DNA of 64,000 nucleotides from Nocardia wallacei. Its GTDB lineage: Bacteria; Actinomycetota; Actinomycetes; Mycobacteriales; Mycobacteriaceae. The stretch's first letter is position 1, and every line of letters begins with the position of its first letter. The notes below the pieces were generated by a model. It made no database searches and was not told the DNA's origin. It saw nothing but the letters and a program-made list of their open reading frames with translations. Positions 1 through 64,000 of the stretch are shown one piece after another. The translations under genes and the position numbers were made by a program. Where the stretch lies: contig NZ_JARWQD010000136.1 of NCBI RefSeq assembly GCF_029869545.1, positions 1 through 64,000 of the forward strand. Reading direction: 5' to 3'.

Positions 1-230
1 CACAACTCGCCGTGTCATTTTCTCCCTTCGGGGTGGTGGCCGGCATTTCTCCGCCCCCCCCCGGGGCGGGGGCGTCTGCCACCCCCCCCCAACCCCCCGC
101 GGGGGTTTGGGGGTCCGGGGCCCGGGGCGCCCCCCCCCCCACCCCCCCCCCCCCCCCGGGGGGGGCCCCCCCCCCCCCCCCCCCCCCCACCTCCCGCCCG
201 GCCGCGCCGACCCGCGCCTGCGGAGCAAGG
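1..230. repeat. C/G homopolymer low-complexity tract
   Basis: From about 50 to 190 the sequence is almost pure runs of C interrupted by runs of G. Open frames across it encode only proline/glycine repeats and are not credible genes. It may be a base-calling or assembly artefact, or a real G-quadruplex-forming tract. Frame breaks in the genes just downstream favour poor sequence quality here. Confidence 0.6.
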
Positions 231-440
231 CCATGCCGATACCGGCCGACCACACCCCCGACACCCCCGCACCCGCATTCACCCACCGCGCATGCACCAC
301 CCAGCACCGACGACACCGCACACCGGGGCCCCGCCCACCGGGGCGCGGCATGGACCGAAATCGACTACGCGGGAACGATATTCACGCTCTAACCTAGCCG
401 ATATCACACCGACGGGCAGTCGTGCAGAACAGTCTTCATC

Positions 441-587
441 GTGGACCGCACCCGCCACGGGCAGCGTCAACACACGCCCGCACTGTGGGTCTGGCTCGAC
501 GCCCGCGCCGCCGCTATCCGCGACGCCTGCTACCACCGCAGCCCGCCCGCCCCGCCCGAGCCCACCAGCGAACCGGATTTCCGGTGA
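441..587 (+). CDS. Small hypothetical protein (48 aa from a GTG start)
   Basis: The frame 441-587 has coding-like codon use, with GC-rich third positions, and reads as a plausible peptide (HTPALWVWLDARAAAIRDA). The frame stays open back to 393 without an ATG, so the start is unclear. GTG at 441 is only the best local choice, and an upstream frame break like the one in the next gene is possible. I do not recognise the product. Confidence 0.35.
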   Translation: MDRTRHGQRQHTPALWVWLDARAAAIRDACYHRSPPAPPEPTSEPDFR

Positions 588-832
588 ACTAGACCGACCT
601 CACCCTGCGCAGCCGCCGCTGCGCGGGTTGAGGTTGGGTGAAAACCGTTCGATAACAACCTATTTCGCCACACACACGGAACCGATGCCGACTGCATCCG
701 CCGCGTCCGTCCCCACGACCGAACTGCCAGCGGCAGGCCGCGCCCGGCGATACCGCAATCCCCAACCACGCCCAAGCACCGGCGCGCACGACCCCTCACT
801 CACGCGCCAAAACAGCAAGCGAGACACGAACT

Positions 833-1295
833 ATGAACGGCAACGCGATCGAAGGCCCCCGACTGAGTACCGCCGATATCATCGGCGGCGCTCAACAGCG
901 CAACGATGTGGCCCTACTTGCCGAACGGTATGGTGGGCCGCTGCGGTACACCCCTGCACATCGACAGTCACATCCGGCAGTCGTACTTCTTCATCGAGGC
1001 ATACGACCCGGCTGGGCGGCAATGGAACCAGCTCTGGGCAATTCCGCAAGCGGCCTACACGTTCGGCGGGCCCGAACACGCGGACACCGCCCCGCACACG
1101 ATGGTGATCACCAGCCCCTACACCCGTGACGAGCACCGCAAGGCGGTCAGCTGGCAAAAGATCATGGACAGGCTGACCGGGTACGCCGAGTACCTTCTCG
1201 CGCCCCGCGCCGCCGCCGAGGGGCTGTGCCCGCTGTGCCGACCTCTCTGGCACAACGGCGGCCGGGACGACACCGCCGGGCTGGTAACCGGGTAA
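833..1295 (+). pseudogene. Hypothetical protein gene with a +1 frame break
   Basis: Coding signal begins at ATG 833 (MNGNAIEGPRLSTADIIGG) and continues to about 945. It then resumes in the next frame, through SYFFIEAYDPAGRQW and the cysteine pair in LCPLCRPLW, to the TAA at 1293-1295. One extra base in the C run near 947-951 would explain it, giving one protein of about 153 aa. Starting instead at ATG 906 would avoid the break but discards a convincing N-terminus. I do not recognise the family. The nearby homopolymer tract makes a sequencing error as likely as true decay. Confidence 0.5.
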
Positions 1296-1515
1296 CAGTA
1301 CGTTCGCAAGTCACAGCTCGCAGAGCATCTCCACTTCCATATTCACACCGGCCCAGCCCTCGGTCCATGCCCGGCAATCGTGGTGGTGTCGACGGCCACC
1401 AGCCACCGATTTCCGCCACTCGACCGTTCCCCTGGCCTGCTGTGACTCGGGCACGGTCGCCAAAGGTGTCGTGTAGCCTTCCTGCACAGCAGATTCTGAG
1501 CGAGGTGGGGGGATA

Positions 1516-4131
1516 GTGGACCCGTTTTCACTCATCGTGACTGCATTGGCCAGTGGTGCAGCCGCAGGTGGGCACGGCGCAACGTCAGCGGGGGTGCGTG
1601 ATGCGTATTCTGCGCTCCGCCAGCGGATAACACGTGACGGTAGCGACGAGGAAGCCACGGCCGCGCTCGAAGCCATCGAGGCCACCGGCGGTGAAGACCG
1701 TGCCGCGGTGGAGAGCGTCGTAAGGCGTGCTCGGGTGAGTGACGACCAGGAGACTGCGGCGCTGGCACGCCGTCTGCTGGAGCAGGTTCAAGAGGTTCCG
1801 GCCCATGCTGGGGTCAGCGCCGCCGTAGCCCACGCGGACACCGGTGTTCCCGAATCGGCCGACGGGACAGCGGCTCGCAGTGTCGCCGACCGGGAACACA
1901 CCGCATCACCGACCGACCGGGAACACCAACTCCGTGTGCCAGCGAACCACACTGGCCACCGCACGCTGCGGCGCCGACCCGTCGTCGCGGTGTTGATCGG
2001 TCTGGTCATCGCCCTGGCCGCCGCTACGTCTGCTGTCGTACTCCAGCAAGACAGAGAATCTGGTCCTCCGGGCAGGGCCGAGGTCGCCGGCGACCTTCTC
2101 GGCCGAAGCCAGCGCGCAGCCGAAACCGACCCCTACACATCGCGTTTGGCGGCACTGGCCGCCTGGCGTCTGCACGAAAGCCCCGAGACCTATCGCGCGA
2201 TGTTCAACGCCGCACGCAATCCGCTCACCGCCGTGCTCGACAGCCACACCGCCGGGGTCAAGTCGGTGGCGTCCAGTCGTGACGGTCGCTTCCTGGCCAC
2301 CGGCAGCGTCGACGGCACCGTCCGGTTGTGGGACCCGGCCACACACCAGCCCATCGGTGAACCACTCACCGGGCACACCGGCTCCATCGAGTCGGTGACG
2401 TTCAGTCCCGGCGAAAGCCTCCTCGCCACCAGCAGCGTCGACGGGACCGTCCGATTGTGGGACCCGGCTACCCGCCGTCCCGTCGGTCAACCACTGGCCG
2501 GGCACACCCGGGGAGGCGAGATCGCGTTCAGTCCCGACGGACGCCTCCTTTCTACCAACAGCGCCGACGGGATCGTCCGGTTGTGGGACCCGGCCACACG
2601 CCAGCCCGTCGGTGAACCACTCGACACCGACGGCGCTGTCGAATCCGTGGTGTTCAGTCCTGACGGAAGGCTCCTCGCCACCGTCGGCAGCGCCGTCGAG
2701 GTGTGGGATGCTGCCACAGGCAGACCCGTCGGTAAACCACGCACCGGCTCTGTCGAGTCGGTGGCGTTCAGTCCCGACGGAAGCCTGCTCGCCACCGGCG
2801 GCGCCACGGTCCGATTGTGGAAACCAACCGCAGACTCGCCGTTGGACATCGCACAACTCGCCCCGTTCGACGACAACAACGACACCGTCACGACGATGAC
2901 GTTCAGTCCCGACGGAAGCCTGCTCGCCATCGGCACCGAGGACGGCACCGTCCAGTTGTTCGATATTGCTGCGCGCGCGCCTATCGGTGATCCACTCACC
3001 GCCCATGCCGGCCGGGTCGCCTCGGTGGCGTTCAGCCCTGACGGAACCCTCCTTGCCGCCGATGGCGGCAGCACCGTGCGGGTATGGGACCCTGCCATTC
3101 CACAATCCATCGGTAAAGCACTCGTCGGTACCTCCGGCGGTTCGGTGGGCTCGGTGGCGTTCAGTCCCGATGGAACGCTGCTTGCCACCGGCGGCAGCGA
3201 CGACACCGTCCTGTGGGACCCCGGTACGCGCCAGCCTGTTGGTAGACCACTCCCTGGCGTCCCCAGCTCCGTCGAGTCGGTGACGTTCAGTCGTGACGGA
3301 CGTCTCCTTGCCACCGCCGGGGGCGGCACTGGCCCCGGCGGCCGCTTCTATGGCGCCGTCCAGTTGTGGGATCCCGCCACACGCCAGCCCGTCGGCGAAC
3401 CACTCACCGGCCACAGCAGGGACGTCTACTCGGTGGCGTTCAGTCCCGACGGGCGCTTCCTCGCCACCGGCAGCGGCGACGCCACCGTCAGGCTATGGGA
3501 TCCTGCTACACGCCAACCCCTTGGTGAACCACTCACCGGCCACACCGGCTCCGTCGAGTCGGTGGCATTCAGTCCCGACGGCCGCCTCCTCGCCACCGGC
3601 AGCGGTAAAACCGTCAGGCTGTGGGATCCTGCCACACGCCAGCCCGTCGGTGAACTGCCCACCGACGCCTACACGGTCAACTTGGTGGCGTTCAGCGCTG
3701 ACGGCCGCCTCCTCGCGACCGGCAGCGACGGCACCGTCCAGCTGTGGGACCCCGCCACACGCCAGCCCGTCGGTGAACGACTCACCGTCACCCGCAACGC
3801 CTTGATCAAGTCCATGGCGTTCAGTCCCGACGGGCACCTCCTCGCCATCGGCAGCAGCGACGGCGCCGCCGGGCTCTGGGATACCGCCACACGCCAGCCC
3901 ATCGGTGATCTACTCACCGGTCAATCCGACTCCGCCGCCATCGAGTCGGTGGCGTTCAGTCCTGACGGAAGGCTTCTTGCTACCGGCGAGCTATACGGAA
4001 CCCAGCTATGGAACATCGAATTCACTGTCAGTGCCGAGAAAATCCTCTGCAGCCAAGAGCCGGACGCCTTCGCCGCACCACGGTGGCCACCGGATATCCC
4101 CGAGGACATGCGTCCCCGACTATGCCCGTAG
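1516..4131 (+). CDS. Membrane-anchored protein with 14 WD40 repeats and an N-terminal helical domain
   Basis: The protein is 871 aa from GTG 1516, behind a GGTGGGGGG ribosome-binding site. Residues 1-95 (MDPFSLIVTALASGAAAGG...) form a small alanine/glycine-rich helical domain that also occurs in the proteins at 38914-39378 and 45958-46323. A single transmembrane helix follows at about 156-176 (VVAVLIGLVIALAAATSAVV). Residues from about 235 on contain 14 WD40 blades, most ending VRLWDPATRQPVGEPL, enough for two seven-bladed propellers. The nSTAND or NACHT ATPase often placed before such propellers is missing. I infer a sensor or scaffold with a cytosolic N-terminal signalling domain and a propeller on the other side of the membrane. 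The near-identical blades suggest recent internal duplication. No partner gene is adjacent. Confidence 0.85.
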   Translation: MDPFSLIVTALASGAAAGGHGATSAGVRDAYSALRQRITRDGSDEEATAALEAIEATGGEDRAAVESVVRRARVSDDQETAALARRLLEQVQEVPAHAGVSAAVAHADTGVPESADGTAARSVADREHTASPTDREHQLRVPANHTGHRTLRRRPVVAVLIGLVIALAAATSAVVLQQDRESGPPGRAEVAGDLLGRSQRAAETDPYTSRLAALAAWRLHESPETYRAMFNAARNPLTAVLDSHTAGVKSVASSRDGRFLATGSVDGTVRLWDPATHQPIGEPLTGHTGSIESVTFSPGESLLATSSVDGTVRLWDPATRRPVGQPLAGHTRGGEIAFSPDGRLLSTNSADGIVRLWDPATRQPVGEPLDTDGAVESVVFSPDGRLLATVGSAVEVWDAATGRPVGKPRTGSVESVAFSPDGSLLATGGATVRLWKPTADSPLDIAQLAPFDDNNDTVTTMTFSPDGSLLAIGTEDGTVQLFDIAARAPIGDPLTAHAGRVASVAFSPDGTLLAADGGSTVRVWDPAIPQSIGKALVGTSGGSVGSVAFSPDGTLLATGGSDDTVLWDPGTRQPVGRPLPGVPSSVESVTFSRDGRLLATAGGGTGPGGRFYGAVQLWDPATRQPVGEPLTGHSRDVYSVAFSPDGRFLATGSGDATVRLWDPATRQPLGEPLTGHTGSVESVAFSPDGRLLATGSGKTVRLWDPATRQPVGELPTDAYTVNLVAFSADGRLLATGSDGTVQLWDPATRQPVGERLTVTRNALIKSMAFSPDGHLLAIGSSDGAAGLWDTATRQPIGDLLTGQSDSAAIESVAFSPDGRLLATGELYGTQLWNIEFTVSAEKILCSQEPDAFAAPRWPPDIPEDMRPRLCP

Positions 4132-4669
4132 GCTGGTGAGATCCTCTCGCTCAGGCCGAAATCCGGAACCCGCATCTCCGCATGTCGCAATACAGTGCCA
4201 TCGAGGCAGCCGAGATAATCTCGGCCCCTTGATCTTTCGAACCCTCCGTACGGCCGCTTCGAATCGCGCGCTCCATCCGGCAATACCGCGCGATTGCGTT
4301 GTGTCGACGAGTACTCAGCCCGGATCCCACCGACGGTAATTGCCGCCCCGGTCCGGACTGCTCACCGAGGCGATGCGGCAACAGTGTTCGGTGAGGAGGC
4401 CGTGCACCACCTCCCATCACCGCATCAACCCCGGTAGGCGCCTAAGTGGTTCAGAGAAAGTACCGAACCCCTTGGCTGTAGTCGTGCACCCCTGGGACCG
4501 CCTAGCCGCACACAGCCCCCAAGGTGTGAAAATCGGTCTACCGCACCATGATTGGGAGATTCCGGCATGACCGACCCCCGACCGGTCGTCGACGGTCGGC
4601 GGACAGACCGGGGACATGCGCGCCTGCGACATAACACAACGCCCTGATCGTGGTCCAGACCGTATCCGG
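4132..4669. other. Intergenic, no supported gene
   Basis: The converging genes on either side (WD40 protein and cutinase-like protein) end here. No open frame has convincing codon use. An inverted repeat around 4575-4600 (GACCGGTCGTCGACGGTC) could be part of a bidirectional terminator, but it has no U-tract. Confidence 0.4.
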
Positions 4670-6118
4670 CTATTGCTTGTCGATTTGGCTGGTGAGCCAC
4701 TCCAGTAATTGGCGGACTCCGCTGTCGTAGCCGGTTTGGTGGACGCCGGAACTGTAGAACTGCGCGGCGTCGGCACCTTGCCGGGCGAGGTCGGCCAAGG
4801 CCCCGGTGGTGGCGGGGGTTGTGGAGGTGTGGAGGGTGGTGGCGAGTCCGGCGAGCTGCCCGCCGGCGTCGCCAGCCAGAGCTGAGGCGGCTGCGGCGGC
4901 GAGATCCGCAGCGACAGGCACCAGGCCGATCAGTTCCAGGCCACCGCCGACGGGGTCACCGATGGCGAGCTTCTCGGCCGCTCGCCACCCGACTTCCTGG
5001 GCGATGCCGATATCGGTGGCCACACGGTTGACATCGACGTTGGCCAGGATGTTCACGATCTGAGCCGCGACCGCGGTCCAGCCGCTGGTGTCCAGCGGCG
5101 CAGCCATGGACAGTGCTTGCGCGACCAGATGCAGGTCCACCTGCGCGGCCATGGCCACCAGCGGGTTGAAGAGGGTGTTCAACTCGCCACTGACCCTGTG
5201 CAGGCCGGGGATGTCGATGGCGGTCACCAGCTGCGGCAGCTGGGAGATACCGCCGAGGATGGCGGGTATGTTCGCCGCGGTCTCGGCGAGCCCGGCGAGC
5301 ACGATGACTACCTGGCGGGTCACCTCGGACGGATTGAGCCCGGACAGACTGCTCGTGCCCGACGATGCCGTGCCCGGGTCGGTGGGGTTGGGGCTGCCGG
5401 TGAACGCACGCCCGACCGCAGCGAGCGCGGGCGACGCTTCGGGTGAGGTCGCGCAATAGAGGTCACCCTGGGCGCACACAGTGCGCACCCGCCCGTTCAA
5501 TGCTCCGAAGTCGGAGTCGCGGGGTCCGGCGATACCCTCGCCCGGCACCGCGGACCCGAGTTGCGCGGTGCCGGAGTTTCGGCGGGGGTCGGAGAGGAGT
5601 CCTACCCCGACGACCCGGTCCGCGGGGATCGGGCCTTGCCCGTGCCCGATCCTGGCCGCAATGTCTCCGGCGGCGTCGGCGCCTTGGCTGTAGCCGGCGA
5701 GTACCACTCGGGTGGAGGCGCACAGCCCGCCCAACAGGTCCGACAGGGCCTGGACGCCAGCGGATTCCGAGGCTCGGTAGGTCGGAGCGAGCGAGGCCGC
5801 ATACGGCAGGTACCGGACCTGGATGTCGCCACCGTAGCGCGCGACCAGACCGTCACCGATCGGCCGCAGCATCCCCGACTGGGGCTGGGCGGGATCGGCA
5901 GCAGAGCTGGTTTCCCCGGTGCCGGGAACCAGCACCGCCGTCCACCGGGGACACCCGGGTCCCGCGCCGGGGTCGGCGAGTGCGATACCTGCGGCAGCGG
6001 CGGTAGACGCGGTGAAGGCGGTGGCGATGCTCACCGCCATACACGCGGCGCGCCACCGCACGGGCTGGCGGTGTCGCTGCGCACCGCATTGCGCGGTGCG
6101 GATTGGTGAACCGATCAT
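4670..6118 (-). CDS. Secreted cutinase-family serine esterase/lipase
   Basis: The start is ATG 6118, behind the strong site CGGAGGTTCTC, giving 482 aa. A signal peptide with a hydrophobic core (MAVSIATAFTASTAAAAGIALA) is followed by a cutinase-type alpha/beta hydrolase fold. It has the VLVPGTGET strand and the nucleophile motif GYSQGA at about residue 140. The C-terminal half, about 250 residues, is alanine-rich and helical and is not part of ordinary cutinases of about 200 aa. In mycolic-acid bacteria such enzymes act on lipids or polyesters outside the membrane. Here it lies at the end of the conjugation block, so a role in envelope remodelling at mating contacts is possible but inferred. 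A copy of the repeated leader motif lies 59 nt upstream. Confidence 0.75.
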   Translation of the reverse strand: MIGSPIRTAQCGAQRHRQPVRWRAACMAVSIATAFTASTAAAAGIALADPGAGPGCPRWTAVLVPGTGETSSAADPAQPQSGMLRPIGDGLVARYGGDIQVRYLPYAASLAPTYRASESAGVQALSDLLGGLCASTRVVLAGYSQGADAAGDIAARIGHGQGPIPADRVVGVGLLSDPRRNSGTAQLGSAVPGEGIAGPRDSDFGALNGRVRTVCAQGDLYCATSPEASPALAAVGRAFTGSPNPTDPGTASSGTSSLSGLNPSEVTRQVVIVLAGLAETAANIPAILGGISQLPQLVTAIDIPGLHRVSGELNTLFNPLVAMAAQVDLHLVAQALSMAAPLDTSGWTAVAAQIVNILANVDVNRVATDIGIAQEVGWRAAEKLAIGDPVGGGLELIGLVPVAADLAAAAASALAGDAGGQLAGLATTLHTSTTPATTGALADLARQGADAAQFYSSGVHQTGYDSGVRQLLEWLTSQIDKQ

Positions 6119-6176
6119 GAGAACCTCCGAACAGGTCGAGTACCGGACGCGGGAACCGCTGCCTGCGGCTCCGCTG

Positions 6177-6211
6177 CCTGGGGACTCCTGTTCGGGGGCC
6201 GAAAATGGACA
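6177..6211 (-). promoter_or_regulatory. Conserved leader motif, copy A
   Basis: Read on the minus strand, this is TGTCCAT, then 13 nt, then ACAGGAGTCC and a C/G-rich tail. It lies 59 nt before the start of the cutinase-like gene. The same spacing and core occur at 17256-17290, 18513-18547 and 59600-59634, each 36-59 nt upstream of a start codon. Function unknown: a promoter or operator, or a short leader ORF with its own ribosome-binding site, would both fit. Confidence 0.55.
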
Positions 6212-6420
6212 ACCGAAGATCAATCAGTTCGGGCGAGTCGGCCCCGGGGACGCCACAGCCCTGCTTCGGTCTATCGGGGGGAACTCGTATGGGCCCATGT
6301 CGGTCCCGGTGTTGGCCGCCAGGGTCCATCGGTATCCGGGAAACCCGATTTCTAAACAAGATGCCCGGCTTCTAGTCGCCGTATTAATCAGTGGTACGGC
6401 CTCCGAATCTTCCGCGCCAT
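6212..6420. other. Intergenic, probable promoter region of the cutinase-like gene
   Basis: About 200 bases between the cutinase-like gene and its upstream neighbour. It is richer in A/T than the flanks and contains no credible gene. The promoter that serves the leader-motif transcript should lie here, but I cannot define -35 and -10 boxes with confidence. Confidence 0.3.
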
Positions 6421-6642
6421 TCACGGCGCTGTGCGCTCCCAAGGGAGTCGTTCGGTGAACAAGAACATCTCATGCCATGTCGCGGCGCAGTCCCTGCAGA
6501 CGGACCTTTCGTGATCGCACAACTTCGGTGAGGCGGCCACTGGTATGTCGACTTCTTCTAGATGGAACGCCGTCTGTTGTGCGTTACCGGAGATGGAGGC
6601 GCATTCCTGCAGGGCGCTGACGGTCTTCTTTTTCACGGACAT
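6421..6642 (-). CDS. Small Cys/His protein, tandem paralogue 1
   Basis: The 73-aa protein starts at ATG 6642 behind GAAAGGAAACC. It begins MSVKKKTVSALQECASISG and contains the cluster CDHERSVCRDC, followed by AATWHEMFLFTERLPWE. The arrangement of cysteines and histidine suggests one zinc-binding knuckle. It is clearly related to its upstream neighbour at 6735-6977, which has the same ending (LFTE-LPW) after a similar Cys/His knuckle. I do not know the family. The position at the distal end of the conjugation block suggests an accessory role. Confidence 0.6.
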   Translation of the reverse strand: MSVKKKTVSALQECASISGNAQQTAFHLEEVDIPVAASPKLCDHERSVCRDCAATWHEMFLFTERLPWERTAP

Positions 6643-6734
6643 CGCAAGGGTTTCCTTTCGGGTGGAGGTGCCTATCCCTGGTTGGGGGTGAGTAGCTCGT
6701 ATCGGTTCTGATAGAGATGCTGGGCTGGGTGGTC

Positions 6735-6977
6735 TCATGTGCTGTCGTCCGATGGTGTGAGGAGGTCGTTGTCCCATGGGAGTGGTTCGGTGAAGAGGTA
6801 TTCGAGCCGCCAAGCGGCGACGCAGAACTCACAGATAGTGTTTCGGTGGCGGCAACGGTAGGGGCTGCACGCGAGCCGCAGCTCGACTTGGCTGAAGCGC
6901 TCGACCTTTCCCGTGCGATAGTCGCCGGTGAGACGGTTGTCCACTAGCGCGGCAACTGTTCTTCTCCTGTTGCGCAT
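6735..6977 (-). CDS. Small Cys/His protein, tandem paralogue 2
   Basis: The 80-aa protein starts at ATG 6977 behind CGGAGAGTGG. It contains CSPYRCRHRNTICEFC followed by VAAWRLEYLFTEPLPW. The second half matches the 6421-6642 product, so the two arose by duplication. A single zinc knuckle plus a conserved aromatic tail is all that can be seen. Both genes lie downstream of the peptidoglycan hydrolase and probably belong to the same transcript. Confidence 0.6.
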   Translation of the reverse strand: MRNRRRTVAALVDNRLTGDYRTGKVERFSQVELRLACSPYRCRHRNTICEFCVAAWRLEYLFTEPLPWDNDLLTPSDDST

Positions 6978-7067
6978 TCCACTCTCCGTTAAGCTGTAAT
7001 CGCTGACGAACACGAATCACGTTTGTCCAATTAGGACGATGACCTCTGGCGGCTGCGCCGATGGCGG

Positions 7068-8039
7068 CTATAAGGCGCGATTATCTGGTCGTGTAGCCGC
7101 GTAGAAATCTTTTCCGTGGTAATCGTCAATTCGCACTGGAATTCCGAAATCGGGAGCGTGGAGCATTTTTCCTGCGCCTAGGTAAATTCCGACATGGTGC
7201 ACGTCGGCGTCGGTGCCGAAGAAAAGTAGGTCGCCGGGCTGTAGCGCGTTCTCCGGAATCCGTGGCCCGACGTTGACCTGGTCGTGGGTGGTGCGGGGCA
7301 GGTCGATGCCGACGGTGGCGTAGGCGGCTCGGGTGAGTCCGGAGCAGTCCCAGCCGCCGGAGACTTCGGGGCCGTTGCCGCCCCACACGTACGGTTGCCC
7401 GAGTTGCGCGCAGGCGAACGAGATCACTTGTGCGGCAGTGGGAGTGGCGGCCTGGATGTGCTGGCAGTCGCCGGTGCCGGGTGGCGGGTCGAGTCGGTAG
7501 CTGGCGGCTTGGTCGAGGACTTGCTGCACGTACCAGTCGGCGTGGTTGTAGGCGAAGATCGCGCGGTAGAGGTCGGCGGGGGCGCCGGAGTCGCACAGGT
7601 AGTGGGCGGCGGTGTGGATGGCGTCGCTGTCGTTGTAGCGCGACGGCGGGTTCGCGCCGCCGGGCGGGGGCGGGTGGCGGTCGACGACGCTGTCGAAGGT
7701 GCCGGACAGGAACTGCATCGGCCCGGCAGCGCCCGCGCTGTTCTCGCCGGAGTGCACGCCGGGCAGTTGGCTTCTGCCGTGGTCGGTTTCGACTTTGCCG
7801 ATGCCGGCCAGGACGGTCCAGTCGAGGCCGGGGCAGTCGGCAGCGGCGGCTTTCTGGTAGAGCGCGAGCTTGTCGGCGGGGATGTCGGCGCGAGCGTCGG
7901 GGCTCGGGGCGGATCCGCTGGCGGCGGGGCCGGGCATGGTGGTGCGGGCGGAGTCGACGGCGACCACGGTGACGGTGAACGCGCCAATGGTCACCGCCCC
8001 GAACAGGGCGACGGCTGCGGCGGTAATGCGGAGCATCAT
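7068..8039 (-). CDS. Conjugation-associated lytic transglycosylase-NlpC/P60 endopeptidase
   Basis: The start ATG 8039 overlaps the upstream stop in an ATGA junction, giving 323 aa. An N-terminal membrane/signal segment (residues 5-28) is followed by a transglycosylase-like domain: E84 in the GKVETDHG motif, then GAAGPMQF at 103-110 and AYNHADWYV. A C40 peptidase domain follows from about 200, with catalytic Cys232 (WDCSGL), His282 (HHVGIYLG) and His294. The two activities would cut glycan strands and peptide stems to let the conjugation channel cross the wall. This pairing is typical of Gram-positive type IV secretion elements and matches its place at the end of the T4SS operon. Confidence 0.9.
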   Translation of the reverse strand: MMLRITAAAVALFGAVTIGAFTVTVVAVDSARTTMPGPAASGSAPSPDARADIPADKLALYQKAAAADCPGLDWTVLAGIGKVETDHGRSQLPGVHSGENSAGAAGPMQFLSGTFDSVVDRHPPPPGGANPPSRYNDSDAIHTAAHYLCDSGAPADLYRAIFAYNHADWYVQQVLDQAASYRLDPPPGTGDCQHIQAATPTAAQVISFACAQLGQPYVWGGNGPEVSGGWDCSGLTRAAYATVGIDLPRTTHDQVNVGPRIPENALQPGDLLFFGTDADVHHVGIYLGAGKMLHAPDFGIPVRIDDYHGKDFYAATRPDNRAL

Positions 8040-9037
8040 GGCCTCGCGTCCCGGGGCGGGCGGGGAGGTGGCGGTGGCAGCACCGTGCGCGGGTCGACGG
8101 CCGGGCTCGCGATGTCGAAGGCCGAGCCGTTGGTGTCCGGGAGTTGGGGCCAGGCGGCAGTGAGCTGGTGCAGCGTGAGCCGGGGCTGGCGGGCGGTGGC
8201 GGGTGGGTGCAGCGGCAGCCAGACCGGCCCGTCCGGCCCGGTGGTGGCGTAGTCGGCGGCGGCGGTCGCGATCGGGACGGTGTCCGGGGCGGATAGCGCG
8301 GCGGCTGCGGCCCGTAGGGCGGTGCGGGCGGTGGCTTCGCGGCGGGTGGTGGGCAGCCATAGCAGGAGCGGGGTGGTGATGCCGGTGGCGGCGGCCAGCT
8401 CGGCGTATCCGGTGAGCTTGCTGCAGACTCGGGTGAGAGGTTCTGTGCCGCAGTCGTATTCGAGGAAGAACTCCAGTCCGCGCTGGCCGGGACGGGCGGG
8501 GTCGAGGCGGCCGTAGGCATCGGGACGCGCCAGATCGCCCCACAGCCGTGCGCATCGGGTGGGCGACCACCACGCGGTCAGGGTCATCTCGCTTGCGGGT
8601 CGGGTGGCCAGGCGGGTGAACCAGTCGTGCACGCCGATGTCGTGGTTCAGTCGCAGGCTGTGCGCGAGGGCCAGCGTGCGGTCGTGTCGCCAGCGCAGCT
8701 CGCGGACATCGAGGCCGTGCTCGCCGGCCAGGACCGCGGCTCCGGCTGGCGCGAGGATCCAGTGCCAGGGCGCGGTGCCGAGGTCACGGCGCGGCCGGAA
8801 CCGGTCGATCACCTGGTTGTCGTGGAGTGTGAGCAGTCGGCGGCTGGCGCGGCGGGTCGCGGTGAACGCGAGCGTGCTTATCTGGGTGGTGGTCAGCACG
8901 CGATGCTCGTAGAGCATCCACAACAACCACCGATCCCGGCCGGTGAGCATCGCGGCTAGGTCTGCCTGCCGCGACAGGGACCGGGCGGACGCAGACGGCC
9001 CGGATGGGCGGGGCCGGATGGGCGGAGTTCGGGTCAT
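8036..9037 (-). CDS. Replication-relaxation family protein
   Basis: The 333-aa protein starts at ATG 9037 behind GGAGG. Residues 35-60 (AMLTGRDRWLLWMLYEHRVLTTTQISTLAF) form a winged-helix-like N-terminus, and the next part resembles the replication-relaxation (Replic_Relax) family of actinobacterial plasmids and ICEs. The central EFFLEYDCGTEPLTRV segment is reminiscent of a nuclease core (E-Y-D), but I cannot confirm catalysis. It overlaps the hydrolase gene by 4 nt and follows the coupling-protein gene by 68 nt, so it probably works in DNA processing for transfer. It could take part of the relaxase role, since no standard relaxase gene is visible in this window. Confidence 0.7.
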   Translation of the reverse strand: MTRTPPIRPRPSGPSASARSLSRQADLAAMLTGRDRWLLWMLYEHRVLTTTQISTLAFTATRRASRRLLTLHDNQVIDRFRPRRDLGTAPWHWILAPAGAAVLAGEHGLDVRELRWRHDRTLALAHSLRLNHDIGVHDWFTRLATRPASEMTLTAWWSPTRCARLWGDLARPDAYGRLDPARPGQRGLEFFLEYDCGTEPLTRVCSKLTGYAELAAATGITTPLLLWLPTTRREATARTALRAAAAALSAPDTVPIATAAADYATTGPDGPVWLPLHPPATARQPRLTLHQLTAAWPQLPDTNGSAFDIASPAVDPRTVLPPPPPRPPRDARP

Positions 9038-9045
9038 GGAGGACA

Positions 9046-9059
9046 CCTCCGAATCGGAG
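9046..9059 (-). promoter_or_regulatory. Inverted repeat covering the ribosome-binding site of the replication-relaxation gene
   Basis: CTCCGAATCGGAG is a near-perfect palindrome at 9047-9059. On the minus strand its right arm contains most of the GGAGG site that serves ATG 9037, so the hairpin could hide the site and damp translation of this gene relative to the upstream T4SS genes. This is seen in sequence only. Confidence 0.35.
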
Positions 9060-9105
9060 AGAGCGCATGGCGGGATGAACGGAAATGCCTTGCGGCAGTG
9101 ATGGT

Positions 9106-11646
9106 TCAGCGGCGACGTGGGTCGCTGTCGGAGGCACCTGGACCGGGCGGTGCCGGTGGCCGGGGCGCGGGCGGAGCGGGTACGGGCCGCGCGGTGCTGG
9201 TGCGGGTGGTGTGGGCACGGGCCGCGGCGCGGATCTCGGCGGACCGGCCTCGGATCGCCGGGGGCAGTGGCTCGGTGGCGACGGTGCACGGCGGCGTGTT
9301 CTGGCCGCGCACGATCAGGCGCGTGGCGGCGTGGTAGGCGTCGAGGTGGGCGAGGTCGTGCTCGCCGAGGTGGGGTTGGGTGTGGCGGGCCAGGTCGCGG
9401 GCGTCTTCGGGCGACACCGAGAACACGATCTTGTTTCGGGCGTTGGTGGAAACCGCTTCCCGCACCGTGGGTGTCAGCTGACCGAGGTGCTGGTGTGCCA
9501 GCACCATCGACAGTTTCAGGGCGCGGGCCTCGGCGAGCATGTCCTCCACCGGTGTGGAGGAGTGCAGGAAGTTGTGGAACTCGTCGAGGTAGAGCGCGGC
9601 GTCGCGGCGTTCGGTGGTGGGTGTGGCGGCGCGTGCGGTGGCAGCCTGCCAGGTACGGGCCACCAGCAGGGCGCCGACAAGGCGGGTGGTTTCCTCGCCG
9701 AGGCGGCCCTTGGGCAGCCGGGCCAGCACGAGCCCGCCTTGGTCGAGAACGCCGCCAAGGTCGACGGTGGCAGGGCCTGCGGCAAGGGCGGTCTTGACGA
9801 ACGGCCGCAGCAGCAGGTGCCGCAACTTGTTCAGCAGCGGGCTGGTGAGCTGGTTGCGGCCCGGGTCGCCGAGGGCTTCGAAGGTCCGCCAGAACCCTTG
9901 CACCACAGGATCGTTCACGCCCGCGGTGAGCCGGGCCCGGTAGGTGTCGTCGGTCAGCAGGCGGGCGACATCGGCGAGGGTGGCGGTCGCGGGTTGCGCC
10001 AAGACGGTCAGCAGGGCGTTGCGGAACAGGTCGTCGGTGCGGGGGCCCCAGAACTGGTGGTAGATGCGGCGGAAGACCGTGCCCAGGTTGTCCACCACCA
10101 ACGCGACATCCCGGCCAACAGTGGACAGGTCAAGGGGGTTGAAGCACGGGGGCGGGCTGGCGGAGTCGGCATCGAGCAGCACCACCTTGCCCACGCAGTG
10201 CCGGGGCAGCCGTTTGAGGATGTCTGTGACGAGGTCACCTTTGGGGTCGATGAGGACCAGCCCGCGCCCGGCGTCGCTGTCGGCGAGGGCCATGTGTGCG
10301 AGCAGTGTCGATTTGCCGCAGCCGGTGGGGCCGAGTACGTGCACGTGGTGGCGGGCGTCGGCGACCCGCATCGCGACCCTCCGGCCTCGGGTGGCGTCGG
10401 CGACACCGAGGGGTTTCGTGCCGGGCCCACCGATCGGGATGGCCGCGGTGGGGGCCAGGGCGCGGGCTCCGGCGCGGTGGATCTCGGCGATACCCGCGTC
10501 GAGGGGCAGGTGCGCGATGGTGGCGAGTTCCGGGGTCGACAGCAGGTCCCCGCGTCCGAGCCGCCGTCCGGCAAGCACTTCCGGCAGCCGACGGCAGCGG
10601 CGGCGCCGGTAGTGGTTGAGATCTGAACAGCCCGACAAGCACGACGACACTGCGTGCGCGCGGCCCCGCACCACCCGCCCGGCCCTGGCCACGGTGTCAC
10701 GGTCGGCGTCGGCCGGGACGGTGGCGGTGACGGCGTAGCGGATGACGGTGGACCAGTGAGTGCCGCGGGTCTTGCTCGCCGCGGCGTGATCGCGAGCGGA
10801 TTGCTGCAGCCTCGCCTGCCGGTCGACCGGCTCCGGCACGCCCCGCAGCCCGGTGCGTGTGCGGGGACGGCCGAAGAACAGGCCGAACACGTCTCGGGCC
10901 ACGTCGCCGGGCATCCCGGCCAGCAGCACCCCTCGGCGGCTGGTCGGGCCGGTTGTGTGGCGGGCGCGGCGGCCGACGACGGGGCGGGCCAGGATCTGCA
11001 GACAGGCGGTGTAGCCGGGTGGCATCCCGGCGGCGGCGGCGATCACGGCATCGGCGGGGTCGCCGTGGCCGTCGGTGCGGATCGGCCACCGCTCGTGCTG
11101 CGCGAGCCGCAATGCCCCGCCTGCCAGCAGTCCCTGTTGTCCGGCCGGAGGAGCGGGTAGTGGCGGTGCGGCGGCCACGGTGCGGGTGCGGGCACCGCGC
11201 CAGGCCGAACCGACAGCGTTCTCGACCAGATGCGGTGGGACGCAGCCGGGTACCCAGATGCGGATCACCGCCCCGTCCTCGGGGCTGACCCGATACTCGA
11301 ACCCGAGATGTGGTGTCCCGGAAAGCCACCGGCGCCACCGGGTGGAAGTGAGCGCGCCGTGCAGCTGTTCCCACCAGATCTCGGCGCTAGCGGGTTTCAC
11401 CTCGGGCGGAACGAAGACCTCGACGAGGCGGGCCCCGGAAGCCCACCGCCGCTGCCGCATCCGCCGCACCCCGGCGGCGAGGACGAGAATGCCGGCAGCA
11501 GCGACGACAGCGGTGCAGGCCGCCGGGACGCCGAATCGCCCGGCGAGATCAGTGATCCGGCTCCAGACGAGACCGGGGTCGGTGAGCAGGCCACCGGCGC
11601 CGTGCCCGCCGGAAGGAGGGGTCTGGGCGTGCGAGATCGTGTTCAT
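9106..11646 (-). CDS. Type IV coupling protein (VirD4/TraG-like ATPase)
   Basis: The protein is 846 aa. Its ATG 11646 overlaps the upstream stop (TGATG). It has one N-terminal membrane segment (about 37-60), a poorly conserved middle region, Walker A GPTGCGKSTLL at about residue 440 and Walker B LYLDEFHNFL at about 685, followed by the TraG-type C-terminus with VLAHQHLGQL. It would couple the DNA substrate to the transfer channel and power its export. The location directly after the VirB4 gene, with overlapping codons, supports this. Confidence 0.9.
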   Translation of the reverse strand: MNTISHAQTPPSGGHGAGGLLTDPGLVWSRITDLAGRFGVPAACTAVVAAAGILVLAAGVRRMRQRRWASGARLVEVFVPPEVKPASAEIWWEQLHGALTSTRWRRWLSGTPHLGFEYRVSPEDGAVIRIWVPGCVPPHLVENAVGSAWRGARTRTVAAAPPLPAPPAGQQGLLAGGALRLAQHERWPIRTDGHGDPADAVIAAAAGMPPGYTACLQILARPVVGRRARHTTGPTSRRGVLLAGMPGDVARDVFGLFFGRPRTRTGLRGVPEPVDRQARLQQSARDHAAASKTRGTHWSTVIRYAVTATVPADADRDTVARAGRVVRGRAHAVSSCLSGCSDLNHYRRRRCRRLPEVLAGRRLGRGDLLSTPELATIAHLPLDAGIAEIHRAGARALAPTAAIPIGGPGTKPLGVADATRGRRVAMRVADARHHVHVLGPTGCGKSTLLAHMALADSDAGRGLVLIDPKGDLVTDILKRLPRHCVGKVVLLDADSASPPPCFNPLDLSTVGRDVALVVDNLGTVFRRIYHQFWGPRTDDLFRNALLTVLAQPATATLADVARLLTDDTYRARLTAGVNDPVVQGFWRTFEALGDPGRNQLTSPLLNKLRHLLLRPFVKTALAAGPATVDLGGVLDQGGLVLARLPKGRLGEETTRLVGALLVARTWQAATARAATPTTERRDAALYLDEFHNFLHSSTPVEDMLAEARALKLSMVLAHQHLGQLTPTVREAVSTNARNKIVFSVSPEDARDLARHTQPHLGEHDLAHLDAYHAATRLIVRGQNTPPCTVATEPLPPAIRGRSAEIRAAARAHTTRTSTARPVPAPPAPRPPAPPGPGASDSDPRRR

Positions 11647-14600
11647 CAGGCCGCCTCCGCCGGATCGATGAACTCCTCGGCATCACCGTCGTCCTCGTCC
11701 TCGTCCTCGTCGGCGAGGTCCTCGAGCTGTTCGTCCTCGAAGTCGATGCCGGCGTTGTGCTCCTCGTCGGCGCCGAGGTCGATCTCGACGGCCGCGATGG
11801 TGTCGTGGAGGTCGGCTTCGCTCTCGTCGTCGTTGGCGAGTTCGATGTAGCTGGGGTCGGTGGCGGTGTCGTTGCCGGTGGACCACTCCGGGGTCGTGGT
11901 GGCCAGCTGATGCTCAGCGAGCGAGGCGACCGATCCGAATACCGTGCGCTGGTGGGCGCCGATAGCCAAGAGACCCTGGCCGCGGTCGGCGGTGAGCAGG
12001 AACCGACGCTCTCCCTCCGACAGCCCGAACGCATCGCCTACCTGGTCGATGGACTGCGTTGCCTGCCGCAACAGCACCTGGGTCGCGGCGTTGGCGACGA
12101 CGGCCTTGCCGAGGTCGGTACCAAGCACATCACCGCTGTCCTGAGTGGCGACAGTGAGACCAACCCAGTACTTGCGGGCGGATTTGGCCAGCCGGAACAG
12201 GAACCGAGCCCCGGCGGGCTGCCGCATCACCAGCCATGCCTCGTCCACGACCACCAGCCGGGGCCGCCGGGTGGCAGGGTCGCTCACCCGCCGCCAGGTG
12301 GCGTCCAACGCGAGGACGGTGCCGATCGTTTTCAGTTCTTCGGGCAGCGCCCGCAGCGAATACACGATCAGCCCGGACTCGGCCGGAGTGGTCGTGGCGC
12401 CGTCGAGCAGCTCACCGAACGCGCCCCCGCGCACGTAGGGGGCCAGGGCGGCGGCCAGCTCGGCCGCGACCGGGTCGCCGCCGGTGGTGGCGAGCTGGTC
12501 GCGCAGCATGCTCATCGTGGGAGCCGGTCGTAGCCACGTGGCCGGGTTGTCGGTGATCCCGGCGGCGGCGTAGGTGGCGGTCAGCGCGGTGTCCAGGACG
12601 GCACGCTGGGCGGGGGTCTGTTCGCCGAGCAGGACGGCGATGACGGTGTGCAAGTACAGCTTCCGGCGCGTGAGCGCGTCGGCGGTAGCGGAGCACCGGC
12701 CGTCAGGACGGCGGTGGACCTCCAGGTCGAACGGGTTCACGCACACGTTCGGTGCGCCGAGCTGGATGTAGGTGCCGGCGACCGCGTCGGCGAGGGCGCG
12801 GTACTCGTCCTCGGGGTCGATGATTGTCGCCTCGATTCCCCGGAACAGCGACCGCAGTACCCCGGTCTTCACCAGATACGACTTGCCGGCCCCGGACTGG
12901 CCGAGGATCACCTCGTTGTGGTTGTGCATGCCGGGCCCGAACCGGTCGTGAAACAGCAGCCCGGCGGCGCCGTCACGGCCGTAGAAGGTCCCCGAGGGGG
13001 TCGTGGAGGCGGGGTCGGCGGGTGGCAGCTGGGCGGAGGCGAACGGGACGGCCGCGGCCAGGGCGTGGCTGTCGAAGGTGCGGTGGGTGCGGATCGGGTC
13101 CAGGCCGAGCGGGAGCGTGGCCACCCACCCCTGTACGGCGCGGTAGGTGAGGGGGCAGGTGTCGATGAGCAGACTCGCCGCCAGGGTCCGCAGCGCGGTC
13201 ACCTGCTCGGCCAGCTCGCCCGCCGAGCTGGCGTGCACGGTCAGATACAGCCCGGCCCGGAACAGGCGAGACTCGCCGCGAGCAAGCTGCGCCGACAGTG
13301 CGGCAGCGTCCTCGGCGGCGACCTCGACCGCCGCGTCACCGACGCGGCGGTGCATCTCCGCCGAAGCCAGCGACGATTCCAGGCGGGCGATCTGACGGCG
13401 CAGCCGCACCGCGGCGGTGGTCGCCGGGATCGGCTCGATATGCAGGGCGATATCCACCCGGCCCGGGTACGCCGCCAACGGGGTCAGCCATCCGGCGGCC
13501 ACCTCACGTGGGTAGCCGGTGACCGCGATCGTCGCCACGAAGTCGCCGCCGACCTCCAGATGGCGGGTGCCGATCGTCAGCGACTCCGGCGCGAACTCCG
13601 CCAGGCCCCGGGCCCGCCGTGCCCGGCGATGGAGCCCACTGACGCCGAGGAGGCGGCGTGCGCCCGCGCGGGCAGGATCGCCGTCGCTATCGTCGGTGCC
13701 GGAGTCGTCGCCGTTGTTGCTGTCGGTGCTGATGTCGAGTGTGGTGCCGGTGTAGTCGCTGTCGCCGGTGGTGATGATCTCGGTGGGTCCGGCGGTGTCG
13801 GCGCCGTAGGGGACGAGGTTGGCGGGGTTGGTGCAGCTGGTCAGAATCGCCCGCGCCGCGACGTCGTCGAGGGCACGGACCCCGATGCCGAGCGGGGCCA
13901 GCAACCCGGAGGCGTCTTCGACCCGTGCCAGCAGCCGCGCTTCCGCCGCGCGGCGTGCCGCGTCGGACTCATGCTGCTGGCGGCGGCCCCGGTGGGTGAG
14001 CCCGGCCAGGGGTGAGGCGGCCAGTGTGGTGGCCGGGGCGAGGGGTTCGCGCCAGACCAGCAGGACTTGCCGGTGGGCGGTGGTGTCGTCGTCGGCAAGC
14101 TCGGCCAAATGCGCACCGTGGTCGCGAGCGAATTCGGCCAGCTCGGGTGACATGTCCTCGGCCGCGCCACGCAGCCGGGCGACATGGCCGGTCACATCGA
14201 GGCGGACCGACCGCAGCAGGATCTGCACCCCGTGCCCGGACAAGCCCTGCAGGTATCCGGCCAGCGCGGCGACCAGACTCGCTTGCTCGTCCGGGGTGCG
14301 CAGCGACAGGTTGATCGTGGTCGCGGCGGCGATCACCGCCAGCCCGTCCGCGCCGAGGTCGACCACACCGACCCCGTTCCCGCCGCTGGTGACGGTGTGC
14401 GGCAGCGCGGCGGTGCTGGCGGTGATCGGCTGTGCCGCCTTCGGCCGGGATCGTCGCGGTGTGTGCGCGGTGATCCAGCCCGGTGCGGTGGCGACGTCGC
14501 CGTCGGGGGCCGCGACCAGGTGCCGCGCCTGTACGCGGTGCCGCACAGCCGCGACAAGGAGCTGGTCGCCGGACAGGCCGTCGCGGGTGGTGAGGACGGT

Positions 14601-14792
14601 GGCGGTCACGATCGCGGCGACGGGGGCCGCTGCGGCGGCGAACACCGTGATCGGCAGTACGGCGCGGGTGGCGGCCCACGCCAGCAGCATGGCCAGGCCC
14701 GTGCCGGTGAGCAGGGCGAGCTGGCGGGCGGTGAACGGACCGACGATCCGGTCGGGCCGCTCTACATCGGAGGGAATGCGGTACATGCTCAT
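11646..14792 (-). CDS. VirB4-like T4SS ATPase with an N-terminal membrane domain
   Basis: The start ATG 14792, behind TGGAGGTG, overlaps the upstream stop by ATGA and gives 1048 aa. The N-terminus (MSMYRIPSDVERPDRIVG, then two hydrophobic helices at about 25-70) looks like the PrgI/SCO6880 module fused to many Gram-positive VirB4 proteins. Walker A GQSGAGKSYLVK lies at about residue 630, Walker B LVVVDEAWLVM follows, and an RLAKSARKYWVGL arm comes after it. The C-terminal tail is very acidic (DEDEDDGDAEE). Known VirB4 proteins energise pilus assembly and substrate passage. Lacking a separate PrgI gene, this element carries that part as a fusion. Confidence 0.9.
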   Translation of the reverse strand: MSMYRIPSDVERPDRIVGPFTARQLALLTGTGLAMLLAWAATRAVLPITVFAAAAAPVAAIVTATVLTTRDGLSGDQLLVAAVRHRVQARHLVAAPDGDVATAPGWITAHTPRRSRPKAAQPITASTAALPHTVTSGGNGVGVVDLGADGLAVIAAATTINLSLRTPDEQASLVAALAGYLQGLSGHGVQILLRSVRLDVTGHVARLRGAAEDMSPELAEFARDHGAHLAELADDDTTAHRQVLLVWREPLAPATTLAASPLAGLTHRGRRQQHESDAARRAAEARLLARVEDASGLLAPLGIGVRALDDVAARAILTSCTNPANLVPYGADTAGPTEIITTGDSDYTGTTLDISTDSNNGDDSGTDDSDGDPARAGARRLLGVSGLHRRARRARGLAEFAPESLTIGTRHLEVGGDFVATIAVTGYPREVAAGWLTPLAAYPGRVDIALHIEPIPATTAAVRLRRQIARLESSLASAEMHRRVGDAAVEVAAEDAAALSAQLARGESRLFRAGLYLTVHASSAGELAEQVTALRTLAASLLIDTCPLTYRAVQGWVATLPLGLDPIRTHRTFDSHALAAAVPFASAQLPPADPASTTPSGTFYGRDGAAGLLFHDRFGPGMHNHNEVILGQSGAGKSYLVKTGVLRSLFRGIEATIIDPEDEYRALADAVAGTYIQLGAPNVCVNPFDLEVHRRPDGRCSATADALTRRKLYLHTVIAVLLGEQTPAQRAVLDTALTATYAAAGITDNPATWLRPAPTMSMLRDQLATTGGDPVAAELAAALAPYVRGGAFGELLDGATTTPAESGLIVYSLRALPEELKTIGTVLALDATWRRVSDPATRRPRLVVVDEAWLVMRQPAGARFLFRLAKSARKYWVGLTVATQDSGDVLGTDLGKAVVANAATQVLLRQATQSIDQVGDAFGLSEGERRFLLTADRGQGLLAIGAHQRTVFGSVASLAEHQLATTTPEWSTGNDTATDPSYIELANDDESEADLHDTIAAVEIDLGADEEHNAGIDFEDEQLEDLADEDEDEDDGDAEEFIDPAEAA

Positions 14793-16798
14793 GAGGCACC
14801 TCCAGGGGTGGTGGGCCGCCGACGGCGGCGGACGGGAAGATCGGGCAAGGGAAGATGCAGCTGACGGCCCTGCGGACGTGGTGCGGGCGGAGCCACCCAC
14901 GCCGGGGCGGGGGCCGGAGCCGGGCGCGGCACCCGTGTCACGCCGAGCGGCAGCACGTACTGGCCCTCGGCGGTGACCTGCGGTCGCGCATACGGGTCAC
15001 GCGGGCGTGACCGAGGCCCGGGAGCGGGCGGCGGAGACGCGCTGGCGGCTGGCTGAGGCGGCGGGAACCGCAGCGCCAGCTGACGGCCCTTCGGAGCCCG
15101 CTTCACCGGCCTCACCGGCGGTGTCGCGTCCCCGGCCGCCGGGGAACCACCGGCCGCGGCCGATGCGGTGCGCGGTCGTGCCGCGCGAGCCGGTTCGGCT
15201 GGGCGGGGGCGTTTCCTGGCGGGGCTGGCGTAGAACAGGGCGCGCTGGCCGTCGGGGCGAGCCGCTTCCGGGGGAAGCTGCGGTCCCGGTTTGAACAGAT
15301 CCAGGGCCAGCTGTTTTCCGGCGTGCGGGGACGGCGGTGCGCCCGGGACTCGGCGGACCGGCTTCGTCGCCGGTGCCGGTGGCGTGGGGTTGCGTTTGAC
15401 TCGCTGGAGTCCTTTCAGGGGCAGCAGCATCTGCCCATCGGTGGTGGTTTTCTCCCGCCAGTACGGGTCGGCCGCATCGCGCAGGGCGTCGCGTTCGGCA
15501 CGGCTCGGCTTGCGCGGCGGCGGTTGAGGGACGGCGGGTTTGGAGGGACGGAGACTGCCGGCCAGCGCGCTCCCGCCTTTGCGGAGCAGCCCGAAGGTCT
15601 TGTAGGCGATGAAGCCGCGCACGAGCTGCCCGGTCATGGAGCGGCCGTGGCCGATCCGCATCGCCGACAGCATCCAGAACGGGACCTTGGCCAATATGCC
15701 CAGCAGCGCGATGGACACGATCAGGTTGACCGGCCCGGTCGACACCGAAGCGAAGAAACTCGATCCGTCCGGGGTGAGGAACACGCGAGCGATGGCGATC
15801 AGGACCAGCGACTGCACGACCTGGATAGCCAGGCACGCACTCATGGCACGCCACCACCATCGGGCGATCGGCTCGGCCGGTGGGAACCCGTGGCACATCA
15901 ACGCCAGCGGGGCGGCCACGATCAGCACGATCGTGACCACGACCCGGATCACGTACCCGACCAGCAGCGCGGTCACCAGCACCACCAGCACCGTGGACAA
16001 CAGCAGCCCGAAAATGCCCGCCCCGTTGTGCGCGGTCAGCAGCTGCCGCAGTGCCTGCGACGCCGAGTCCTGGTCGATGTCGTCGCCCGCGACCGCCTCC
16101 GACACTGCGTTCGCGACGCGAACCGCCTCGGTGGCCAGCGGGAAACTCAACGCCGCCGCGACCATGCCGATCACCAGCCGGGGCGCGATGTCGCCCACCG
16201 ACCAGCGTGACTGCAGAGTCTGATACGACATCAGCAGAACCCCGGCGGCCATCACCAGCAGCCCGTACACGGTCACCGTGATCTCCCACGACGACGACCA
16301 CAACTGCCCGACCCGCGGCAAGCTGGCCGGGTCCGGAGTGGTCAGCAGCGTCGAAGACAGCAACTCCAGCAGCGGATTCAACGCGACCGAGACGAGGTTG
16401 GAGAAGAACCCGTCCATCGCCTTGATCACGCACCCACTGATGTGGTTGATCCCGCAATCAGGGTCGGCCACCTCCCCCGGCCCCGAACCGGTACCGGGTG
16501 CCGGAGCACCCGGTGTCGTCGGTACAGCAGGCGTCGTCGGGGTGGCGTGCGGCGCCGTCGGCGGTCCCTGTGACGGCCCGGTTGGTGGGGTCTGTGTCGG
16601 GGGCGGCGTAGGGACAGGGGCCGGGGCGGCCGGTGTGGTGGCCACCGGTGGCGGTGGTGGCACCGGGGCGGGGTCCGCTGTGGCCGGGCCGGTGGTGGCA
16701 GCCCAGATCGCGGCGGCGAGTCCGGCCGCGAGGATCCACCACCAGCGGCGGCGGTGGGGCGGCCCGGGGCGCGCCTGGTGGGTGGGTGTGGTGGGCAT
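14789..16798 (-). CDS. TrbL/VirB6-like polytopic conjugal transfer protein
   Basis: The protein is 669 aa from ATG 16798, 2 nt after the upstream stop. A signal-type helix (WWWILAAGLAAAIWAATTGPATA) leads into a long proline/threonine linker (about 45-115). Six or more membrane helices follow (about 180-430, with CHGFPPAEPIARWWWRAM between helices), the layout of TrbL/VirB6 inner-channel proteins. The last 230 residues are basic and proline-rich and probably cytoplasmic. The neighbours are a small pilin-like gene upstream and the VirB4 gene downstream. Confidence 0.8.
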   Translation of the reverse strand: MPTTPTHQARPGPPHRRRWWWILAAGLAAAIWAATTGPATADPAPVPPPPPVATTPAAPAPVPTPPPTQTPPTGPSQGPPTAPHATPTTPAVPTTPGAPAPGTGSGPGEVADPDCGINHISGCVIKAMDGFFSNLVSVALNPLLELLSSTLLTTPDPASLPRVGQLWSSSWEITVTVYGLLVMAAGVLLMSYQTLQSRWSVGDIAPRLVIGMVAAALSFPLATEAVRVANAVSEAVAGDDIDQDSASQALRQLLTAHNGAGIFGLLLSTVLVVLVTALLVGYVIRVVVTIVLIVAAPLALMCHGFPPAEPIARWWWRAMSACLAIQVVQSLVLIAIARVFLTPDGSSFFASVSTGPVNLIVSIALLGILAKVPFWMLSAMRIGHGRSMTGQLVRGFIAYKTFGLLRKGGSALAGSLRPSKPAVPQPPPRKPSRAERDALRDAADPYWREKTTTDGQMLLPLKGLQRVKRNPTPPAPATKPVRRVPGAPPSPHAGKQLALDLFKPGPQLPPEAARPDGQRALFYASPARKRPRPAEPARAARPRTASAAAGGSPAAGDATPPVRPVKRAPKGRQLALRFPPPQPAASASPPPAPGPRSRPRDPYARPQVTAEGQYVLPLGVTRVPRPAPAPAPAWVAPPAPRPQGRQLHLPLPDLPVRRRRRPTTPGGAS

Positions 16799-16800
16799 GG

Positions 16801-17199
16801 TCAGCCTCCGACCAGCGATTTGAGGACTTCCACCACGACCGGGGCGAGGATGGCCAGGCTGTAGCCGATCAACGCGGCCCGCACACACGACTTCGCGCGC
16901 TCGACCTCGCCGGCATCACCACCCGACAGCAGGTAGCGGGCCCCGCCGACCGTCAAATAGACCGTGGCGACGGTGGCGAGGATGCCGATCAGCCAGTTCC
17001 GCAGATTGTTCAGCACTTCGGCGAGCGATCCGGCCACCGCCAGCACCGCCGGGGCTGCCGTCGCCGGAGCCGCCGCAGCGCACACGGCGACCACAGTGCC
17101 GACGGCCGCAGCCACGACCGCGGCAGGACGGGGTGAGCAGGGACAGCCTCTACCGCGCGGGACGAAGGGTGGGGGAACGAGGGAACGGGACTTGCGCAT
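16801..17199 (-). CDS. Small VirB2/TrbC-like membrane protein
   Basis: The 132-aa protein starts at ATG 17199 behind AAGGAGGTG, overlapping the upstream stop (TGATG). It has a signal-like helix (AAVVAAAVGTVVAVCAAAAPATAA) and two further hydrophobic helices (LIGILATVATVYLTVGGARYLLSGG and ALIGYSLAILAPVVVEVL). This three-helix pattern, with a cleavable leader and two membrane helices, fits VirB2-like pilin or channel subunits of Gram-positive T4SS. The gene order pilin-TrbL-VirB4-VirD4 supports the call. The conserved leader motif (copy B) lies 57 nt upstream. Confidence 0.75.
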   Translation of the reverse strand: MRKSRSLVPPPFVPRGRGCPCSPRPAAVVAAAVGTVVAVCAAAAPATAAPAVLAVAGSLAEVLNNLRNWLIGILATVATVYLTVGGARYLLSGGDAGEVERAKSCVRAALIGYSLAILAPVVVEVLKSLVGG

Positions 17200-18128
17200 C
17201 AGCGCACCTCCTTGCGAGCGGATGTCTGGTCGGGCGGAGTCGCGGACTCCTTCGCCGGGGGGACTCCTGTTTCGGGGCCGTTAATGGACATCCGGGCCGC
17301 AGATTCGTGCCGATGCGTGTTGTCGCGGCGGGCGGTGTTGTCGAGGGCGGCGGTTTCGACCTCGGTGAATTCGGCGGTGTCGGCGATGCGGTCACGCAGC
17401 CAGGCCGCTAACCGCTGCTCGGCTTTGCGGCGGCGTCGGCACAGCCCGGAGTAGCCAATGCTGGCGTCGGCGCCGGTCTTCTTGAGCTGCCGCCCGTCCA
17501 GACGGGTCTCGGCGATCAGCCCGGCCTCCGCCGGGGTGATCACGCCCTCGTCCACCGCCACCTGCAGCAGCTGTTCCGGATGCCCGGCCGGGGACTGCAC
17601 CACCTCGCCCGTTGACGGGGCGTCGCGGTGCTCGCGAGCCCATCGCATCGGGATCGGCGCCCTCTTGCGTTCCTGCACCATCGGGCAGGTCCGGTGGAAC
17701 ACCGCCCACCGCAACCGATTCGCCACATTCGGCCGCTCCACGTCGAAACCGGCGATCGCGTCGAGAAACGCGACGATCACCATGGACTCGGTGTCGGCTC
17801 GGAACTCCCAATGCCCGCACAACTTGAGCGCGATCGTGCTCAGCATCGGCAATGCAGCCCCCGCACAGATCAGCACCGCAGTCTCTTCGCGGGTCTGTGC
17901 GCGGCGCACCAGCTGCCTCCACATGGCATCGACCTCGGCCGCGGGCACCTGCGGGCCGAGCAGCCGCCGGCCGACCTCACCGACCGTCAGCTGCTCCCAG
18001 CCGGGCGGCAAACCTGCCATCGGGTGATCGGCCAGCTTGGCGAACCGATTCCTGATCACCGCCAGCGGCGTCGGCATCTTGTCCCGGCGACGGGGGTTTC
18101 CTCGGCGCGGATTTCCTGAATTCGTCAT
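17199..18128 (-). CDS. Sigma-like/HTH protein opening the conjugation operon
   Basis: The 309-aa protein starts at ATG 18128 behind AGGAGATG. A basic N-terminus (RRGNPRRRDK) precedes an all-helical body. The segment at about 205-245 (LIAETRLDGRQLKKTGADASIGYSGLCRRRRKAEQRLAAWL) resembles a sigma-70 region 4 or similar helix-turn-helix. The last 31 residues, from MSINGPETGVPPAKE, are encoded by leader motif copy B. The gene stands first in the transfer operon and faces the methyltransferase operon across 465 bp, so a role as regulator of transfer is likely but inferred. Confidence 0.6.
   Translation of the reverse strand: MTNSGNPRRGNPRRRDKMPTPLAVIRNRFAKLADHPMAGLPPGWEQLTVGEVGRRLLGPQVPAAEVDAMWRQLVRRAQTREETAVLICAGAALPMLSTIALKLCGHWEFRADTESMVIVAFLDAIAGFDVERPNVANRLRWAVFHRTCPMVQERKRAPIPMRWAREHRDAPSTGEVVQSPAGHPEQLLQVAVDEGVITPAEAGLIAETRLDGRQLKKTGADASIGYSGLCRRRRKAEQRLAAWLRDRIADTAEFTEVETAALDNTARRDNTHRHESAARMSINGPETGVPPAKESATPPDQTSARKEVR
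17256..17290 (-). promoter_or_regulatory. Conserved leader motif, copy B
   Basis: A minus-strand copy of the TGTCCAT-13 nt-ACAGGAGTCC element, 57 nt before the start of the VirB2-like gene. Unlike the others it lies inside a coding region, the end of the sigma-like gene, where it reads MSINGPETGV in frame. A secondary promoter for the structural T4SS genes is one reading. Confidence 0.5.
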
Positions 18129-18593
18129 CACACATCTCCTGTGCTCGGTGAAAAATTCGACCGAGCAAGGACACACGCACCCCGCCACAAAACACCCTCA
18201 AAAGCAATTCACAGCGAATTCAGAAAGACCTCACAACGAATTCATCGCTGAAATCACCGACACAGACGCCACTGTCACGGCCGCGCCGAACCGCCCCCGC
18301 ACCACCCAGACAAAGGGCCTCCTACCTGCGGTGAAATACCCTTGCGGCGGACGTTCGACGGGAGTCACGCTCCGCCGACAGGCATGGCAGGGCACCCAGG
18401 CCGTGCATGCAAGAAACGGTGTTGCACAGCGATGTCTGGGCACCCGGCGCGCGATCATCTCCAGCCGAAATTCACGTTCGCGAGAGAGCGCGGAAAGAAA
18501 TCGAGCGGTGCATGTCCATAAATCGGTTGAAAACAGGAGTCCTCCGGCAGAAGCAACCCCGCTTCAATACCGACCGGAGACGAGGTCCATCCG
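18129..18593. promoter_or_regulatory. Divergent promoter region between the transfer and methyltransferase operons
   Basis: The 465 bp hold no credible gene. Around 18190-18255 the sequence is relatively A/T-rich, with repeated GCGAATTC/ACGAATTC words (AGCGAATTCAGAAAGACCTCACAACGAATTC) that could be regulator or replication-protein sites. Leader motif copy C lies near the right side. No origin of transfer could be recognised with confidence. Confidence 0.4.
18513..18547 (+). promoter_or_regulatory. Conserved leader motif, copy C
   Basis: TGTCCAT at 18513-18519, 13 nt, then ACAGGAGTCC at 18533-18542 and TCCGG. It lies 46 nt before ATG 18594. With the preceding base it opens a short frame beginning MSINRLKTGVLRQK, which resembles the frames of copies B and D. 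Confidence 0.55.
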
Positions 18594-19217
18594 ATGACCG
18601 ACAAACAACCCGCCCGCCGCACTACCCGCCGGAAGGGTCCGGCGCCCGCAGCGATCCCCTCCACTCTGTGGGCGGCAGGGCCCGTGCCGATCGGCCCGGA
18701 CGAGTCCTGGCCGCCCCGCATCCTCGCCCGCGCAGTGCTCGAATACAGCAGCCCCGGCGATCGGGTCTTGCTGATCCCCCACCAGCTCGCTGCCGATGTC
18801 CTGGTCGGCGAACTCGACCGGGTCCCCGTCCCCGCGACCGACGAACCCCGGGTCTCCGACAGCGACCTGATCATCGCCACCACCCTGGCGGCGCATGCCC
18901 AGGACGTTCGCCCCTGGATGCCGGCCGAGGTGGCGTCATCCCGATTGCGAGCCGGGGGCCTGCTCGTCGTCTTCACCCGCTGCCGCCACGACAGCACCGG
19001 CGAGCTCCACGACCTGTCCGGCGACATGGTCACCGAAGCTCAGCACAACGACCTGCTCTACCTGCAGCACCTCATCGCTGCCCCCGTCCACGACAGCGCC
19101 ATCGTCGCCACCCCCACCGATCCCGGTGACTCGGACAGTCCGAGCGAGCCCAGCGACATCGTGCACACCGACGTCCTGGTCTTCCTGCAACCGCACGACC
19201 TCACCACCGCCGCATGA
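18594..19217 (+). CDS. Conserved ICE protein paired with a DNA methyltransferase
   Basis: The 207-aa protein has ATG 18594 (MTDKQPARRTTRRKG) after CGGAGACGAGG. After a basic leader, the core (ILARAVLEYSSPGDRVLLIPHQ ... DLIIATTLAAHAQDV ... LRAGGLLVVFTRCRHD) follows the alpha/beta rhythm of a class I methyltransferase fold. The SAM-binding glycine motif and an SPPY-type catalytic motif are absent. It is immediately upstream of, and coupled to, the active-looking methyltransferase gene. I infer a degenerate methyltransferase subunit that may help DNA recognition. Confidence 0.6.
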   Translation: MTDKQPARRTTRRKGPAPAAIPSTLWAAGPVPIGPDESWPPRILARAVLEYSSPGDRVLLIPHQLAADVLVGELDRVPVPATDEPRVSDSDLIIATTLAAHAQDVRPWMPAEVASSRLRAGGLLVVFTRCRHDSTGELHDLSGDMVTEAQHNDLLYLQHLIAAPVHDSAIVATPTDPGDSDSPSEPSDIVHTDVLVFLQPHDLTTAA

Positions 19218-19294
19218 ACCCCCGCCCCACACCCCGCCAGCCCGCACCGTGCGAACGCCGCGCACCCGCTCCCACCTCGAAAGGTGAGCATTCC

Positions 19295-20278
19295 ATGCCC
19301 ACTCCCGACGCCACCCCCGACACCCCGGTCCCCGACACCCCGGCTGCGGTCTCGGTGTGGGCGACCTCGCAGACCGCACCGGCCGCCCAGCGCGGTACCC
19401 GCTACACCCGGGCCTCGTCGGCGCATCCGGCGAAAATGCTGCCCGCCATCGCCGCCGAAGCCATCGCCCGCTACAGCACACCCGGCGACCTGGTGATGGA
19501 CCCCATGTGCGGCATCGGCACCACCCTCGTCGAAGCCGTGCACACCGGCCGCCGCGCGCTCGGCGTCGAATACGAGCAGCGATGGGCCGACATCGCACGC
19601 GAGAACCTGGCCCTGGCCCGCGCCGCCGGACACGACACCGACGCCGAGGTCTACGCCGGCGACGCCCGCAAACTCGCCAGATTCCTCCCGGCCGAGCTGC
19701 ACGGCACCGTCGACCTACTGATCACCTCACCCCCCTACGGCGACTCGATCCATGGGCGTGTGCAGGTCCGGGCCGGGGAAGGAGTCCGCAAATACAACCA
19801 CCGCTACGGCAACACCCTCGACCGCGGCAACCTCGCCAACCTCGGCGTGCCCCGCCTGCTGTCCGGATTCACCCGCATCCTCACCGCCGCCGCCGACTAC
19901 GTGAAACCCGGCGGACACGTCGTCATCACCGCCCGCCCCTGGCGTCAGCACGCCGAACTGATCGACCTGCCATCGATGCTGTCCGAATGCGCCGCCACCG
20001 CCGGGCTCGTCCCTGTCGACCGCGCCGCCGCACTGCTCGGACGCCTCGCCGACGGCGGCATCGTCGCGCACTCCAGCTTCTTCCAACGCGACTTCGTCCT
20101 CAAAAACCGCGACGCGGGCCTACCCCTGGCACTCATCGCGCACGAGGACGTCCTAGTGTACCGCCGAAATCAACTGCCCCCCAACGAATCCCAAGTACAA
20201 CGCCGCCGCGCCGGTACCGATCCGGCGGCCGTACTGCCGCGACGCCGCCCCGTCGACGGGGACCGGAGGGCAGCATGA
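19295..20278 (+). CDS. DNA (adenine-N6 or cytosine-N4) methyltransferase
   Basis: I chose ATG 19295 behind GAAAGGTGAGC, giving 327 aa. ATG 19214 overlaps the previous stop (ATGA) and is also possible, but it would add a low-complexity 27-residue leader. The SAM-binding motif DPMCGIGTTLVEA lies at about 69 and the catalytic motif TSPPYGDS at about 144, followed by KPGGHVVITARP. This motif order and the SPPY core are typical of N4/N6 amino-methyltransferases. No restriction endonuclease is adjacent, so it is probably an orphan enzyme protecting the element from host restriction or marking its DNA. Confidence 0.85.
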   Translation: MPTPDATPDTPVPDTPAAVSVWATSQTAPAAQRGTRYTRASSAHPAKMLPAIAAEAIARYSTPGDLVMDPMCGIGTTLVEAVHTGRRALGVEYEQRWADIARENLALARAAGHDTDAEVYAGDARKLARFLPAELHGTVDLLITSPPYGDSIHGRVQVRAGEGVRKYNHRYGNTLDRGNLANLGVPRLLSGFTRILTAAADYVKPGGHVVITARPWRQHAELIDLPSMLSECAATAGLVPVDRAAALLGRLADGGIVAHSSFFQRDFVLKNRDAGLPLALIAHEDVLVYRRNQLPPNESQVQRRRAGTDPAAVLPRRRPVDGDRRAA

Positions 20279-20493
20279 AGACGGCCGCGACAACGATCCT
20301 CGCGCTGCTGGCCGGCATGCTCGTAGCCCCGCTGGCCTCGGCTGACACTTCCGGCGGCACCGACTGCCCGGTAGGACTGCCCGTACTCGTGGTGTGCAAC
20401 AAGGGCTACTCCACAAAACAGTCCTGCGACGGAGGCAAGTACTGGGCCGCGTGCATCCAGAGCCCCGACGGCCGATGGTGGCACCCGCAATGA
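20275..20493 (+). CDS. Small secreted cysteine-containing protein
   Basis: The 72-aa protein starts at ATG 20275 behind CCGGAGGG, overlapping the methyltransferase stop. A clear signal peptide (MKTAATTILALLAGMLVAPLASA) is followed by about 48 mature residues with four cysteines (DCPVG, VVCNK, QSCDGG, AACIQ), likely two disulfides, and the tail GRWWHPQ. Function unknown. Tight coupling to the methyltransferase suggests it belongs to the same transferable unit. Confidence 0.65.
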   Translation: MKTAATTILALLAGMLVAPLASADTSGGTDCPVGLPVLVVCNKGYSTKQSCDGGKYWAACIQSPDGRWWHPQ

Positions 20494-20820
20494 CGCCGCC
20501 TCCCAGCCATACCTGCTCCCCCGGGTGAGCACGTTGAACGGTTGACCGGGCTAGGCTCTCTGCGGCTGGGCCCGTCACCGTCTTCTTATTGCGACATCTT
20601 CTCCCCAAGCGGGAACTCGCAACGGCTGTTGCGCGCGGGGTACGGGCAGATCGCCCCAACCGGCGAGGACCGACCAGGGGTGTCGGTCGACTTCCAGTAC
20701 GCACAGAGCCGGAAATCAGTGCTGCGGTCAGCAATGTCCCGGCCCAACGAATCTAATGCCAGGCTGCGCTGTTGACCATGGACGCATCAGCTGGCTTGAG
20801 CCGCTACCGAGGGATTTGGC
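20494..20820. other. Intergenic, no supported gene
   Basis: About 330 bases without credible coding signal. It marks the change from the GC-rich methyltransferase operon to the lower-GC island that follows. Confidence 0.35.
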
Positions 20821-21168
20821 TCAATCAAACTGATGCGGACGGAATTCTGGCAATGTCAGCAGAACGGTGACACCGGCGTCGTTGCGAATTCTGACGACGT
20901 TTCGCAACGACACTGGCGGCTCGACAGATTTCCAGGTCGGGCCACCGGTAGTTGCCGGGAGGTGCATCGCAGGCGGTAGAAGAGCAGATGCAGTGGGCCC
21001 TTGACCCTTCCTGCGGAAGGGCACCCTTGCGCCCCTGCCGGCGACTCCCAGCACCGGGCTAATCCCGGCCATGGCGACGACCAGCCCGATGATCTCACCA
21101 AAACGCTTCGTACCGGCCACAATATGATCCGGTTCGACAACGGAGGCCGGTTCCCCGGCCCACGCCAC
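20821..21168 (-). CDS. Hypothetical protein (115 aa), doubtful
   Basis: The frame has fair codon use. It contains a hydrophobic stretch (EIIGLVVAMAGISPVLGVAG) and a regular C-terminus (SLRNVVRIRNDAGVTVLLTLPEF). The start is uncertain; GTG 21168 is the first available. I recognise no family, and it could be the remainder of a longer gene. Confidence 0.3.
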   Translation of the reverse strand: MAWAGEPASVVEPDHIVAGTKRFGEIIGLVVAMAGISPVLGVAGRGARVPFRRKGQGPTASALLPPAMHLPATTGGPTWKSVEPPVSLRNVVRIRNDAGVTVLLTLPEFRPHQFD

Positions 21169-21202
21169 TGGCTGCTCGCGGGTGTCCTCCCGATTGTGCG
21201 GA

Positions 21203-21673
21203 ATGGCAAGTCATGCCCAGGTCGACGGTCTGCCACTGACCGATCTGATCGACACGTTCGAGGTCGCACCGGTATGCAACCCCGCAGGTCAGGCAAACGG
21301 TCTTCTCCGACCGGAGGACTTTAGATCTCGGTTGGACGGCCATTCTCATGGAAGTTCGAGCAGGACAATAGGTTCGAAGACTCCGGCACTCGCGTATGAG
21401 TGTGGTGAAACGGTCTGCTGGCCGCTGCTCGCCGAGATCACTGTCACCGACGAGCACGTGAGCTGGCATAGTTTCGAACAACCTCATCGTGCGACTCGCG
21501 ACTACCGCGCTTCGGTTCATTCCGGTCGGCCGACTTCCCGATGTCTCCGATATGACCGGACCGTCCACAAGGGCACCGGTATAGAGCCCGCCCCGATCAG
21601 TGGCCGATCCGTCAGCGCACTTCCTCCCTTTGACTCACCAAGAAAATCTCGTCAGCATTGGAGTGACATTTAG
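21203..21673 (+). pseudogene. Decayed conserved hypothetical protein (CGE-x-GCWPL family)
   Basis: From ATG 21203 the protein reads GLPLTDLIDTFEVAP ... ALAYECGETVCWPLLAEITV ... HVSWHSFEQPHRATRDY. I recognise this from a widespread actinobacterial family in which a CGE-x-GCWPL core is followed by QPHRP-RDY and an FGPF-like C-terminus. After RDY (about 21510) the frame is lost; the expected FG-F motif appears in another frame (FGSFRSAD). The gene therefore looks frameshifted near its end. Its stop overlaps the end of the convergent gene at 21670. Confidence 0.5.
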
Positions 21674-22815
21674 ACCATCTTCAACTTTCGGGTGAGCGTC
21701 GTATGCCATTTTTTCAGGCGCCCAAGATCACCTTCTTGCAGGAGTCTCATATGCGATAGCCTGTTTCGAATTGCGGGTACCTCGACTGTGAATGACCGCC
21801 ACACATAATCCTCGACCCCCAAACTTCCGTAGACCTTCGGCCTGGAGCGGCGAAGTTCCAGGAGCTCTCCGAGAGTGAGCCATTCCAACGGATCCCGGAT
21901 TTCCTTAATGCTCTTGGCGGCTGGGTAGGCGTCGCCAGAGGCGCGCTCCAGCACTTCGGCAGGGAGATTGCCGTTCAATGCGTGGGTCTGCCACGTCTGA
22001 TTGGGGCAACTCATGATTGCGGCCGTGCGCATCGCACACCTGAGAGAGCGCTCGATGCTCCATATGAGGCCGAACGCCTCAGTGACGCCACTTGGAGGTG
22101 CGTTGTATCGGGCGATACCGTCCGCCAATGCGCGGCGTAGCAGGCTGTGGGAACGCGGAAACGCCCATACGTATTCATCATCGGCCACTCGCACCAACCC
22201 GGCGCCAGCCAAACCTTCAACAGTTCGCGACTGCAGGTTCGCGATTACTTCGTCACGTGAGACCATAGATTCAAAGATAATACGATCCATATCTGAAACG
22301 GCATCCATGCCGAGTTCGCTAAGTATGGTAACTATCAGGTCCCCAGATGGTTCTATCGCGGTTCCGTCATCGGTAGGTAAAACGAAGGCCATTTCACCGT
22401 TATCATCGATAACGGGCATTAGCGGCGGAGTAACTACCTTTGCGTCGATAAGAACCGAACTTCCAGGAACGTCAGGATATCTACTTTTGGGAAGCCGTGA
22501 GAAAAGGATGAATTTATTCCCATTCTCACAGTCTTCGTGAATCTTCTGCCGCAACGAACTCAGATTTTGTGGCCCACCGCCCTGGCAGAATACTTCAAGC
22601 TCGCGAAGTGCCACCGTCGACGATTCTGGGTAGTTGCCAAGCTCGCCATCTAGGTATTCTATCGCTGTCATGTTTGCTGGTACGCATCGTTCGCACGTAC
22701 TGCGGATCCCATCGAATCCAGCGCCTAGCGGCACGAAAACAATACCGTGACGATTGGCGGATCTCAGCAATGAAGCGATCCACTGCGAGATATAAGTCTG
22801 CCCATTTTCGGTCAC
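21670..22815 (-). CDS. HEPN-motif protein, partner of an IF2N-ATPase (candidate defence effector)
   Basis: The 381-aa protein overlaps the upstream ATPase gene by 4 nt (ATGA). The first 200 residues ([36 protein letters not shown]...) look like an alpha/beta nucleotide- or regulator-type domain that I cannot name. The C-terminus is helical and ends in RNRLSH (about 350-355), a good match to the R-x4-H active-site motif of HEPN ribonucleases. Codon use is far more A/T-rich than the flanks, which suggests recent arrival. Pairing a HEPN protein with a P-loop ATPase is common in abortive-infection systems, so an RNA-cutting effector is a reasonable inference, unproven. Confidence 0.6.
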
Positions 22816-24596
22816 AGCAACTCCAATAAACTGTTGATCTCGTACCTATTATCGACTGGACGGACTAACCCCAAGCTGAGGAGATGACTCAACGCCTGCG
22901 GATACTCCTGAGCAAATTCCGAAAAAGTGTCGTAGTCTTCGGAAAGTGCGTCCAATAGGAGTGCCTCTGTGCTGTAGTATCGCTTTACGTGATCGATCAT
23001 CTCGGCAATATTTCCACTTATTTCTCCTTTCCAGGGCGCAAGCGCGTAGAGAACGTCAGAATTCGTTATCCTCCGCCGGAATATATCTATTGGGAGTCTT
23101 CCGACTACTGTTGAAGCGAGATTTCGGTAAAGAAAAGCATGTCCGCCGGATGCGTCATAAAGAGAGCGCAACGCAGAATTTTCTATTTCAATCCCCATCT
23201 TCGCACCAATGGTCGTGGCGAGATGGTCGGCATCATCTCGGGTCAGCGGTCCGACATAATGGGACTTCGCCCACGAAAAGAGCGGATTTGGACGCCCGTA
23301 CAGGCGGCCATTCTCTAGGATTGCGCTAGTCAGTCCGGACAGTATGAATGTGAAGTTTTTACACTCTTGCACGACGCTCCGTAGCGCGCCCAAGAATTGC
23401 GCAATTTGAGGCATCGGGCCCTCGGCTACATCGATTCGATCCGCTGGCGTGAGAAACTCGATCTCATCGAGGAGGAGAAGCAGCCCGTAGTCTTCATTCT
23501 CCAACCTCTTGAGAGCCGCTGTGAGGACCGTTTTGAACTGCGGGATACTGGCCCGATCGTTCAACCGCCTAATTTCACTGGTGCGCAAGTTTCGGGACTG
23601 GAGTTCGTCAACCAGCTTGACCGAAAGGGCTTCGATTATATGTGGAATGGGGTCGTCGTCCGGTGGAGCTGGAAATGCCTCTAGATCCAGTAGAAGCGGT
23701 ATAGTCCTGGTGGATTCAAGATCTGCGGAGAGTTGATATAGAACGCTTGTCTTACCAGCCTTGCGAAGTCCGAAGATGCCGGCGACGCGTTGGCGCTTGA
23801 CATCGTCTCGTAGGGTCTGAAGGAGCGTCTTCCGTCCGAAGAATTGTCCACCTTTTACCGGTGTAGTCTCATAGAACAAGTCTCGGCTGTATACATAATC
23901 TCGTATTCTTGTGATGAATGACATAGCATCCATCTCTTCGTCCGAACGCAGCGGAATAGCGAGGAACCCCGAGGCGCTCCAGTCCTCCAGTTTTGCGCCA
24001 ATCCGAGGGTCAGGTGCGCACACGAATATCAAGTCAGGAGTCGCTTCGCGATGCATCGTCCGCAAGGTTTCCTTCGCATTTTGGAAGGTTCGTACCTGCA
24101 GGTCTCGATAGGGTGTGTAAACTACCAGCACCTCCCGTGTGAGCCCGAAGGCTGCTTCCACGGCTCCACTGAACCTCACAAGCGCGATGCCGCAGTCCTT
24201 TAGCTGACGGGTGCCCGTCGACGCGTGGACCATTTGGGATCCCAGTCGGCGCAATGCGTCGAGGTGGTCAATTGCCTCGGGGAAGAGCCGTCCAAGTTGC
24301 GCAATCCCATCGAGCACTTCGGGTGCTGTCGGCTCCTTAACTGGGTTCGCGTTCCATCCGTACATCGACGGGACAGGATGTGGGTCAGCGGGCGGCGTAA
24401 CGGCCCGTCGGCCTGCGCCTGGTTCAATGCCAACGCCACGCTGGGTAGCATCCCGGAGCCTTCGTGCAAGCGGTGCCTCAATCGTGCTCGACGCAGACTT
24501 GACGAATTCTCCCTGCTCGCGGAGTCGTCGCAGAAGGGTACTCGCTGGAACCCCTAACTCCTTCGCAAGCTCGTGTACCCGGATCTTTCCCGCCAT
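22812..24596 (-). CDS. P-loop ATPase with an N-terminal IF-2N-like domain (candidate defence sensor)
   Basis: The 594-aa protein starts at ATG 24596 behind AGGAG. Residues 1-48 ([28 protein letters not shown]) match the small helical N-terminal domain of translation initiation factor IF-2. The middle domain (about 90-240, with [18 protein letters not shown] and [14 protein letters not shown]) is unrecognised. A STAND-like or Arch-ATPase-like module follows: FFGRKTLL at about 253, Walker [10 protein letters not shown] at 276-284, Walker [11 protein letters not shown] at 372-381, and a winged-helix-like end. Neighbourhood, low GC and fusion to a translation-factor domain suggest a sensor that gates the HEPN partner. 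Confidence 0.65.
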
Positions 24597-24610
24597 CTGA
24601 TGCTCCTGTG

Positions 24611-25226
24611 TCAAGGCGTGACTAGCGGTCCCCACCGTGGCGGCCCAGGACTCCGCACGATTCTCTCAGGAATGCGGAGTCTGGACGTGATGAATCCCCC
24701 CGGTACTTGTTCCTTCGGCAGCCGCAGCCGCCCCGCTTGCACCGCGGTCACCAGCTCGGTGAACGATTCGATACACCACGACAGTTCAGCCGCGTCTCGT
24801 TCGTGGTGTTGCGGGTCGTGCTGCCGGAGTCCGTACAGCACGTACTTCCACACCAGCCATGCCACCCACTGGCCATACGTTGACGGACTCAACGGTGCAT
24901 CGACCTGGTACACGATGTTTCTGGTATGCGCGCCTGCTTCCCGGTCGATCAGCCAGACGGCCAGGTCGAGCTGTTCGTTCAACCTGGCCATATCCCGGGT
25001 GTCCTTGGGCCGCTGCTCGTGGATGTACCGCCAGGTACCGACCAGCTGCACGGTGACTCGGCCGACGAGGGTGCTCGGTTCTTCCCTCCCGGCGCACACT
25101 CGCAGGAACAGCCCGGAACCCGGCAAGGGCTGGTCCGGTGTCGCCTCCGTCGGCGGCAGGGGTGAAGGCGAAGGGCGTATCCGGAGTGAGGCTGTAGACG
25201 ACGTACTCGGGTCGAGCGTCGGGCAT
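24611..25226 (-). pseudogene. Hypothetical protein gene with a frame break
   Basis: Translation should start at ATG 25226 (MPDARPEYVVYSLTPDTPFAF) behind AAAGGACG. Coding signal passes into the next frame near 25115 and continues (LFLRVCAGREEPSTLVGRVTVQLVGTWRYIHE ... TYGQWVAWLVWKYVLYGL ... [13 protein letters not shown]) to 24611, about 204 aa in all. I do not recognise the family. It closes the chain of overlapping genes that begins at 28874. A single-base sequencing error is possible, since both halves are well preserved. Confidence 0.5.
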
Positions 25227-25340
25227 AAGGGCACGTCCTTTCAACAAGCAATCTTGGGAAAGCGTTGGAAAAGAAAAGCTTTGACGGTTCAGTCCGGCGG
25301 TTCGCCGCACGGCAGAGGTGGACAGTCCGCCTGCACCTCG

Positions 25341-25625
25341 TCATCCACCGTGACGACCAGATGATGCTTTCCTGTTCCGTCGTATGTCTCGCCGGTCGGT
25401 CACCTCGAATGTGTGGCAGATGTAGGACCAGAGATTCCGGTGCTCCGGCCAGCGAAGTTGTGCATCCTCGAGGAGGATTGACTCGGCTCCGAAATTGACA
25501 GAGACGCCGCCGAGAACGTAGAGCGACAGAAGATGGATGCTGCCGTGTTCGTCGCCGCGCCACACGACCCGGGTGCCGTCCATCTCGGTGGTGTGGTTGC
25601 GGAACCTGGTGCGTTGCTTGGTCAC
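25341..25625 (-). CDS. Hypothetical protein (94 aa)
   Basis: The start is GTG 25625 in a GTGA overlap with the upstream stop. It reads TRFRNHTTEMDGTRVVWRGD, then GSIHLLSLYVLGGVSVNFGAESILLEDAQ, and ends in a basic tail (DRRDIRRNRKASSGRHGG). There is no motif I can name. The first part suggests a small beta-rich domain. It is part of the overlapping operon 28874-24611. Confidence 0.6.
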   Translation of the reverse strand: MTKQRTRFRNHTTEMDGTRVVWRGDEHGSIHLLSLYVLGGVSVNFGAESILLEDAQLRWPEHRNLWSYICHTFEVTDRRDIRRNRKASSGRHGG

Positions 25626-26047
25626 TGGTTCACCTGCCCGTCGGGCAGGATCCAGCCCGGTGTCTCGTCCACCCAGACGGCGGGATGCGGGATGCGGCCG
25701 TCGCGGATCTCCTGCCAGATCGTTTCGCGGCGCATCCGGTGGTGTTTCTCCATCTCGCGGGTGGACGCGAAACGGATCGTCGGCGCACGCTCGAACGGCT
25801 CGAAGCTGTGGGCGCACCAGTGCTCGATGCACGGCAGCGACCAGCCGACCCGGCGACCGACCTGTATGTCCGGCGCCGGAACCCACAACAATCGGGAATT
25901 CGTGGTCCTCGCCTTGTACACGTGATCTGGATTGACGCCCGCGCGTATCGAGAGCGCCCGGACACCGAAGTAGCGCCGCACGCCGACATCGAGCGGATGC
26001 GGCTCCGCACGAGAATTGGCTCCGTTACTGGTCGCTGTCATCGACAC
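25622..26047 (-). CDS. Hypothetical protein (141 aa), possible DNA-binding
   Basis: GTG 26047 or ATG 26041 serves as start behind GGGGAA; both overlap the end of the upstream gene. The N-terminal half includes VRRYFGVRALSIRAGVNPDHVYKARTTN, which could be a helix-turn-helix. The second half contains MRRETIWQEIRDGRIPHPAVWVDETPGWILP, reminiscent of the short helix-turn-helix of excisionase/AlpA-type proteins, in which a residue after the turn reads the groove. That would suit an ICE regulator, but similarity is weak. Confidence 0.5.
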   Translation of the reverse strand: MSMTATSNGANSRAEPHPLDVGVRRYFGVRALSIRAGVNPDHVYKARTTNSRLLWVPAPDIQVGRRVGWSLPCIEHWCAHSFEPFERAPTIRFASTREMEKHHRMRRETIWQEIRDGRIPHPAVWVDETPGWILPDGQVNQ

Positions 26048-26381
26048 TGATTCCCCTTTCCCGTAGGTGTTTTGCTTTCGCTCGCTTCATGAATTCCGGC
26101 ATGTGTAGGTGTGTCACCGTGCCGTCGTGCCGGTCGCGGAGGTAGTCGGCTTCGAACTGAATTTCCTGCCACAGAATCGCGTCGAGTTCCGGGTACTCGT
26201 GCCGCACCTGTCCGAGCCGCGCGGGTGGATCGAACATGCGGGGCCGCCCACCCCACAGGCTCGCGGAAGCACCGTGCACGTAGATGACGTGGTCGTGCAC
26301 AGTCCATGTCGCACAAGCACTCTCGTCCTCGGACCACGTGCCTTGCCGCAGCCCTTCGAGGGGGTGCGCGGCACAGCCCAT
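26025..26381 (-). CDS. Hypothetical protein (118 aa)
   Basis: ATG 26381 overlaps the upstream stop (TGATG). The protein begins MGCAAHPLEGLRQGTWSEDES, continues TWTVHDHVIYVHGASASLWGGRPRMF, has an acidic helix (YPELDAILWQEIQFEADYLRDRHDG) and ends in a basic segment. Unrecognised. It overlaps the next gene by 23 nt, consistent with translational coupling along this operon. Confidence 0.55.
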   Translation of the reverse strand: MGCAAHPLEGLRQGTWSEDESACATWTVHDHVIYVHGASASLWGGRPRMFDPPARLGQVRHEYPELDAILWQEIQFEADYLRDRHDGTVTHLHMPEFMKRAKAKHLRERGISVDDSDQ

Positions 26382-26638
26382 CAGCCCTCGTCCTGCCCTG
26401 GGCCGTCGAGGAACTGGGACAACGTCTTGCGATGGACCTCCAGGTCGGTGGCCATCTCGTAGTTCGTGTAGGCGGCCCACAGCAGGACCGCGACGGGCGC
26501 CATGACGGCAGGGCCGCGCACCCAGGCGCCTTCGGTGAGCAGACCTCCGCCGATAGCGATCAGGAATCCGCTCACGACATACAGTGCGCGTCGGACGCGG
26601 AATGCTCGGCGCTGGTCGGCGATCACGTCAGAATCCAT
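26381..26638 (-). CDS. Small membrane protein (85 aa, two helices)
   Basis: It starts at ATG 26638 inside the end of the upstream gene. A basic N-terminus (RRAFRVRR) precedes two membrane helices (ALYVVSGFLIAIGGGLLTEG and GPAVMAPVAVLLWAAYTNYEM) and a polar tail. Unknown function; such two-helix proteins are frequent in mobile elements as regulators or toxins. Confidence 0.55.
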   Translation of the reverse strand: MDSDVIADQRRAFRVRRALYVVSGFLIAIGGGLLTEGAWVRGPAVMAPVAVLLWAAYTNYEMATDLEVHRKTLSQFLDGPGQDEG

Positions 26639-26973
26639 GAGTCGAACGGCTCCCTGTGGGTGTCGGGTTTGAGATGTCCCGCGTCGATGAGTGTTTGTCT
26701 CGCGAAACGCTGTCGTGGGCAACGGCATTCGCGATGCAGCTGCATGTCCCGGTGGGCTTGGGCGACGGTCATCGGGCCGTCCGGGGCCGTGCAGTCGACC
26801 AGAACCTGTTGGGGGACAGCGGCGTCCACGCGCCCGTGTGCACCCTGGCGGACGGTGAGTGGATGGATGTCGTCGTGGTGGTCCGCAGGCCACAGACACG
26901 CGAGCGCGACGAGGAGCACGAATGCAGCCATGAGCACAGCGGCGGCGGTGTAGACGGCGGCCCAGGTAGTCAC
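26623..26973 (-). CDS. Small membrane-anchored protein (116 aa)
   Basis: The start is GTG 26973 in a GTGA overlap. One N-terminal membrane helix (AAVYTAAAVLMAAFVLLVALACLW) is followed by a polar domain with two cysteines in CRCPRQRFARQTLIDAGH. Its end overlaps the next gene by 16 nt. No family recognised. Confidence 0.5.
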   Translation of the reverse strand: MTTWAAVYTAAAVLMAAFVLLVALACLWPADHHDDIHPLTVRQGAHGRVDAAVPQQVLVDCTAPDGPMTVAQAHRDMQLHRECRCPRQRFARQTLIDAGHLKPDTHREPFDSWILT

Positions 26974-27407
26974 CGGTCGACCTCCGCCGCTACTCGGGCG
27001 CGTGTCCATGTCTCCGGCGGGTACACGACTTCGACGTCCAGTCCGTCCTCGCACACTCGCGCTGGCGAGTTGTCGAGGGTGTCGAGTCCGTGCACGATCA
27101 GGATCTCGACGTCGAGACCCGCGGCGATTCCGAGCGCGTAACCGACCGGATCGTCACAATCGGTCGGCGGGCGAACGATGTACAACAGCTGGTAGCCCAG
27201 CGTGCCCGCGTGCTTTTCGATGTCGAGTGCATGCCGTGGGGCATTCAATCCCGAGATGTCTCGGCGCACGAGAGCGATCGCTTTCGGACGGCGATCGACG
27301 TTCGCGTCCGGGTCGAGGGTGCTGGTGTGCTGCTGTGTGGCTTCTGTCGGCGGTGGTCCCCCCGTGGTCTCTGAGAGGTCTTCTCGCGCAGAGGTTCTCG
27401 GCGTCAC
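26970..27407 (-). CDS. Degenerate serine-recombinase-like protein 1
   Basis: The 145-aa protein begins at GTG 27407 (GTGA overlap). After a disordered leader, KAIALVRRDISGLNAPRHALDIEKHAGTLGYQLLYIVR has the beta-alpha-beta outline of the resolvase catalytic domain, followed by GYALGIAAGLDVEILIVHGLDTL where active resolvases have their second strand and conserved loop. The catalytic serine of the R-x-S motif is replaced (VRRDIS lacks the usual position), and there is no DNA-binding domain. I infer a non-catalytic relative. Similar proteins lie at 28395-28874, in the N-terminus of 27404-28255, and at 56224-56586. Confidence 0.5.
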   Translation of the reverse strand: MTPRTSAREDLSETTGGPPPTEATQQHTSTLDPDANVDRRPKAIALVRRDISGLNAPRHALDIEKHAGTLGYQLLYIVRPPTDCDDPVGYALGIAAGLDVEILIVHGLDTLDNSPARVCEDGLDVEVVYPPETWTRARVAAEVDR

Positions 27408-28255
27408 GACGCACCCCCAGCGGCGATGTGATGGGTGTGAATCAGGTGCGCCATTTCCGTCCACGTAGCCGTCAGGGGTAGCGCACACCAGGTCAACGTG
27501 CCGCCCTCACGCGGCCGGATGCGCCCGTAGCGCCCCAGCGGCATGACGGCCATCGGCAGCCCATCCTGCTCGTGCACACGCGGCTCGACGACCTCCACCA
27601 CCAGCTCGTCCGATCGGGTGATCAGCAGCCGGATCGACAACTCGTTGAACGTTTCACTCGCCAGCCGATGCAGCGCCTGCGCGGTGCGGGTGTAGATCGG
27701 ATACTCCCGCGAGGTCCGCTGCCGGGTGGCCTCCATCGCCTCGTCGAAGAGCGCGCCGACCACGGTGTCCACCATCGGCACCATGTCGCGCAGCCCCGCC
27801 CGCGTCAGGCTCTCGTGCACATGCAGCCGGGCGCACTCCAACCCGGCTCGCGAGACCGAGCACCGAAAACCATCGAGTTCGGTAACACTCACCGCCCGCG
27901 CCCGGCCGGCACCCCGCTCGTTTCTGCGCAGCACCACCTGGCCCTCTCGGCGATCCAGGGACCACAACCGCACCGCAGGATCCGCTGCGCACAGCCGCGC
28001 CACCAGCATCCGTCGCGGCCCCGACTCCGCATGCAGATGCAGCCGCGACGGCACCACCAGGTCACGGCACTCGCCGCGTTCGAATTCGTTGGTCAGCATC
28101 CACAACGATCCCGTCGCCGTTCCGGCATCGGAATAGGCCCGATCCAGACAGAAACCCTCGCCCTCGGCGAACGCCCGCAATCGATGCTCCGTCTCCAGCA
28201 CGTCGAGCACCCACTCCTCGCGGAAGTACCCCAACATCAACGGTCGCGGATTCAC
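27404..28255 (-). CDS. Recombinase-like N-terminus fused to a possible HATPase-like domain
   Basis: The 283-aa protein starts at GTG 28255 (GTGA overlap). Residues 3-60 (RPLMLGYFREEWVLDVLETEHRLRAFAEGEGFCLDRAYSD) resemble the start of a serine recombinase without its nucleophile. From about 130 the sequence (LDGFRCSVSRAGLECARLHVHESLTRAGL ... VDTVVGALFDEAMEATRQ ... DELVVEVVEPRV ... GGTLTWCALPL) follows the helix-strand plan of the RsbW/anti-sigma HATPase family but lacks a clear ATP-binding N-box. The fusion is unusual. The call rests on fold-like pattern only. Confidence 0.45.
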   Translation of the reverse strand: MNPRPLMLGYFREEWVLDVLETEHRLRAFAEGEGFCLDRAYSDAGTATGSLWMLTNEFERGECRDLVVPSRLHLHAESGPRRMLVARLCAADPAVRLWSLDRREGQVVLRRNERGAGRARAVSVTELDGFRCSVSRAGLECARLHVHESLTRAGLRDMVPMVDTVVGALFDEAMEATRQRTSREYPIYTRTAQALHRLASETFNELSIRLLITRSDELVVEVVEPRVHEQDGLPMAVMPLGRYGRIRPREGGTLTWCALPLTATWTEMAHLIHTHHIAAGGAS

Positions 28256-28398
28256 AGCAGCCCCCCAACCGACAGCACTCCCAGGTGCGCCATTGCCGTC
28301 CAGGCGGCGCACAGAATGCCCGTCACGGGCGGCTTTTCGACAATCAAAGGATTCAGTTTCGCGCCGATACCGCGCGGTACTACTGACTCTGCACTCAT
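28252..28398 (-). CDS. Small hydrophobic protein (48 aa)
   Basis: ATG 28398 and the stop at 28252 both lie in 4-nt overlaps with the neighbours, which supports this as a real gene despite its size. It begins MSAESVVPRGIGAKLNPLI and ends in a possible membrane helix (VTGILCAAWTAMAHLGVLSVGGLL). Function unknown. Confidence 0.5.
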   Translation of the reverse strand: MSAESVVPRGIGAKLNPLIVEKPPVTGILCAAWTAMAHLGVLSVGGLL

Positions 28399-28874
28399 CG
28401 CAGGGTCACCTCGCACACCTGCGCATGGGCGCGTACTGCCAGCATGTCGAGCAGAACCATGCGTGGAACCGCCATGCCGCACAGATGTCCCGGAACGGTG
28501 ATCACCATGTGCGCTTCGGCGCGGCAGCACTCACACACAAGATCCACGTACGCAGGAGGCACCGCGGCCGTCTGAGGTGATTGCTCCCGGAAAACTGCAG
28601 CCAACTGGAAGCCCAGATCCCAAGCAGCCCGGATCATCTGGCGCTCAGCACGATCACCATCACCGACGAGATCCGTACGCAAATACCCATACGCCAAGGG
28701 CGGTGCAGCGTTTGTCGGAGACCTCCCCTCAGCATGATCAGCGATTTCGATCACGACCGGTTCGGTGAAAGCGAACGGGTCTGGATCCGCGGCCCGGCAC
28801 CCCGCCTGATCGCGCCGCTGGTGCGTCGTCAATGCCGGGGTCGATTCGTCTGTGCTTTCCCAATCAGCAAACAT
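28395..28874 (-). CDS. Degenerate serine-recombinase-like protein 2, first gene of an overlapping operon
   Basis: The 159-aa protein starts at ATG 28874 behind GAGGTGGG. After about 60 variable residues, LAYGYLRTDLVGDGDRAERQMIRAAWDLGFQLAAVFRE matches the first third of the resolvase fold, then VCECCRAEAHMVITVPGHL. The usual YxRVS nucleophile motif is YLRTD here, so the serine is absent. As first gene of the minus operon it faces the XRE gene across a shared promoter region holding a palindrome. Confidence 0.5.
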   Translation of the reverse strand: MFADWESTDESTPALTTHQRRDQAGCRAADPDPFAFTEPVVIEIADHAEGRSPTNAAPPLAYGYLRTDLVGDGDRAERQMIRAAWDLGFQLAAVFREQSPQTAAVPPAYVDLVCECCRAEAHMVITVPGHLCGMAVPRMVLLDMLAVRAHAQVCEVTLR

Positions 28875-29206
28875 CCGTCCCACCTCATGTCTCGCTGCTT
28901 CACCAGACGGCCGGTTGGTCGGGTGTACGAACTACCCGAACGCCTGATTTCCGCCGGTCACAGGGTCAAGGGCTTGTGGCCGGTAGCCGGTGGCATCGCC
29001 CCTGCCACGGGGGTTGGCCCGGATCGGACCGTCGCCCCTGGGGTGGTGATCCCCGACACATTGAAATAGTCACATGAAAATTCACGTGAAGCAATAGGCG
29101 GATTTATACGTGCGGTATCATGTGGAGAATCCCCTGGTTGTCGCGCCCGAATCCATGATCGGGCAGACTGGGCATGCTCATGAGGACCGAGACCGCAGGA
29201 GGGCAC
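28875..29206. promoter_or_regulatory. Divergent promoter region with a palindromic operator candidate
   Basis: The 330 bp separate the minus operon (28874) from the XRE-DUF5753 gene (29207). At 29070-29089 the sequence TCACATGAAAATTCACGTGA is a near-perfect inverted repeat in an A/T-rich stretch, a natural site for the adjacent XRE regulator. No gene is credible in this stretch. Confidence 0.45.
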
Positions 29207-30055
29207 GTGGCCATTCGAGGCGACTCTGCAGCCGTGGCATATCTGGTAGGTGCCGAGCTGTCCACCAGGCGCGGCCAGGCCCGCAAGACCATCGCGGATG
29301 CAGCCAAGGCGCTCGGCTGTTCAACCGGCAAGATCCACAACATGGAGTCGGGTCGCAATCAGCAACGACCCGACGAGGTCGACACGTTGCTGCGGTTCTA
29401 CGGATCAAGCCAGGTCGACATCGATAGGTTGTGCGCGTTGGCGGCATCGGCGGACGAGCGTGCCGCGTGGTGGGCGCCGTGGTCCGATGTCGTGCCCGAC
29501 TGGTTGCGAACGTTCGTCGGACTCGAAGGATTGGCAACGCACGCCCACATCTACGCGCCCCAGGTACTTCCGGCCCTGGTGCAGACCTCCGGCTATAGCC
29601 TGGCGGCGACCGAAGGCACATTGCGCGTGCCAGCAGACCACAACGACCGGGTCGCCGCGTTGCGGCAAGAGCGGCAACGGCGAGTGACCGAGAGCGACGA
29701 TCCGCTCGAACTCGAAGCCTTCATCGAGCAGGCCGCGCTGGAACGGCCGATCGGTCCGCCCGGAGTGATGATCGAGCAGTACCGGCATCTGCTCGAGCTC
29801 GCAGATCTCCCGAATGTCTCGTTGCGACTGCTGCTGACCAGCATCGGCCATCACGAAGCTATCGCCGGACGGTTCGTCCTGCTGGACTTCGCCGAAGCCA
29901 GCTCGATCGCGTACGTCGAGATGCGGCACGGCGCCGTCTACCTGCAGGAGTCGAAATACGTGGATGGGTACACTAAGACCGTCGAACAACTACGCGACGT
30001 TGCGCTCTCGCCGGAAGCTACAGCCGAGGCGATCAGAGAGCTCATCGATGCGTAA
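29207..30055 (+). CDS. XRE-family regulator with DUF5753
   Basis: I chose GTG 29207 behind GCAGGAGGG, giving 282 aa; upstream ATGs at 29174 and 29180 lack a site. The helix-turn-helix spans about 12-65 (LSTRRGQARKTIADAAKALGCSTGKIHNMESGR). The rest is the DUF5753 ligand/partner domain typical of actinobacterial WhiJ/AbaA-type regulators, with YAPQVLPALVQTSGYS and a closing VEQLRDVALSPEATAEAIREL. Such regulators work with a DUF397 protein, encoded directly downstream. It may control the divergent operon through the palindrome at 29070. Confidence 0.85.
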   Translation: MAIRGDSAAVAYLVGAELSTRRGQARKTIADAAKALGCSTGKIHNMESGRNQQRPDEVDTLLRFYGSSQVDIDRLCALAASADERAAWWAPWSDVVPDWLRTFVGLEGLATHAHIYAPQVLPALVQTSGYSLAATEGTLRVPADHNDRVAALRQERQRRVTESDDPLELEAFIEQAALERPIGPPGVMIEQYRHLLELADLPNVSLRLLLTSIGHHEAIAGRFVLLDFAEASSIAYVEMRHGAVYLQESKYVDGYTKTVEQLRDVALSPEATAEAIRELIDA

Positions 30056-30074
30056 CGCACCATTGGGAGAGACG

Positions 30075-30455
30075 ATGTTTACCGGCGCACGACGTGCAGG
30101 CCGCAGGAAAAGTACCTACAGCGACCACGCCAACGGATGCGTAGCAGTCGACTTCCTCAGCGACTCGACCGGCAACCGGACAGCCCTGATCGAGGTAACC
30201 GACACCAAACTGGCCGACAGCCCGGCCATCCTGTTCACACCTGCCCAATGGTCCGCATGGCAGAACGAGGTCGCGTCAGACCGGCTGACCAACGCTAACG
30301 GTTGTGTCGAGGTCACCGTTACGGGAAGAACTTGGCATGTTGCCGCGGTCAATGGCTCTGCCGCCTTCGTCTTCGACGAGATCGAGTGGACAGCCTTCCG
30401 AAAAGCTGTCCTCGACAACGAGTTCGCTGCTGAAGAGGCGTTCGCAAGGGCCTGA
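30075..30455 (+). CDS. DUF397-type partner protein
   Basis: The 126-aa protein starts at ATG 30075 behind TTGGGAGAG; ATG 30048 overlaps the upstream stop and is an alternative. The DUF397 signature STYSDHANGCVAVDF and a variant second copy (NGCVEVTVTGRTWHVAAVNG) are visible, with the usual F(T)PAQWSAW. Small DUF397 proteins are known partners or antagonists of DUF5753 regulators. The stop codon TGA (30453-30455) sits inside the CTGAT target duplication of the adjacent transposon, so the insertion left the gene intact to its last codon. Confidence 0.8.
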   Translation: MFTGARRAGRRKSTYSDHANGCVAVDFLSDSTGNRTALIEVTDTKLADSPAILFTPAQWSAWQNEVASDRLTNANGCVEVTVTGRTWHVAAVNGSAAFVFDEIEWTAFRKAVLDNEFAAEEAFARA

Positions 30456-30456
30456 T
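30452..30456. repeat. Left 5-bp target duplication (CTGAT)
   Basis: CTGAT directly precedes the left terminal repeat at 30457. The same five bases follow the right terminal repeat at 47405-47409. Five-base duplications are the rule for Tn7-like transposition. Confidence 0.75.
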
Positions 30457-30535
30457 TGTAGGGTCTCAGAACTCGTGTCGGAATCTCAGAATGAGTGTCG
30501 GTGACGTGGCGGATCCGTCATAGTTTTGAGATTCC
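30457..30535 (+). repeat. Left end of Tn7-like element 1
   Basis: The terminal repeat starts TGTAGGGTCTCAGAACTCG. Inside it follow GGAATCTCAGAATGAGTGTCGG and GTTTTGAGATTCCGC, giving several partly inverted sites. The arrangement is shared base for base in most positions with 38599-38677. Confidence 0.7.
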
Positions 30536-30601
30536 GCTCCCGTCGCGGGCTGATTGGTGAATGATCGTCGCCAGTTAGCTTCCGCGGCAGGAGGTTTCGA
30601 G

Positions 30602-31351
30602 TTGTCGAGCGTGGGTGTGCCGGGCTCTCAGCGGTCGGTCGGTGTCGATGCTGTCGAGGTCGCTTTCCGGCGTGCCGATGGGTCCGAGCTGGTCCAGCCG
30701 CTGGAAGCTGTGGGGGCTGAGGTGTTGGGCGGGGCGGCTCCGTGGCGGAGGTTCCGCTGGTATCACGATCAGAAGCACTATTCGGGGTCGTATTGGTCGG
30801 CGACCGAGTCCGGGCATGTCGTCTATGAGTCGCGGCTCGAGCTGGCTCGGCTGTTGTTCGCCGATTTCGATTGCTCGGTGCGGCGGATCGTGGCGCAGCC
30901 GTTTCTGCTGCGGGCGGAGTGCGGCGGGAAGGTTCGCCGTCACGTCCCGGACTTCTTGTTGTTCACCGGATCCGGCCCGGTGGTGGTCGATGTGAAACCT
31001 GCTGCGCGGCTACAGAATCCGAAGGTCGCGTTCACGTTTGGGTGGACCGAGCAGGTGGTGACGGCTCGTGGCTGGCGATACGAGGTCTGGATCGAACCGG
31101 AGCCGGTTGAGCTGGGCAATGTCGGATTCCTCGCCGGCTACCGGCGGGCCTGGTTGTTCGAGCCGGACGTTCTCGATGGGGTGCGGGGCTCGGTAACGAG
31201 CGGGATGACTATCGCCGAGGTACTTGCTTCGATATCGACGCTTCCGCGAGCGGTGGTCCGGGCAGGACTGTTGCACCTGTTGTGGCGGCAGGAGTTCGTG
31301 GTGGATATGTCCACGCGGCTCAGGTCGGGCAGCATTCTGCAGGCGGCGTGA
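30602..31351 (+). CDS. tnsA: TnsA-like transposon endonuclease
   Basis: The 249-aa protein starts at TTG 30602, well spaced behind GCAGGAGG; an earlier TTG at 30554 has no such site. The PD-(D/E)xK nuclease elements are seen in order: YESRLELARLLFADFD (Glu), RRHVPDFLL (Asp) and VVVDVKP (Lys). TnsA cuts the 5' ends of the transposon so that, with TnsB, it moves by cut-and-paste. The stop overlaps the TnsB start (TGATG). Confidence 0.85.
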   Translation: MSSVGVPGSQRSVGVDAVEVAFRRADGSELVQPLEAVGAEVLGGAAPWRRFRWYHDQKHYSGSYWSATESGHVVYESRLELARLLFADFDCSVRRIVAQPFLLRAECGGKVRRHVPDFLLFTGSGPVVVDVKPAARLQNPKVAFTFGWTEQVVTARGWRYEVWIEPEPVELGNVGFLAGYRRAWLFEPDVLDGVRGSVTSGMTIAEVLASISTLPRAVVRAGLLHLLWRQEFVVDMSTRLRSGSILQAA

Positions 31352-33519
31352 TGGCCAGGGCGGCAACCCGATTCGGTGTCGGTACTCGGTTGATCTATGA
31401 CGGCGAGGCTGTCGAGGTCGTGGAGATGATCCTCACGCCGGTCGGCAATGAGGTTGTCCTGCGGTCGCAGTCGGCGGAGCGGTCGGTGCGCCGTGTGTCG
31501 GTGCGCGAGTTGCTCACCTCCGACAGTGTCCGGGTGGTCCCGGTCGAGGACGGCCCGGCAGGCACCGACGACGAGGCGTTGGCAAGCGCTGTTCTGGACA
31601 ACTTGAGCGACGCCGAACGGTGTCGTTTGCTCGAGCGGGCCGCGCATGTCCGGGAAGTGCTGACCGGCTACAAGTCCGGCGCCGCCGAGCTGGCCGCGGC
31701 GGAAGAGCCACGGGCCGAATACGATCCGGCGTTGCCGTCGACTACCCGGTACGAGGCGAAAGCGATCGAGCTGGGGGTCAGTGTCCGGACGGTGGAGCGC
31801 TGGGTCGCCGACTATCGCAGGGCCGGCGAAGCGGGCTTGGTGGAGAGCAGGTCCACGGGCCGGAATTCGTTCGGCAGCACCGACTCCCGCTGGGCCGAGA
31901 CTGCGCTGGAGGTGATGGCCGAGCACACCGAACAGTCCCGGCCGTCGCGGACGTTGGTGATCGAGCGGACCAACGCGCGGGTGACCGGACGGTTCGGTGC
32001 GGGGGTGGTGGAGTTGCCGTCGCGGGCGACGGCGTTCCGGATTCTGGAGGAGCTGGAGCGGCGGAATCCGTTGTTCCGGTTGAGCACCAAGCGAAATCGG
32101 GATATCGCGGGGCGTCCGGACGGGGTTTACGGGAAGCTGCGCCCGACACGGCCGGGTGAGTATCTGCTGATGGACACCACCAGGCTGGATGTGTTTGCGC
32201 TGGATCCGGTGACGTTGCGGTGGATGCAGGCCGAGCTCACGGTGTCGATGGACTGGTACTCGCGCTGCATCTGCGGGATCCGGATCACGCCGGTGTCGAC
32301 GAAGTCGGTGGACGCGGCGGCGACGCTGTTCCAGGCGTTCCGGCCCCGCCCGGCCGGCGCGGAGTGGCCGCGCCATGCGGTCTGGCCCGAGCACGGTATT
32401 CCGCGGTCGGTGCTGGTCGATGTCGATGCGATCGAGGGCCCACTGCGCGGGGCGGCGAATCCGGCGGTGGTGCCGGAGACGATCGTGATCGATCACGGCA
32501 AGATCTATGTCTCGGAGCATCTGACCAGCGTGTGTCAGCGGATGGGGATCTCGATCCAACCGGCCAGGCTGCGAACGGGTCGTGACAAGGGCCCGGTCGA
32601 GCGGTTCTTCCGCACCCTGCGCGAGGATCTACTCCAGGCGCTGCCCGGTTACAAGGGTCCCGATGTTCATTCGCGGGGGCTGGATCCGGAATCGGAGGCG
32701 TTCTTTTATCTGGATGAGCTGGAGGCGATCATCCGGGAATGGGTGGCGACGGTTTACCACTGCCGCCCCCATGACGGCCTGGTCGACCCGCAGGTCGAAG
32801 GGCTGCGGTTTTCACCTGCGGCGATGTTCGAGCACGGCATGGCCCGCGCCGGCTACATCGAGGTCCCGAGGGATCCGGACCTGGCCTACGAGTTCCTCAA
32901 GGTCGAGTGGCGCACCATCCAGCACTACGGTGTCGAGTTCGGCGGACGCCGCTACAACGGTGATGCTCTCGACGGGCTGCGCGGCAAGCTCAGCCCCTAC
33001 GCCGGAGCCAAAGCCAAACGCCGCTGGCCGATCCACTACGACCCCGACGACATCACCCGCGCTTGGTTCAGAAATCCCGATACCGGGTGGCGGGCGCTGC
33101 GCTGGGAACACGCCCCGGTCGCGGACATGCCATTCAGCGAGGACGCCCTCAAGTTCGCCCGCCAGCTGGCCGCGGCGAAATATACCTACCCCGACGACCG
33201 GCTCGCGGTCGCGGACCTGCTGGAACGTTGGAACCTCGGCTTGGGTTCGTCGGTGGTCGAGCGCCGCATGGCGTTGCGGCTGTCGCGCGAAGCGGCCACC
33301 TTCGACGGCACTTCCACCGCCGACGAGGTGAGCACGCTGCCATCGGTGGCGAAGATCCTGGCCCGCACCGCCGGAGCCGCTGAGAGTGCCGCGCCCGCGC
33401 CGCCGCCGGAGTCCGAACCCGAAGGTGGTGACGCCGACGATACTGACGACGAATTCGACTACGGCAGAGACGATTTCGATGACGAGGACTTCTACGCCGA
33501 CGCCCTGGAGGATGTGTGA
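31351..33519 (+). CDS. tnsB: TnsB-like DDE transposase
   Basis: The 722-aa protein starts at ATG 31351. An N-terminal helix-turn-helix (ELGVSVRTVERWVADYRRAGEAGL) is followed by the RNase H-type integrase core with D275 (LLMDTTRLD), D381 (VIDHGKIY) and E417 (GPVERFFRTL), a D-D-35-E spacing. A Mu-type C-terminal beta-barrel follows, then an acidic tail (DDTDDEFDYGRDDFDDEDF) that probably contacts TnsC. It binds the terminal repeats and joins the 3' ends to the target. Confidence 0.9.
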   Translation: MARAATRFGVGTRLIYDGEAVEVVEMILTPVGNEVVLRSQSAERSVRRVSVRELLTSDSVRVVPVEDGPAGTDDEALASAVLDNLSDAERCRLLERAAHVREVLTGYKSGAAELAAAEEPRAEYDPALPSTTRYEAKAIELGVSVRTVERWVADYRRAGEAGLVESRSTGRNSFGSTDSRWAETALEVMAEHTEQSRPSRTLVIERTNARVTGRFGAGVVELPSRATAFRILEELERRNPLFRLSTKRNRDIAGRPDGVYGKLRPTRPGEYLLMDTTRLDVFALDPVTLRWMQAELTVSMDWYSRCICGIRITPVSTKSVDAAATLFQAFRPRPAGAEWPRHAVWPEHGIPRSVLVDVDAIEGPLRGAANPAVVPETIVIDHGKIYVSEHLTSVCQRMGISIQPARLRTGRDKGPVERFFRTLREDLLQALPGYKGPDVHSRGLDPESEAFFYLDELEAIIREWVATVYHCRPHDGLVDPQVEGLRFSPAAMFEHGMARAGYIEVPRDPDLAYEFLKVEWRTIQHYGVEFGGRRYNGDALDGLRGKLSPYAGAKAKRRWPIHYDPDDITRAWFRNPDTGWRALRWEHAPVADMPFSEDALKFARQLAAAKYTYPDDRLAVADLLERWNLGLGSSVVERRMALRLSREAATFDGTSTADEVSTLPSVAKILARTAGAAESAAPAPPPESEPEGGDADDTDDEFDYGRDDFDDEDFYADALEDV

Positions 33520-34655
33520 GCGCCCGGCCCGGCACCGAGAATTCATCAGCGCCGACGCCATCGGCGCCGCGGCTGGACAATCTCACCTTGTCCCGCAAGG
33601 AGGGCTGGCGCCGGTTCTGTGACACCCCGGCCCGGATTCGGCCGGAGTCGTTGACGCGTCGGCAACTGGAAGCGTTGGGCGAGAACGCGTTCGAAGACCA
33701 CAACCGGCAGCGGCGCGAATGGCACGCCAACCTCGGTCCGTTGATGACGCCGCAGATGGAGGCGTTGCACGAGGACTTGTGGGACATTGTGGACAGCAAC
33801 TGCCAGGACGGCGACAAGGCCAAGGGCGCGGTCGCGGTCGATGCCTTCCCGGGCCTGGGCAAGACCACCGCGGTGCTGGCGTTCGCCAAGAAATTCCATC
33901 GCCGCGAGGTCGCCGTGCTCGGAGAGGAAACCGACGCCGGACACGAGCGTTGGCCGGTCTGCCGGGTCGGGTTGACCGGCAATACCGGTATGCGTGAATT
34001 GAACCGGGCGATGCTGGAGTTCTACGGCCACCCGGGGGTCAACCGCGGCACGGCCGCCGAGTTCGCCCACCGCGCCCTGGACTGCGTATTGTCTTGCGGC
34101 ACAACCATAATCGTGGTCGATGACCTGCACTTTCTGCGATGGAACCACCGCAGCGGGGTCGAGATCAGCAACCACTTCAAATACATCGCCAACGAATTCC
34201 CGGTCACCCTGGTGTTCGTCGGGGTCGGGCTGGCTGCGAAAGGCTTGTTCTCCGAGGGCACCGACTATCACGACGCGGTGCTCGCCCAGACCGGGCGGCG
34301 CGCCACTGCGCTGGATATGCCCGGGTTCACCGTCGACACCGACACCGGCCGCAGACAGTGGCGCAAGCTGTTGCTCGGCATCGAGCAACGCGTCGTGCTG
34401 GCCGACAAGCACCCCGGGATGATCGCCGACGACCTGTCGGACTACCTGTTCGCCCGCTCCACCGGCCATATCGGATCGTTGATGACCCTGATCAATCGCG
34501 GTTGCCAAAGAGCGGTCCGCACCGGCGCCGAGAAGCTCGATATCGCGCTGCTCGACCAGGTGAAAAACGACGCCGCCGCGGAGAAGGGCCGCCAGGAACT
34601 GGAAGCCGCGATCACGGCCCGCAAGGTCACCACCCGGCTGCGGAAGACCGGTTGA
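33516..34655 (+). CDS. tnsC: TnsC-like AAA+ ATPase
   Basis: The 379-aa protein starts at GTG 33516 in a GTGA overlap with tnsB. It has Walker A AFPGLGKTTAVL at about 110-120, Walker B TIIVVDDLHFLRW near 205, and a sensor region FVGVGLAAKGLF, the usual order for TnsC/TniB regulators. It bridges the TniQ-marked target and the transposase and usually mediates target immunity. Size and neighbours fit the family well. Confidence 0.88.
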   Translation: MSARPGTENSSAPTPSAPRLDNLTLSRKEGWRRFCDTPARIRPESLTRRQLEALGENAFEDHNRQRREWHANLGPLMTPQMEALHEDLWDIVDSNCQDGDKAKGAVAVDAFPGLGKTTAVLAFAKKFHRREVAVLGEETDAGHERWPVCRVGLTGNTGMRELNRAMLEFYGHPGVNRGTAAEFAHRALDCVLSCGTTIIVVDDLHFLRWNHRSGVEISNHFKYIANEFPVTLVFVGVGLAAKGLFSEGTDYHDAVLAQTGRRATALDMPGFTVDTDTGRRQWRKLLLGIEQRVVLADKHPGMIADDLSDYLFARSTGHIGSLMTLINRGCQRAVRTGAEKLDIALLDQVKNDAAAEKGRQELEAAITARKVTTRLRKTG

Positions 34656-37324
34656 GCGCCCGGACGCTGCCGATCCGGGTGGAGCCGCTGCCCGGCGAAG
34701 CGATCGACTCCTGGCTCGAAGCCCTCGCCGCCCGCCACCGCGCCAGCTGGCAAGACATGCTCGACGCTGTCGGGCTCACCCAGCCCAGATCTACGGTGAC
34801 CGCCTGGATCGCCCGGCCAACGCCGCACGAGATGACCACGCTGACCACCGCGACCACCTGCGACCCTGCCGACATCGCGGCGGCCACGCTGGACCGCTAC
34901 CACGGCACCGCGTTGCGGATCGACCCCGTCACCCGCAAACTGAGTGCCTTCCCCTGGAGCCCGGTCAGCTCGTCGCGGTTCTGCCCGCAATGTCTTGCCG
35001 AGACCGGTGGCCGCTGGCAGCTGCGCTGGCGCCTGGCCTGGTCGTTCGCCTGCCTGCGCCACCACCGGCTGCTCGCCGACACCTGCCCGGTCTGCCGGCA
35101 TCGTCAACGCCGCCTTCCCCTGCCCGGCCTCGCGGTCCCCGCGCCCGGCCGTTGCGCCAGCCCACTGCCCGGCGCGGTCGGCATCGCCCCCGCCCGCTGC
35201 GGCGCCGACCTGACCGGAGCCGACACGGGTCACCTCGACACCGATCACCCAGCCCTGCACGCCCAGCGCCGGATCGACAACATCATCGACACCGGCACCG
35301 CTGCGTTCGGCGTCTACGCCACCGCACCCATGCCGGGCGAAACGGCACTGACCGACCTCAGAATTGTCGCTGACCGCGTCCTCACCTACGCCAGCCCGGA
35401 ATCGCTGGCCGAGGTGATCCCACCCGACCTGCTCGACGCGCACTCCCAGGCCACCCATCGAGCCGACACCCACAGGCCCGGCCGCGCCTTACCGGCCGCG
35501 CCCACGGCAGCCGTTGCCGTCACCGCAGCCCTCGCCGCCCTGGGCGCGCCCGACGCCCACCGAGGCGGTGACGCCCTGCGCTGGCTGATCACCGAGACAC
35601 GCGACTACCGAGGAAAAACCCACTCCGCCACCAAGACCAACGCCTCCACCCTGCGGCGAACCGGCGCCAGCCCCGTGCTGGACGCGGTCCAGCTGTCCGC
35701 CCTCGCCCCGTCGATGAACCCCGGCGACCAGCTGCGCTACCGCATCGCCGATGTCTTTCCCCAGCGCCCGGACAGCCGACCGGCCAGAATCACCGCGCTC
35801 GCTCGCAACCTCCCGACGCTGCTCTGGCCGGTCTGGTCACTGCGGCTGGCGATGCCACGCCCTCAGCAACGACAACTCCGGCCCGGACTCTCGGTCGCGC
35901 TGCTGATCGTCGGGACGATGCTGCCGATCGCCGACGCGGCCCAGATGCTCGGCGGTGTCACCGACAACGGCCGCACCATCCGGGCGTTGAAACTGCTCGC
36001 CGACTGCGGCCACTGGGACGACGTCCGGCGGTCGCTCACTCTGATGAGCGACTACCTCGCCGACGTCGGCGCACCTATCGACTACCAGCGCCGCCGCAGC
36101 CTCGACTACACCGGCCTGCTACCCGAGCACACCTGGCAGCGGATCTGCCGCGACATCGGCGCGGTCGCCCTCAACAGCGCCACCGCCAAACGCGCCCGCT
36201 GCTACCTGTTCGAACGCCTGAGCGGCCTGCCCAACGATGCCAGCCCCACCGCCGTCAACAACAAGCACTTCCATACCCGCACAGCCGATTTCGTCCGCCG
36301 GCTCACACCGCAACTGGCCCGCGCCCTCGACGACCACGCCCTCGAATTCCTCACCACCCACGGCATCGATGACGAACCACCCAGCTGGCAGCCGCCCACC
36401 CACCTGCTGCACGGACTGTCACTGCCCGGCGCCGACCCCGCCGACATCGATATCACCCACCTGCACCGCCTGATCCGCCACGAAGAACACACCCCGGGTC
36501 GAGCAGCAGAAATACTCGGCACCACCCTCGACACAGTCCGGCACCTCCTGGAGATCCACCCCGCCCCGCTCTCCGCCGACACCGCAGCGAACCGATCCGC
36601 CTACCTCACCGCGAAAGCGGCCCTGCCCCCAGGCAAACTCGGCGACCTCTACCTGCACCAGCGCCTCAGCACCGCCGAGATCGGCACACGAATCGGCGTC
36701 GACGCCACCGTCATCGCGCTGCTCGCCCGCGACTACCACATACCGCTGCGCACCCCCGGACGACAACGCATCACCCACGTCGACCGAGATTGGCTCCACG
36801 AGCAATACATCACCCTGGGCCGCCCCATGGAACACCTCGCCCACGAAACCGGCATGACCTCGGGCACCCTGGCTAAATGGGCTGAGCGCTACAACATTCC
36901 CCTCCGACGCCAACCCCGCCGACCCCCCTTCCACGACCGCCCGAACCACCCCACCGCGGCCGACCTCGCAGCATCACCGATCCTATTGCGGCAGGCCCTC
37001 ATCAAGACCGACAGCGGTCGCCTCAACGACTTCGTCATCGCCTGCAGATACGACAGCCTCCTGTCAGCCGCCAGAACCATCGGCCGCCACCCCGTCACGA
37101 TCAGAAGAAGAATTTACAAACTCGAACGAGACCTCGGCGGCGCACTCCTGGACCGCGCCCGCGCGAACCGGGCCATGACACTCACACCACTCGGCCAAGC
37201 CGTCCTGAACGCGATCAATGAGATCGGGGCCACCAACGACGAAGATGACACAATCACCCGTCCCACCACCACCGAAACGATTCACACCAACAGCAGACCG
37301 AGGAAATTGTCCTCTGCCAGCTGA
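34652..37324 (+). CDS. tniQ: TniQ-family target selector with a C-terminal HTH
   Basis: The start is TTG 34652 in a TTGA overlap with tnsC, giving 890 aa. The first 150 residues are typical TniQ (LPIRVEPLPGEAIDSWLEALAARH), followed by zinc-finger cysteines (FCPQCLAETGGRW ... FACLRHHRLLADTCPVC). The long C-terminal part holds several helix-turn-helix-like segments. The last one (LLSAARTIGRHPVTIRRRIYKLERDLGGALLDR) reads like the DNA-binding helix pair of LysR regulators. TniQ/TnsD proteins choose the insertion site; the tail length points to sequence-specific targeting. Confidence 0.85.
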   Translation: MSARTLPIRVEPLPGEAIDSWLEALAARHRASWQDMLDAVGLTQPRSTVTAWIARPTPHEMTTLTTATTCDPADIAAATLDRYHGTALRIDPVTRKLSAFPWSPVSSSRFCPQCLAETGGRWQLRWRLAWSFACLRHHRLLADTCPVCRHRQRRLPLPGLAVPAPGRCASPLPGAVGIAPARCGADLTGADTGHLDTDHPALHAQRRIDNIIDTGTAAFGVYATAPMPGETALTDLRIVADRVLTYASPESLAEVIPPDLLDAHSQATHRADTHRPGRALPAAPTAAVAVTAALAALGAPDAHRGGDALRWLITETRDYRGKTHSATKTNASTLRRTGASPVLDAVQLSALAPSMNPGDQLRYRIADVFPQRPDSRPARITALARNLPTLLWPVWSLRLAMPRPQQRQLRPGLSVALLIVGTMLPIADAAQMLGGVTDNGRTIRALKLLADCGHWDDVRRSLTLMSDYLADVGAPIDYQRRRSLDYTGLLPEHTWQRICRDIGAVALNSATAKRARCYLFERLSGLPNDASPTAVNNKHFHTRTADFVRRLTPQLARALDDHALEFLTTHGIDDEPPSWQPPTHLLHGLSLPGADPADIDITHLHRLIRHEEHTPGRAAEILGTTLDTVRHLLEIHPAPLSADTAANRSAYLTAKAALPPGKLGDLYLHQRLSTAEIGTRIGVDATVIALLARDYHIPLRTPGRQRITHVDRDWLHEQYITLGRPMEHLAHETGMTSGTLAKWAERYNIPLRRQPRRPPFHDRPNHPTAADLAASPILLRQALIKTDSGRLNDFVIACRYDSLLSAARTIGRHPVTIRRRIYKLERDLGGALLDRARANRAMTLTPLGQAVLNAINEIGATNDEDDTITRPTTTETIHTNSRPRKLSSAS

Positions 37325-37364
37325 TCTGACGCGCTGCCACCATTCTGGCGCGACTGTGAGGTTC

Positions 37365-38390
37365 CTACCCGGCCAACTCGGCGACTGCTTGTTCAGCGGG
37401 AATCACACCGTCGATCCGCAGCACGGACTCACCGGCATACAGTGCGGCCCGATCGACCCACTGCGCGGGCATCCCTTCCAGCTGCGCTGCCGGACTGAAC
37501 AATGGAATCGCGGGGCGCTGCATCCGCAGCACCGATCCTTCGCTGTTCTCGGGCGCCCAACGGGCCAGCGGGCCACTGAGTGCATTGATCAGCGCCGGAA
37601 GCCGACGCGCCGCCCCGTCTGGGCGGCACCAGCGATCGGTGACCGAGTTGGGCACCACCCGGTGCCGGGCAGGCCAACCCAACCCGAACACGGTTGTCTC
37701 CAGCGTCGTGCGGGCGGCGAGGATTCGCTCCTGGTATTCGCGGTGAGCACTGGACTCTTCGGTGAGGACGAAGCGAGTCCCGGCCACCACCCCGGCCGCA
37801 CCGGCAGCCAGCGCGGCGGCGGTGTCAGCACCCGTCGCCACACCTCCGGCCAGAAACACCGGCCGCTCCTGCGCAATAGCTAGCGCTCGCGGCAGAAACT
37901 CCAGGGCCGCAACAGTTCCCACCAAATGCCCGCCCGCTTCGCGGCCCTGAGCGATCAGACCGTCCGCACCCCATCCCATTGCCTGACGAGCTTGGTTCTC
38001 GGTTCCGACCATCACCAGCACGAACACGCCAGCCTCGCGAAGCTCACGCACCAGCGCGGCGTCTCCGCCGAATGCAACCACCACGACATCGACACCGACT
38101 TCGACACAGGCTGCGACATGGTGACGACGCGCAAACTGCATCAACAGATTGACCGCCACACACCGACCGGGAGCCTCGTCCCGCACCCGGCCGATCGCGG
38201 CCCGCAACGGGGTCGGTGGCATCAAACCGATCGTCCCGAGCCCACCCGCGCCCGCAACAGCAGCGGCCAACCGACCGCCCGCGATGCCAGGCATGCCCGC
38301 CTGCGCAACCGGAACATCCAACCGAAACCTGTCCAGAACATCCACAAGCCCGACCCTAATCGCTTGGGCCGCAACCCGACCGGACAACAT
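37365..38390 (-). CDS. Nitronate monooxygenase-type flavoprotein (cargo of element 1)
   Basis: About 341 aa from ATG 38390; the start is uncertain because no good ribosome-binding site is visible. The family pattern is clear: DVPVAQAGMPGIAGGRLAAAVAGAGGLGTIG, GVDVVVVAFGG, VGTENQARQAMGWGADGLIAQGREAGGH and the FMN-binding PVFLAGGVATGADTAAALAAGAAGVVAGTRFV. Such enzymes use FMN to oxidise alkyl nitronates or, in related clades, act as enoyl reductases. It is convergent with the tniQ gene and lies inside the transposon ends, so it is cargo, perhaps for detoxification. Confidence 0.75.
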   Translation of the reverse strand: MLSGRVAAQAIRVGLVDVLDRFRLDVPVAQAGMPGIAGGRLAAAVAGAGGLGTIGLMPPTPLRAAIGRVRDEAPGRCVAVNLLMQFARRHHVAACVEVGVDVVVVAFGGDAALVRELREAGVFVLVMVGTENQARQAMGWGADGLIAQGREAGGHLVGTVAALEFLPRALAIAQERPVFLAGGVATGADTAAALAAGAAGVVAGTRFVLTEESSAHREYQERILAARTTLETTVFGLGWPARHRVVPNSVTDRWCRPDGAARRLPALINALSGPLARWAPENSEGSVLRMQRPAIPLFSPAAQLEGMPAQWVDRAALYAGESVLRIDGVIPAEQAVAELAG

Positions 38391-38593
38391 TTCGCGTTTG
38401 CCATCCGGCGACGATCCGAACCAAGACCTGTCCAATACATGACACGGCAAGAGCGTCAACCGACGCCAGGCCGACCGGCACCAGGACAGAAATGCCACCG
38501 AAACGAGACAACCACCTCTGGCCACCACCTGAGACAAGCCAGAAATCACCAGGTCAGGAGGATCGCATCCGCCACGAATTTTGGGACCCTACA

Positions 38594-38598
38594 TGACT
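38594..38598. repeat. 5-bp spacer (TGACT) between the two elements
   Basis: TGACT separates the inverted repeat ending at 38593 from the direct repeat starting at 38599. It has the length of one target duplication, and no second copy flanks either element now. This implies that the two-element unit formed elsewhere and then moved as a whole. Confidence 0.7.
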
Positions 38599-38913
38599 TG
38601 TAGGGTCTCAAAACTCGTGGCGGAATCTCAGAAAGTTTGGCGGTGACGTGGCGGACCTGCCACAGTTCTGAGATTGCGAACTCCCGCTGGCAGATGGCTC
38701 GGCCACCGCGCGGGTGACCGAAGGAACCCCGCCGACTGCCCTGTAAGTAGCCGATGAGCGAGTGGTGTTACGGACAGCGAGTTGCCGGAAGTGTCGTTTC
38801 AGACCGGTTGTTATGGTTCGGTCGAATCTCTTGCGCCGGGTGGTTCCTGCTTGGTTGAGTGATACGGATCCCCTATCGCGCCGGGGTGGCTTCGAGTGCG
38901 GGAGGTCGGTGGG

Positions 38914-39378
38914 GTGGAGCCGGTGACGATGGTGGTGGCCGCGGTGGCTGCCGGTGCGGCGGCGGGATTGACGGGCACGGCCGAGCGGGCGGTCACTGAT
39001 GCGTATCAGGCATTGAAGAGGCTGATCACCGGCCGGTATCGGTCGGTGGATGTGGAGGTCGTGGAACGGCAGCCGCAGTCGACTGCACGTCGGGCGGTGC
39101 TGGTCGAGGAACTCGCACAGGCCGGCGCCGGAGACGACGAGGAACTGCTGACCGCGGCAGGGCAGGTGCTGGTGGCAGTGCAGCACCACGCGCCGCAGGT
39201 CGCCGAGACGGTCGGTGTGCGGTTGCGGGAGATCCGCGCCGGTCAGCTGGAGATCACCGATGTCACCGCTGCCACGGGTGCCGGAGTGATCGCCGAGAAC
39301 ATTTCCGTGGAAGGTTCGTTCAGGATCAGCGGGATACGGGCGGACGGGCGATCGCCGCACCCTCCAGCGGCGCAGTAG
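38914..39378 (+). CDS. Small helical signalling protein upstream of an NB-ARC-TPR gene
   Basis: The 154-aa protein starts at GTG 38914 behind GGGAGG; this start aligns the protein with its relatives (MEPVTMVVAAVAAGAAAG versus MDPLTIIATALVAGAAAG and MDPFSLIVTALASGAAAG). The N-terminal 95 residues form the shared Ala/Gly-rich helical domain. The C-terminal 45 residues switch to a beta-type sequence (LEITDVTAATGAGVIAENISVEGSFRISG) that could be a self-assembly motif. I infer an effector or adaptor of the NB-ARC protein encoded next. The pore-forming or cell-death role known for Bell/HeLo-like domains is a hypothesis. Confidence 0.6.
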   Translation: MEPVTMVVAAVAAGAAAGLTGTAERAVTDAYQALKRLITGRYRSVDVEVVERQPQSTARRAVLVEELAQAGAGDDEELLTAAGQVLVAVQHHAPQVAETVGVRLREIRAGQLEITDVTAATGAGVIAENISVEGSFRISGIRADGRSPHPPAAQ

Positions 39379-39431
39379 GGGTAGACCGGGGTACTGCTGC
39401 GCCACCAGAACCCGCGATCGTCATCACTGGT

Positions 39432-41867
39432 GTGAAGGTCGGTCGGGATCTCACTGTCCACTACTCGGTCGTCCAGCCGTCGCCGCGTCCTGTGGTGACC
39501 AGCACGCTGCGCCGGGACGTGGCGTCCTTCGTCGGACGCGACACCGAGCTGCAGCGAATCGTGGACGCGGCCGGGCCGGGGCAGGTGGTGTCGATCCATA
39601 CCATCGACGGCATGCCCGGAGTCGGCAAGACCGCCCTGGTCACCCGCGCCGCCCACGAGTTGGCGACCGAATTCCCCGACGGACGGTATTTCGTCGAGCT
39701 GCACGCCCATACGCCGGGACAGACTGCCGCGGATCCCGCCGACGTGCTCGCCAGGCTGCTCACCGGTCTCGGTGTCGATCCCCGGTCCCTGCCCGCCACC
39801 CTGGAGGGGCGCCGGGATTTGTGGCTGGACCGCGTGAATGGCAAACGGATACTGCTGGTCCTCGACGACGCGCGTGACCACGCGCAGGTCGAACCATTGC
39901 TGCCTGCGGGCGGCGGCTGTCTGACGCTGGTCACCAGCCGGCGTCGCCTGGTCGCACTCGATGGCGCCGTTGCGGTGCCGCTGGACGTGCTGGCCCCCGA
40001 TGCCGCCGTCGAATTGTTCCTCGCCCTCGCTCACCGCACCCCCACAGAGACAGACTCGATTGCGGTCGCCGAGGTCGTCCGGCGCTGCGGGTTCCTGCCG
40101 TTGGCGATCGTGCTGCTGGCCGGCCGGTGGGCGCAGCGCCCGGCCTGGACCATCGCCATGCTGGCGGGCGAGTTCGCCGCCACCGCGGACCGGCTCGGTG
40201 AACTCGAGGCCGGACCACGGGCGGTGCGAGTCGCGTTCACCATGTCCTACCAAGACCTACCCCCTCAACGGCAACGCCTGTTCCGGTGTCTGGGCCTGCA
40301 TCCGGGGTCCGATACCGACATGCACACGGCCGCTGCGCTGGCCGGTGTCCCCGTCGCGGCGGCGCAGACCGAGTTGGAGGCGCTCTACACCGACCATCTC
40401 GTCGAGGAAACCCAGCCCGGCCGCTACCGACAACACGACCTACTCCGCACCTACGCCCGCACCCTGGCCGACACCGACCTGACCGACACCAACCGTCGAG
40501 CGGTGGATCGGCTGTTGGACTACTACCAGGCCACGGCCGCCGCGGCCGACCGACACCTGGCCCGCCGCACACGACCCACTGCCCGCCCCAGCACCCACAC
40601 CGTCACCTCACTGCCGGACGCTGCGGTGCCGGAATTCCGCGACGAGATGCAGGCGCTGGCGTGGATGCGCACCGAACGCGCCAACCTGCTCGCCTGCCTC
40701 AAACACACCACCACCTCCCAGCCTTCACGATCGATCGGCCTGGCCGACATCCTCGCCGGCCTGCTCGAACGCGACGGACCATGGCCACAGGCATCCGATC
40801 TCCACCAGCGCGCCCTGGACACTGCCCACCACCTCGGCGCCGATCACCTCAGCGAAGCCAACACCCTCACCAACCTCGGCATCATGCGCCAGTTGACCGG
40901 GAACTTTGCCGACGCTGCCGACCTCCACCGGCAGGCGCTGGCCCTCTACCGCGAACTCGGCAACCGACTGGGCCAGGCCAACGCGCTCGGCAACCTCGGC
41001 ATCGTGCACCAGCGCACCGGAGACCACACCGACGCCGCCGACCTGCAACAACAAGCACTGGGCCTCTACCGCGAACTCGGCGACCGACTGGGGCAAGCCG
41101 GCGCCCTCGACCATCTCGGCCTTGTCCGCAGACTAACCGGGGACTACGCCGACGCCGCCGACCTCCATCAACAAGCACTGGCCCTCTACCGCGAACTCGG
41201 CAACCGCCGCGGCCAAGCCGACACCCTCACCAACCTCGGCCTCGTGCACATGTGGACCGGGAACCACGCCGAGGCCGCCAGCCTCCACCGACAAGCGGTG
41301 GCCCTCTTCCGTGAACTCGGAAACCGGCTCGGCCAAGCCAACACTCTCGGCAACCTCGGTGTCGTGCACCAACTGACCGGAGATTACGCCGAGGCCGCCG
41401 ACCTCCAGCAGCAGGCGCTGACCCTCTTCCGCGAACTCGGCAACCGACTGGGCCAGGCCAACACCCTCGGCAACCTCGCCGTCGTGCGCCGATCGGCTGG
41501 AGCCTATGCCGACGCTACGGACCTGCTCGGGCAGGCACTGCCCCTCTTCCGTGAGCTCGGCGACCGCCGCGGCGAAGCCGAGACGCTCAACGAAGTCGGA
41601 CAACTGCTGCTCGAGACCGGTGAGCGACGCGACGCACTCCTACAGTTCACCGACGCGCTCGCGTTGGCACGCACGATCCGCAACCAACTCGAACAGGCTC
41701 GTGCACTGGAAGGAGCAGCCCGGTGCCGAGTCGGGCTCGACGACACGGCCACCGCCATCACCGAACTACGAGAGGCGGTCGAGATCTACCAGCGCATCGA
41801 TGCACCCCAGACCGGCCCCGCCGCCGAATACCTCGCCACACTGACACCTGACCCCCCGCCACACTGA
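39432..41867 (+). CDS. NB-ARC ATPase with TPR repeats (NLR-like)
   Basis: The 811-aa protein begins at GTG 39432 (MKVGRDLTVHYSVVQ). The frame is open further upstream without a start codon, so part of the N-terminus may have been lost. It has VGRDTEL at 34-40, Walker A GMPGVGKTAL at 60-69, Walker B ILLVLDDA at 140-147, then the GLPL-like FLPLAIVLLAGR and a winged helix. From about 460 at least seven nearly identical 40-residue TPR units (ADLHRQALALYRELGNRLGQA) follow. This is the classic layout of bacterial NLRs and SARP-less AfsR relatives. With no DNA-binding domain and a small partner upstream, an immune-type function is more likely than transcription control. Confidence 0.8.
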   Translation: MKVGRDLTVHYSVVQPSPRPVVTSTLRRDVASFVGRDTELQRIVDAAGPGQVVSIHTIDGMPGVGKTALVTRAAHELATEFPDGRYFVELHAHTPGQTAADPADVLARLLTGLGVDPRSLPATLEGRRDLWLDRVNGKRILLVLDDARDHAQVEPLLPAGGGCLTLVTSRRRLVALDGAVAVPLDVLAPDAAVELFLALAHRTPTETDSIAVAEVVRRCGFLPLAIVLLAGRWAQRPAWTIAMLAGEFAATADRLGELEAGPRAVRVAFTMSYQDLPPQRQRLFRCLGLHPGSDTDMHTAAALAGVPVAAAQTELEALYTDHLVEETQPGRYRQHDLLRTYARTLADTDLTDTNRRAVDRLLDYYQATAAAADRHLARRTRPTARPSTHTVTSLPDAAVPEFRDEMQALAWMRTERANLLACLKHTTTSQPSRSIGLADILAGLLERDGPWPQASDLHQRALDTAHHLGADHLSEANTLTNLGIMRQLTGNFADAADLHRQALALYRELGNRLGQANALGNLGIVHQRTGDHTDAADLQQQALGLYRELGDRLGQAGALDHLGLVRRLTGDYADAADLHQQALALYRELGNRRGQADTLTNLGLVHMWTGNHAEAASLHRQAVALFRELGNRLGQANTLGNLGVVHQLTGDYAEAADLQQQALTLFRELGNRLGQANTLGNLAVVRRSAGAYADATDLLGQALPLFRELGDRRGEAETLNEVGQLLLETGERRDALLQFTDALALARTIRNQLEQARALEGAARCRVGLDDTATAITELREAVEIYQRIDAPQTGPAAEYLATLTPDPPPH

Positions 41868-42500
41868 CAACCAAAGCCGGCTGGCCGAGGTCCATACCTT
41901 GTACCCAAGATACGTGTGCTCACACTCAGCCCGATCCGAAGAGTGAAACACCCTGTCCGCCAAGAATTTTGGGCCAGAGGCCGACAGCATCTCCGGCCGG
42001 TCGCCACCGCCGAAGGCGGCGATACCGGGCCTGTACCCGCCAGTCACACAGCTCGACGACTCCGCGGTCTCGAAACCGGAAGACCACCGCCGCGCCACCG
42101 GATACGCCAGCGAGATCGATCGACCGCGACGCATAGCATCCGGAAATGCCGATGATCGGGTGGTTGGATTGGCAGGCAGACGATGCAAAGAAGGGGCATT
42201 GGACGGCGAGTCCACGAAAGCCTGCAGGTTCAGCCGGTCATCACACGACAAGCTGACTCCTGTCCACCTATGACATTTGCCGGGCGAAGCGGTCACGATT
42301 CGGCGCAGACGAAGAGGACAACGCCTCCGTGGAACGGATCGCTCACCAAGGACTGCCTGCGAGTTCGGTCGCCGATCTCCCGCACGATCCGCACCGTACT
42401 TTCGCGGAACTCCGAATTGAACTTGCGTCTGTTCTCCGCCACCTGCCTATGCTCTTCGGTCCGGCCTCCACGATATGAGGGGAATCGCATCCGAGGTTGC
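41868..42500. other. Intergenic between convergent NLR modules
   Basis: About 630 bases between two converging genes. A short hairpin CCGCC-GAA-GGCGG at 42007-42019 could act as a terminator, but no T-run follows. No frame has convincing coding character. Confidence 0.35.
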
Positions 42501-45500
42501 TCAGCGACTTGGTGAGGTCGGGTTCGAACGCGGCCGGGTTCGCCGCGGCCAGCGGCCGACAGATCGTGATGGCGTCCTTGGTGGAAGCCAACGCCTTCTC
42601 CTGCGGATCCAGGTTCGCGCTATAGCGATCAGCAACGCGACGAGACAGGTGAGCGCGCCGATGATCGCGACCCGCCGGGTCAGCGGGTTCTGCGAACCGA
42701 CGGATGGCGCTGGCGTCTGGACCGCATTCACCCCTGGGTCGTCCGGCCGATTCGGTAGCTGGGCGGTGAGCGCGGCGAGCGGATCGATTAGCCCGAAGCC
42801 GACCCGCTCGTCGCGCCCGGAACCCGGCGCGTGTGCCGTGCGAGTGATCCGGTCGATCACCTCGCGCGCGGTGAGCGACGGGAAGCGGGACCGGACGAGC
42901 GCCGCGAGCCCCGCTACGTACGCGCTGGCGAAACTTGTGCTTTGGATCGAGCCGACCCCGGCCGCTGTCTGCACCCCGTTGACCAGTCCTGTGCTGCCCG
43001 GTGCACTGTCCAGTGAGACGATTCCCTCACCCGGCGCCGCGACACCGACCCACGGGCCGCTCAGTGAGAAGTGTGACGGGCTCCCGTCCGGGTCGACCGA
43101 CGCAACCGACAGCACGTACGGCACGAACCAGGCCGGGCTCGCGACGGTCTGTACCGTCGACCATCCCGGCACGGAGACGTCGGGATTGTGGTTCTGTATC
43201 CTGCAGCTCGAGCGGGACTCCGCGTTGCTGGCCGACGAGCTAAAGCGGGACTCCACGTTGCTGGCCGCCGCGACGACCACCACGTTGTGGTCGTAGGCGT
43301 ATTTCACCGACGCCCCGAGGGCGGCGTCTCCGATGTCGGTTCCGCCTGCGGCGCAGGCGTTTACGGCAATGTTGATGACGGTCGCACCCAGGTCAACTGC
43401 ATGCACAACGGCCGACGCCAGCGTCCGCACGCTGCCGTAGCCTGAGCCTGCGATCGAGCCCGGCTCCGGCTCATCACTGCTGTCCTTGCGCTCGTAGGCG
43501 AGGCTGAGCTGGCGAATGCTCAATACCGTGGCGTCGGGAGCGACACCGGAGAACGCATCGTCCGCACTCGGCTGGGCCGCGACGATTCCCGCGACGAGAG
43601 TGCCGTGGCCGTCGCAGTCCTCGGTGCCATCGGAGTTCGAGACATAATCGCCACCGGGTTGTAAGCCCGGCAGCCGCGGATGCCGGTTCACCCCAGTGTC
43701 GATGATCGCCACTTTCTGGCCGGCGCCGCGGCTGAACTGCCAGGCGGCGGGCAGGTTGAGCATTCGTTGCGCGGGCGGCGGCTCGCGCAGGTTGGCACCA
43801 TCGAACACCGGCTGCGCGCATAACGTCCGCTGCTCGGTGGCCTCTGGCGGAGCCGCCTGCGCGTCCTTGACCAACGCAGCGTCGTCTACGACCGGCGGGA
43901 CTGTCCTCCCGAACGTGATGAAGGTGATGAGCGCGCGTCCGCCGCGGACCGTTGTGGTCGCAGTCTGCCGGAACACCTTGGTCCGACCGCCGCGTTCGCG
44001 CTCGGTGATCTCCACCGCGTAGTGGTCTTCGCCGAGCATGCTGATAGCTATGACGTGAGTGGCCCCGTCCGGAATCGCATCGATGCCGGCCTGAATCTCC
44101 GACGCCGACCCGATGTTCGCTTCGGGTGCCACCAGAGAGTGCGCCTTCTCCCCGCTGCGTTCGCCATAAATGGCGGACTCGAACTGCATGATCACTTCGC
44201 GGGATAGTGCAGCGTTGCGTTCGCGGGTCGTATTCTGGTTCGCCCGGTACACGATGACAGTGGCCGTGCTCAACACCACGACAAGCACCAAGAACGCGAC
44301 AAAGGCCCGCCCGCGGCGCACGCGACGACGTTGCGCTCGGGTGCTGGCCCGAAGGAATTCGCGTTCTCGTCCGCTCAATGGCGGGTGGCGGGTCGTGTTG
44401 TCGGCGATGCGGCGGGATGTCTTGATGGCGGCGTCCAGCACGTTACCGGAATAGAGATACGCCTGGTCATGGGCGTGGCTGGCCCATTCGGCCGCCGTGA
44501 CGCGGAGTCGGGTCAGCACCGCACGGTCTTGATGTGTTTCAGCGAGCCAGGTGTCACGCAGCAGCGGCCAGGCGGTGAGCAGCACTTCGTGGCTGATCTC
44601 GACAGTTTCCGCGGCGATGGTGAGCAGACGCTCGGCTGCGAACGCTTCGAGGACGGCGTCGATATCGCGTGCGTCGGCTTCGGTTCTGTTGCGGGTCAGC
44701 TCGCTGCGCTCGGCTCGGTCGGCGGTGTCAGCGCCGTCGCTGGTGGTGGCGGTCAGGCGGGTAAAGATCTGGCGGGCAAGGTCTTGTTGCGAGGGCGTGA
44801 GTCGGTCGTAAGTGTGTTGCGCGCTGTCGGCGACGGCGCGTTCGATGCCCCCAGTGCGCTCGTAGTCGGCGAGAACGAGAACGTCGCCGGTGCGGTGGCG
44901 CCAGGCTTGGTCCAAGGCGTGCGACAGCAGCGGCAGTACTCCGGTGCCCGCGATCGGTCCGTCCGGATCCGATCTGCGGGTCCGTATCTCGCGCAGCAGC
45001 GTCTCGACGAGGTCTGCATCGACGCGTGAACCGCTCTTCCTGGGTGGCTCGGTGATCGCCAGCCGCAGCTGTTGTTCGGTCATGGCGGTCACCAGGTAGC
45101 GACTCTGCACCGCGTCGGTCAGCTCGGGATAGTCCGCGCAGCGAGCCTCGAAGTCGGCGCGTACCACAAGCACCACGAGCGCGGGTGCGGTGCCGTGCGA
45201 CCTAGGGTTGGTCGCGGCGGCATGCAGGGCCTCAACGAAACCGCGCCGCTGAGCCCCATCCGAACATTGGGTGAATGTCTGCTCGAACTGGTCGACGATC
45301 AGCAACAGCCGTCGAGGTCGGTCCTGGTCCTGTTCGGCGACGTCAACCGGCGACTCGCCCGGTAGGGCCAATGCGGCTTGAGCCGCAGTCAGCGCGAACC
45401 GCGTGGGGTCCTCATCCAGCATGTACCGAACGGAGCCGGCGTCGGCACCCGCCAACGACCCGACGCGCACGGCGAGTTCGTCGAGCGGCTCATGGCCCGG

Positions 45501-45947
45501 TGTGAGGACCAGGCACGGCCACGATGCCGACCCGGCAACTGGCGTCAACCCGGCCCCCCGGAAGCGGGGGATCACCCCGGCGCGCAGCAACGAGGTCTTC
45601 CCCGCGCCCGACACCCCGGAGACCACCAGCAAGCCAGGACCGTCGGCACAGCGGGCCATCCGCTCCAGTAACTCGGCCGTGGCGTGTTCCCTGCCGAAGA
45701 AGAACGCCGCGTCGCGCTCGCCGAACGAGCCCAGCCCTCGATACGGGGATTCGATCTCGCCGTGCGCGTCTACCAGCGGCGGCGGTGCGACTCCGTCTGT
45801 CCAGGTCCCGTGATAGTGGTAGTTGATCTGGGTGTTGTCGGACCCGACCTGTACCCCCATGGCACCCTTGGCATCGATCGTGACCTCACCGTCCGGACCC
45901 GCTGCCCCCGCACCCGCGGCCCCACCACGTTCCCGATCGGCGTCCAT
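42501..45947 (-). CDS. RHIM-like motif + nSTAND NTPase + transmembrane mycosin-like S8 protease
   Basis: The protein is 1148 aa. Residues 28-46 (KGAMGVQVGSDNTQINYHY) are an RHIM-like/BASS3-like amyloid motif with the core GVQVG-x2-NTQ-x-N. An nSTAND1 module follows: PYRGLGSF at 68-75, FFFGRE at 82-87, Walker A GVSGAGKTS at 111-119, Walker B LLLIVDQFEQ at 214-223. A membrane helix spans about 548-567. The C-terminal half is a subtilase with D750 (IIDTGVN), H781 (DGHGTLVAG), N897 and S1004 (TSFASAYVAG), then a last membrane helix (1092-1111) and an Arg-rich tail, as in mycosins. The NTPase should be cytosolic and the protease outside, so the protein could pass an internal signal across the membrane to proteolysis. 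The gene lies 10 nt after a small gene with the same motif. Confidence 0.8.
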   Translation of the reverse strand: MDADRERGGAAGAGAAGPDGEVTIDAKGAMGVQVGSDNTQINYHYHGTWTDGVAPPPLVDAHGEIESPYRGLGSFGERDAAFFFGREHATAELLERMARCADGPGLLVVSGVSGAGKTSLLRAGVIPRFRGAGLTPVAGSASWPCLVLTPGHEPLDELAVRVGSLAGADAGSVRYMLDEDPTRFALTAAQAALALPGESPVDVAEQDQDRPRRLLLIVDQFEQTFTQCSDGAQRRGFVEALHAAATNPRSHGTAPALVVLVVRADFEARCADYPELTDAVQSRYLVTAMTEQQLRLAITEPPRKSGSRVDADLVETLLREIRTRRSDPDGPIAGTGVLPLLSHALDQAWRHRTGDVLVLADYERTGGIERAVADSAQHTYDRLTPSQQDLARQIFTRLTATTSDGADTADRAERSELTRNRTEADARDIDAVLEAFAAERLLTIAAETVEISHEVLLTAWPLLRDTWLAETHQDRAVLTRLRVTAAEWASHAHDQAYLYSGNVLDAAIKTSRRIADNTTRHPPLSGREREFLRASTRAQRRRVRRGRAFVAFLVLVVVLSTATVIVYRANQNTTRERNAALSREVIMQFESAIYGERSGEKAHSLVAPEANIGSASEIQAGIDAIPDGATHVIAISMLGEDHYAVEITERERGGRTKVFRQTATTTVRGGRALITFITFGRTVPPVVDDAALVKDAQAAPPEATEQRTLCAQPVFDGANLREPPPAQRMLNLPAAWQFSRGAGQKVAIIDTGVNRHPRLPGLQPGGDYVSNSDGTEDCDGHGTLVAGIVAAQPSADDAFSGVAPDATVLSIRQLSLAYERKDSSDEPEPGSIAGSGYGSVRTLASAVVHAVDLGATVINIAVNACAAGGTDIGDAALGASVKYAYDHNVVVVAAASNVESRFSSSASNAESRSSCRIQNHNPDVSVPGWSTVQTVASPAWFVPYVLSVASVDPDGSPSHFSLSGPWVGVAAPGEGIVSLDSAPGSTGLVNGVQTAAGVGSIQSTSFASAYVAGLAALVRSRFPSLTAREVIDRITRTAHAPGSGRDERVGFGLIDPLAALTAQLPNRPDDPGVNAVQTPAPSVGSQNPLTRRVAIIGALTCLVALLIAIARTWIRRRRRWLPPRTPSRSVGRWPRRTRPRSNPTSPSR

Positions 45948-45957
45948 TTCGCCGTGC

Positions 45958-46323
45958 TTACCCGAAGGTATTCGTCTGCGTGTTGCGCTCGCCGACCTGA
46001 ACGCCTTTAGCGTGGCGGAGGTCTATTCGGGTTGCTGTGCCATCGGGGCGCAGGTGCGTAAGGAGCACCTCGGCGGCCGCCCGCAGTTCCCGGTCGTCGT
46101 TCAATCCCGCCGCGGCCAGTGCCGCCTGCAGATCGACAGTATTGCTGCCGGGGGCCGCCTCGTTCAATTCGACTGCCGCGATTGTGTCGCTATCGTCGGC
46201 GTGGCGGCGGATGCGGTCGCGCAGCGCTGCATAGGCGTCTCTGACCGTCGCAGACGCGGCGTCCTGACCCCCCGCCGCAGCGCCGGCAACCAACGCCGTG
46301 GCGATTATCGTCAGTGGATCCAT
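45958..46323 (-). CDS. Small helical protein with a C-terminal RHIM-like motif
   Basis: The 121-aa protein starts at ATG 46323 (MDPLTIIATALVAGAAAGG), behind GGGGGATG; ATG 46329 is an alternative. Residues 1-95 are the same Ala/Gly-rich helical domain as in 1516-4131 and 38914-39378. The very C-terminus (AKGVQVGERNTQTNTFG) repeats the RHIM-like motif found at the N-terminus of the nSTAND-protease 10 nt downstream. In described bacterial amyloid-signalling pairs an NLR carries the motif N-terminally and a Bell-domain effector carries it C-terminally. This pair has that geometry, and an effector recruited by templated assembly is the natural inference. Confidence 0.7.
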   Translation of the reverse strand: MDPLTIIATALVAGAAAGGQDAASATVRDAYAALRDRIRRHADDSDTIAAVELNEAAPGSNTVDLQAALAAAGLNDDRELRAAAEVLLTHLRPDGTATRIDLRHAKGVQVGERNTQTNTFG

Positions 46324-46329
46324 GCGCAT

Positions 46330-46849
46330 CCCCCGTGTGACGAGCTTGTGTGGTCAACAGACTACTGGAAATCCTCTGAGGGAGGAATGTCGAAAGCCGC
46401 CGCGCACGGGATTTGCGCCCTCTCCTCCTGCGTCACACCAGGGACCGCGCACCCACCGATCTCGACCAGCTTCCGAACTATGTCCTGGCTGCCTAATGAC
46501 TTCCGGCACATGACGAATCAACACACGCGCACACACGACGCAACAGGATGTGCCCGTTCGCCAGTCAGCCTGTCACCAGGTGCACTGTTCCGGCGTCGTC
46601 GAAGAATCCGCCGGTCGGTCCGTCATCGGGGAGGGTCGCGAGGTGAATCGCGATTGCCGCGCCCTGTTGGGGTGCGGAAGCCGTTGAGGTCGGTGACAGT
46701 GGAGTGGTGCTCCCGGTTCGGCGGCGTAGCAGCTTCGACAACAGTTCGCTGGACGCTCCGACCTTCGTGGCCAGCACCACGCCCGGTCGATCGACGGCAG
46801 CGCGTCGGGTGCGGCGCTCCGCGGTGCACCCCTCGCCGACCGGACCCAG
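46330..46849. other. Intergenic/cargo remnant region
   Basis: There is no intact gene between the small RHIM gene and the LysR fragment. The region should contain the promoter of the minus-strand RHIM operon. Scattered coding-like stretches just before 46850 may belong to the decayed LysR gene. Confidence 0.35.
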
Positions 46850-47145
46850 ATGTCTTCGGCCGAGGTCTCCGACCTGACGGACCTGCCGTTGCCGCGCTGG
46901 CCTCGACACGATGGGAGCTATCCGGACGGCCCGCAGGTTCGCGACCATACCCAGCTGACACGGCTGATCGCCCTCGGCCGGACCTGGGCGGTCATGCCCG
47001 AGCCCGTCCGAACCCACCTGCGCGACAAGCACGCCATCGTGCCGGTACCGGACGCGCCGACGTCACGACCGTCATCGCCTGGCCACCGCACAGCAGATCC
47101 AAAGCCGTCGCCGACCTCGTCCGCACCGCAGTACCGCCTCTAGCC
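46850..47145 (+). pseudogene. LysR-family regulator, C-terminal fragment with frameshift
   Basis: The reading DLPLPRWPRHDGSYPDGPQVRDHTQLTRLIALGRTWAVMPEPVRTHLRDKHAIVPVPDAP matches the effector-binding domain end of actinobacterial LysR regulators. It continues in another frame from about 47058 as VTTVIAWPPHSRSKAVADLVRTA, the usual final residues. The DNA-binding N-terminus is missing. It sits just inside the right end of element 2 and is a relic of former cargo or of an older insertion site. Confidence 0.6.
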
Positions 47146-47324
47146 GATACCTCTCCGTATGGTTCAGGAATCCACGCTGCAAGCTCGCCGCTACATATCC
47201 TGTAGCCGCTTATCGAGCGATCGCCCGGCGGTGGTTGGTCGGGCAGTGGCGTGGCGCAGTCTCGCAGTCGGATCTCGTGACCACGAACGAAGCATCAGGA
47301 AATGCCATCGAATTGAGACTGGCA

Positions 47325-47404
47325 ACGCCCGTCACGACGTGAGACAACCAGAAAACGGCCAGGTCAGCGAGCTCGCGGTCCGCCACGACTTTCGAGACCC
47401 TACA
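47325..47404 (-). repeat. Right end of Tn7-like element 2
   Basis: The terminal 25 bp (47380-47404), read inward on the minus strand, start TGTAGGGTCTCGAAAGTCG. Subterminal sequence includes GACGTGAGACAACCAGAAAAC and GGCCAGGTCAG, matching the right end of element 1 at 38525-38593. Confidence 0.7.
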
Positions 47405-47408
47405 CTGA

Positions 47409-47500
47409 TGCAGGGCCACGAAAGTCATGGCCAAGTCTCAGAGTGGTTGGCCATGACTCGGCTGGTTCGCACGATGCTGAGGTTTCGCTCCCTTCGCTAG
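47409..47500 (+). repeat. Diverged third Tn7-like left end
   Basis: Directly after the right target duplication, TGCAGGGCCACGAAAGTCAT... aligns along about 90 bp with the left ends of elements 1 and 2. Shared words include AGTCTCAGAGTGG versus AATCTCAGAATGA and GCTGAGGTTTCGCTCCC versus TTTGAGATTCCGCTCCC. It therefore looks like the end of an older related element into whose tip the composite inserted. Its other end was not found to the right within this window. Confidence 0.5.
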
Positions 47501-47576
47501 GCGGCGGCAGAATCGGCAGTTGCGGCCCGGCCCGCACTCAACCCTTTGCTCGATCCAGCGCCACTTCGTGCACGGC

Positions 47577-48224
47577 TCAATCGAATACGGTGGGCAGTTC
47601 GGGCTTGTTCCAATGCTCGTGAAGCAGCTGGATCTGGCTGTCGAGCACCCTGGTGTGGGACAGTTCGGGCAGGTCATCGACGGGGAACCAGCCGATCTCC
47701 ATGGTTTCGACTGGGCTGGGTTCGCCGTGCGAGACGGTGTCGCAGAGGAAGAAGAGTTTGTAGACGTGGTACGGGAACACGGGCTGGTGTCCCTGTACGT
47801 CGCGGTCGAGTAGCGCGACGAGCTTGCCGGCGCGAACGACGAGTCCGGATTCTTCTTGGACCTCGCGCTCGATCGCCACCGATGGTGGTTCCAGGATGTC
47901 GCACCAGCCGCCGGGCAGTGTCCATCGTTCGTCGCTGCGGTCGCGGATCAGAAGGATGTGCCCTTCGTCGTTGAAGACGCCGCCGCGGACGTCGACCTTT
48001 GGGGTCATGTATCCCTCTTCGAGGGAGACGACCTTGTTCAGATCGTGTGGCGCGCCGTCGCTGACCATCGCCAAGAGGTCGACGGCGATGGACTTGGTTT
48101 GTTCGTATCGTTGCCGGTCGAACACATCGGTCGCGAACACGAGGCCGTTGTGGGCTATGGAAGCCAGGGTTAGGGCGAATGTACGGATCTGAGCTTCCGG
48201 CGACGGCTGCGAGTCGTCCATCAT
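47577..48224 (-). CDS. NUDIX hydrolase with N-terminal helical domain
   Basis: The 215-aa protein starts at ATG 48224 behind AAGGGACGC. Residues 5-70 form the helical NUDIX N-terminal domain of the ADP-ribose/nucleoside-diphosphate type (LTLASIAHNGLVFATDVFDRQRYEQTKSIAVDLLAMV). The NUDIX box follows at about 112-134 (GGWCDILEPPSVAIEREVQEESG), complete with its REVQEE metal ligands. It should hydrolyse a nucleotide diphosphate linked to another group. It lies downstream of the biosynthetic operon on the same strand but is separated from it by the GNAT gene and gaps. Confidence 0.85.
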   Translation of the reverse strand: MMDDSQPSPEAQIRTFALTLASIAHNGLVFATDVFDRQRYEQTKSIAVDLLAMVSDGAPHDLNKVVSLEEGYMTPKVDVRGGVFNDEGHILLIRDRSDERWTLPGGWCDILEPPSVAIEREVQEESGLVVRAGKLVALLDRDVQGHQPVFPYHVYKLFFLCDTVSHGEPSPVETMEIGWFPVDDLPELSHTRVLDSQIQLLHEHWNKPELPTVFD

Positions 48225-48387
48225 GCGTCCCTTCGGGTGGTTGGTCCGCCATATACAGGGATTTGGCTGATTGCGATTACGTTGGCGGAGTACGGCTTCG
48301 GGCTTGGTTGCGGGCGGCTGTTTGGCAGCTGGTGTCGCGGATGTTGCGGGTTCTTGGCGGTCCGGGATGTTTTGAGTCCCGTGGCGC

Positions 48388-48903
48388 TCATAGGCGCATT
48401 CGGTAGGTTGTCGATTCTCGTGGCTTGAATCCGAGCTGCTGGTAGAGATGGTTTGCCGCGACTTTGGACGGGGTGGAGGTGAGGTCGACAGTTCGCGCTC
48501 CACGTAGTTTGGCGATGTCCAATGCCGTTGTCGTGAGGGATTTTCCGACACCGCGGCCTCGTGCAGCCTGATCGACGACCACGTCCTCTATCCGGGCTCG
48601 TAGCCCGGTAGGGATTGCGTAGACGACCAAGGTCAGAGCACCGACGATGTCGCCGTCCAGACGCGCCACGAGCAGTTGTGTGGACGGGCTGGTCGCAACC
48701 TCCTCGAGCAGTTCTGCGGTGAGGGGTGCGGCGGTGGTGGACAGCTGTGGCAGCAAGCCCGCGAGCGCCGTCAAGGTCTCCTCGTCGACATTGGTCACGG
48801 TTTCGATTGCGAGGGCCTCGGACGTGTCCGGCAACAGTGCAATCCTTCCGTGCGTTGGTTCTCGATTCGGCGAAAGTCGTTCTGGTATCCCGTGTTTCGT
48901 CAT
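48388..48903 (-). CDS. GNAT-family N-acetyltransferase
   Basis: The 171-aa protein starts at ATG 48903; an adjacent GTG at 48906 is possible. The GNAT fold is evident: IVGALTLVVYAIPTGLRARIEDVVVDQAARGRGVGKSLTTTALDIAKLRGARTVDLTSTPS. It includes the acetyl-CoA loop RGRGVG at about 114-119 and the closing ANHLYQQLGFKP. Substrate unknown. Being on the same strand 150 nt after the cyclitol operon, it could acetylate an amino group of that product or confer self-resistance, but this is inference from position. Confidence 0.8.
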   Translation of the reverse strand: MTKHGIPERLSPNREPTHGRIALLPDTSEALAIETVTNVDEETLTALAGLLPQLSTTAAPLTAELLEEVATSPSTQLLVARLDGDIVGALTLVVYAIPTGLRARIEDVVVDQAARGRGVGKSLTTTALDIAKLRGARTVDLTSTPSKVAANHLYQQLGFKPRESTTYRMRL

Positions 48904-49055
48904 CACCGCCCAGGCGATGGAGCCAGGTGCGTTCTCGGGCGATGTCGGGCGGACCTAGCGTAACCGGTAGGCCCGCCCGCCCCGGCATTGCCGCGTCCCC
49001 CACGTCCTGCACGGGTCAGCTGCATCGGCTCCGGCTTCGATGCGAATGGGCTCCG

Positions 49056-49739
49056 CTACGAGTTTCCGACGTTAGCGGCAGGGTTGCCTGATTTGGTGAG
49101 GTTGTCGATTGCGGTCTGGATATCGGTGTCGGGGGATTTGAAGACTGCGCTTGCGGCGACGAGGGTGTCGACACCGGCCTCGATTACCTTGGGTGCGGTG
49201 TGGCCGGCAACGCCGCCGTCGGCGACGAGTTCGACGGTGTCGAGGTACCTGTCCTGGAGGATGGTTCGGAGCTTGCGGATCTTGTCCGGGACGGTGGGGT
49301 CGAATGTGCTTGTGCCGGGCTGGCTGGTCATGAGGATGACGAAGTCCAGCCGGCCGAGATAGGGGGCGAGCCGCGCGATCCCGAGGTCGGGGTTGAGCAC
49401 TAGTCCTTTGCGGACACCGGCGGTCTGCAGCGTGTCAAGGGTGGCGTCGATGTCGGTTGCTGCGTCGATGTGCAGGGAGACGCGGTCGACGCCGATTCGG
49501 ACGAGGTCGTCGACGTATCGGTCGGGCTGGATGGTTTGCAGGTGGACATCGAGTGGCAGCTGCGTGTGGTCGCGGATCGCGGTGATGGTGCGCAGGCCGA
49601 AGCTGATGTCGTGGGTGTAGTGACCGTCCATGATGTCGAGGTGCAGGTACGGCGCATTGCTGTCGTTCACGGCGTCGATCGCGGCTTGCAGGTGCAGTGG
49701 ATCGGCGCCCAGCAGTGCGGGTGCAACAGAGACGGTCAT
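49056..49739 (-). CDS. Ribulose-phosphate 3-epimerase family protein
   Basis: The 227-aa protein starts at ATG 49739 in an ATGA overlap with the aminotransferase gene. TIM-barrel epimerase marks are present: VAPALLGADPLHL, HLDIMDGHY (metal ligands H and D), LPLDVHLQTIQPDRYV, SLHIDA, KGLVLNPDLGIARL, FVILMTSQPG, VADGGVAGHTAPKVIEAGVDTLVAASAVF. It should interconvert ribulose- and xylulose-5-phosphate, or act on a related phosphate ester. Encoded in an operon with a sedoheptulose-7-phosphate cyclase, it probably raises the heptulose supply. Action on a cyclitol phosphate cannot be excluded. Confidence 0.85.
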   Translation of the reverse strand: MTVSVAPALLGADPLHLQAAIDAVNDSNAPYLHLDIMDGHYTHDISFGLRTITAIRDHTQLPLDVHLQTIQPDRYVDDLVRIGVDRVSLHIDAATDIDATLDTLQTAGVRKGLVLNPDLGIARLAPYLGRLDFVILMTSQPGTSTFDPTVPDKIRKLRTILQDRYLDTVELVADGGVAGHTAPKVIEAGVDTLVAASAVFKSPDTDIQTAIDNLTKSGNPAANVGNS

Positions 49740-50854
49740 GCGGGGATCTCCTCGGTGGCTGTGATGGCTGTGTGCAGGGACTGGCAGACGAAGTCGATGT
49801 CTGTCGGTGAGAGGTCGGGCCGGATCGGCAGGCAGAGGGTGCTGGTCGCCTGGTGTTCGGCATTGGGGTAGTTCGCGGCGAACCGGTAGCGCGCGAATGC
49901 GGGTTGGCGGTGGATGGGGACGGGGTAGCGGACGACGGCGTCGACGCCGTCGGAGCGGAGGTGTTCGAGCACTGCGTCTCGGCGCGGTACGGCGATCTGG
50001 AACAGGTGGAAGACATGGTCGCCGGGCTTTTCGGGTATCGGGGTGACGGCGATTCCCGTGTGCGCCAAGGCTTCTGCATAGTGGCGGGCGATGCGTTGGC
50101 GCTCGCGGTTCCATGCGTCCAGGTGGCCGAGTTTGGTGTCGAGGACGATGGCTTGGAGGGCGTCGAGCTTCGAGTTCGTACCGAGGCTGACGTGGTTGTT
50201 CTGTCCGTCCTGTCCAAGGCCGCGCAGGATGCGCACGGTGCGCGCGATCTCGGCGTCGTTGGTGGCCACGGCACCGGCGTCCCCGGCGGCGGCGAGGTTC
50301 TTGCTGGGGTGGAAGCTGTATGCGGCTACAGCACCGAAGGTGCCGACCCGCTGGCCGCGCCAGGTGGCCCCGACGGCTTGTGCGCAGTCCTCCACCACGA
50401 CGGCCTGGTGGCTGTCGGCGATCGTGGTGAGGCGGTCCATGTCGAGACTCCGGCCGAATAGATGGACGGCAATGATCGCGCGAGTCCGCGGCCCGCAGGC
50501 CGCGGTGAGGGCGTCGAGGTCCATGAGGTAGGTGTCGCGCTCGCAGTCGACGAGCACGGGGGTGGCGCCCACCGCGGTGATCGCAAGGACGGTGGCGTGG
50601 AAGGTGTTTGCGACCGTGACGACCTCATCGCCGGGCCCGATGCCGAGCGCGGTGAGTGCCAGGATGAGCGCGTCGGTGCCGGTGTTGACCCCGATCGCAT
50701 GCTCGATTCCGAGGTACTCGGCAAAGCGGCGCTCGAACTCGGCGACGGTCTCGCCGAGGACGTAGTCGCCGGTGGCCAGCGCGCGCTGAATCCGTTCGGA
50801 GGTGGCGGGCAGGTCGTCGAACTGGGCGCGGTAGTTGTAGCGGGGAATGTGCAT
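49736..50854 (-). CDS. DegT/DnrJ/EryC1-type PLP aminotransferase
   Basis: The 372-aa protein has ATG 50854 overlapping the preceding stop (TAATG). Family features are clear: NTGTDALILALTALGIGPGDEVVTVANTFHATVLAI, VEDCAQAVGATWRGQ (PLP aspartate) and SFHPSKNLAAAGDAGAV with the Schiff-base lysine, then GTNSKLDALQAIVL and HVFHLFQI. These enzymes aminate keto-sugars and keto-cyclitols from glutamate or glutamine. With the cyclase and dehydrogenases alongside, it would turn an oxidised C7 cyclitol into an aminocyclitol. Confidence 0.88.
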   Translation of the reverse strand: MHIPRYNYRAQFDDLPATSERIQRALATGDYVLGETVAEFERRFAEYLGIEHAIGVNTGTDALILALTALGIGPGDEVVTVANTFHATVLAITAVGATPVLVDCERDTYLMDLDALTAACGPRTRAIIAVHLFGRSLDMDRLTTIADSHQAVVVEDCAQAVGATWRGQRVGTFGAVAAYSFHPSKNLAAAGDAGAVATNDAEIARTVRILRGLGQDGQNNHVSLGTNSKLDALQAIVLDTKLGHLDAWNRERQRIARHYAEALAHTGIAVTPIPEKPGDHVFHLFQIAVPRRDAVLEHLRSDGVDAVVRYPVPIHRQPAFARYRFAANYPNAEHQATSTLCLPIRPDLSPTDIDFVCQSLHTAITATEEIPA

Positions 50855-51936
50855 TACGACTCCCGGTGGATCGCTGGGTGAATCTGCACGATCGTCTTGC
50901 CGAGCACCCCGCCCACCGCGCTGGCCGTCAGGCAGTCGGCGGCCTCAGCGAGACCGACAATGCGCGTGGTCAGGCGCTGCGCACAGGTGGCCAGGGACCA
51001 CCCGTCGGTGCCGGAAGGCTGGCTCAGCAGCGACAAGGCGGCGAGGAAATCGGCTCGGGTCGCGCCGTAGGTGCCTGCCACCGTGTAGTACCTGCCGTTT
51101 CCGTGGACCGTCCGGGCGAGCTGGTTGCGCCGCACCGGGTCGATGTCGATGCCGTGCAGATAGCAGGAGCCTGGTTGAGTTCCAGCGAAGATCAGCAGCG
51201 CTCCGGCGTCGGCGAGCATCCGCCGACAGGTGACGAGATAATCCGGTGTCGCGGCGGCGGTCGCCAGCACAACCCGGTTGAACTGGGTGTGGCGTGGAAC
51301 CGGCCGCAGCATCTCGGGCGGTAGCGCGCGGCGGTCGCGGAGAAACTCGATGCGTTCGCTCTTCCGGTTCACCAGCACGCAGCGGTGGCGTTGCGCGGTG
51401 AGAACAGCGCTGATCAATGTGCCGGCCATCCCGGCGCCGACGACCGCGATCGGCGAGTGAGGGTCGATCGCGAGTTCGGCGGTGACCTCGTGCATGCGGG
51501 TCACGCAGTGCACCGCGCACGCCAGGGGTTCGCCGAATACCGCGATCCGGTCCGGGAGTCCCGCCGGGACCGGGACCAGCGCGGCGTGGAGCTGCTGCGG
51601 CTCACCGGTGAGTTCGACGATTTCGGCGAACCCGGAGGTCCGTCCCGTCAGTGCCGGGTGGGGATCGAACAGGACCGTCCGGCCGTGGAGGTCCGCCAGT
51701 GCGGGCGGGGCAGCGAAGACGGTACCCGCGATTTCGTGACCGAAGTCGCGGCGCTCGTACCGTGTGCCGCTGATCTCGCGGAGGTCGGATCGACAGATCC
51801 CGACCATGTGAGGAGCGAGAAGGACTGTGCTGCAACCATTTCCAAGCTCTGTCTCCGCAAGCGTCACGCTAGTCATGAATGCGGCTTGATCGTGGTGTTC
51901 GATGCGCTGATAGGTCGCCGCACCACGTGGCTTCAT
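50854..51936 (-). CDS. Zinc-type medium-chain dehydrogenase (MDR), cyclitol operon
   Basis: The 360-aa protein has ATG 51936 overlapping the upstream stop (TGATG). The catalytic zinc site is indicated by GICRSDLREISGTRYERRDFGHEIAG and the later EPLACAVHCV. The Rossmann motif is VVGAGMAGTLISAVL. The four-cysteine structural zinc loop of classical alcohol dehydrogenases is absent. It probably oxidises a hydroxyl of the cyclitol or sugar intermediate to the ketone used by the DegT enzyme. Its sequence is divergent from common sorbitol or threonine dehydrogenases. Confidence 0.8.
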   Translation of the reverse strand: MKPRGAATYQRIEHHDQAAFMTSVTLAETELGNGCSTVLLAPHMVGICRSDLREISGTRYERRDFGHEIAGTVFAAPPALADLHGRTVLFDPHPALTGRTSGFAEIVELTGEPQQLHAALVPVPAGLPDRIAVFGEPLACAVHCVTRMHEVTAELAIDPHSPIAVVGAGMAGTLISAVLTAQRHRCVLVNRKSERIEFLRDRRALPPEMLRPVPRHTQFNRVVLATAAATPDYLVTCRRMLADAGALLIFAGTQPGSCYLHGIDIDPVRRNQLARTVHGNGRYYTVAGTYGATRADFLAALSLLSQPSGTDGWSLATCAQRLTTRIVGLAEAADCLTASAVGGVLGKTIVQIHPAIHRES

Positions 51937-53054
51937 CAGGCGCCTCCGAGTTGGTCGGCCACGGTGGTGTGGAGGTCGACCGAGCGCGTCCGCTGCGCCA
52001 TGGTCGCATCGACGACGACCTTGGCGTACTCGCCCAGCGACCGGTCGCGCTGTGCCATCGCCGGGATGCGCTGGGCTGCCTCGTCCAAGGAGACCACTTG
52101 CGTGATCACCCTGGCGTAACGGGCGGGGGCTGCGAGCAGGTGCTGCTGGGCGTGGCCGAGCTGAATTGCCGAGGTTCCGCGGTGGCCGGTGAGCCACAGC
52201 CGCTGGCCACGGTTCGTGTCCACGTTGGTAGGGGCGACGCCGTGCCCGCAGACGTTGGTGCGCCGCACCGCGGACAGGTCAGCGGCCGGGAGCCCAGGGT
52301 GGCGCAGGTCGGCGGGGATGCCGCCGAACAAGTCGAGGACACCGTCGGCCGCGAGGCTGTCGATGGCCCGGCCGACAGCCTCGAACGCGGCTTCGCGCGG
52401 CACGCACACGACGGCTCCGGTCACGCTGCCGGTTCGCACGGAGTCCGTGATGGCGTCGGCATGCAGCACGTCGAGCTGCTGGAGGAATCGCCGCCGTTCT
52501 CGGCGCGGGTGCACCACCTGGATGCGGTAGCCGAGGTCTTCGCCCAGCATTGCCAACAGCAGCCCGGCGGACCCGCCCCCGAAGATCGCCACTGATGCAC
52601 CCGAGTGCAGCCGCGGACGCATCAGCTCCCAGGCGTACAGAGCGGTCGCAGTCGGCTCGACCAACGGGCCCAGATCCAGAGGAAGCGCACCGTGGGCGGG
52701 GACGACACGGTGCGACGGTATCTCGTGGAGCAAGTAGTCCTGCAGGAGCCCGTCGTGGCTGTGGCCGAGGATCACGTCTTGGTCGTCCGGATCGACAGGG
52801 TTGAAGATCTCGCAGCGCTCGCGGGCGCCGGATCCGCTGTTGAGCCGTACCGCGATACCTTCGTGGCCGAGGATCGCGGCACGATCGGAACGAACGCCAC
52901 GCTGGATCTGCAGGTCGGTCCCACAGACACCGACTCGCAGAACCCGCCGCACCGGCCCCGTTCCAGATTGGAATGGGCTGGCGGTGCGCTGGAGTTGGAG
53001 ACCGCTGCCGATGCGCACGAGCGCACGGTTGTCGATGGTGAGTGTTGTCGCCAT
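51936..53054 (-). CDS. Second MDR dehydrogenase, cyclitol operon
   Basis: The 372-aa protein starts at ATG 53054, next to the stop of the cyclase gene. It has VGVCGTDLQIQRG, AILGHEGIAVRL, LVEPTATALYAWEL and the nucleotide-binding AIFGGGSAGLLLAML. A glucose-dehydrogenase-like segment (VRRTNVCGHGVAPTNVD) occurs in the C-terminal part. With its neighbour it gives the operon two oxidation steps, or one oxidation and one reduction. No sign of decay. Confidence 0.8.
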   Translation of the reverse strand: MATTLTIDNRALVRIGSGLQLQRTASPFQSGTGPVRRVLRVGVCGTDLQIQRGVRSDRAAILGHEGIAVRLNSGSGARERCEIFNPVDPDDQDVILGHSHDGLLQDYLLHEIPSHRVVPAHGALPLDLGPLVEPTATALYAWELMRPRLHSGASVAIFGGGSAGLLLAMLGEDLGYRIQVVHPRRERRRFLQQLDVLHADAITDSVRTGSVTGAVVCVPREAAFEAVGRAIDSLAADGVLDLFGGIPADLRHPGLPAADLSAVRRTNVCGHGVAPTNVDTNRGQRLWLTGHRGTSAIQLGHAQQHLLAAPARYARVITQVVSLDEAAQRIPAMAQRDRSLGEYAKVVVDATMAQRTRSVDLHTTVADQLGGA

Positions 53055-54182
53055 TCAGGCCTCGCACAGTTCGCGGTGGAGCGGGCGCAATGCGTTGGCC
53101 GCGGTTGTCAGTTCCGTGGGGGAAATGTCCTGGGCGAAGATGGCTGTGCCAATCTTGGTGAGTAGGGGAATGTTCTGGCTGCCGTCGCGGTGGCGGATCG
53201 AATCGGCCAGTCCGGCCTGCAGGATCTCGTCGGTGAGGCACGTGTGGCTCAGGGGCAGGCCGACACGAGACAGCAGGGCGACGATCCTCGTTGCACAGTC
53301 GTCATCGATGAGTTCTCGATGGAGCGAGATCAGGCACGACAGGGCGATGTCGATCGCAACGGCCTCTCCGTGATACAGCTTCGGTTTCGCAGCTAGCTCG
53401 AACGCGGGGCTGAAGGTGTGCCCGAAGTCGGGCAGCCGTGCGAGGTTGTCCTCCCACAGGTTCGGCTCCAGCTCTTCGAGGATCGCGGTGATCGCGGCAT
53501 CGATGACCGGGCCGCTCACGGTCGTGTCTGATCCGAAGTGGCGCGCGGTGGTCCATTCTCGTTCGACCCGGTCGAACAGTCCGCTGTCTTTGACCAGCGC
53601 TATCTTCAGCACTTCGGCCATGCCGTTGGAGATCTGCCGGTCCGGCAGCGTCGTGAGGAAGCACGGATCGACGACGGTTTCCGACGAGGCGAAGTAGGTG
53701 CCGAGCCGGTTCTTGCGGCCGTTGAAGTTGATCCCCGTTTTGACGCCGACGGCGGCGTCGACCATGCCCAGCAGGGTGGTCGGGACCCGGATGTAGGGCA
53801 CGCCCCGGCGGTAGATGCTCGACGCGAAGCCCACAACGTCGGTCAGCACACCGCCGCCGACCGCGACGACGGCGTCGCGGCGCCGGCTGAGCCCGAACTT
53901 GTCGTACTCGCGGATGATCCGGCTCACGGTGTCGGAGTTCTTGCTCCGCTCGGTCGTATCGATCGGTACCACGGTGCAGTTCGCGGTGTAGTCGGCGAAA
54001 TAGCCGACGATCCGGTCGCCGAACAGGCTCATGACGGTCGAGTCGATGAAAACCAGGGTGCGCCGATTCCCCACCCCGACCGCGTCGGCCAGATCGCTGT
54101 TGTCCGGATCCAAACACTGCCGAGTCCGCCGGATCTTGTACGAAATCGTCTGTGTCGCACCGACACCCCAAATGCGGTCCAC
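53055..54182 (-). CDS. Sedoheptulose-7-phosphate cyclase (2-epi-5-epi-valiolone synthase-like)
   Basis: The 375-aa protein starts at GTG 54182 behind TAGGAG, 11 nt after the kinase stop. It belongs to the dehydroquinate-synthase fold: TLVFIDSTVMSLFGDRI, VVAVGGGVLTDVVGFASSIYRRGVPYIRVPTTLLGMVDAAVGVKTGINFNGRKNRLGTY, ISNGMAEVLKIALVKD, the zinc histidines in LPDFGHTFSPAFE and LYHGEAVAIDI. The pattern GFAS-x-YRRG-PYIRVPTTLLG-VDA-VG-KTG-NF matches the EEVS branch rather than AroB. It would cyclise sedoheptulose 7-phosphate to a valiolone-type C7 cyclitol, the committed step of aminocyclitol pathways such as acarbose and validamycin. The exact stereo-outcome (EEVS, EVS or DDGS) needs comparison of active-site residues. 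Confidence 0.85.
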   Translation of the reverse strand: MDRIWGVGATQTISYKIRRTRQCLDPDNSDLADAVGVGNRRTLVFIDSTVMSLFGDRIVGYFADYTANCTVVPIDTTERSKNSDTVSRIIREYDKFGLSRRRDAVVAVGGGVLTDVVGFASSIYRRGVPYIRVPTTLLGMVDAAVGVKTGINFNGRKNRLGTYFASSETVVDPCFLTTLPDRQISNGMAEVLKIALVKDSGLFDRVEREWTTARHFGSDTTVSGPVIDAAITAILEELEPNLWEDNLARLPDFGHTFSPAFELAAKPKLYHGEAVAIDIALSCLISLHRELIDDDCATRIVALLSRVGLPLSHTCLTDEILQAGLADSIRHRDGSQNIPLLTKIGTAIFAQDISPTELTTAANALRPLHRELCEA

Positions 54183-54193
54183 GTCATCGACTC

Positions 54194-55267
54194 CTATCCC
54201 CCGTACCGGCGTCCGGCCGGTAGCGTTTGTTGGCGAGCGAACAACCCTGCGCCGCGCAATGGATCGAGCCCATCGGACTCCCACCGCGAGATCCGGTCTC
54301 GGAAAACGCTGGGCTGATAGGTGGATACGAGATAGAGCCCGTCGGCCTCCAAGGTCCGGTACAGGCTCGTCATGTAGTGGTCGCCCAAGGTGTCGACGAC
54401 CCCGCCGGACAGGTACATGTGGTCGATACGGGGATCGATGGCCATCGCATACAGCAACGCCCGCGCGAGTGGAGCCGTCACGTAGTCGAGAAACGTTGTC
54501 GCCGTAGGGATGTTCGCGTCCAACGCCGCGCACAGCTGACCGAGATACGAGACCGTCCCCTCCTCGGCCTCCTCACCGAGACCAAGAATGTTCGCCCACT
54601 GCGAGAGCAGCCTCTCGATCGCCTTCCCCGCAGCGATCGACGACACGTGCCCGACCGCGCCGCAGTCACACACCGGCTGCTCGATCCCCATGGGCGCGGC
54701 CGCCACGGCCGGTAGATGCCCGATCTCGCCCTGGACTCCGTGCACGCGGTCCAACAGGACCTCGCCGGAGGCCACATCGATTGTGCGGGCGGCGATTCCA
54801 CTGCTCACCGTCACCGCCGCAATCCTTCGCAGACCACTGTCGCCGACTCGGCTGCTAGCGGTGATCGCCAGCGCCAGGCTCGTCACATCGTTGACGACCC
54901 ACCACCGCACACTGGGCTCGGCCGCTGCCAGAGCGGCGGCCAGATCGTAACGATCGGTGCTGTCACCCCAGAGCGGTGCACTGGCCAGCACCTGCCCGGT
55001 ATGACCATTCGTCGCGGCCCCGATGGAAATGCCTACCTCCTGCACGCCGGGCTCGCGGTCCAGCAACTGGCGTGTCCGGTCCAGCAGAAACTTCACCATC
55101 AAGTCGCGAAGCGTCGCGGCGTTGCTGCCTGTGCGCGCCTTCGTGACCGCGGGATGCCGGTCCGGAACGTCAAGTGCACCGTCGGGAGACCAGACCGCCG
55201 ACCGCCACCAGGTGCCACCGAGATCGAAGACAATCACCGGCCGGTCGCCGATTCCAACATCCGGCAT
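54194..55267 (-). CDS. ROK-family sugar or cyclitol kinase
   Basis: The 357-aa protein starts at ATG 55267 behind GGAAGGGAT. The phosphate-binding motif VIVFDLGGTWWRSAVW opens the protein, and GEIGHLPAV and VCDCGAVGHVSSIAAG follow. The ROK consensus C-x-C-G-x2-G-C-x-E is altered (His for the third Cys, Ser for Glu), so zinc binding may differ. Two roles fit: a glucokinase feeding the pentose-phosphate route, or a C7-cyclitol kinase like the ROK-related kinases of the acarbose pathway. The altered motif and the neighbour genes slightly favour an unusual substrate. Confidence 0.8.
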   Translation of the reverse strand: MPDVGIGDRPVIVFDLGGTWWRSAVWSPDGALDVPDRHPAVTKARTGSNAATLRDLMVKFLLDRTRQLLDREPGVQEVGISIGAATNGHTGQVLASAPLWGDSTDRYDLAAALAAAEPSVRWWVVNDVTSLALAITASSRVGDSGLRRIAAVTVSSGIAARTIDVASGEVLLDRVHGVQGEIGHLPAVAAAPMGIEQPVCDCGAVGHVSSIAAGKAIERLLSQWANILGLGEEAEEGTVSYLGQLCAALDANIPTATTFLDYVTAPLARALLYAMAIDPRIDHMYLSGGVVDTLGDHYMTSLYRTLEADGLYLVSTYQPSVFRDRISRWESDGLDPLRGAGLFARQQTLPAGRRYGG

Positions 55268-55268
55268 C

Positions 55269-55961
55269 TCAATCCCTTCCCGGCCATGCGGCAGCATCGG
55301 CGAACACGAAGCCGTCGTCGCCGAGCACGACAGCAGCCGGCACCGGCACGACATGAGCATCAGGGCTCAGAACCGAGGACAGCGCTGCCTTCTTGCTGGC
55401 GCCGGTCGCCAGCAGAACACGTGTCGGGATCGCCCGGAGATAGTCGACGCCGAGGCTGATCCGTGGCTCGCCGTGATACACAGTCGACACGACATACTCG
55501 GCCTGGCCGGTGTTCACGTTGTGACCGAAGATCGACGCCGTATGCCCATCGGTCCCGAGACCCAGCACCGCGATATCGGGTACTCCGTCGGCGCGCAACG
55601 CGGCGAGCTGGTCGGCATACTCCGCAGCGACGACCTCGCCGTCACCCGCGGTGGGAACTGGGTGCCAGCCTGCTGGATGCCCGGCAAAGATGCGGCCGAG
55701 CGTGGCCTCGATCAGCGCTGCCGATCGGTCGGCGGCCTGCGAGATCAGCCGTTCGTCGGTTTGCACGAAATTCACTCTGGCCCAGTCGATATCGCAACTG
55801 GTCAGTCGACGGTAGGTCAGCGCAGGTGTCGATCCACCGGCGACCGCGATCAGGCACTCGCCGGTCTCGGTGATCGCCGAGCGTGCGTGGGTCGCAATCA
55901 GTTCGGCCGCTGCCGACGCGACCTCCTCGGGTGTTTCACGGAACACGCAGGTGAGTGGCAC
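55269..55961 (-). CDS. 6-phosphogluconolactonase-like enzyme
   Basis: The 230-aa protein starts at GTG 55961, overlapping the upstream stop (TAGTG). It has the family sequence ECLIAVAGGSTPALTYRRL, WARVNFVQTDERLI, DIAVLGLGTDGHTASIFG and ATGASKKAAL, as in Pgl/NagB-like lactonases. It should hydrolyse 6-phosphogluconolactone in the oxidative pentose-phosphate pathway. Its place beside a sedoheptulose-7-phosphate cyclase and a ribulose-phosphate epimerase argues that the operon brings its own precursor enzymes. Confidence 0.85.
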   Translation of the reverse strand: MPLTCVFRETPEEVASAAAELIATHARSAITETGECLIAVAGGSTPALTYRRLTSCDIDWARVNFVQTDERLISQAADRSAALIEATLGRIFAGHPAGWHPVPTAGDGEVVAAEYADQLAALRADGVPDIAVLGLGTDGHTASIFGHNVNTGQAEYVVSTVYHGEPRISLGVDYLRAIPTRVLLATGASKKAALSSVLSPDAHVVPVPAAVVLGDDGFVFADAAAWPGRD

Positions 55962-56227
55962 TATCCCTCCAGGCTGGTTTGTCGAGGATCACTCAGCGGA
56001 GGCAACCGCCGCACGAAGCGGGCCGCCCGCTCATCACCGTGATCAGCGCGGTGGACGTAGTAGGCCAGCACGCCCGCAATCCTGTCCGGCCGTTCCGGTT
56101 CCGGCGGACCACCAGCCCGCAGCGCATCCGCCTTGTCGGTGTCGCACCGTCGTTCATACGCGGCCATAAGTGCGTAGTGCCGCTGTTGCGCGGTCGAGCC
56201 ACTTTCTCGGCTCCCCAGGGTGCTCAT
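55961..56227 (-). CDS. Small hypothetical protein (88 aa)
   Basis: ATG 56227 lies in an ATGA overlap with the preceding gene. The protein is polar and helical (QQRHYALMAAYERRCDTDKADALRAGG ... IAGVLAYYVHRADHGDERAARFVRRLP). I recognise no family. Coupling on both sides makes it a true operon member. Confidence 0.55.
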   Translation of the reverse strand: MSTLGSRESGSTAQQRHYALMAAYERRCDTDKADALRAGGPPEPERPDRIAGVLAYYVHRADHGDERAARFVRRLPPLSDPRQTSLEG

Positions 56228-56586
56228 TGTGCCGCGCTCGCCGATACGTGAGCCTGTGCGTAGGTCTGGTCCGGCTCTACTGTGACGACGTCGCACACCT
56301 GGCAGATCGGCGCTGGGTCACCACCGATGTGATCGAGATTCGGCGTGATCACGGCGGCGACGTCGTATCCGCGAGCTGTATTAACCAGTCGCGCAACAGG
56401 ATCGTCGACTCTCGCTGAATTGCGGACGACTACACGCAGCAGGCGATAACCCATATGGTCCGCACGTCGGAGGACGGATTCCTCGTTGGCCACTCTCGCA
56501 GGCAAGGCACTGTCCACGTACCCGATCGCAGATGGCCGACCAGGCTGCACCGGCATGTCCTGCCTGGGCATGTACGGATATGTCAT
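56224..56586 (-). CDS. Degenerate serine-recombinase-like protein 3, in the cyclitol operon
   Basis: The 120-aa protein starts at ATG 56586 (ATGA overlap). SAIGYVDSALPARVANEESVLRRADHMGYRLLRVVVRN has the resolvase beta-alpha-beta plan, and YDVAAVITPNLDHIGGDP resembles the next strand and loop. The catalytic R-x-S motif is missing. It is similar in outline to the proteins at 26970-27407 and 28395-28874. Its position near the start of a biosynthetic operon suggests a regulatory rather than a recombination role. Confidence 0.45.
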   Translation of the reverse strand: MTYPYMPRQDMPVQPGRPSAIGYVDSALPARVANEESVLRRADHMGYRLLRVVVRNSARVDDPVARLVNTARGYDVAAVITPNLDHIGGDPAPICQVCDVVTVEPDQTYAQAHVSASAAQ

Positions 56587-56768
56587 GCCAGCACCCCCGC
56601 TGAACGGTCCGTCGCCACCTGTCGAACCCCCAGCCCGGATCGCTCAGGCACCCGTGATCGGCACCCTTCGCCTATCCGGACTACCGCTGCGACAGAAGGC
56701 GTTCCGTCGTCGCGGTGCTGTGTTGGCAGCCGACACCGGCGCATCGTGTTCTGCGTGGCATCGGTCAT
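56583..56768 (-). CDS. Small hypothetical protein (61 aa), first gene of the cyclitol operon
   Basis: The start ATG 56768 has a strong site (GGGAGGTAGCCGC), and the stop overlaps the next gene by ATGA. The sequence is basic and low in hydrophobic residues (TMRRCRLPTQHRDDGTPSVAAVVRIGEG). Start site and coupling support translation; the function is unknown and a leader role is possible. Confidence 0.45.
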   Translation of the reverse strand: MTDATQNTMRRCRLPTQHRDDGTPSVAAVVRIGEGCRSRVPERSGLGVRQVATDRSAGVLA

Positions 56769-57051
56769 GCGGCTACCTCCCGTAGTGGTTCGTCGGGCTT
56801 CCAATAACCGTCGCACCAGCACTGTTCCCCTCACACCTGCGCGACAGTTCGACGATCACCCGGTCCATGGGTTGGCGTGACCTGCGGGTTTCCCCGGAAC
56901 TCTGAGATTGCCCATCTCGATGGGTAACCTGAGTGCGCCGTGACCGTTCCGGGTGTGGGGAGGGCTGTCTGCCGTGGGTGTCTCATCGAGACCGTCGAAC
57001 GCGAATTCTCGGACGAGCCAATCGTTGAGCCCGCAGGCACGCGGCCGGGAA
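56769..57051. promoter_or_regulatory. Divergent promoter region of the cyclitol cluster
   Basis: About 280 bp lie between the minus-strand biosynthetic operon and the plus-strand HTH-PRTase gene. No gene is credible here, and promoters for both directions are expected. I could not define an operator by eye. Confidence 0.4.
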
Positions 57052-58137
57052 ATGGCCGCCGTCGGCAAGAAGCTATGGACCGAGATGGGGTCGGTAACAC
57101 GCGCGGCGACCGAGCTGATGGCCCGATACCCGGATGTGCCGAGCCTGCAGGCGCATCGGTACGCCGCCGGTCTGTCCCAGGATCAAGCTGCCGAGCGCTA
57201 CAACGAGGCCACCGACCACCAGACGAGCCTCGGTGGCACCTCCATCAACGCCTGGGAATCCTGGGCCCGCGGACGCGGACGAGGCTCACCCCCGTCGATG
57301 TCGAGCGTGCTGATCCTGTGCACCGCCTACGGGCGCGGACCGCTCGGCATTGCCGACGAACAGATCTCGCCGACCGAACTGGTCGCCGAAGCCTACGAAC
57401 GCCTGCCGATCGAAGACCAGCTGTCGCTCAAACAGTTCACCCATGACGCGCAGCCACAACCACCGCGCACCCCAGCGCAATCCGCGACCGCGTGGGTGCA
57501 GACCGGGGACTCCGGTGCCGGTGGGCCGACCAGCCAGGTCGGTGAGCAATTCACGTTGACTGCGCCGACCGTCGAATACGGCAACCCCGACATCAGTGTG
57601 TTCACGCTGCCGAACCCTCGGCCGGGACAGCTATTGGACCTCACCTGGGCGACGTTCGGGTACGGCGTGGAACGGCTGTCCGCGCAGATCAAGAATGTCG
57701 GACGACGACTCGATGTCGATGTGTGCTTCGGTGTCAACGAGGCCGGTCTCGTGATGGCCAGCTTCCTGGCGTCGTCCCGCTTTTCCCGCTGCAAGATCGG
57801 CTACCTGCGTTGCAACAAGGTCCGCGACGGCATCGACCTCGACGACGCCTCGTTCTTCCCTGCCGCAGACGCAGCCACCACCATCTTCATCTGCGATTTC
57901 GAGGTCAAGCACGCCGATGTCATCGGATACCTCACCCGCCGAGTGCGCGAACACTACCCAGCCGCGGACCTGTACTTCGCCGTGTTCGGAGCCATGACCA
58001 AGAGTCGCGATCTGCGAGTGGCCAGCTTTGATGACCTGACCGGAGCGAAAATCATGCACGCCGCCGACCTCGAAGCCGTCTTCATCGCTGCCACAATGAG
58101 CCCGCCCGGAATCGAACCCCCACTGGAGCTGCGATGA
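57052..58137 (+). CDS. HTH protein with a phosphoribosyltransferase-like domain (regulator of the cyclitol cluster)
   Basis: About 361 aa from ATG 57052; the ribosome-binding site is weak, and ATG 57085 is an alternative. Residues about 25-95 (SLQAHRYAAGLSQDQAAERYNEATDHQ ... SINAWESWARGRG) form an XRE-like helix-turn-helix. After a linker, residues about 210-350 show a PRTase-like alpha/beta core (VCFGVNEAGLVMASFLASSRFS, then TTIFICDFEVKHADVIGYLTRRVREHYP, AVFGAMTK). The binding loop of active PRTases is not clear. I infer a ligand-sensing regulator, in the manner of PurR-type PRTase regulators, governing the divergent operon. Its stop overlaps the next gene. Confidence 0.65.
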   Translation: MAAVGKKLWTEMGSVTRAATELMARYPDVPSLQAHRYAAGLSQDQAAERYNEATDHQTSLGGTSINAWESWARGRGRGSPPSMSSVLILCTAYGRGPLGIADEQISPTELVAEAYERLPIEDQLSLKQFTHDAQPQPPRTPAQSATAWVQTGDSGAGGPTSQVGEQFTLTAPTVEYGNPDISVFTLPNPRPGQLLDLTWATFGYGVERLSAQIKNVGRRLDVDVCFGVNEAGLVMASFLASSRFSRCKIGYLRCNKVRDGIDLDDASFFPAADAATTIFICDFEVKHADVIGYLTRRVREHYPAADLYFAVFGAMTKSRDLRVASFDDLTGAKIMHAADLEAVFIAATMSPPGIEPPLELR

Positions 58138-59090
58138 CCCAACAGGAAGACGCTCAACCCACGACCGAACCGAACGCCATCCCCGACCTCGCGCAGAACC
58201 TCGCCAGCCTCGTCCGCCGGATGATGCTCGAAATCCGGCCACGACTGATCGCCGGCGCCCTCACTGGCAACCGCGCCGAAAACGAGAACCTGCGCCACAC
58301 CGACAACTTCCTGTCCGACTACGACCTGTGGATGCACCAACGCTACAAAGACCTACTGGCCGAACACATTCCAGCCTTCGTCTACGCCTCTGAAGAAGCC
58401 GACCCCGAGGTCATCGGCGACGAACCCGCCCCCGACCTGTGCGTGCTGGTCGACCCTCTCGACACGAGCGAACTGGCTGTGCGGGGCCTGTACGGATACA
58501 CCCACATCCTGATCTACTCGCGCTCTTTGGCGCGGCCGATCGTCGCTGTCGTCGGCGACATCTTCCACCACGTCCAGCTCTACCTCGCCGCCCGCGACGA
58601 CACCGGAACCGATCGAGCGTTCATGATCACCGCCGACGGCATCGAACATGCCCTCGCCCGGCCGTCACAGGCCGCACTGCCCGACGCGCTGGTCACCAAC
58701 TATCTGATGCGTCCCGAACAGCGGTTCCAGCCGCTGGCCCGGCAACAGCGATTCCTGACCGCACTGAGCGCCGCACCCGGCGACGGCAAAGCGAAGGGCC
58801 GCATCGGTGTCGACTTCGGGTCCGTCGGACTGTGCCACGTAGCCGCCGGATTCTCCGACGCCATGATCGAATTCGCCAAAGGGTTCGCGATCTGGGACCT
58901 CCTCCCTGGCCACTACATACTCCACGCCGCGGGCGGAACCGTCATCCAACTCGACGGGACACCACTGCCACTGGACTACAACCTGGGCTCCCTGACGAAC
59001 ATCAACCGTGCAATGAGCACACGCCGGAAGTTCATCGCCGCCGGGAACTCCGCTCTCGCTGACGAAATCCGGACATCACTCAACACGTGA
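58134..59090 (+). CDS. Inositol monophosphatase-family phosphatase
   Basis: The 318-aa protein starts at ATG 58134 in an ATGA overlap. The metal-binding motifs of the family appear in order: YASEEADPEVIG (Glu), LVDPLDTSELAVRG (DPLD-T) and AIWDLLPGHYILHAAGG (WD-x2-PG). These enzymes remove phosphate from inositol-like or sugar phosphates using magnesium. In this context a cyclitol phosphate, such as the product of the ROK kinase or a condensation product, is a plausible substrate. It is longer than typical SuhB proteins, with an insert near 150-210. Confidence 0.8.
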   Translation: MTQQEDAQPTTEPNAIPDLAQNLASLVRRMMLEIRPRLIAGALTGNRAENENLRHTDNFLSDYDLWMHQRYKDLLAEHIPAFVYASEEADPEVIGDEPAPDLCVLVDPLDTSELAVRGLYGYTHILIYSRSLARPIVAVVGDIFHHVQLYLAARDDTGTDRAFMITADGIEHALARPSQAALPDALVTNYLMRPEQRFQPLARQQRFLTALSAAPGDGKAKGRIGVDFGSVGLCHVAAGFSDAMIEFAKGFAIWDLLPGHYILHAAGGTVIQLDGTPLPLDYNLGSLTNINRAMSTRRKFIAAGNSALADEIRTSLNT

Positions 59091-59189
59091 AACGTGGCAG
59101 TAGAATCTCCTGCCCGCCGATCCGAACCCAACCCGCCATCCCATCCAGCGAAGGTATCCGTGAAGGTTGGTCTACTGCACACCCCGGTC

Positions 59190-59401
59190 GGATGGGCGCG
59201 GCCGTAGGGGGCTCGCCTCACCAGCCACGACCGCAAGGTGGTCCTGGTCGAAACCGTCGCCGCCGAGCTGACCATCACCCAGCCGTCCGAGATCGGCCTG
59301 ACGAGAAATCCTTCGCCCTCCTGGCCGCGCATGCCGTCCACGGAGACACAGCCCGCGCGCTGATCGCGGCTGCCCTGGAGCTGCGCACCGGGGCGGCGTG
59401 A
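59190..59401 (+). pseudogene. Remnant of an XRE-DUF5753 regulator (C-terminus)
   Basis: The reading HDRKVVLVETVAAELTITQPSEIGL, then in the next frame EKSFALLAAHAVHGDTARALIAAALELRTGAA and a stop at 59399-59401, matches the last 60 residues of DUF5753 regulators. The frame changes at about 59298, and the HTH part is missing. It suggests that another regulator pair was once present at this end of the ICE. Confidence 0.45.
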
Positions 59402-59599
59402 GGGCCGAGCAGCCTCGAGGCGCTGCGTTGTCCATGCCGCCACTCTCTTGCCACCGACTTCGGAGCTGAGCCGCCGGTCGCTGTTGGGGCACAGTCGGTG
59501 CGCCTCGCGGTCCAGGCTGGCGATCTCGATCGGTACCCCGGTATCGCCAGAACTCTTTCGCCCGGTCGAACGGCATTATCTCCGCTTGCGCATCCGCGA

Positions 59600-59634
59600 T
59601 GTCCATTTCCGGTCGAATTTCAGGAGTCCTCCGG
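59600..59634 (+). promoter_or_regulatory. Conserved leader motif, copy D
   Basis: TGTCCAT at 59600-59606, 13 nt, then TCAGGAGTCC at 59620-59629 and TCCGG. With the preceding A it forms a complete 12-codon leader ORF, MSISGRISGVLR, ending in TGA at 59635-59637. It lies 36 nt before ATG 59671. This copy shows most directly that the motif may be translated. Confidence 0.5.
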
Positions 59635-59670
59635 TGAAGCACCCCACCAGCGAGACATCGGAGGCGACCC

Positions 59671-59740
59671 CATGACCGACCACCACAATCGACAGCAACC
59701 GACACCTCCCGACACGAACGGGATATCTTGGCGACACTAA
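59671..59740 (+). CDS. Very short ORF (22 aa) behind leader motif D
   Basis: The ORF reads MTDHHNRQQPTPPDTNGISW plus two residues, with CGGAGGCGACCCC before the ATG. Its first codons and spacing from the leader motif resemble the start of the gene at 18594 (MTDKQ). It may be a truncated relic of a longer gene that once followed the motif. Confidence 0.3.
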
Positions 59741-60131
59741 TAAATCAATGGAAAACCGATGCGGAAACCAATCACCCTGCGCGAAATGGCCGCAAACTTC
59801 ACGCTAATACGCCATATGAAATATATACTGGACCAACCTGTCGACCATTCGGCGCATGAATATGGGCCGAATGGTTATCAATTGCTGAAGGATGGCCGTT
59901 GATTACTCGTTTTCGGTTCGATATTTCCTGGTCTGATGAATAATTGCCGGTGAATCACCGGCGGAGGTGAAGGAGCACTCCTCTTATGGTACGTCCTAGG
60001 AGCAAAAAGAGTATCAAGATCAGCGGCGGTGTCAGAGACGGGTGGTTGACAACAGCAAGTCCGTGGAGCATCGATAACAGGTCCGGACGCGCCCGGCGCA
60101 GGATTCGCGACTGCGTACGACCGGACGTGCG
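59741..60131. promoter_or_regulatory. A/T-rich region upstream of the integrase operon with two palindromes
   Basis: This is the most A/T-rich stretch of the window. It holds an inverted repeat ACCATTCGGC/GCCGAATGGT (59846-59877) and a perfect 17-bp palindrome GCCGGTGAATCACCGGC (59946-59962). They may be operators or integrase/excision accessory sites controlling integration. No coding frame is convincing. Confidence 0.45.
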
Positions 60132-60302
60132 ATGACCCAACGGCGAGAGAGTGCGGATTCGCCGGAACGAATCATCGTCGTCGTTCCGGCAGAACCACCC
60201 ACACTCACCCCCGCAGCCGCAGCGGGCCTGTTGCGGCTGATTCGCCGGGCCGCGTCCGAAATACCGGAAGACGACAAGTCAACAACAAGGAGAGCCGCGT
60301 GA
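60132..60302 (+). CDS. Small protein coupled to the integrase (56 aa)
   Basis: ATG 60132 opens a 56-codon frame (MTQRRESADSPERIIVVVPAEPP ... AAAAGLLRLIRRAASEIPEDDKS) whose stop TGA overlaps the integrase GTG start (GTGA). The overlap, regular helix LLRLIRRAASEI and good codon use support a real gene. A directionality or regulatory partner of the serine integrase is a reasonable guess; I know no name for it. Confidence 0.6.
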   Translation: MTQRRESADSPERIIVVVPAEPPTLTPAAAAGLLRLIRRAASEIPEDDKSTTRRAA

Positions 60303-61981
60303 GCATCAGTTTCGCGTTCGCGGGACGGGTATCCACCGAGGACCAGCAAGACCCGGAAGCGTCGCGCCATTGGCAACTCGCGCGAGCGCGCGCGTTGATC
60401 GAGCGGCACGGTGAGATCGTCGCAGAGTTCTTCGACATCGGGCAGTCTCGATCGATCCCGTGGAAACGCCGCCCGCAGGGGGCGCGGCTGCTGGAGCTGT
60501 TGAAACAAAGCAATCGCGGGTTCGACGCCGTGGTCATCGGCGAGCCCCAACGTGCCTTCTACGGCAACCAGTTCGGCCTCACCTTCCCAGTGTTTGTGCA
60601 CTACGGGGTGCAGTTGTGGGTGCCCGAAGTCGGTGGCCCGATCGACCCGGAATCCGAGGCCCATGACCTGATCATGTCGGTGTTCGGTGGCATGTCGAAA
60701 GGTGAACGCAACCGCATCAAGATCCGCGTGCGCGCGGCGATGGCAGCCCAGGCGCAGGTCGAAGGCCGCTACCTGGGCGGCCGACCACCCTACGGCTACC
60801 GGCTCCTCGACGCCGGACCGCACCCCAACCCCGGCAAGGCCGCCGACGGCAAACGGCTACACAAACTCGAAGCTGACCCCCTCACCGCCCCGGTTGTGCG
60901 CCGTATCTTCACCGAATACCTGTCCGGCATTGGCATCTTCGCCATCGCCCAACGACTCACCGCCGACGACATCCCCTGCCCATCGGCGCACGACCGGCGA
61001 CGCAATCGCCACCGCTGCGGTGCTGCCTGGTCCAAGAGTGCGGTTCGTACCATCCTCACCAACCCCCGCTACACCGGCTACGAGGTGTGGAACAAGCAGC
61101 ACAAGCACGAATCGCTGATCGACGTCGACGACGTCGCCCTCGGCCACGAGACCAAACTCACCTGGAATCCCAAGGGTGATTGGGTCTTTTCCGACCGGCC
61201 CGTGCACGAGGCACTGATCACCAAAGACACCCTCGAAGCGGTCCGGCTCCGACTAGCCTCCCGCGGACCACGCTCCAACGGTCGCGAGATCACCGTGCGC
61301 CGCCACCACGGCTACGGCTTCCGCGGGCTGCTGTTCCACGAGAGCTGCGGGCGACGGATGCAAGGCAGTTGGAATCACGACGCGGCGCACTACCGTTGCC
61401 GCTACCCCTCCGAATACGCGCTCACCAACAACATCGACCATCCGCCCTCGGTGTACCTGCGCGAAGACGCCATCATCGGTTCCGTGGACGCCTGGCTCGC
61501 CGAAGCATTCTGCCCCAACCGAATCCAGCACACCCTCGAACTGCTCGACAAATCCCAACGCGACGACACTCCACACCTGTACGCGGCGCAACACGCTCTG
61601 GCCGAATGCGATCAGAAACTCGCCCGCCATCGCGCCGCGCTGGAAGCCGGAGCCGACCCGAAGCTCGTCGCCGAATGGACACGCGAAGTGCAACGAGAGC
61701 GAGACGTCGTGGCAAACCGAATCACCGCGATCAACGCGCAGGTGGCCACTACGCACAAGATGAATCCCGAGGAAATCAGACAACTGGTCGACAACATCGG
61801 CGGTCTGCTCGCCATCCTGAGGACCGCAGACCCCAACGACAAACGTGAGATATACCGACAACTGGGCCTGAAACTAACCTATAACCACAACACACGGACG
61901 GTGGTCGCCGAAGCTGCCCCGCAACCGCCCGTGGGCCCAGTGGTTGTGTCCGGAGGGGGACTTGAACCCCCACGCCCTTAA
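60299..61981 (+). CDS. Large serine integrase of the ICE
   Basis: The 560-aa protein starts at GTG 60299 behind AAGGAGAGC. The catalytic domain has the nucleophile Ser12 in FAGRVSTEDQQ, with conserved EFFDIGQSRSIPWKRRP and GMSKGERNRIKIRVRAAM. A recombinase domain follows (GGRPPYGYRL ... YLSGIGIFAIAQRL ... ILTNPRYTGYEVW), then a zinc-ribbon-like part (FHESCGRRMQGSW ... YRCRY) and a coiled coil (LAECDQKLARHRAALEAG). The last residues, about VSGGGLEPPRP, are encoded by the 3' half of the tRNA-Leu gene, so the C-terminus is made from the attachment site and would change on excision. This ending is common among integrases that use tRNA genes. Confidence 0.92.
   Translation: MSISFAFAGRVSTEDQQDPEASRHWQLARARALIERHGEIVAEFFDIGQSRSIPWKRRPQGARLLELLKQSNRGFDAVVIGEPQRAFYGNQFGLTFPVFVHYGVQLWVPEVGGPIDPESEAHDLIMSVFGGMSKGERNRIKIRVRAAMAAQAQVEGRYLGGRPPYGYRLLDAGPHPNPGKAADGKRLHKLEADPLTAPVVRRIFTEYLSGIGIFAIAQRLTADDIPCPSAHDRRRNRHRCGAAWSKSAVRTILTNPRYTGYEVWNKQHKHESLIDVDDVALGHETKLTWNPKGDWVFSDRPVHEALITKDTLEAVRLRLASRGPRSNGREITVRRHHGYGFRGLLFHESCGRRMQGSWNHDAAHYRCRYPSEYALTNNIDHPPSVYLREDAIIGSVDAWLAEAFCPNRIQHTLELLDKSQRDDTPHLYAAQHALAECDQKLARHRAALEAGADPKLVAEWTREVQRERDVVANRITAINAQVATTHKMNPEEIRQLVDNIGGLLAILRTADPNDKREIYRQLGLKLTYNHNTRTVVAEAAPQPPVGPVVVSGGGLEPPRP
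61947..61981. other. Probable attachment site (attR) within the tRNA-Leu 3' half
   Basis: The integrase reading frame crosses into the tRNA at 61947 and ends at 61981. The crossover core therefore probably lies in or near the T-arm region 61947-61981. A second copy of this sequence was not seen elsewhere in the window, so the other attachment site must be left of position 1. Confidence 0.5.
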
Positions 61982-62031
61982 TCGGGCACTAGCACCTCAA
62001 GCTAGCGCGTCTGCCATTCCGCCACCCGGAC
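61947..62031 (-). tRNA. tRNA-Leu (anticodon GAG)
   Basis: An 85-nt class II tRNA on the minus strand. The acceptor stem GTCCGG pairs with CCGGAC, the anticodon stem CTAGC/GCTAG encloses loop TTGAGGT with anticodon GAG, a long variable arm (TGCCCGATTAAGGGCG) follows, then the T-arm GGGGG-TTCAAGT-CCCCC. The 3' CCA is not encoded. It reads CTC leucine codons. The ICE inserted against its 3' end and restores the full gene. Confidence 0.95.
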
Positions 62032-62134
62032 CGGTGGTGCTCAGCAAGGTTATCGGATCCGCCCGCGAGGTCCAAATTACATCGGTTGGTGCAGGTCCCG
62101 TCGCAGGTCCGGATGCTGAGCGCCGCCGCGGGGC

Positions 62135-62449
62135 CTAGTTCTTGATCGCCTCGAGCAGTGCCGCCCGCTGGCGCGAACCCAGGCCGCCGATACGGCGATC
62201 GGCGGGAATCTCCGCCTCGTCCATCAGCTTGGCGGCCTTGACGGGGCCGATGCCGGGCAGCGCCTTGATGACGGCGGCGACCTTCGTCTTCTTGACCAGA
62301 TCTTCCTTGTCCGCCCGCTCGAGCACCTTGGCCAGCGAGACCTTGCCCTTGCGGACCTCTTCGATCAGCTCGGAGCGGGCCTTGCGGACCGCGGCCGCTT
62401 TGGCCAGCGCGGCGTTGCGTTGCTCGGCGGTCATGGTGGGGAGTGCCAT
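62135..62449 (-). CDS. mihF: Actinobacterial integration host factor mIHF
   Basis: The 104-aa protein starts at ATG 62449 (MALPTMTAEQRNAALAKAAAVRKARSEL). It has a helical arm followed by a helix-two turns-helix (VIKALPGIGPVKAAKLMDEAEIPADRRIGGLG), the hallmark of mIHF. mIHF bends and compacts DNA and was first found as a host factor for phage L5 integration. It is a core chromosomal gene and shows that backbone resumes right of the tRNA. Confidence 0.95.
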   Translation of the reverse strand: MALPTMTAEQRNAALAKAAAVRKARSELIEEVRKGKVSLAKVLERADKEDLVKKTKVAAVIKALPGIGPVKAAKLMDEAEIPADRRIGGLGSRQRAALLEAIKN

Positions 62450-62737
62450 GTCTACTACCTTTCGCTCGTTCGCTGGAACCTCAACGGCACCGATTGAACA
62501 TCACCGAGGCCCGGGTGGTGGCACGACACACCGCGAGGAAAATCGGGGTTTCCGTGGGTGATGAGGCCACCGACGGCTGCGGATGCGGGCGATTTGCCGG
62601 TGTCGCGAGCGCCGCTCGCCGCCGAATGGACGCGCCGAGCGCGTAACGGTTGCCGCCGCGCCGTCGAGTCGCGACAGTGGACGACGGTGTCGTGGCGAAT
62701 CCGTCGCGGCCGGTCACACACGCGAAGGAGATCTCAC

Positions 62738-63730
62738 GTGCGCTTCGGCATCTTCATCCCGCAGGGCTGGCGGCTGGACCTGGTCGGCATCGATCCCGCG
62801 GCGCAGTGGGGGGTGATGCGGGAGCTGGCGCGGCGCATCGACGCGGGCGACGCGTGGGAGTCGCTGTGGGTCTACGACCACTTCCACACCGTGCCGGTGC
62901 CGACCGAGGAGGCCACCCACGAGGCGTGGACGCTGATGTCGGCGTTCGCGGCGGTCACCGGGCGGGTTCGGCTGGGGCAGATGTGTACCGCGATGAGCTA
63001 CCGCAACCCGGCCTATCTGGCCAAGGTCGCCGCGACGGTGGACCTGATCTCCGGCGGCCGCGTCGAGATGGGCATCGGCGGCGGCTGGTACGAGCACGAA
63101 TGGCGGGCCTACGGGTACGGATTCCCCTCGGCCGGTGAGCGACTGGGCCGCCTGGACGAGGGCGTGCAGATCTTCCGGCAGGCGTGGACCACCGGCTCGG
63201 CCACCCTCGACGGCAAGCACTATCAGGTCGACGGCGCGCTCGTGCGCCCACTTCCGTTGCAGGAGGGCGGAATTCCGCTGTGGATCGCCGGGGGTGGCGA
63301 GAAGAAGACGCTGCGCATCGCGGCGAAGTACGCGGACTACACCAATTTCAGCGGCGACCCGGAGGGTTTCGCGCACAAGTCGGAGGTCCTGCGCGCACAC
63401 TGCGCCGACGTCGGTACCGATTTCGACGCGATCGTGCGTTCCTCGAACTTCAACGTGGCGATCGGCCGCACCGAGTCCGAGGTCGAGGACCGGCTGGCGG
63501 CGCTGACCGCGCGCCTGGCCCCGTTCACCGGCGCCGCGCAGGCCGAGACTCAGGTGCGCGACCTGTTCCGCGGCACGGCGGCCGTGGGCACGCCGGAGCA
63601 GATCGTCGAAAACCTGAGCAAGGTCCGCGATCTCGGGCTCGGCTACGCCATCTTCAATTTCCCGGAGGCGGCCTACGACACCTCGGGCATCGAATTGTTC
63701 GAGCGCGAGGTGATTCCCGCGCTGCGCTGA
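62738..63730 (+). CDS. LLM-class F420-dependent oxidoreductase
   Basis: The 330-aa protein starts at GTG 62738 behind GAAGGAG. It has the luciferase-like TIM-barrel pattern: MRFGIFIPQGWRLDL, AWESLWVYDHFHTVP, RVRLGQMCTAMSYRNPAYLAKVAATVDLISGGRVEMGIGGGWYEHEWRAYG, then IPLWIAGGGEKKTL and AAVGTPEQIVENL. Members of this class use reduced F420, abundant in Mycobacteriales. The substrate cannot be read from sequence. Ordinary chromosomal gene. Confidence 0.9.
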   Translation: MRFGIFIPQGWRLDLVGIDPAAQWGVMRELARRIDAGDAWESLWVYDHFHTVPVPTEEATHEAWTLMSAFAAVTGRVRLGQMCTAMSYRNPAYLAKVAATVDLISGGRVEMGIGGGWYEHEWRAYGYGFPSAGERLGRLDEGVQIFRQAWTTGSATLDGKHYQVDGALVRPLPLQEGGIPLWIAGGGEKKTLRIAAKYADYTNFSGDPEGFAHKSEVLRAHCADVGTDFDAIVRSSNFNVAIGRTESEVEDRLAALTARLAPFTGAAQAETQVRDLFRGTAAVGTPEQIVENLSKVRDLGLGYAIFNFPEAAYDTSGIELFEREVIPALR

Positions 63731-63733
63731 CCG

Positions 63734-64000
63734 TCAGCGCGGCACCCAGTGCTGTGCGCTGTCGTTCAGGTTCCACCACGGGACGAAGTTCGCGTCGGTG
63801 TCGGCGATCCGCCAGCCGGTGCCGAGCAGGTCGAAAAAGGCGTCGTCGCCGGTCTTCCCGCCCGGCGGCTCGCCGATGTAGATCAACTGCTCGCCACCGG
63901 CCCCGCGGAACTCGGTGAGCAGCTGCGAGGCCATCGCGTCGCCCCAGCCGGGCGGCCAGCACAGCAGCAGGACGCTGCCGGACCAGGGCGCGGCGGCGAG
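63734..64000 (-). CDS. C-terminal part of a conserved hypothetical protein (cut by the window edge)
   Basis: The 88 codons visible (SGSVLLLCWPPGWGD ... ASQLLTEFRGAGGEQLIYIGEPPGGKTGDDAFFDLL ... VPWWNLNDSAQHWVPR) run off the right edge. The VLLLCWPP and LIYIGEPPGG strands suggest the last part of a Rossmann-like, methyltransferase-type fold seen in many actinobacterial hypothetical proteins. It is convergent with the LLM gene, 3 nt apart. Confidence 0.7.
   Translation of the reverse strand, partial: LAAAPWSGSVLLLCWPPGWGDAMASQLLTEFRGAGGEQLIYIGEPPGGKTGDDAFFDLLGTGWRIADTDANFVPWWNLNDSAQHWVPR

Follow-up and report, generated by a model that had tools for sequence, protein, structure and literature searches.

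The NTPase is generally regarded as the switch of NLR-type immunity and the amyloid motif as the wire of BELL systems. The BELL/BASS combination was reportedly first described in J Mol Biol in 2020, and proteins of the HeLo, MLKL and RPW8 type are understood to expel their N-terminal helix and form a pore. The BELL plus BASS layout of bacterial amyloid signalosomes, in which BASS3 is RHIM-like, is outlined in the available text of three reports (PMC7889193, PMC8086366, PMC9815663), one of which presents Bell as a homolog of HeLo, MLKL and RPW8 (PMC9815663). WD40 blades are described in the available parts of two further papers: Npun_R6612 (WRAP, a STAND-ATPase) carries 14 of them as two seven-bladed rings (PMC9218822), and in HET-D/HET-E of Podospora the strongly positively selected codons 7, 9, 25 and 27 flank the conserved codons 8 and 26 (PMC1805685).

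Here we examine a gene of Nocardia wallacei located at 1516-4131 (+) in a window of 64,000 nucleotides, by which we mean the whole stretch of DNA analysed; the window is the start of a 65,072-base contig in a genome of 8.07 Mb. Its N-terminal domain is similar in layout and sequence to that of the actinobacterial BELL/BASS-NLR signalosomes and its WD40 half groups with their NLR partners, but it has neither a BASS-like motif of the RHIM-like kind nor an nSTAND1 NTPase, and combines effector and sensor in one chain. As in WRAP, there are 14 C-terminal blades in an immune-type protein, but the STAND ATPase is absent and the blades, at 68% nucleotide identity, are far less identical than those of Npun_R6612. 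The turnover of repeats and the four WD40 positions that vary most are shared with HET-D/HET-E as portrayed in the available text, whereas those proteins contain a NACHT NTPase and positive selection was shown there, compared with pN/pS values of 1.0-1.4 at the four corresponding positions of the blades studied here. The order of effector, transmembrane (TM) helix, linker and WD40 repeats, with no NTPase, recurs in four Nocardia TIR-TM-WD40 proteins (L072 3755-6577, L073 3537-6407, L091 4527-5772, L123 1-1596; TIR by Pfam in L091 and by eye in the others), in which the effector is TIR rather than BELL and the linker of L072 and L073 is more distant. Two of the four have 14 blades, with the sequences of L091 and L123 being cut at the sequence end. 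No description of a BELL-WD40 fusion was found among the titles and abstracts listed in searches of the open literature.

Architecture of the fusion gene

The gene is an intact open reading frame with a GTG start that encodes 871 amino acids, and a gene of matching architecture is present in Nocardia australiensis. The protein starts with a BELL-type helical domain (aa 1-95, 1516-1800), the first helix of which is hydrophobic and rich in Gly and Ala, followed by a probable leftover of the tail of a lost nSTAND1 region (aa 110-154, 1843-1977), recognized from genome and profile matches and a MAFFT alignment. Hydropathy and charges place a TM helix with an Arg-rich N side at aa 157-175 (1984-2040), and the next segment is a helical linker (aa 187-242, 2074-2241) that recurs within the genus in nSTAND1-TM-WD40 proteins and in a single TIR protein. 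The remainder consists of WD40 blades 1-7 (2254-3138; HMM blades at aa 247-539) and 8-14 (3139-4056; aa 542-847), corresponding to a putative first and second propeller, and a C-terminal tail (4048-4128) in which aa 845 and 870 are the sole cysteines of the whole protein. All of these features are on the forward strand.

The initial annotation had described fourteen WD40 blades and one membrane helix without an NTPase, and these parts of it were borne out. The blade count was 14 both by motif and by an HMM built from the gene's own blades (aa 247-847), and the Pfam WD40 model PF00400 matched 12 stretches with E = 3.7e-114. The segment at aa 157-175 was the single TM segment (hydropathy 2.65), and AlphaFold placed a helix at 156-177 there with low confidence. 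Of the 61 Pfam families that matched the full-length protein, the best 25 included no NTPase, none was found in a separate Pfam scan of aa 1-241 or by NCBIfam, and no nSTAND1 domain was found by blastp using the window's own nSTAND1 domain as the query. Because the NTPase is absent, the protein does not belong to the NLR family and falls outside the bacterial NLR/STAND receptors. From the count of 14 blades we infer a double seven-bladed propeller; the whole-protein AlphaFold model (pLDDT 50.6) was too poor to show one. The description of the blades as almost repeated DNA was overstated, since the mean pairwise nucleotide identity of the blades is 68% and the maximum 81%. Tandem Repeats Finder reported arrays within the gene, such as 4.7 copies at 3365-3968 with a score of 598. 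The one PADLOC match, to a HEAT-ARM model, covered the WD40 stretch at aa 386-515 only and was uninformative.

A predicted BELL-type domain at the N-terminus

The helical domain is shared with a second gene in the window (46048-46323, -; 45% identity), as had been noted before, while its likeness to BELL and the apparent descent of the protein from a two-gene unit had been missed. The earlier picture of an odd sensor stands as far as a membrane-anchored WD40 protein without an NTPase is concerned, but the protein is more than a sensor in that the helical domain resembles a BELL effector. The second gene (45958-46323, -) is a stand-alone BELL gene with a C-terminal RHIM-like motif, GVQVGERNTQTNTFG, and provides the reference form within the same window. 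Two glutamines in this motif are seven residues apart, as are the two that were mutated in a test of S. atratus BASS3 according to the available text of PMC9815663. Its likely partner is a gene at 42501-45947 (-) that combines an nSTAND1 NTPase with a mycosin-type subtilase (Pfam nSTAND1, 6.2e-109; NCBIfam T7SS_mycosin, 2.8e-115) and has a motif of similar type, GVQVGSDNTQINYHYHG, at the N-terminus. As an observation in its own right, this pair (42501-46329, -) has the appearance of a signalosome of the amyloid type whose receptor contains a protease, the mycosin-type domain replacing WD40. The protein encoded by the fusion gene had two matches in the host genome, itself and the helical domain at 46048-46323 (-), and a profile of the TM-linker segment identified one further weak place (C280), where no frame passed the blade filter.

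Searches with aa 1-241 yielded matches in 29 of 148 Nocardia genomes, in which the helical domain was mostly a short separate frame. In 12 cases, a BELL match was followed on the same strand, 1.5-2.2 kb away (1.7 kb in G123 and G078), by a match to the tail that began at aa 74-115 and ended at about aa 240, and the loci that were read contained a gene pair, the BELL gene followed by an nSTAND1-TM-WD40 gene. The four nearest stand-alone BELLs encoded beside nSTAND1 genes were 65% (L074), 63% (L075), 60% (L083) and 57% (L076) identical to aa 1-95. Stand-alone BELL frames (n = 18) were 121-173 aa long with one exception of 253 aa, and every one of them was closed by a RHIM-like stretch, in the form GVQxG in 12 and as the variants GVHAG (L074-L076), AVQSG (L080), GVVLG (L085) and GIQIG (L087) in the other six. 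On the receptor side, a RHIM-like motif was present within the first 75 residues in 12 of 14 heads, one of which (L092) had no BELL match alongside; the two heads without a scored motif (L075, L084) belong to frames read from too far upstream to tell. At five of the 18 BELL loci (L077, L080, L081, L082, L089) there was no nSTAND1 match alongside, and the neighbor was a protein of about 300 aa with a RHIM-like start in three and an 850-870-aa frame with the motif in two. The neighbors of about 300 aa (L077 4876-5805, L080 5680-6579, L082 5701-6630, all -) start with a RHIM-like sequence, for example LPIQIGEKNVQNNFW, followed by a hydrophobic stretch, and represent a possible non-NLR partner.

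We refer to the N-terminal domain of the fusion as BELL on the basis of layout, motif and partner, and neither Pfam nor NCBIfam gave a model that matched it. AlphaFold predicted five helices for this domain at a weak pLDDT of 54.6, where a four-helix bundle with a releasable N-terminal helix is expected for HeLo/MLKL. A search that covered the RHIM-like family alone, by regular expression and in the aligned spacer, detected no such motif in the fusion protein, and there was no adjacent NLR gene, the scanned neighbors being a 129-aa open reading frame without a family and a cutinase gene. With both the RHIM-like motif and an adjacent NLR lacking, this is not a complete BELL/BASS signalosome; it may well act like a shortened one.

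Origin of the fusion

To the extent covered by the genomes searched, the fusion is found in two species only. A BELL-TM-WD40 fusion with 60% identity, seven blades and the same junction is present in N. australiensis (DSM 111727), and this was the only full-length match to aa 1-241 outside the gene itself in 148 Nocardia genomes and 401 genomes of the family; none was found in 396 genomes of the phylum, a draw that did not list N. australiensis, and in these wide searches only the best first-look candidates were scored. A scan of contigs from named collections with two strict patterns retrieved one relative among 108 stretches, again from N. australiensis, and the search of a plasmid collection yielded a single weak match, to 29% of aa 1-241. 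Misassembly was rejected as an origin of the fusion because the assembly of another species has the identical junction.

Several lines of evidence concern the segment between the BELL domain and the TM helix. Matches to the tail of nSTAND1 regions started at aa 105-111 (G123, G078, G036:C19, G075:C80) and those of a profile at 101-110, and MAFFT aligned aa 110-150, approximately, with the tail of the nSTAND1 region in canonical receptors. In pairwise blastp comparisons into the tail, only L083 of 15 reached aa 111, with L074 and L075 starting at 173. The segment at aa 110-154 is a probable leftover of a lost nSTAND1 region, and the gene seems to descend from a two-gene unit of BELL and nSTAND1-TM-WD40. 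In the nearest lineage (G123:C21), 1,695 bases separate the end of the BELL match from the start of the tail match, compared with 14 codons in the fused gene; therefore a single deletion of about 1.7 kb could have removed the motif on the BELL side, the motif on the NLR side and the NTPase.

Both halves of the protein were placed with the same operon lineage. The two fusions grouped together with supports of 100/97 in a BELL tree of 20 rows and 90/81 in a tree of 18 rows inferred from the tail-TM-linker segment, beside L074-L076 in each case with supports of 94/90 and 85/82, which are moderate and below the mark of 95/80 that the tool considers strong. A third relative, G075 L063, is a TM-WD40 protein with neither BELL nor NTPase that groups with both fusions in the TM-linker tree (100/99). 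Matches to the TM-linker segment were found at 84 places in 55 of the 148 genomes, the 20 closest being 16 nSTAND1 proteins, the two BELL fusions, one bare TM-WD40 protein and one TIR protein. From the 64 more distant matches ten were fetched, mostly for short frames, and the five loci that passed the blade filter were inspected.

Blade number, order and variability

The initial annotation had further suggested that the blades expand or contract by recombination and so vary specificity, with constancy of number and sequence as the opposing observation; compared between species, neither is constant. There are 14 blades in the gene under study, seven in the N. australiensis fusion and 14 in the G075 relative. 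Among ten canonical receptors that were complete and countable by HMM, eight had 14 blades, one had 13 and one had nine (scored as ten under the first HMM), with L076 being too divergent to count. All complete blade open reading frames taken together (n = 22) contained 14 blades in 12, seven in five, eight in two, and 13, nine and six in one each. Whole rings are mostly kept, in that 17 of the 22 have 14 or seven blades.

No conservation of blade order relative to N. australiensis was detected in permutation tests allowing a single breakpoint (p = 0.06) or any monotone mapping (p = 0.32), and positional orthology of the blades was thus not found. Concerted evolution of the blades in the two fusions was considered and not retained: at silent sites they were slightly closer within than between the proteins, a weak signal given that 46 of 500 shuffles reached the observed value, and at the protein level the gene's own blades resembled each other no more closely than they did those of N. 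australiensis (0.56 against 0.55). In the silent-site test of the remaining nine protein pairs, the observed value was reached in 0 of 500 shuffles for eight pairs and in 2 of 500 for the ninth, a result to which differences in genome codon usage could contribute.

To locate the variable positions, 63 blades from five proteins were pooled, including those of the gene under study, the variability of which had been seen before the comparison with HET-D/E. The highest pN values among the 41 columns were obtained for columns 20, 2, 4, 40 and 22, in that order. Columns 2, 4, 20 and 22 flank the conserved V3 and D21 with the spacing seen in HET-D/E, and are located in the d-a loop and the b-c turn. 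The pN/pS ratios were 1.0-1.4 at these four columns and higher, 1.5-1.8, at columns 3, 7, 35 and 40, and diversifying selection on the blades and relaxed constraint are not told apart by these ratios. The suggested turnover is in line with the difference between seven and 14 blades, the absence of a detectably conserved order and the variable predicted interaction face, and is qualified by the rings being mostly kept whole. No reverse transcriptase model was matched among the scanned open reading frames, which cover part of the window, as regards the idea of hypermutation by a retroelement (available text of PMC10907252).

Topology and proposed function

Charges of +4/0 precede the TM helix of the fusion protein and charges of +2/-3 follow it. 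This bias was general: Arg and Lys were richer on the N side than on the C side in all of 15 TM-WD40 proteins (the two BELL fusions, the G075 relative, ten nSTAND1 and two TIR proteins), and 13 of the 15 had exactly two cysteines after the TM helix, the exceptions being L090 with none and L079 with three. Three proteins were outside the count: two kinase-WD40 proteins, of which L068 has a TM helix not followed by any cysteine and L070 had no TM helix assigned, and the mycosin fusion, which lacks WD40 repeats. The charge bias and the C-terminal cysteines, the only two pointers used here, suggest that the BELL domain is inside and the propellers outside, and the cysteines perhaps form a terminal disulfide in the C-terminal tail.

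The reading that we favor, with about even confidence, is that of a single-chain membrane receptor, composed of a predicted cell-death effector of the BELL type on the cytoplasmic side, one TM helix with a helical linker and an outward double propeller, derived by deletion and sharing an ancestor with the N. australiensis protein. In the ancestor of the two genes, an operon of BELL-BASS and nSTAND1-TM-WD40 would have lost about 1.7 kb. The outward propellers would bind a ligand or be cross-linked, and their clustering would bring the BELL domains together without a nucleotide switch or amyloid templating, upon which the clustered BELL domains might permeabilize the membrane. Turnover of the blades and variable residues on the top face could then retune specificity. 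The architecture, the descent, the shared junction and the purifying selection on BELL are supported by the sequences, and it is the ligand, the clustering, the pore and the outward position of the propellers that we infer. Simple clustering as the trigger would make for a leaky receptor, and an off-control has left no trace in the sequence. The TIR-TM-WD40 proteins suggest by analogy that the short layout also serves another death-type domain. More tentatively, and with clearly less confidence, the protein may represent a one-chain bacterial "death receptor" in which ligand sensing by a double WD40 propeller outside the cell sets off a BELL pore-former inside it directly, with no nucleotide switch and no amyloid relay in between. 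Such a protein would amount to a natural short-circuit of the amyloid signalosome, evolving by gain or loss of entire propellers and by exchange of residues on the top face.

A less probable but still credible explanation is that the fused protein is a decoy or a brake, which would dampen complete BELL/NLR systems by binding either their BELL domain or the ligand that they recognize. The window contains a complete pair of BELL-BASS and nSTAND1-mycosin genes at a distance of about 38 kb, and the lack of an NTPase and an amyloid motif could leave an inert, membrane-held BELL. However, the two BELLs in the window are only 45% identical and sit on different branches, with the deepest split weakly supported (56/85), and in N. 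australiensis the fusion was the single BELL match at the thresholds applied, which would make it a brake without an obvious target. We consider it rather unlikely that the gene encodes a WD40 scaffold, in the cytoplasm or at the membrane, that bears a helical domain and is unrelated to cell death. Many WD40 proteins do serve as scaffolds, and no curated family model matched the helical domain, but its close relatives are encoded beside nSTAND1 receptors and have RHIM-like motifs, and the WD40 half likewise groups with nSTAND1 receptors.

Selection on the fused BELL domain

Substitution ratios were estimated for the pair of fusions. Provided that both species inherited the fusion from a common ancestor, their two genes diverged entirely after it had formed. 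The dN/dS ratio was 0.26-0.27 for BELL, 0.73 for the spacer and 0.42 for the TM-linker segment. For stand-alone BELLs the median was 0.26 over 24 pairs with dS below 1, which were taken from 91 pairs among 14 proteins (four of the 18 were left out) and are not independent of each other. With a ratio of 0.27 against this median of 0.26, the fused BELL is not released from constraint.

The open frames of 871 codons in the gene studied here and 580 codons in N. australiensis have been retained at a dS of about 0.7. That the gene is merely decaying, as what chance has left of an immune operon after a deletion, is very unlikely because BELL is constrained like its stand-alone counterparts and both frames are open, even though the gene looks like a deletion product, lies 1.5 kb from a contig end amid transposition and conjugation genes and has a third relative, in G075, without BELL and NTPase.

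Evolution seems to have dropped the switch and the wire while keeping the sensor and the killer domain under selection. If the protein works as proposed, clustering of the sensor alone can fire a BELL domain, and the gene would offer a simple one-gene system for tests of BELL activity and a counterpart in bacteria of Toll-like and death receptors, as well as a bacterial case for the idea from fungi that WD40 repeats turn over and thereby change specificity.

Other features of the window

The contig end (1-200) is a C-rich stretch of low complexity, perhaps poorly assembled. A few kb downstream of the fusion gene, the region 7068-16888 (-) contains NlpC/P60, VirD4-like and VirB4-like genes in a conjugation-type block, recognized by NCBIfam matches below the cut-off and suggesting a mobile element. 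Further along, one protein (22812-24635, -) combines an IF2_N domain with an nSTAND1-like NTPase. A Tn7-like block (30554-37324, +) consists of TnsA-like (just below the Pfam cut-off), TnsB-like, TniB/TnsC-like and TniQ genes, with the TniQ frame being 1061 aa long and containing an extra HTH match. Finally, the gene at 39432-41867 (+) encodes a repeat-bearing NB-ARC/TPR STAND protein with 120-bp repeats at 40855-41566.
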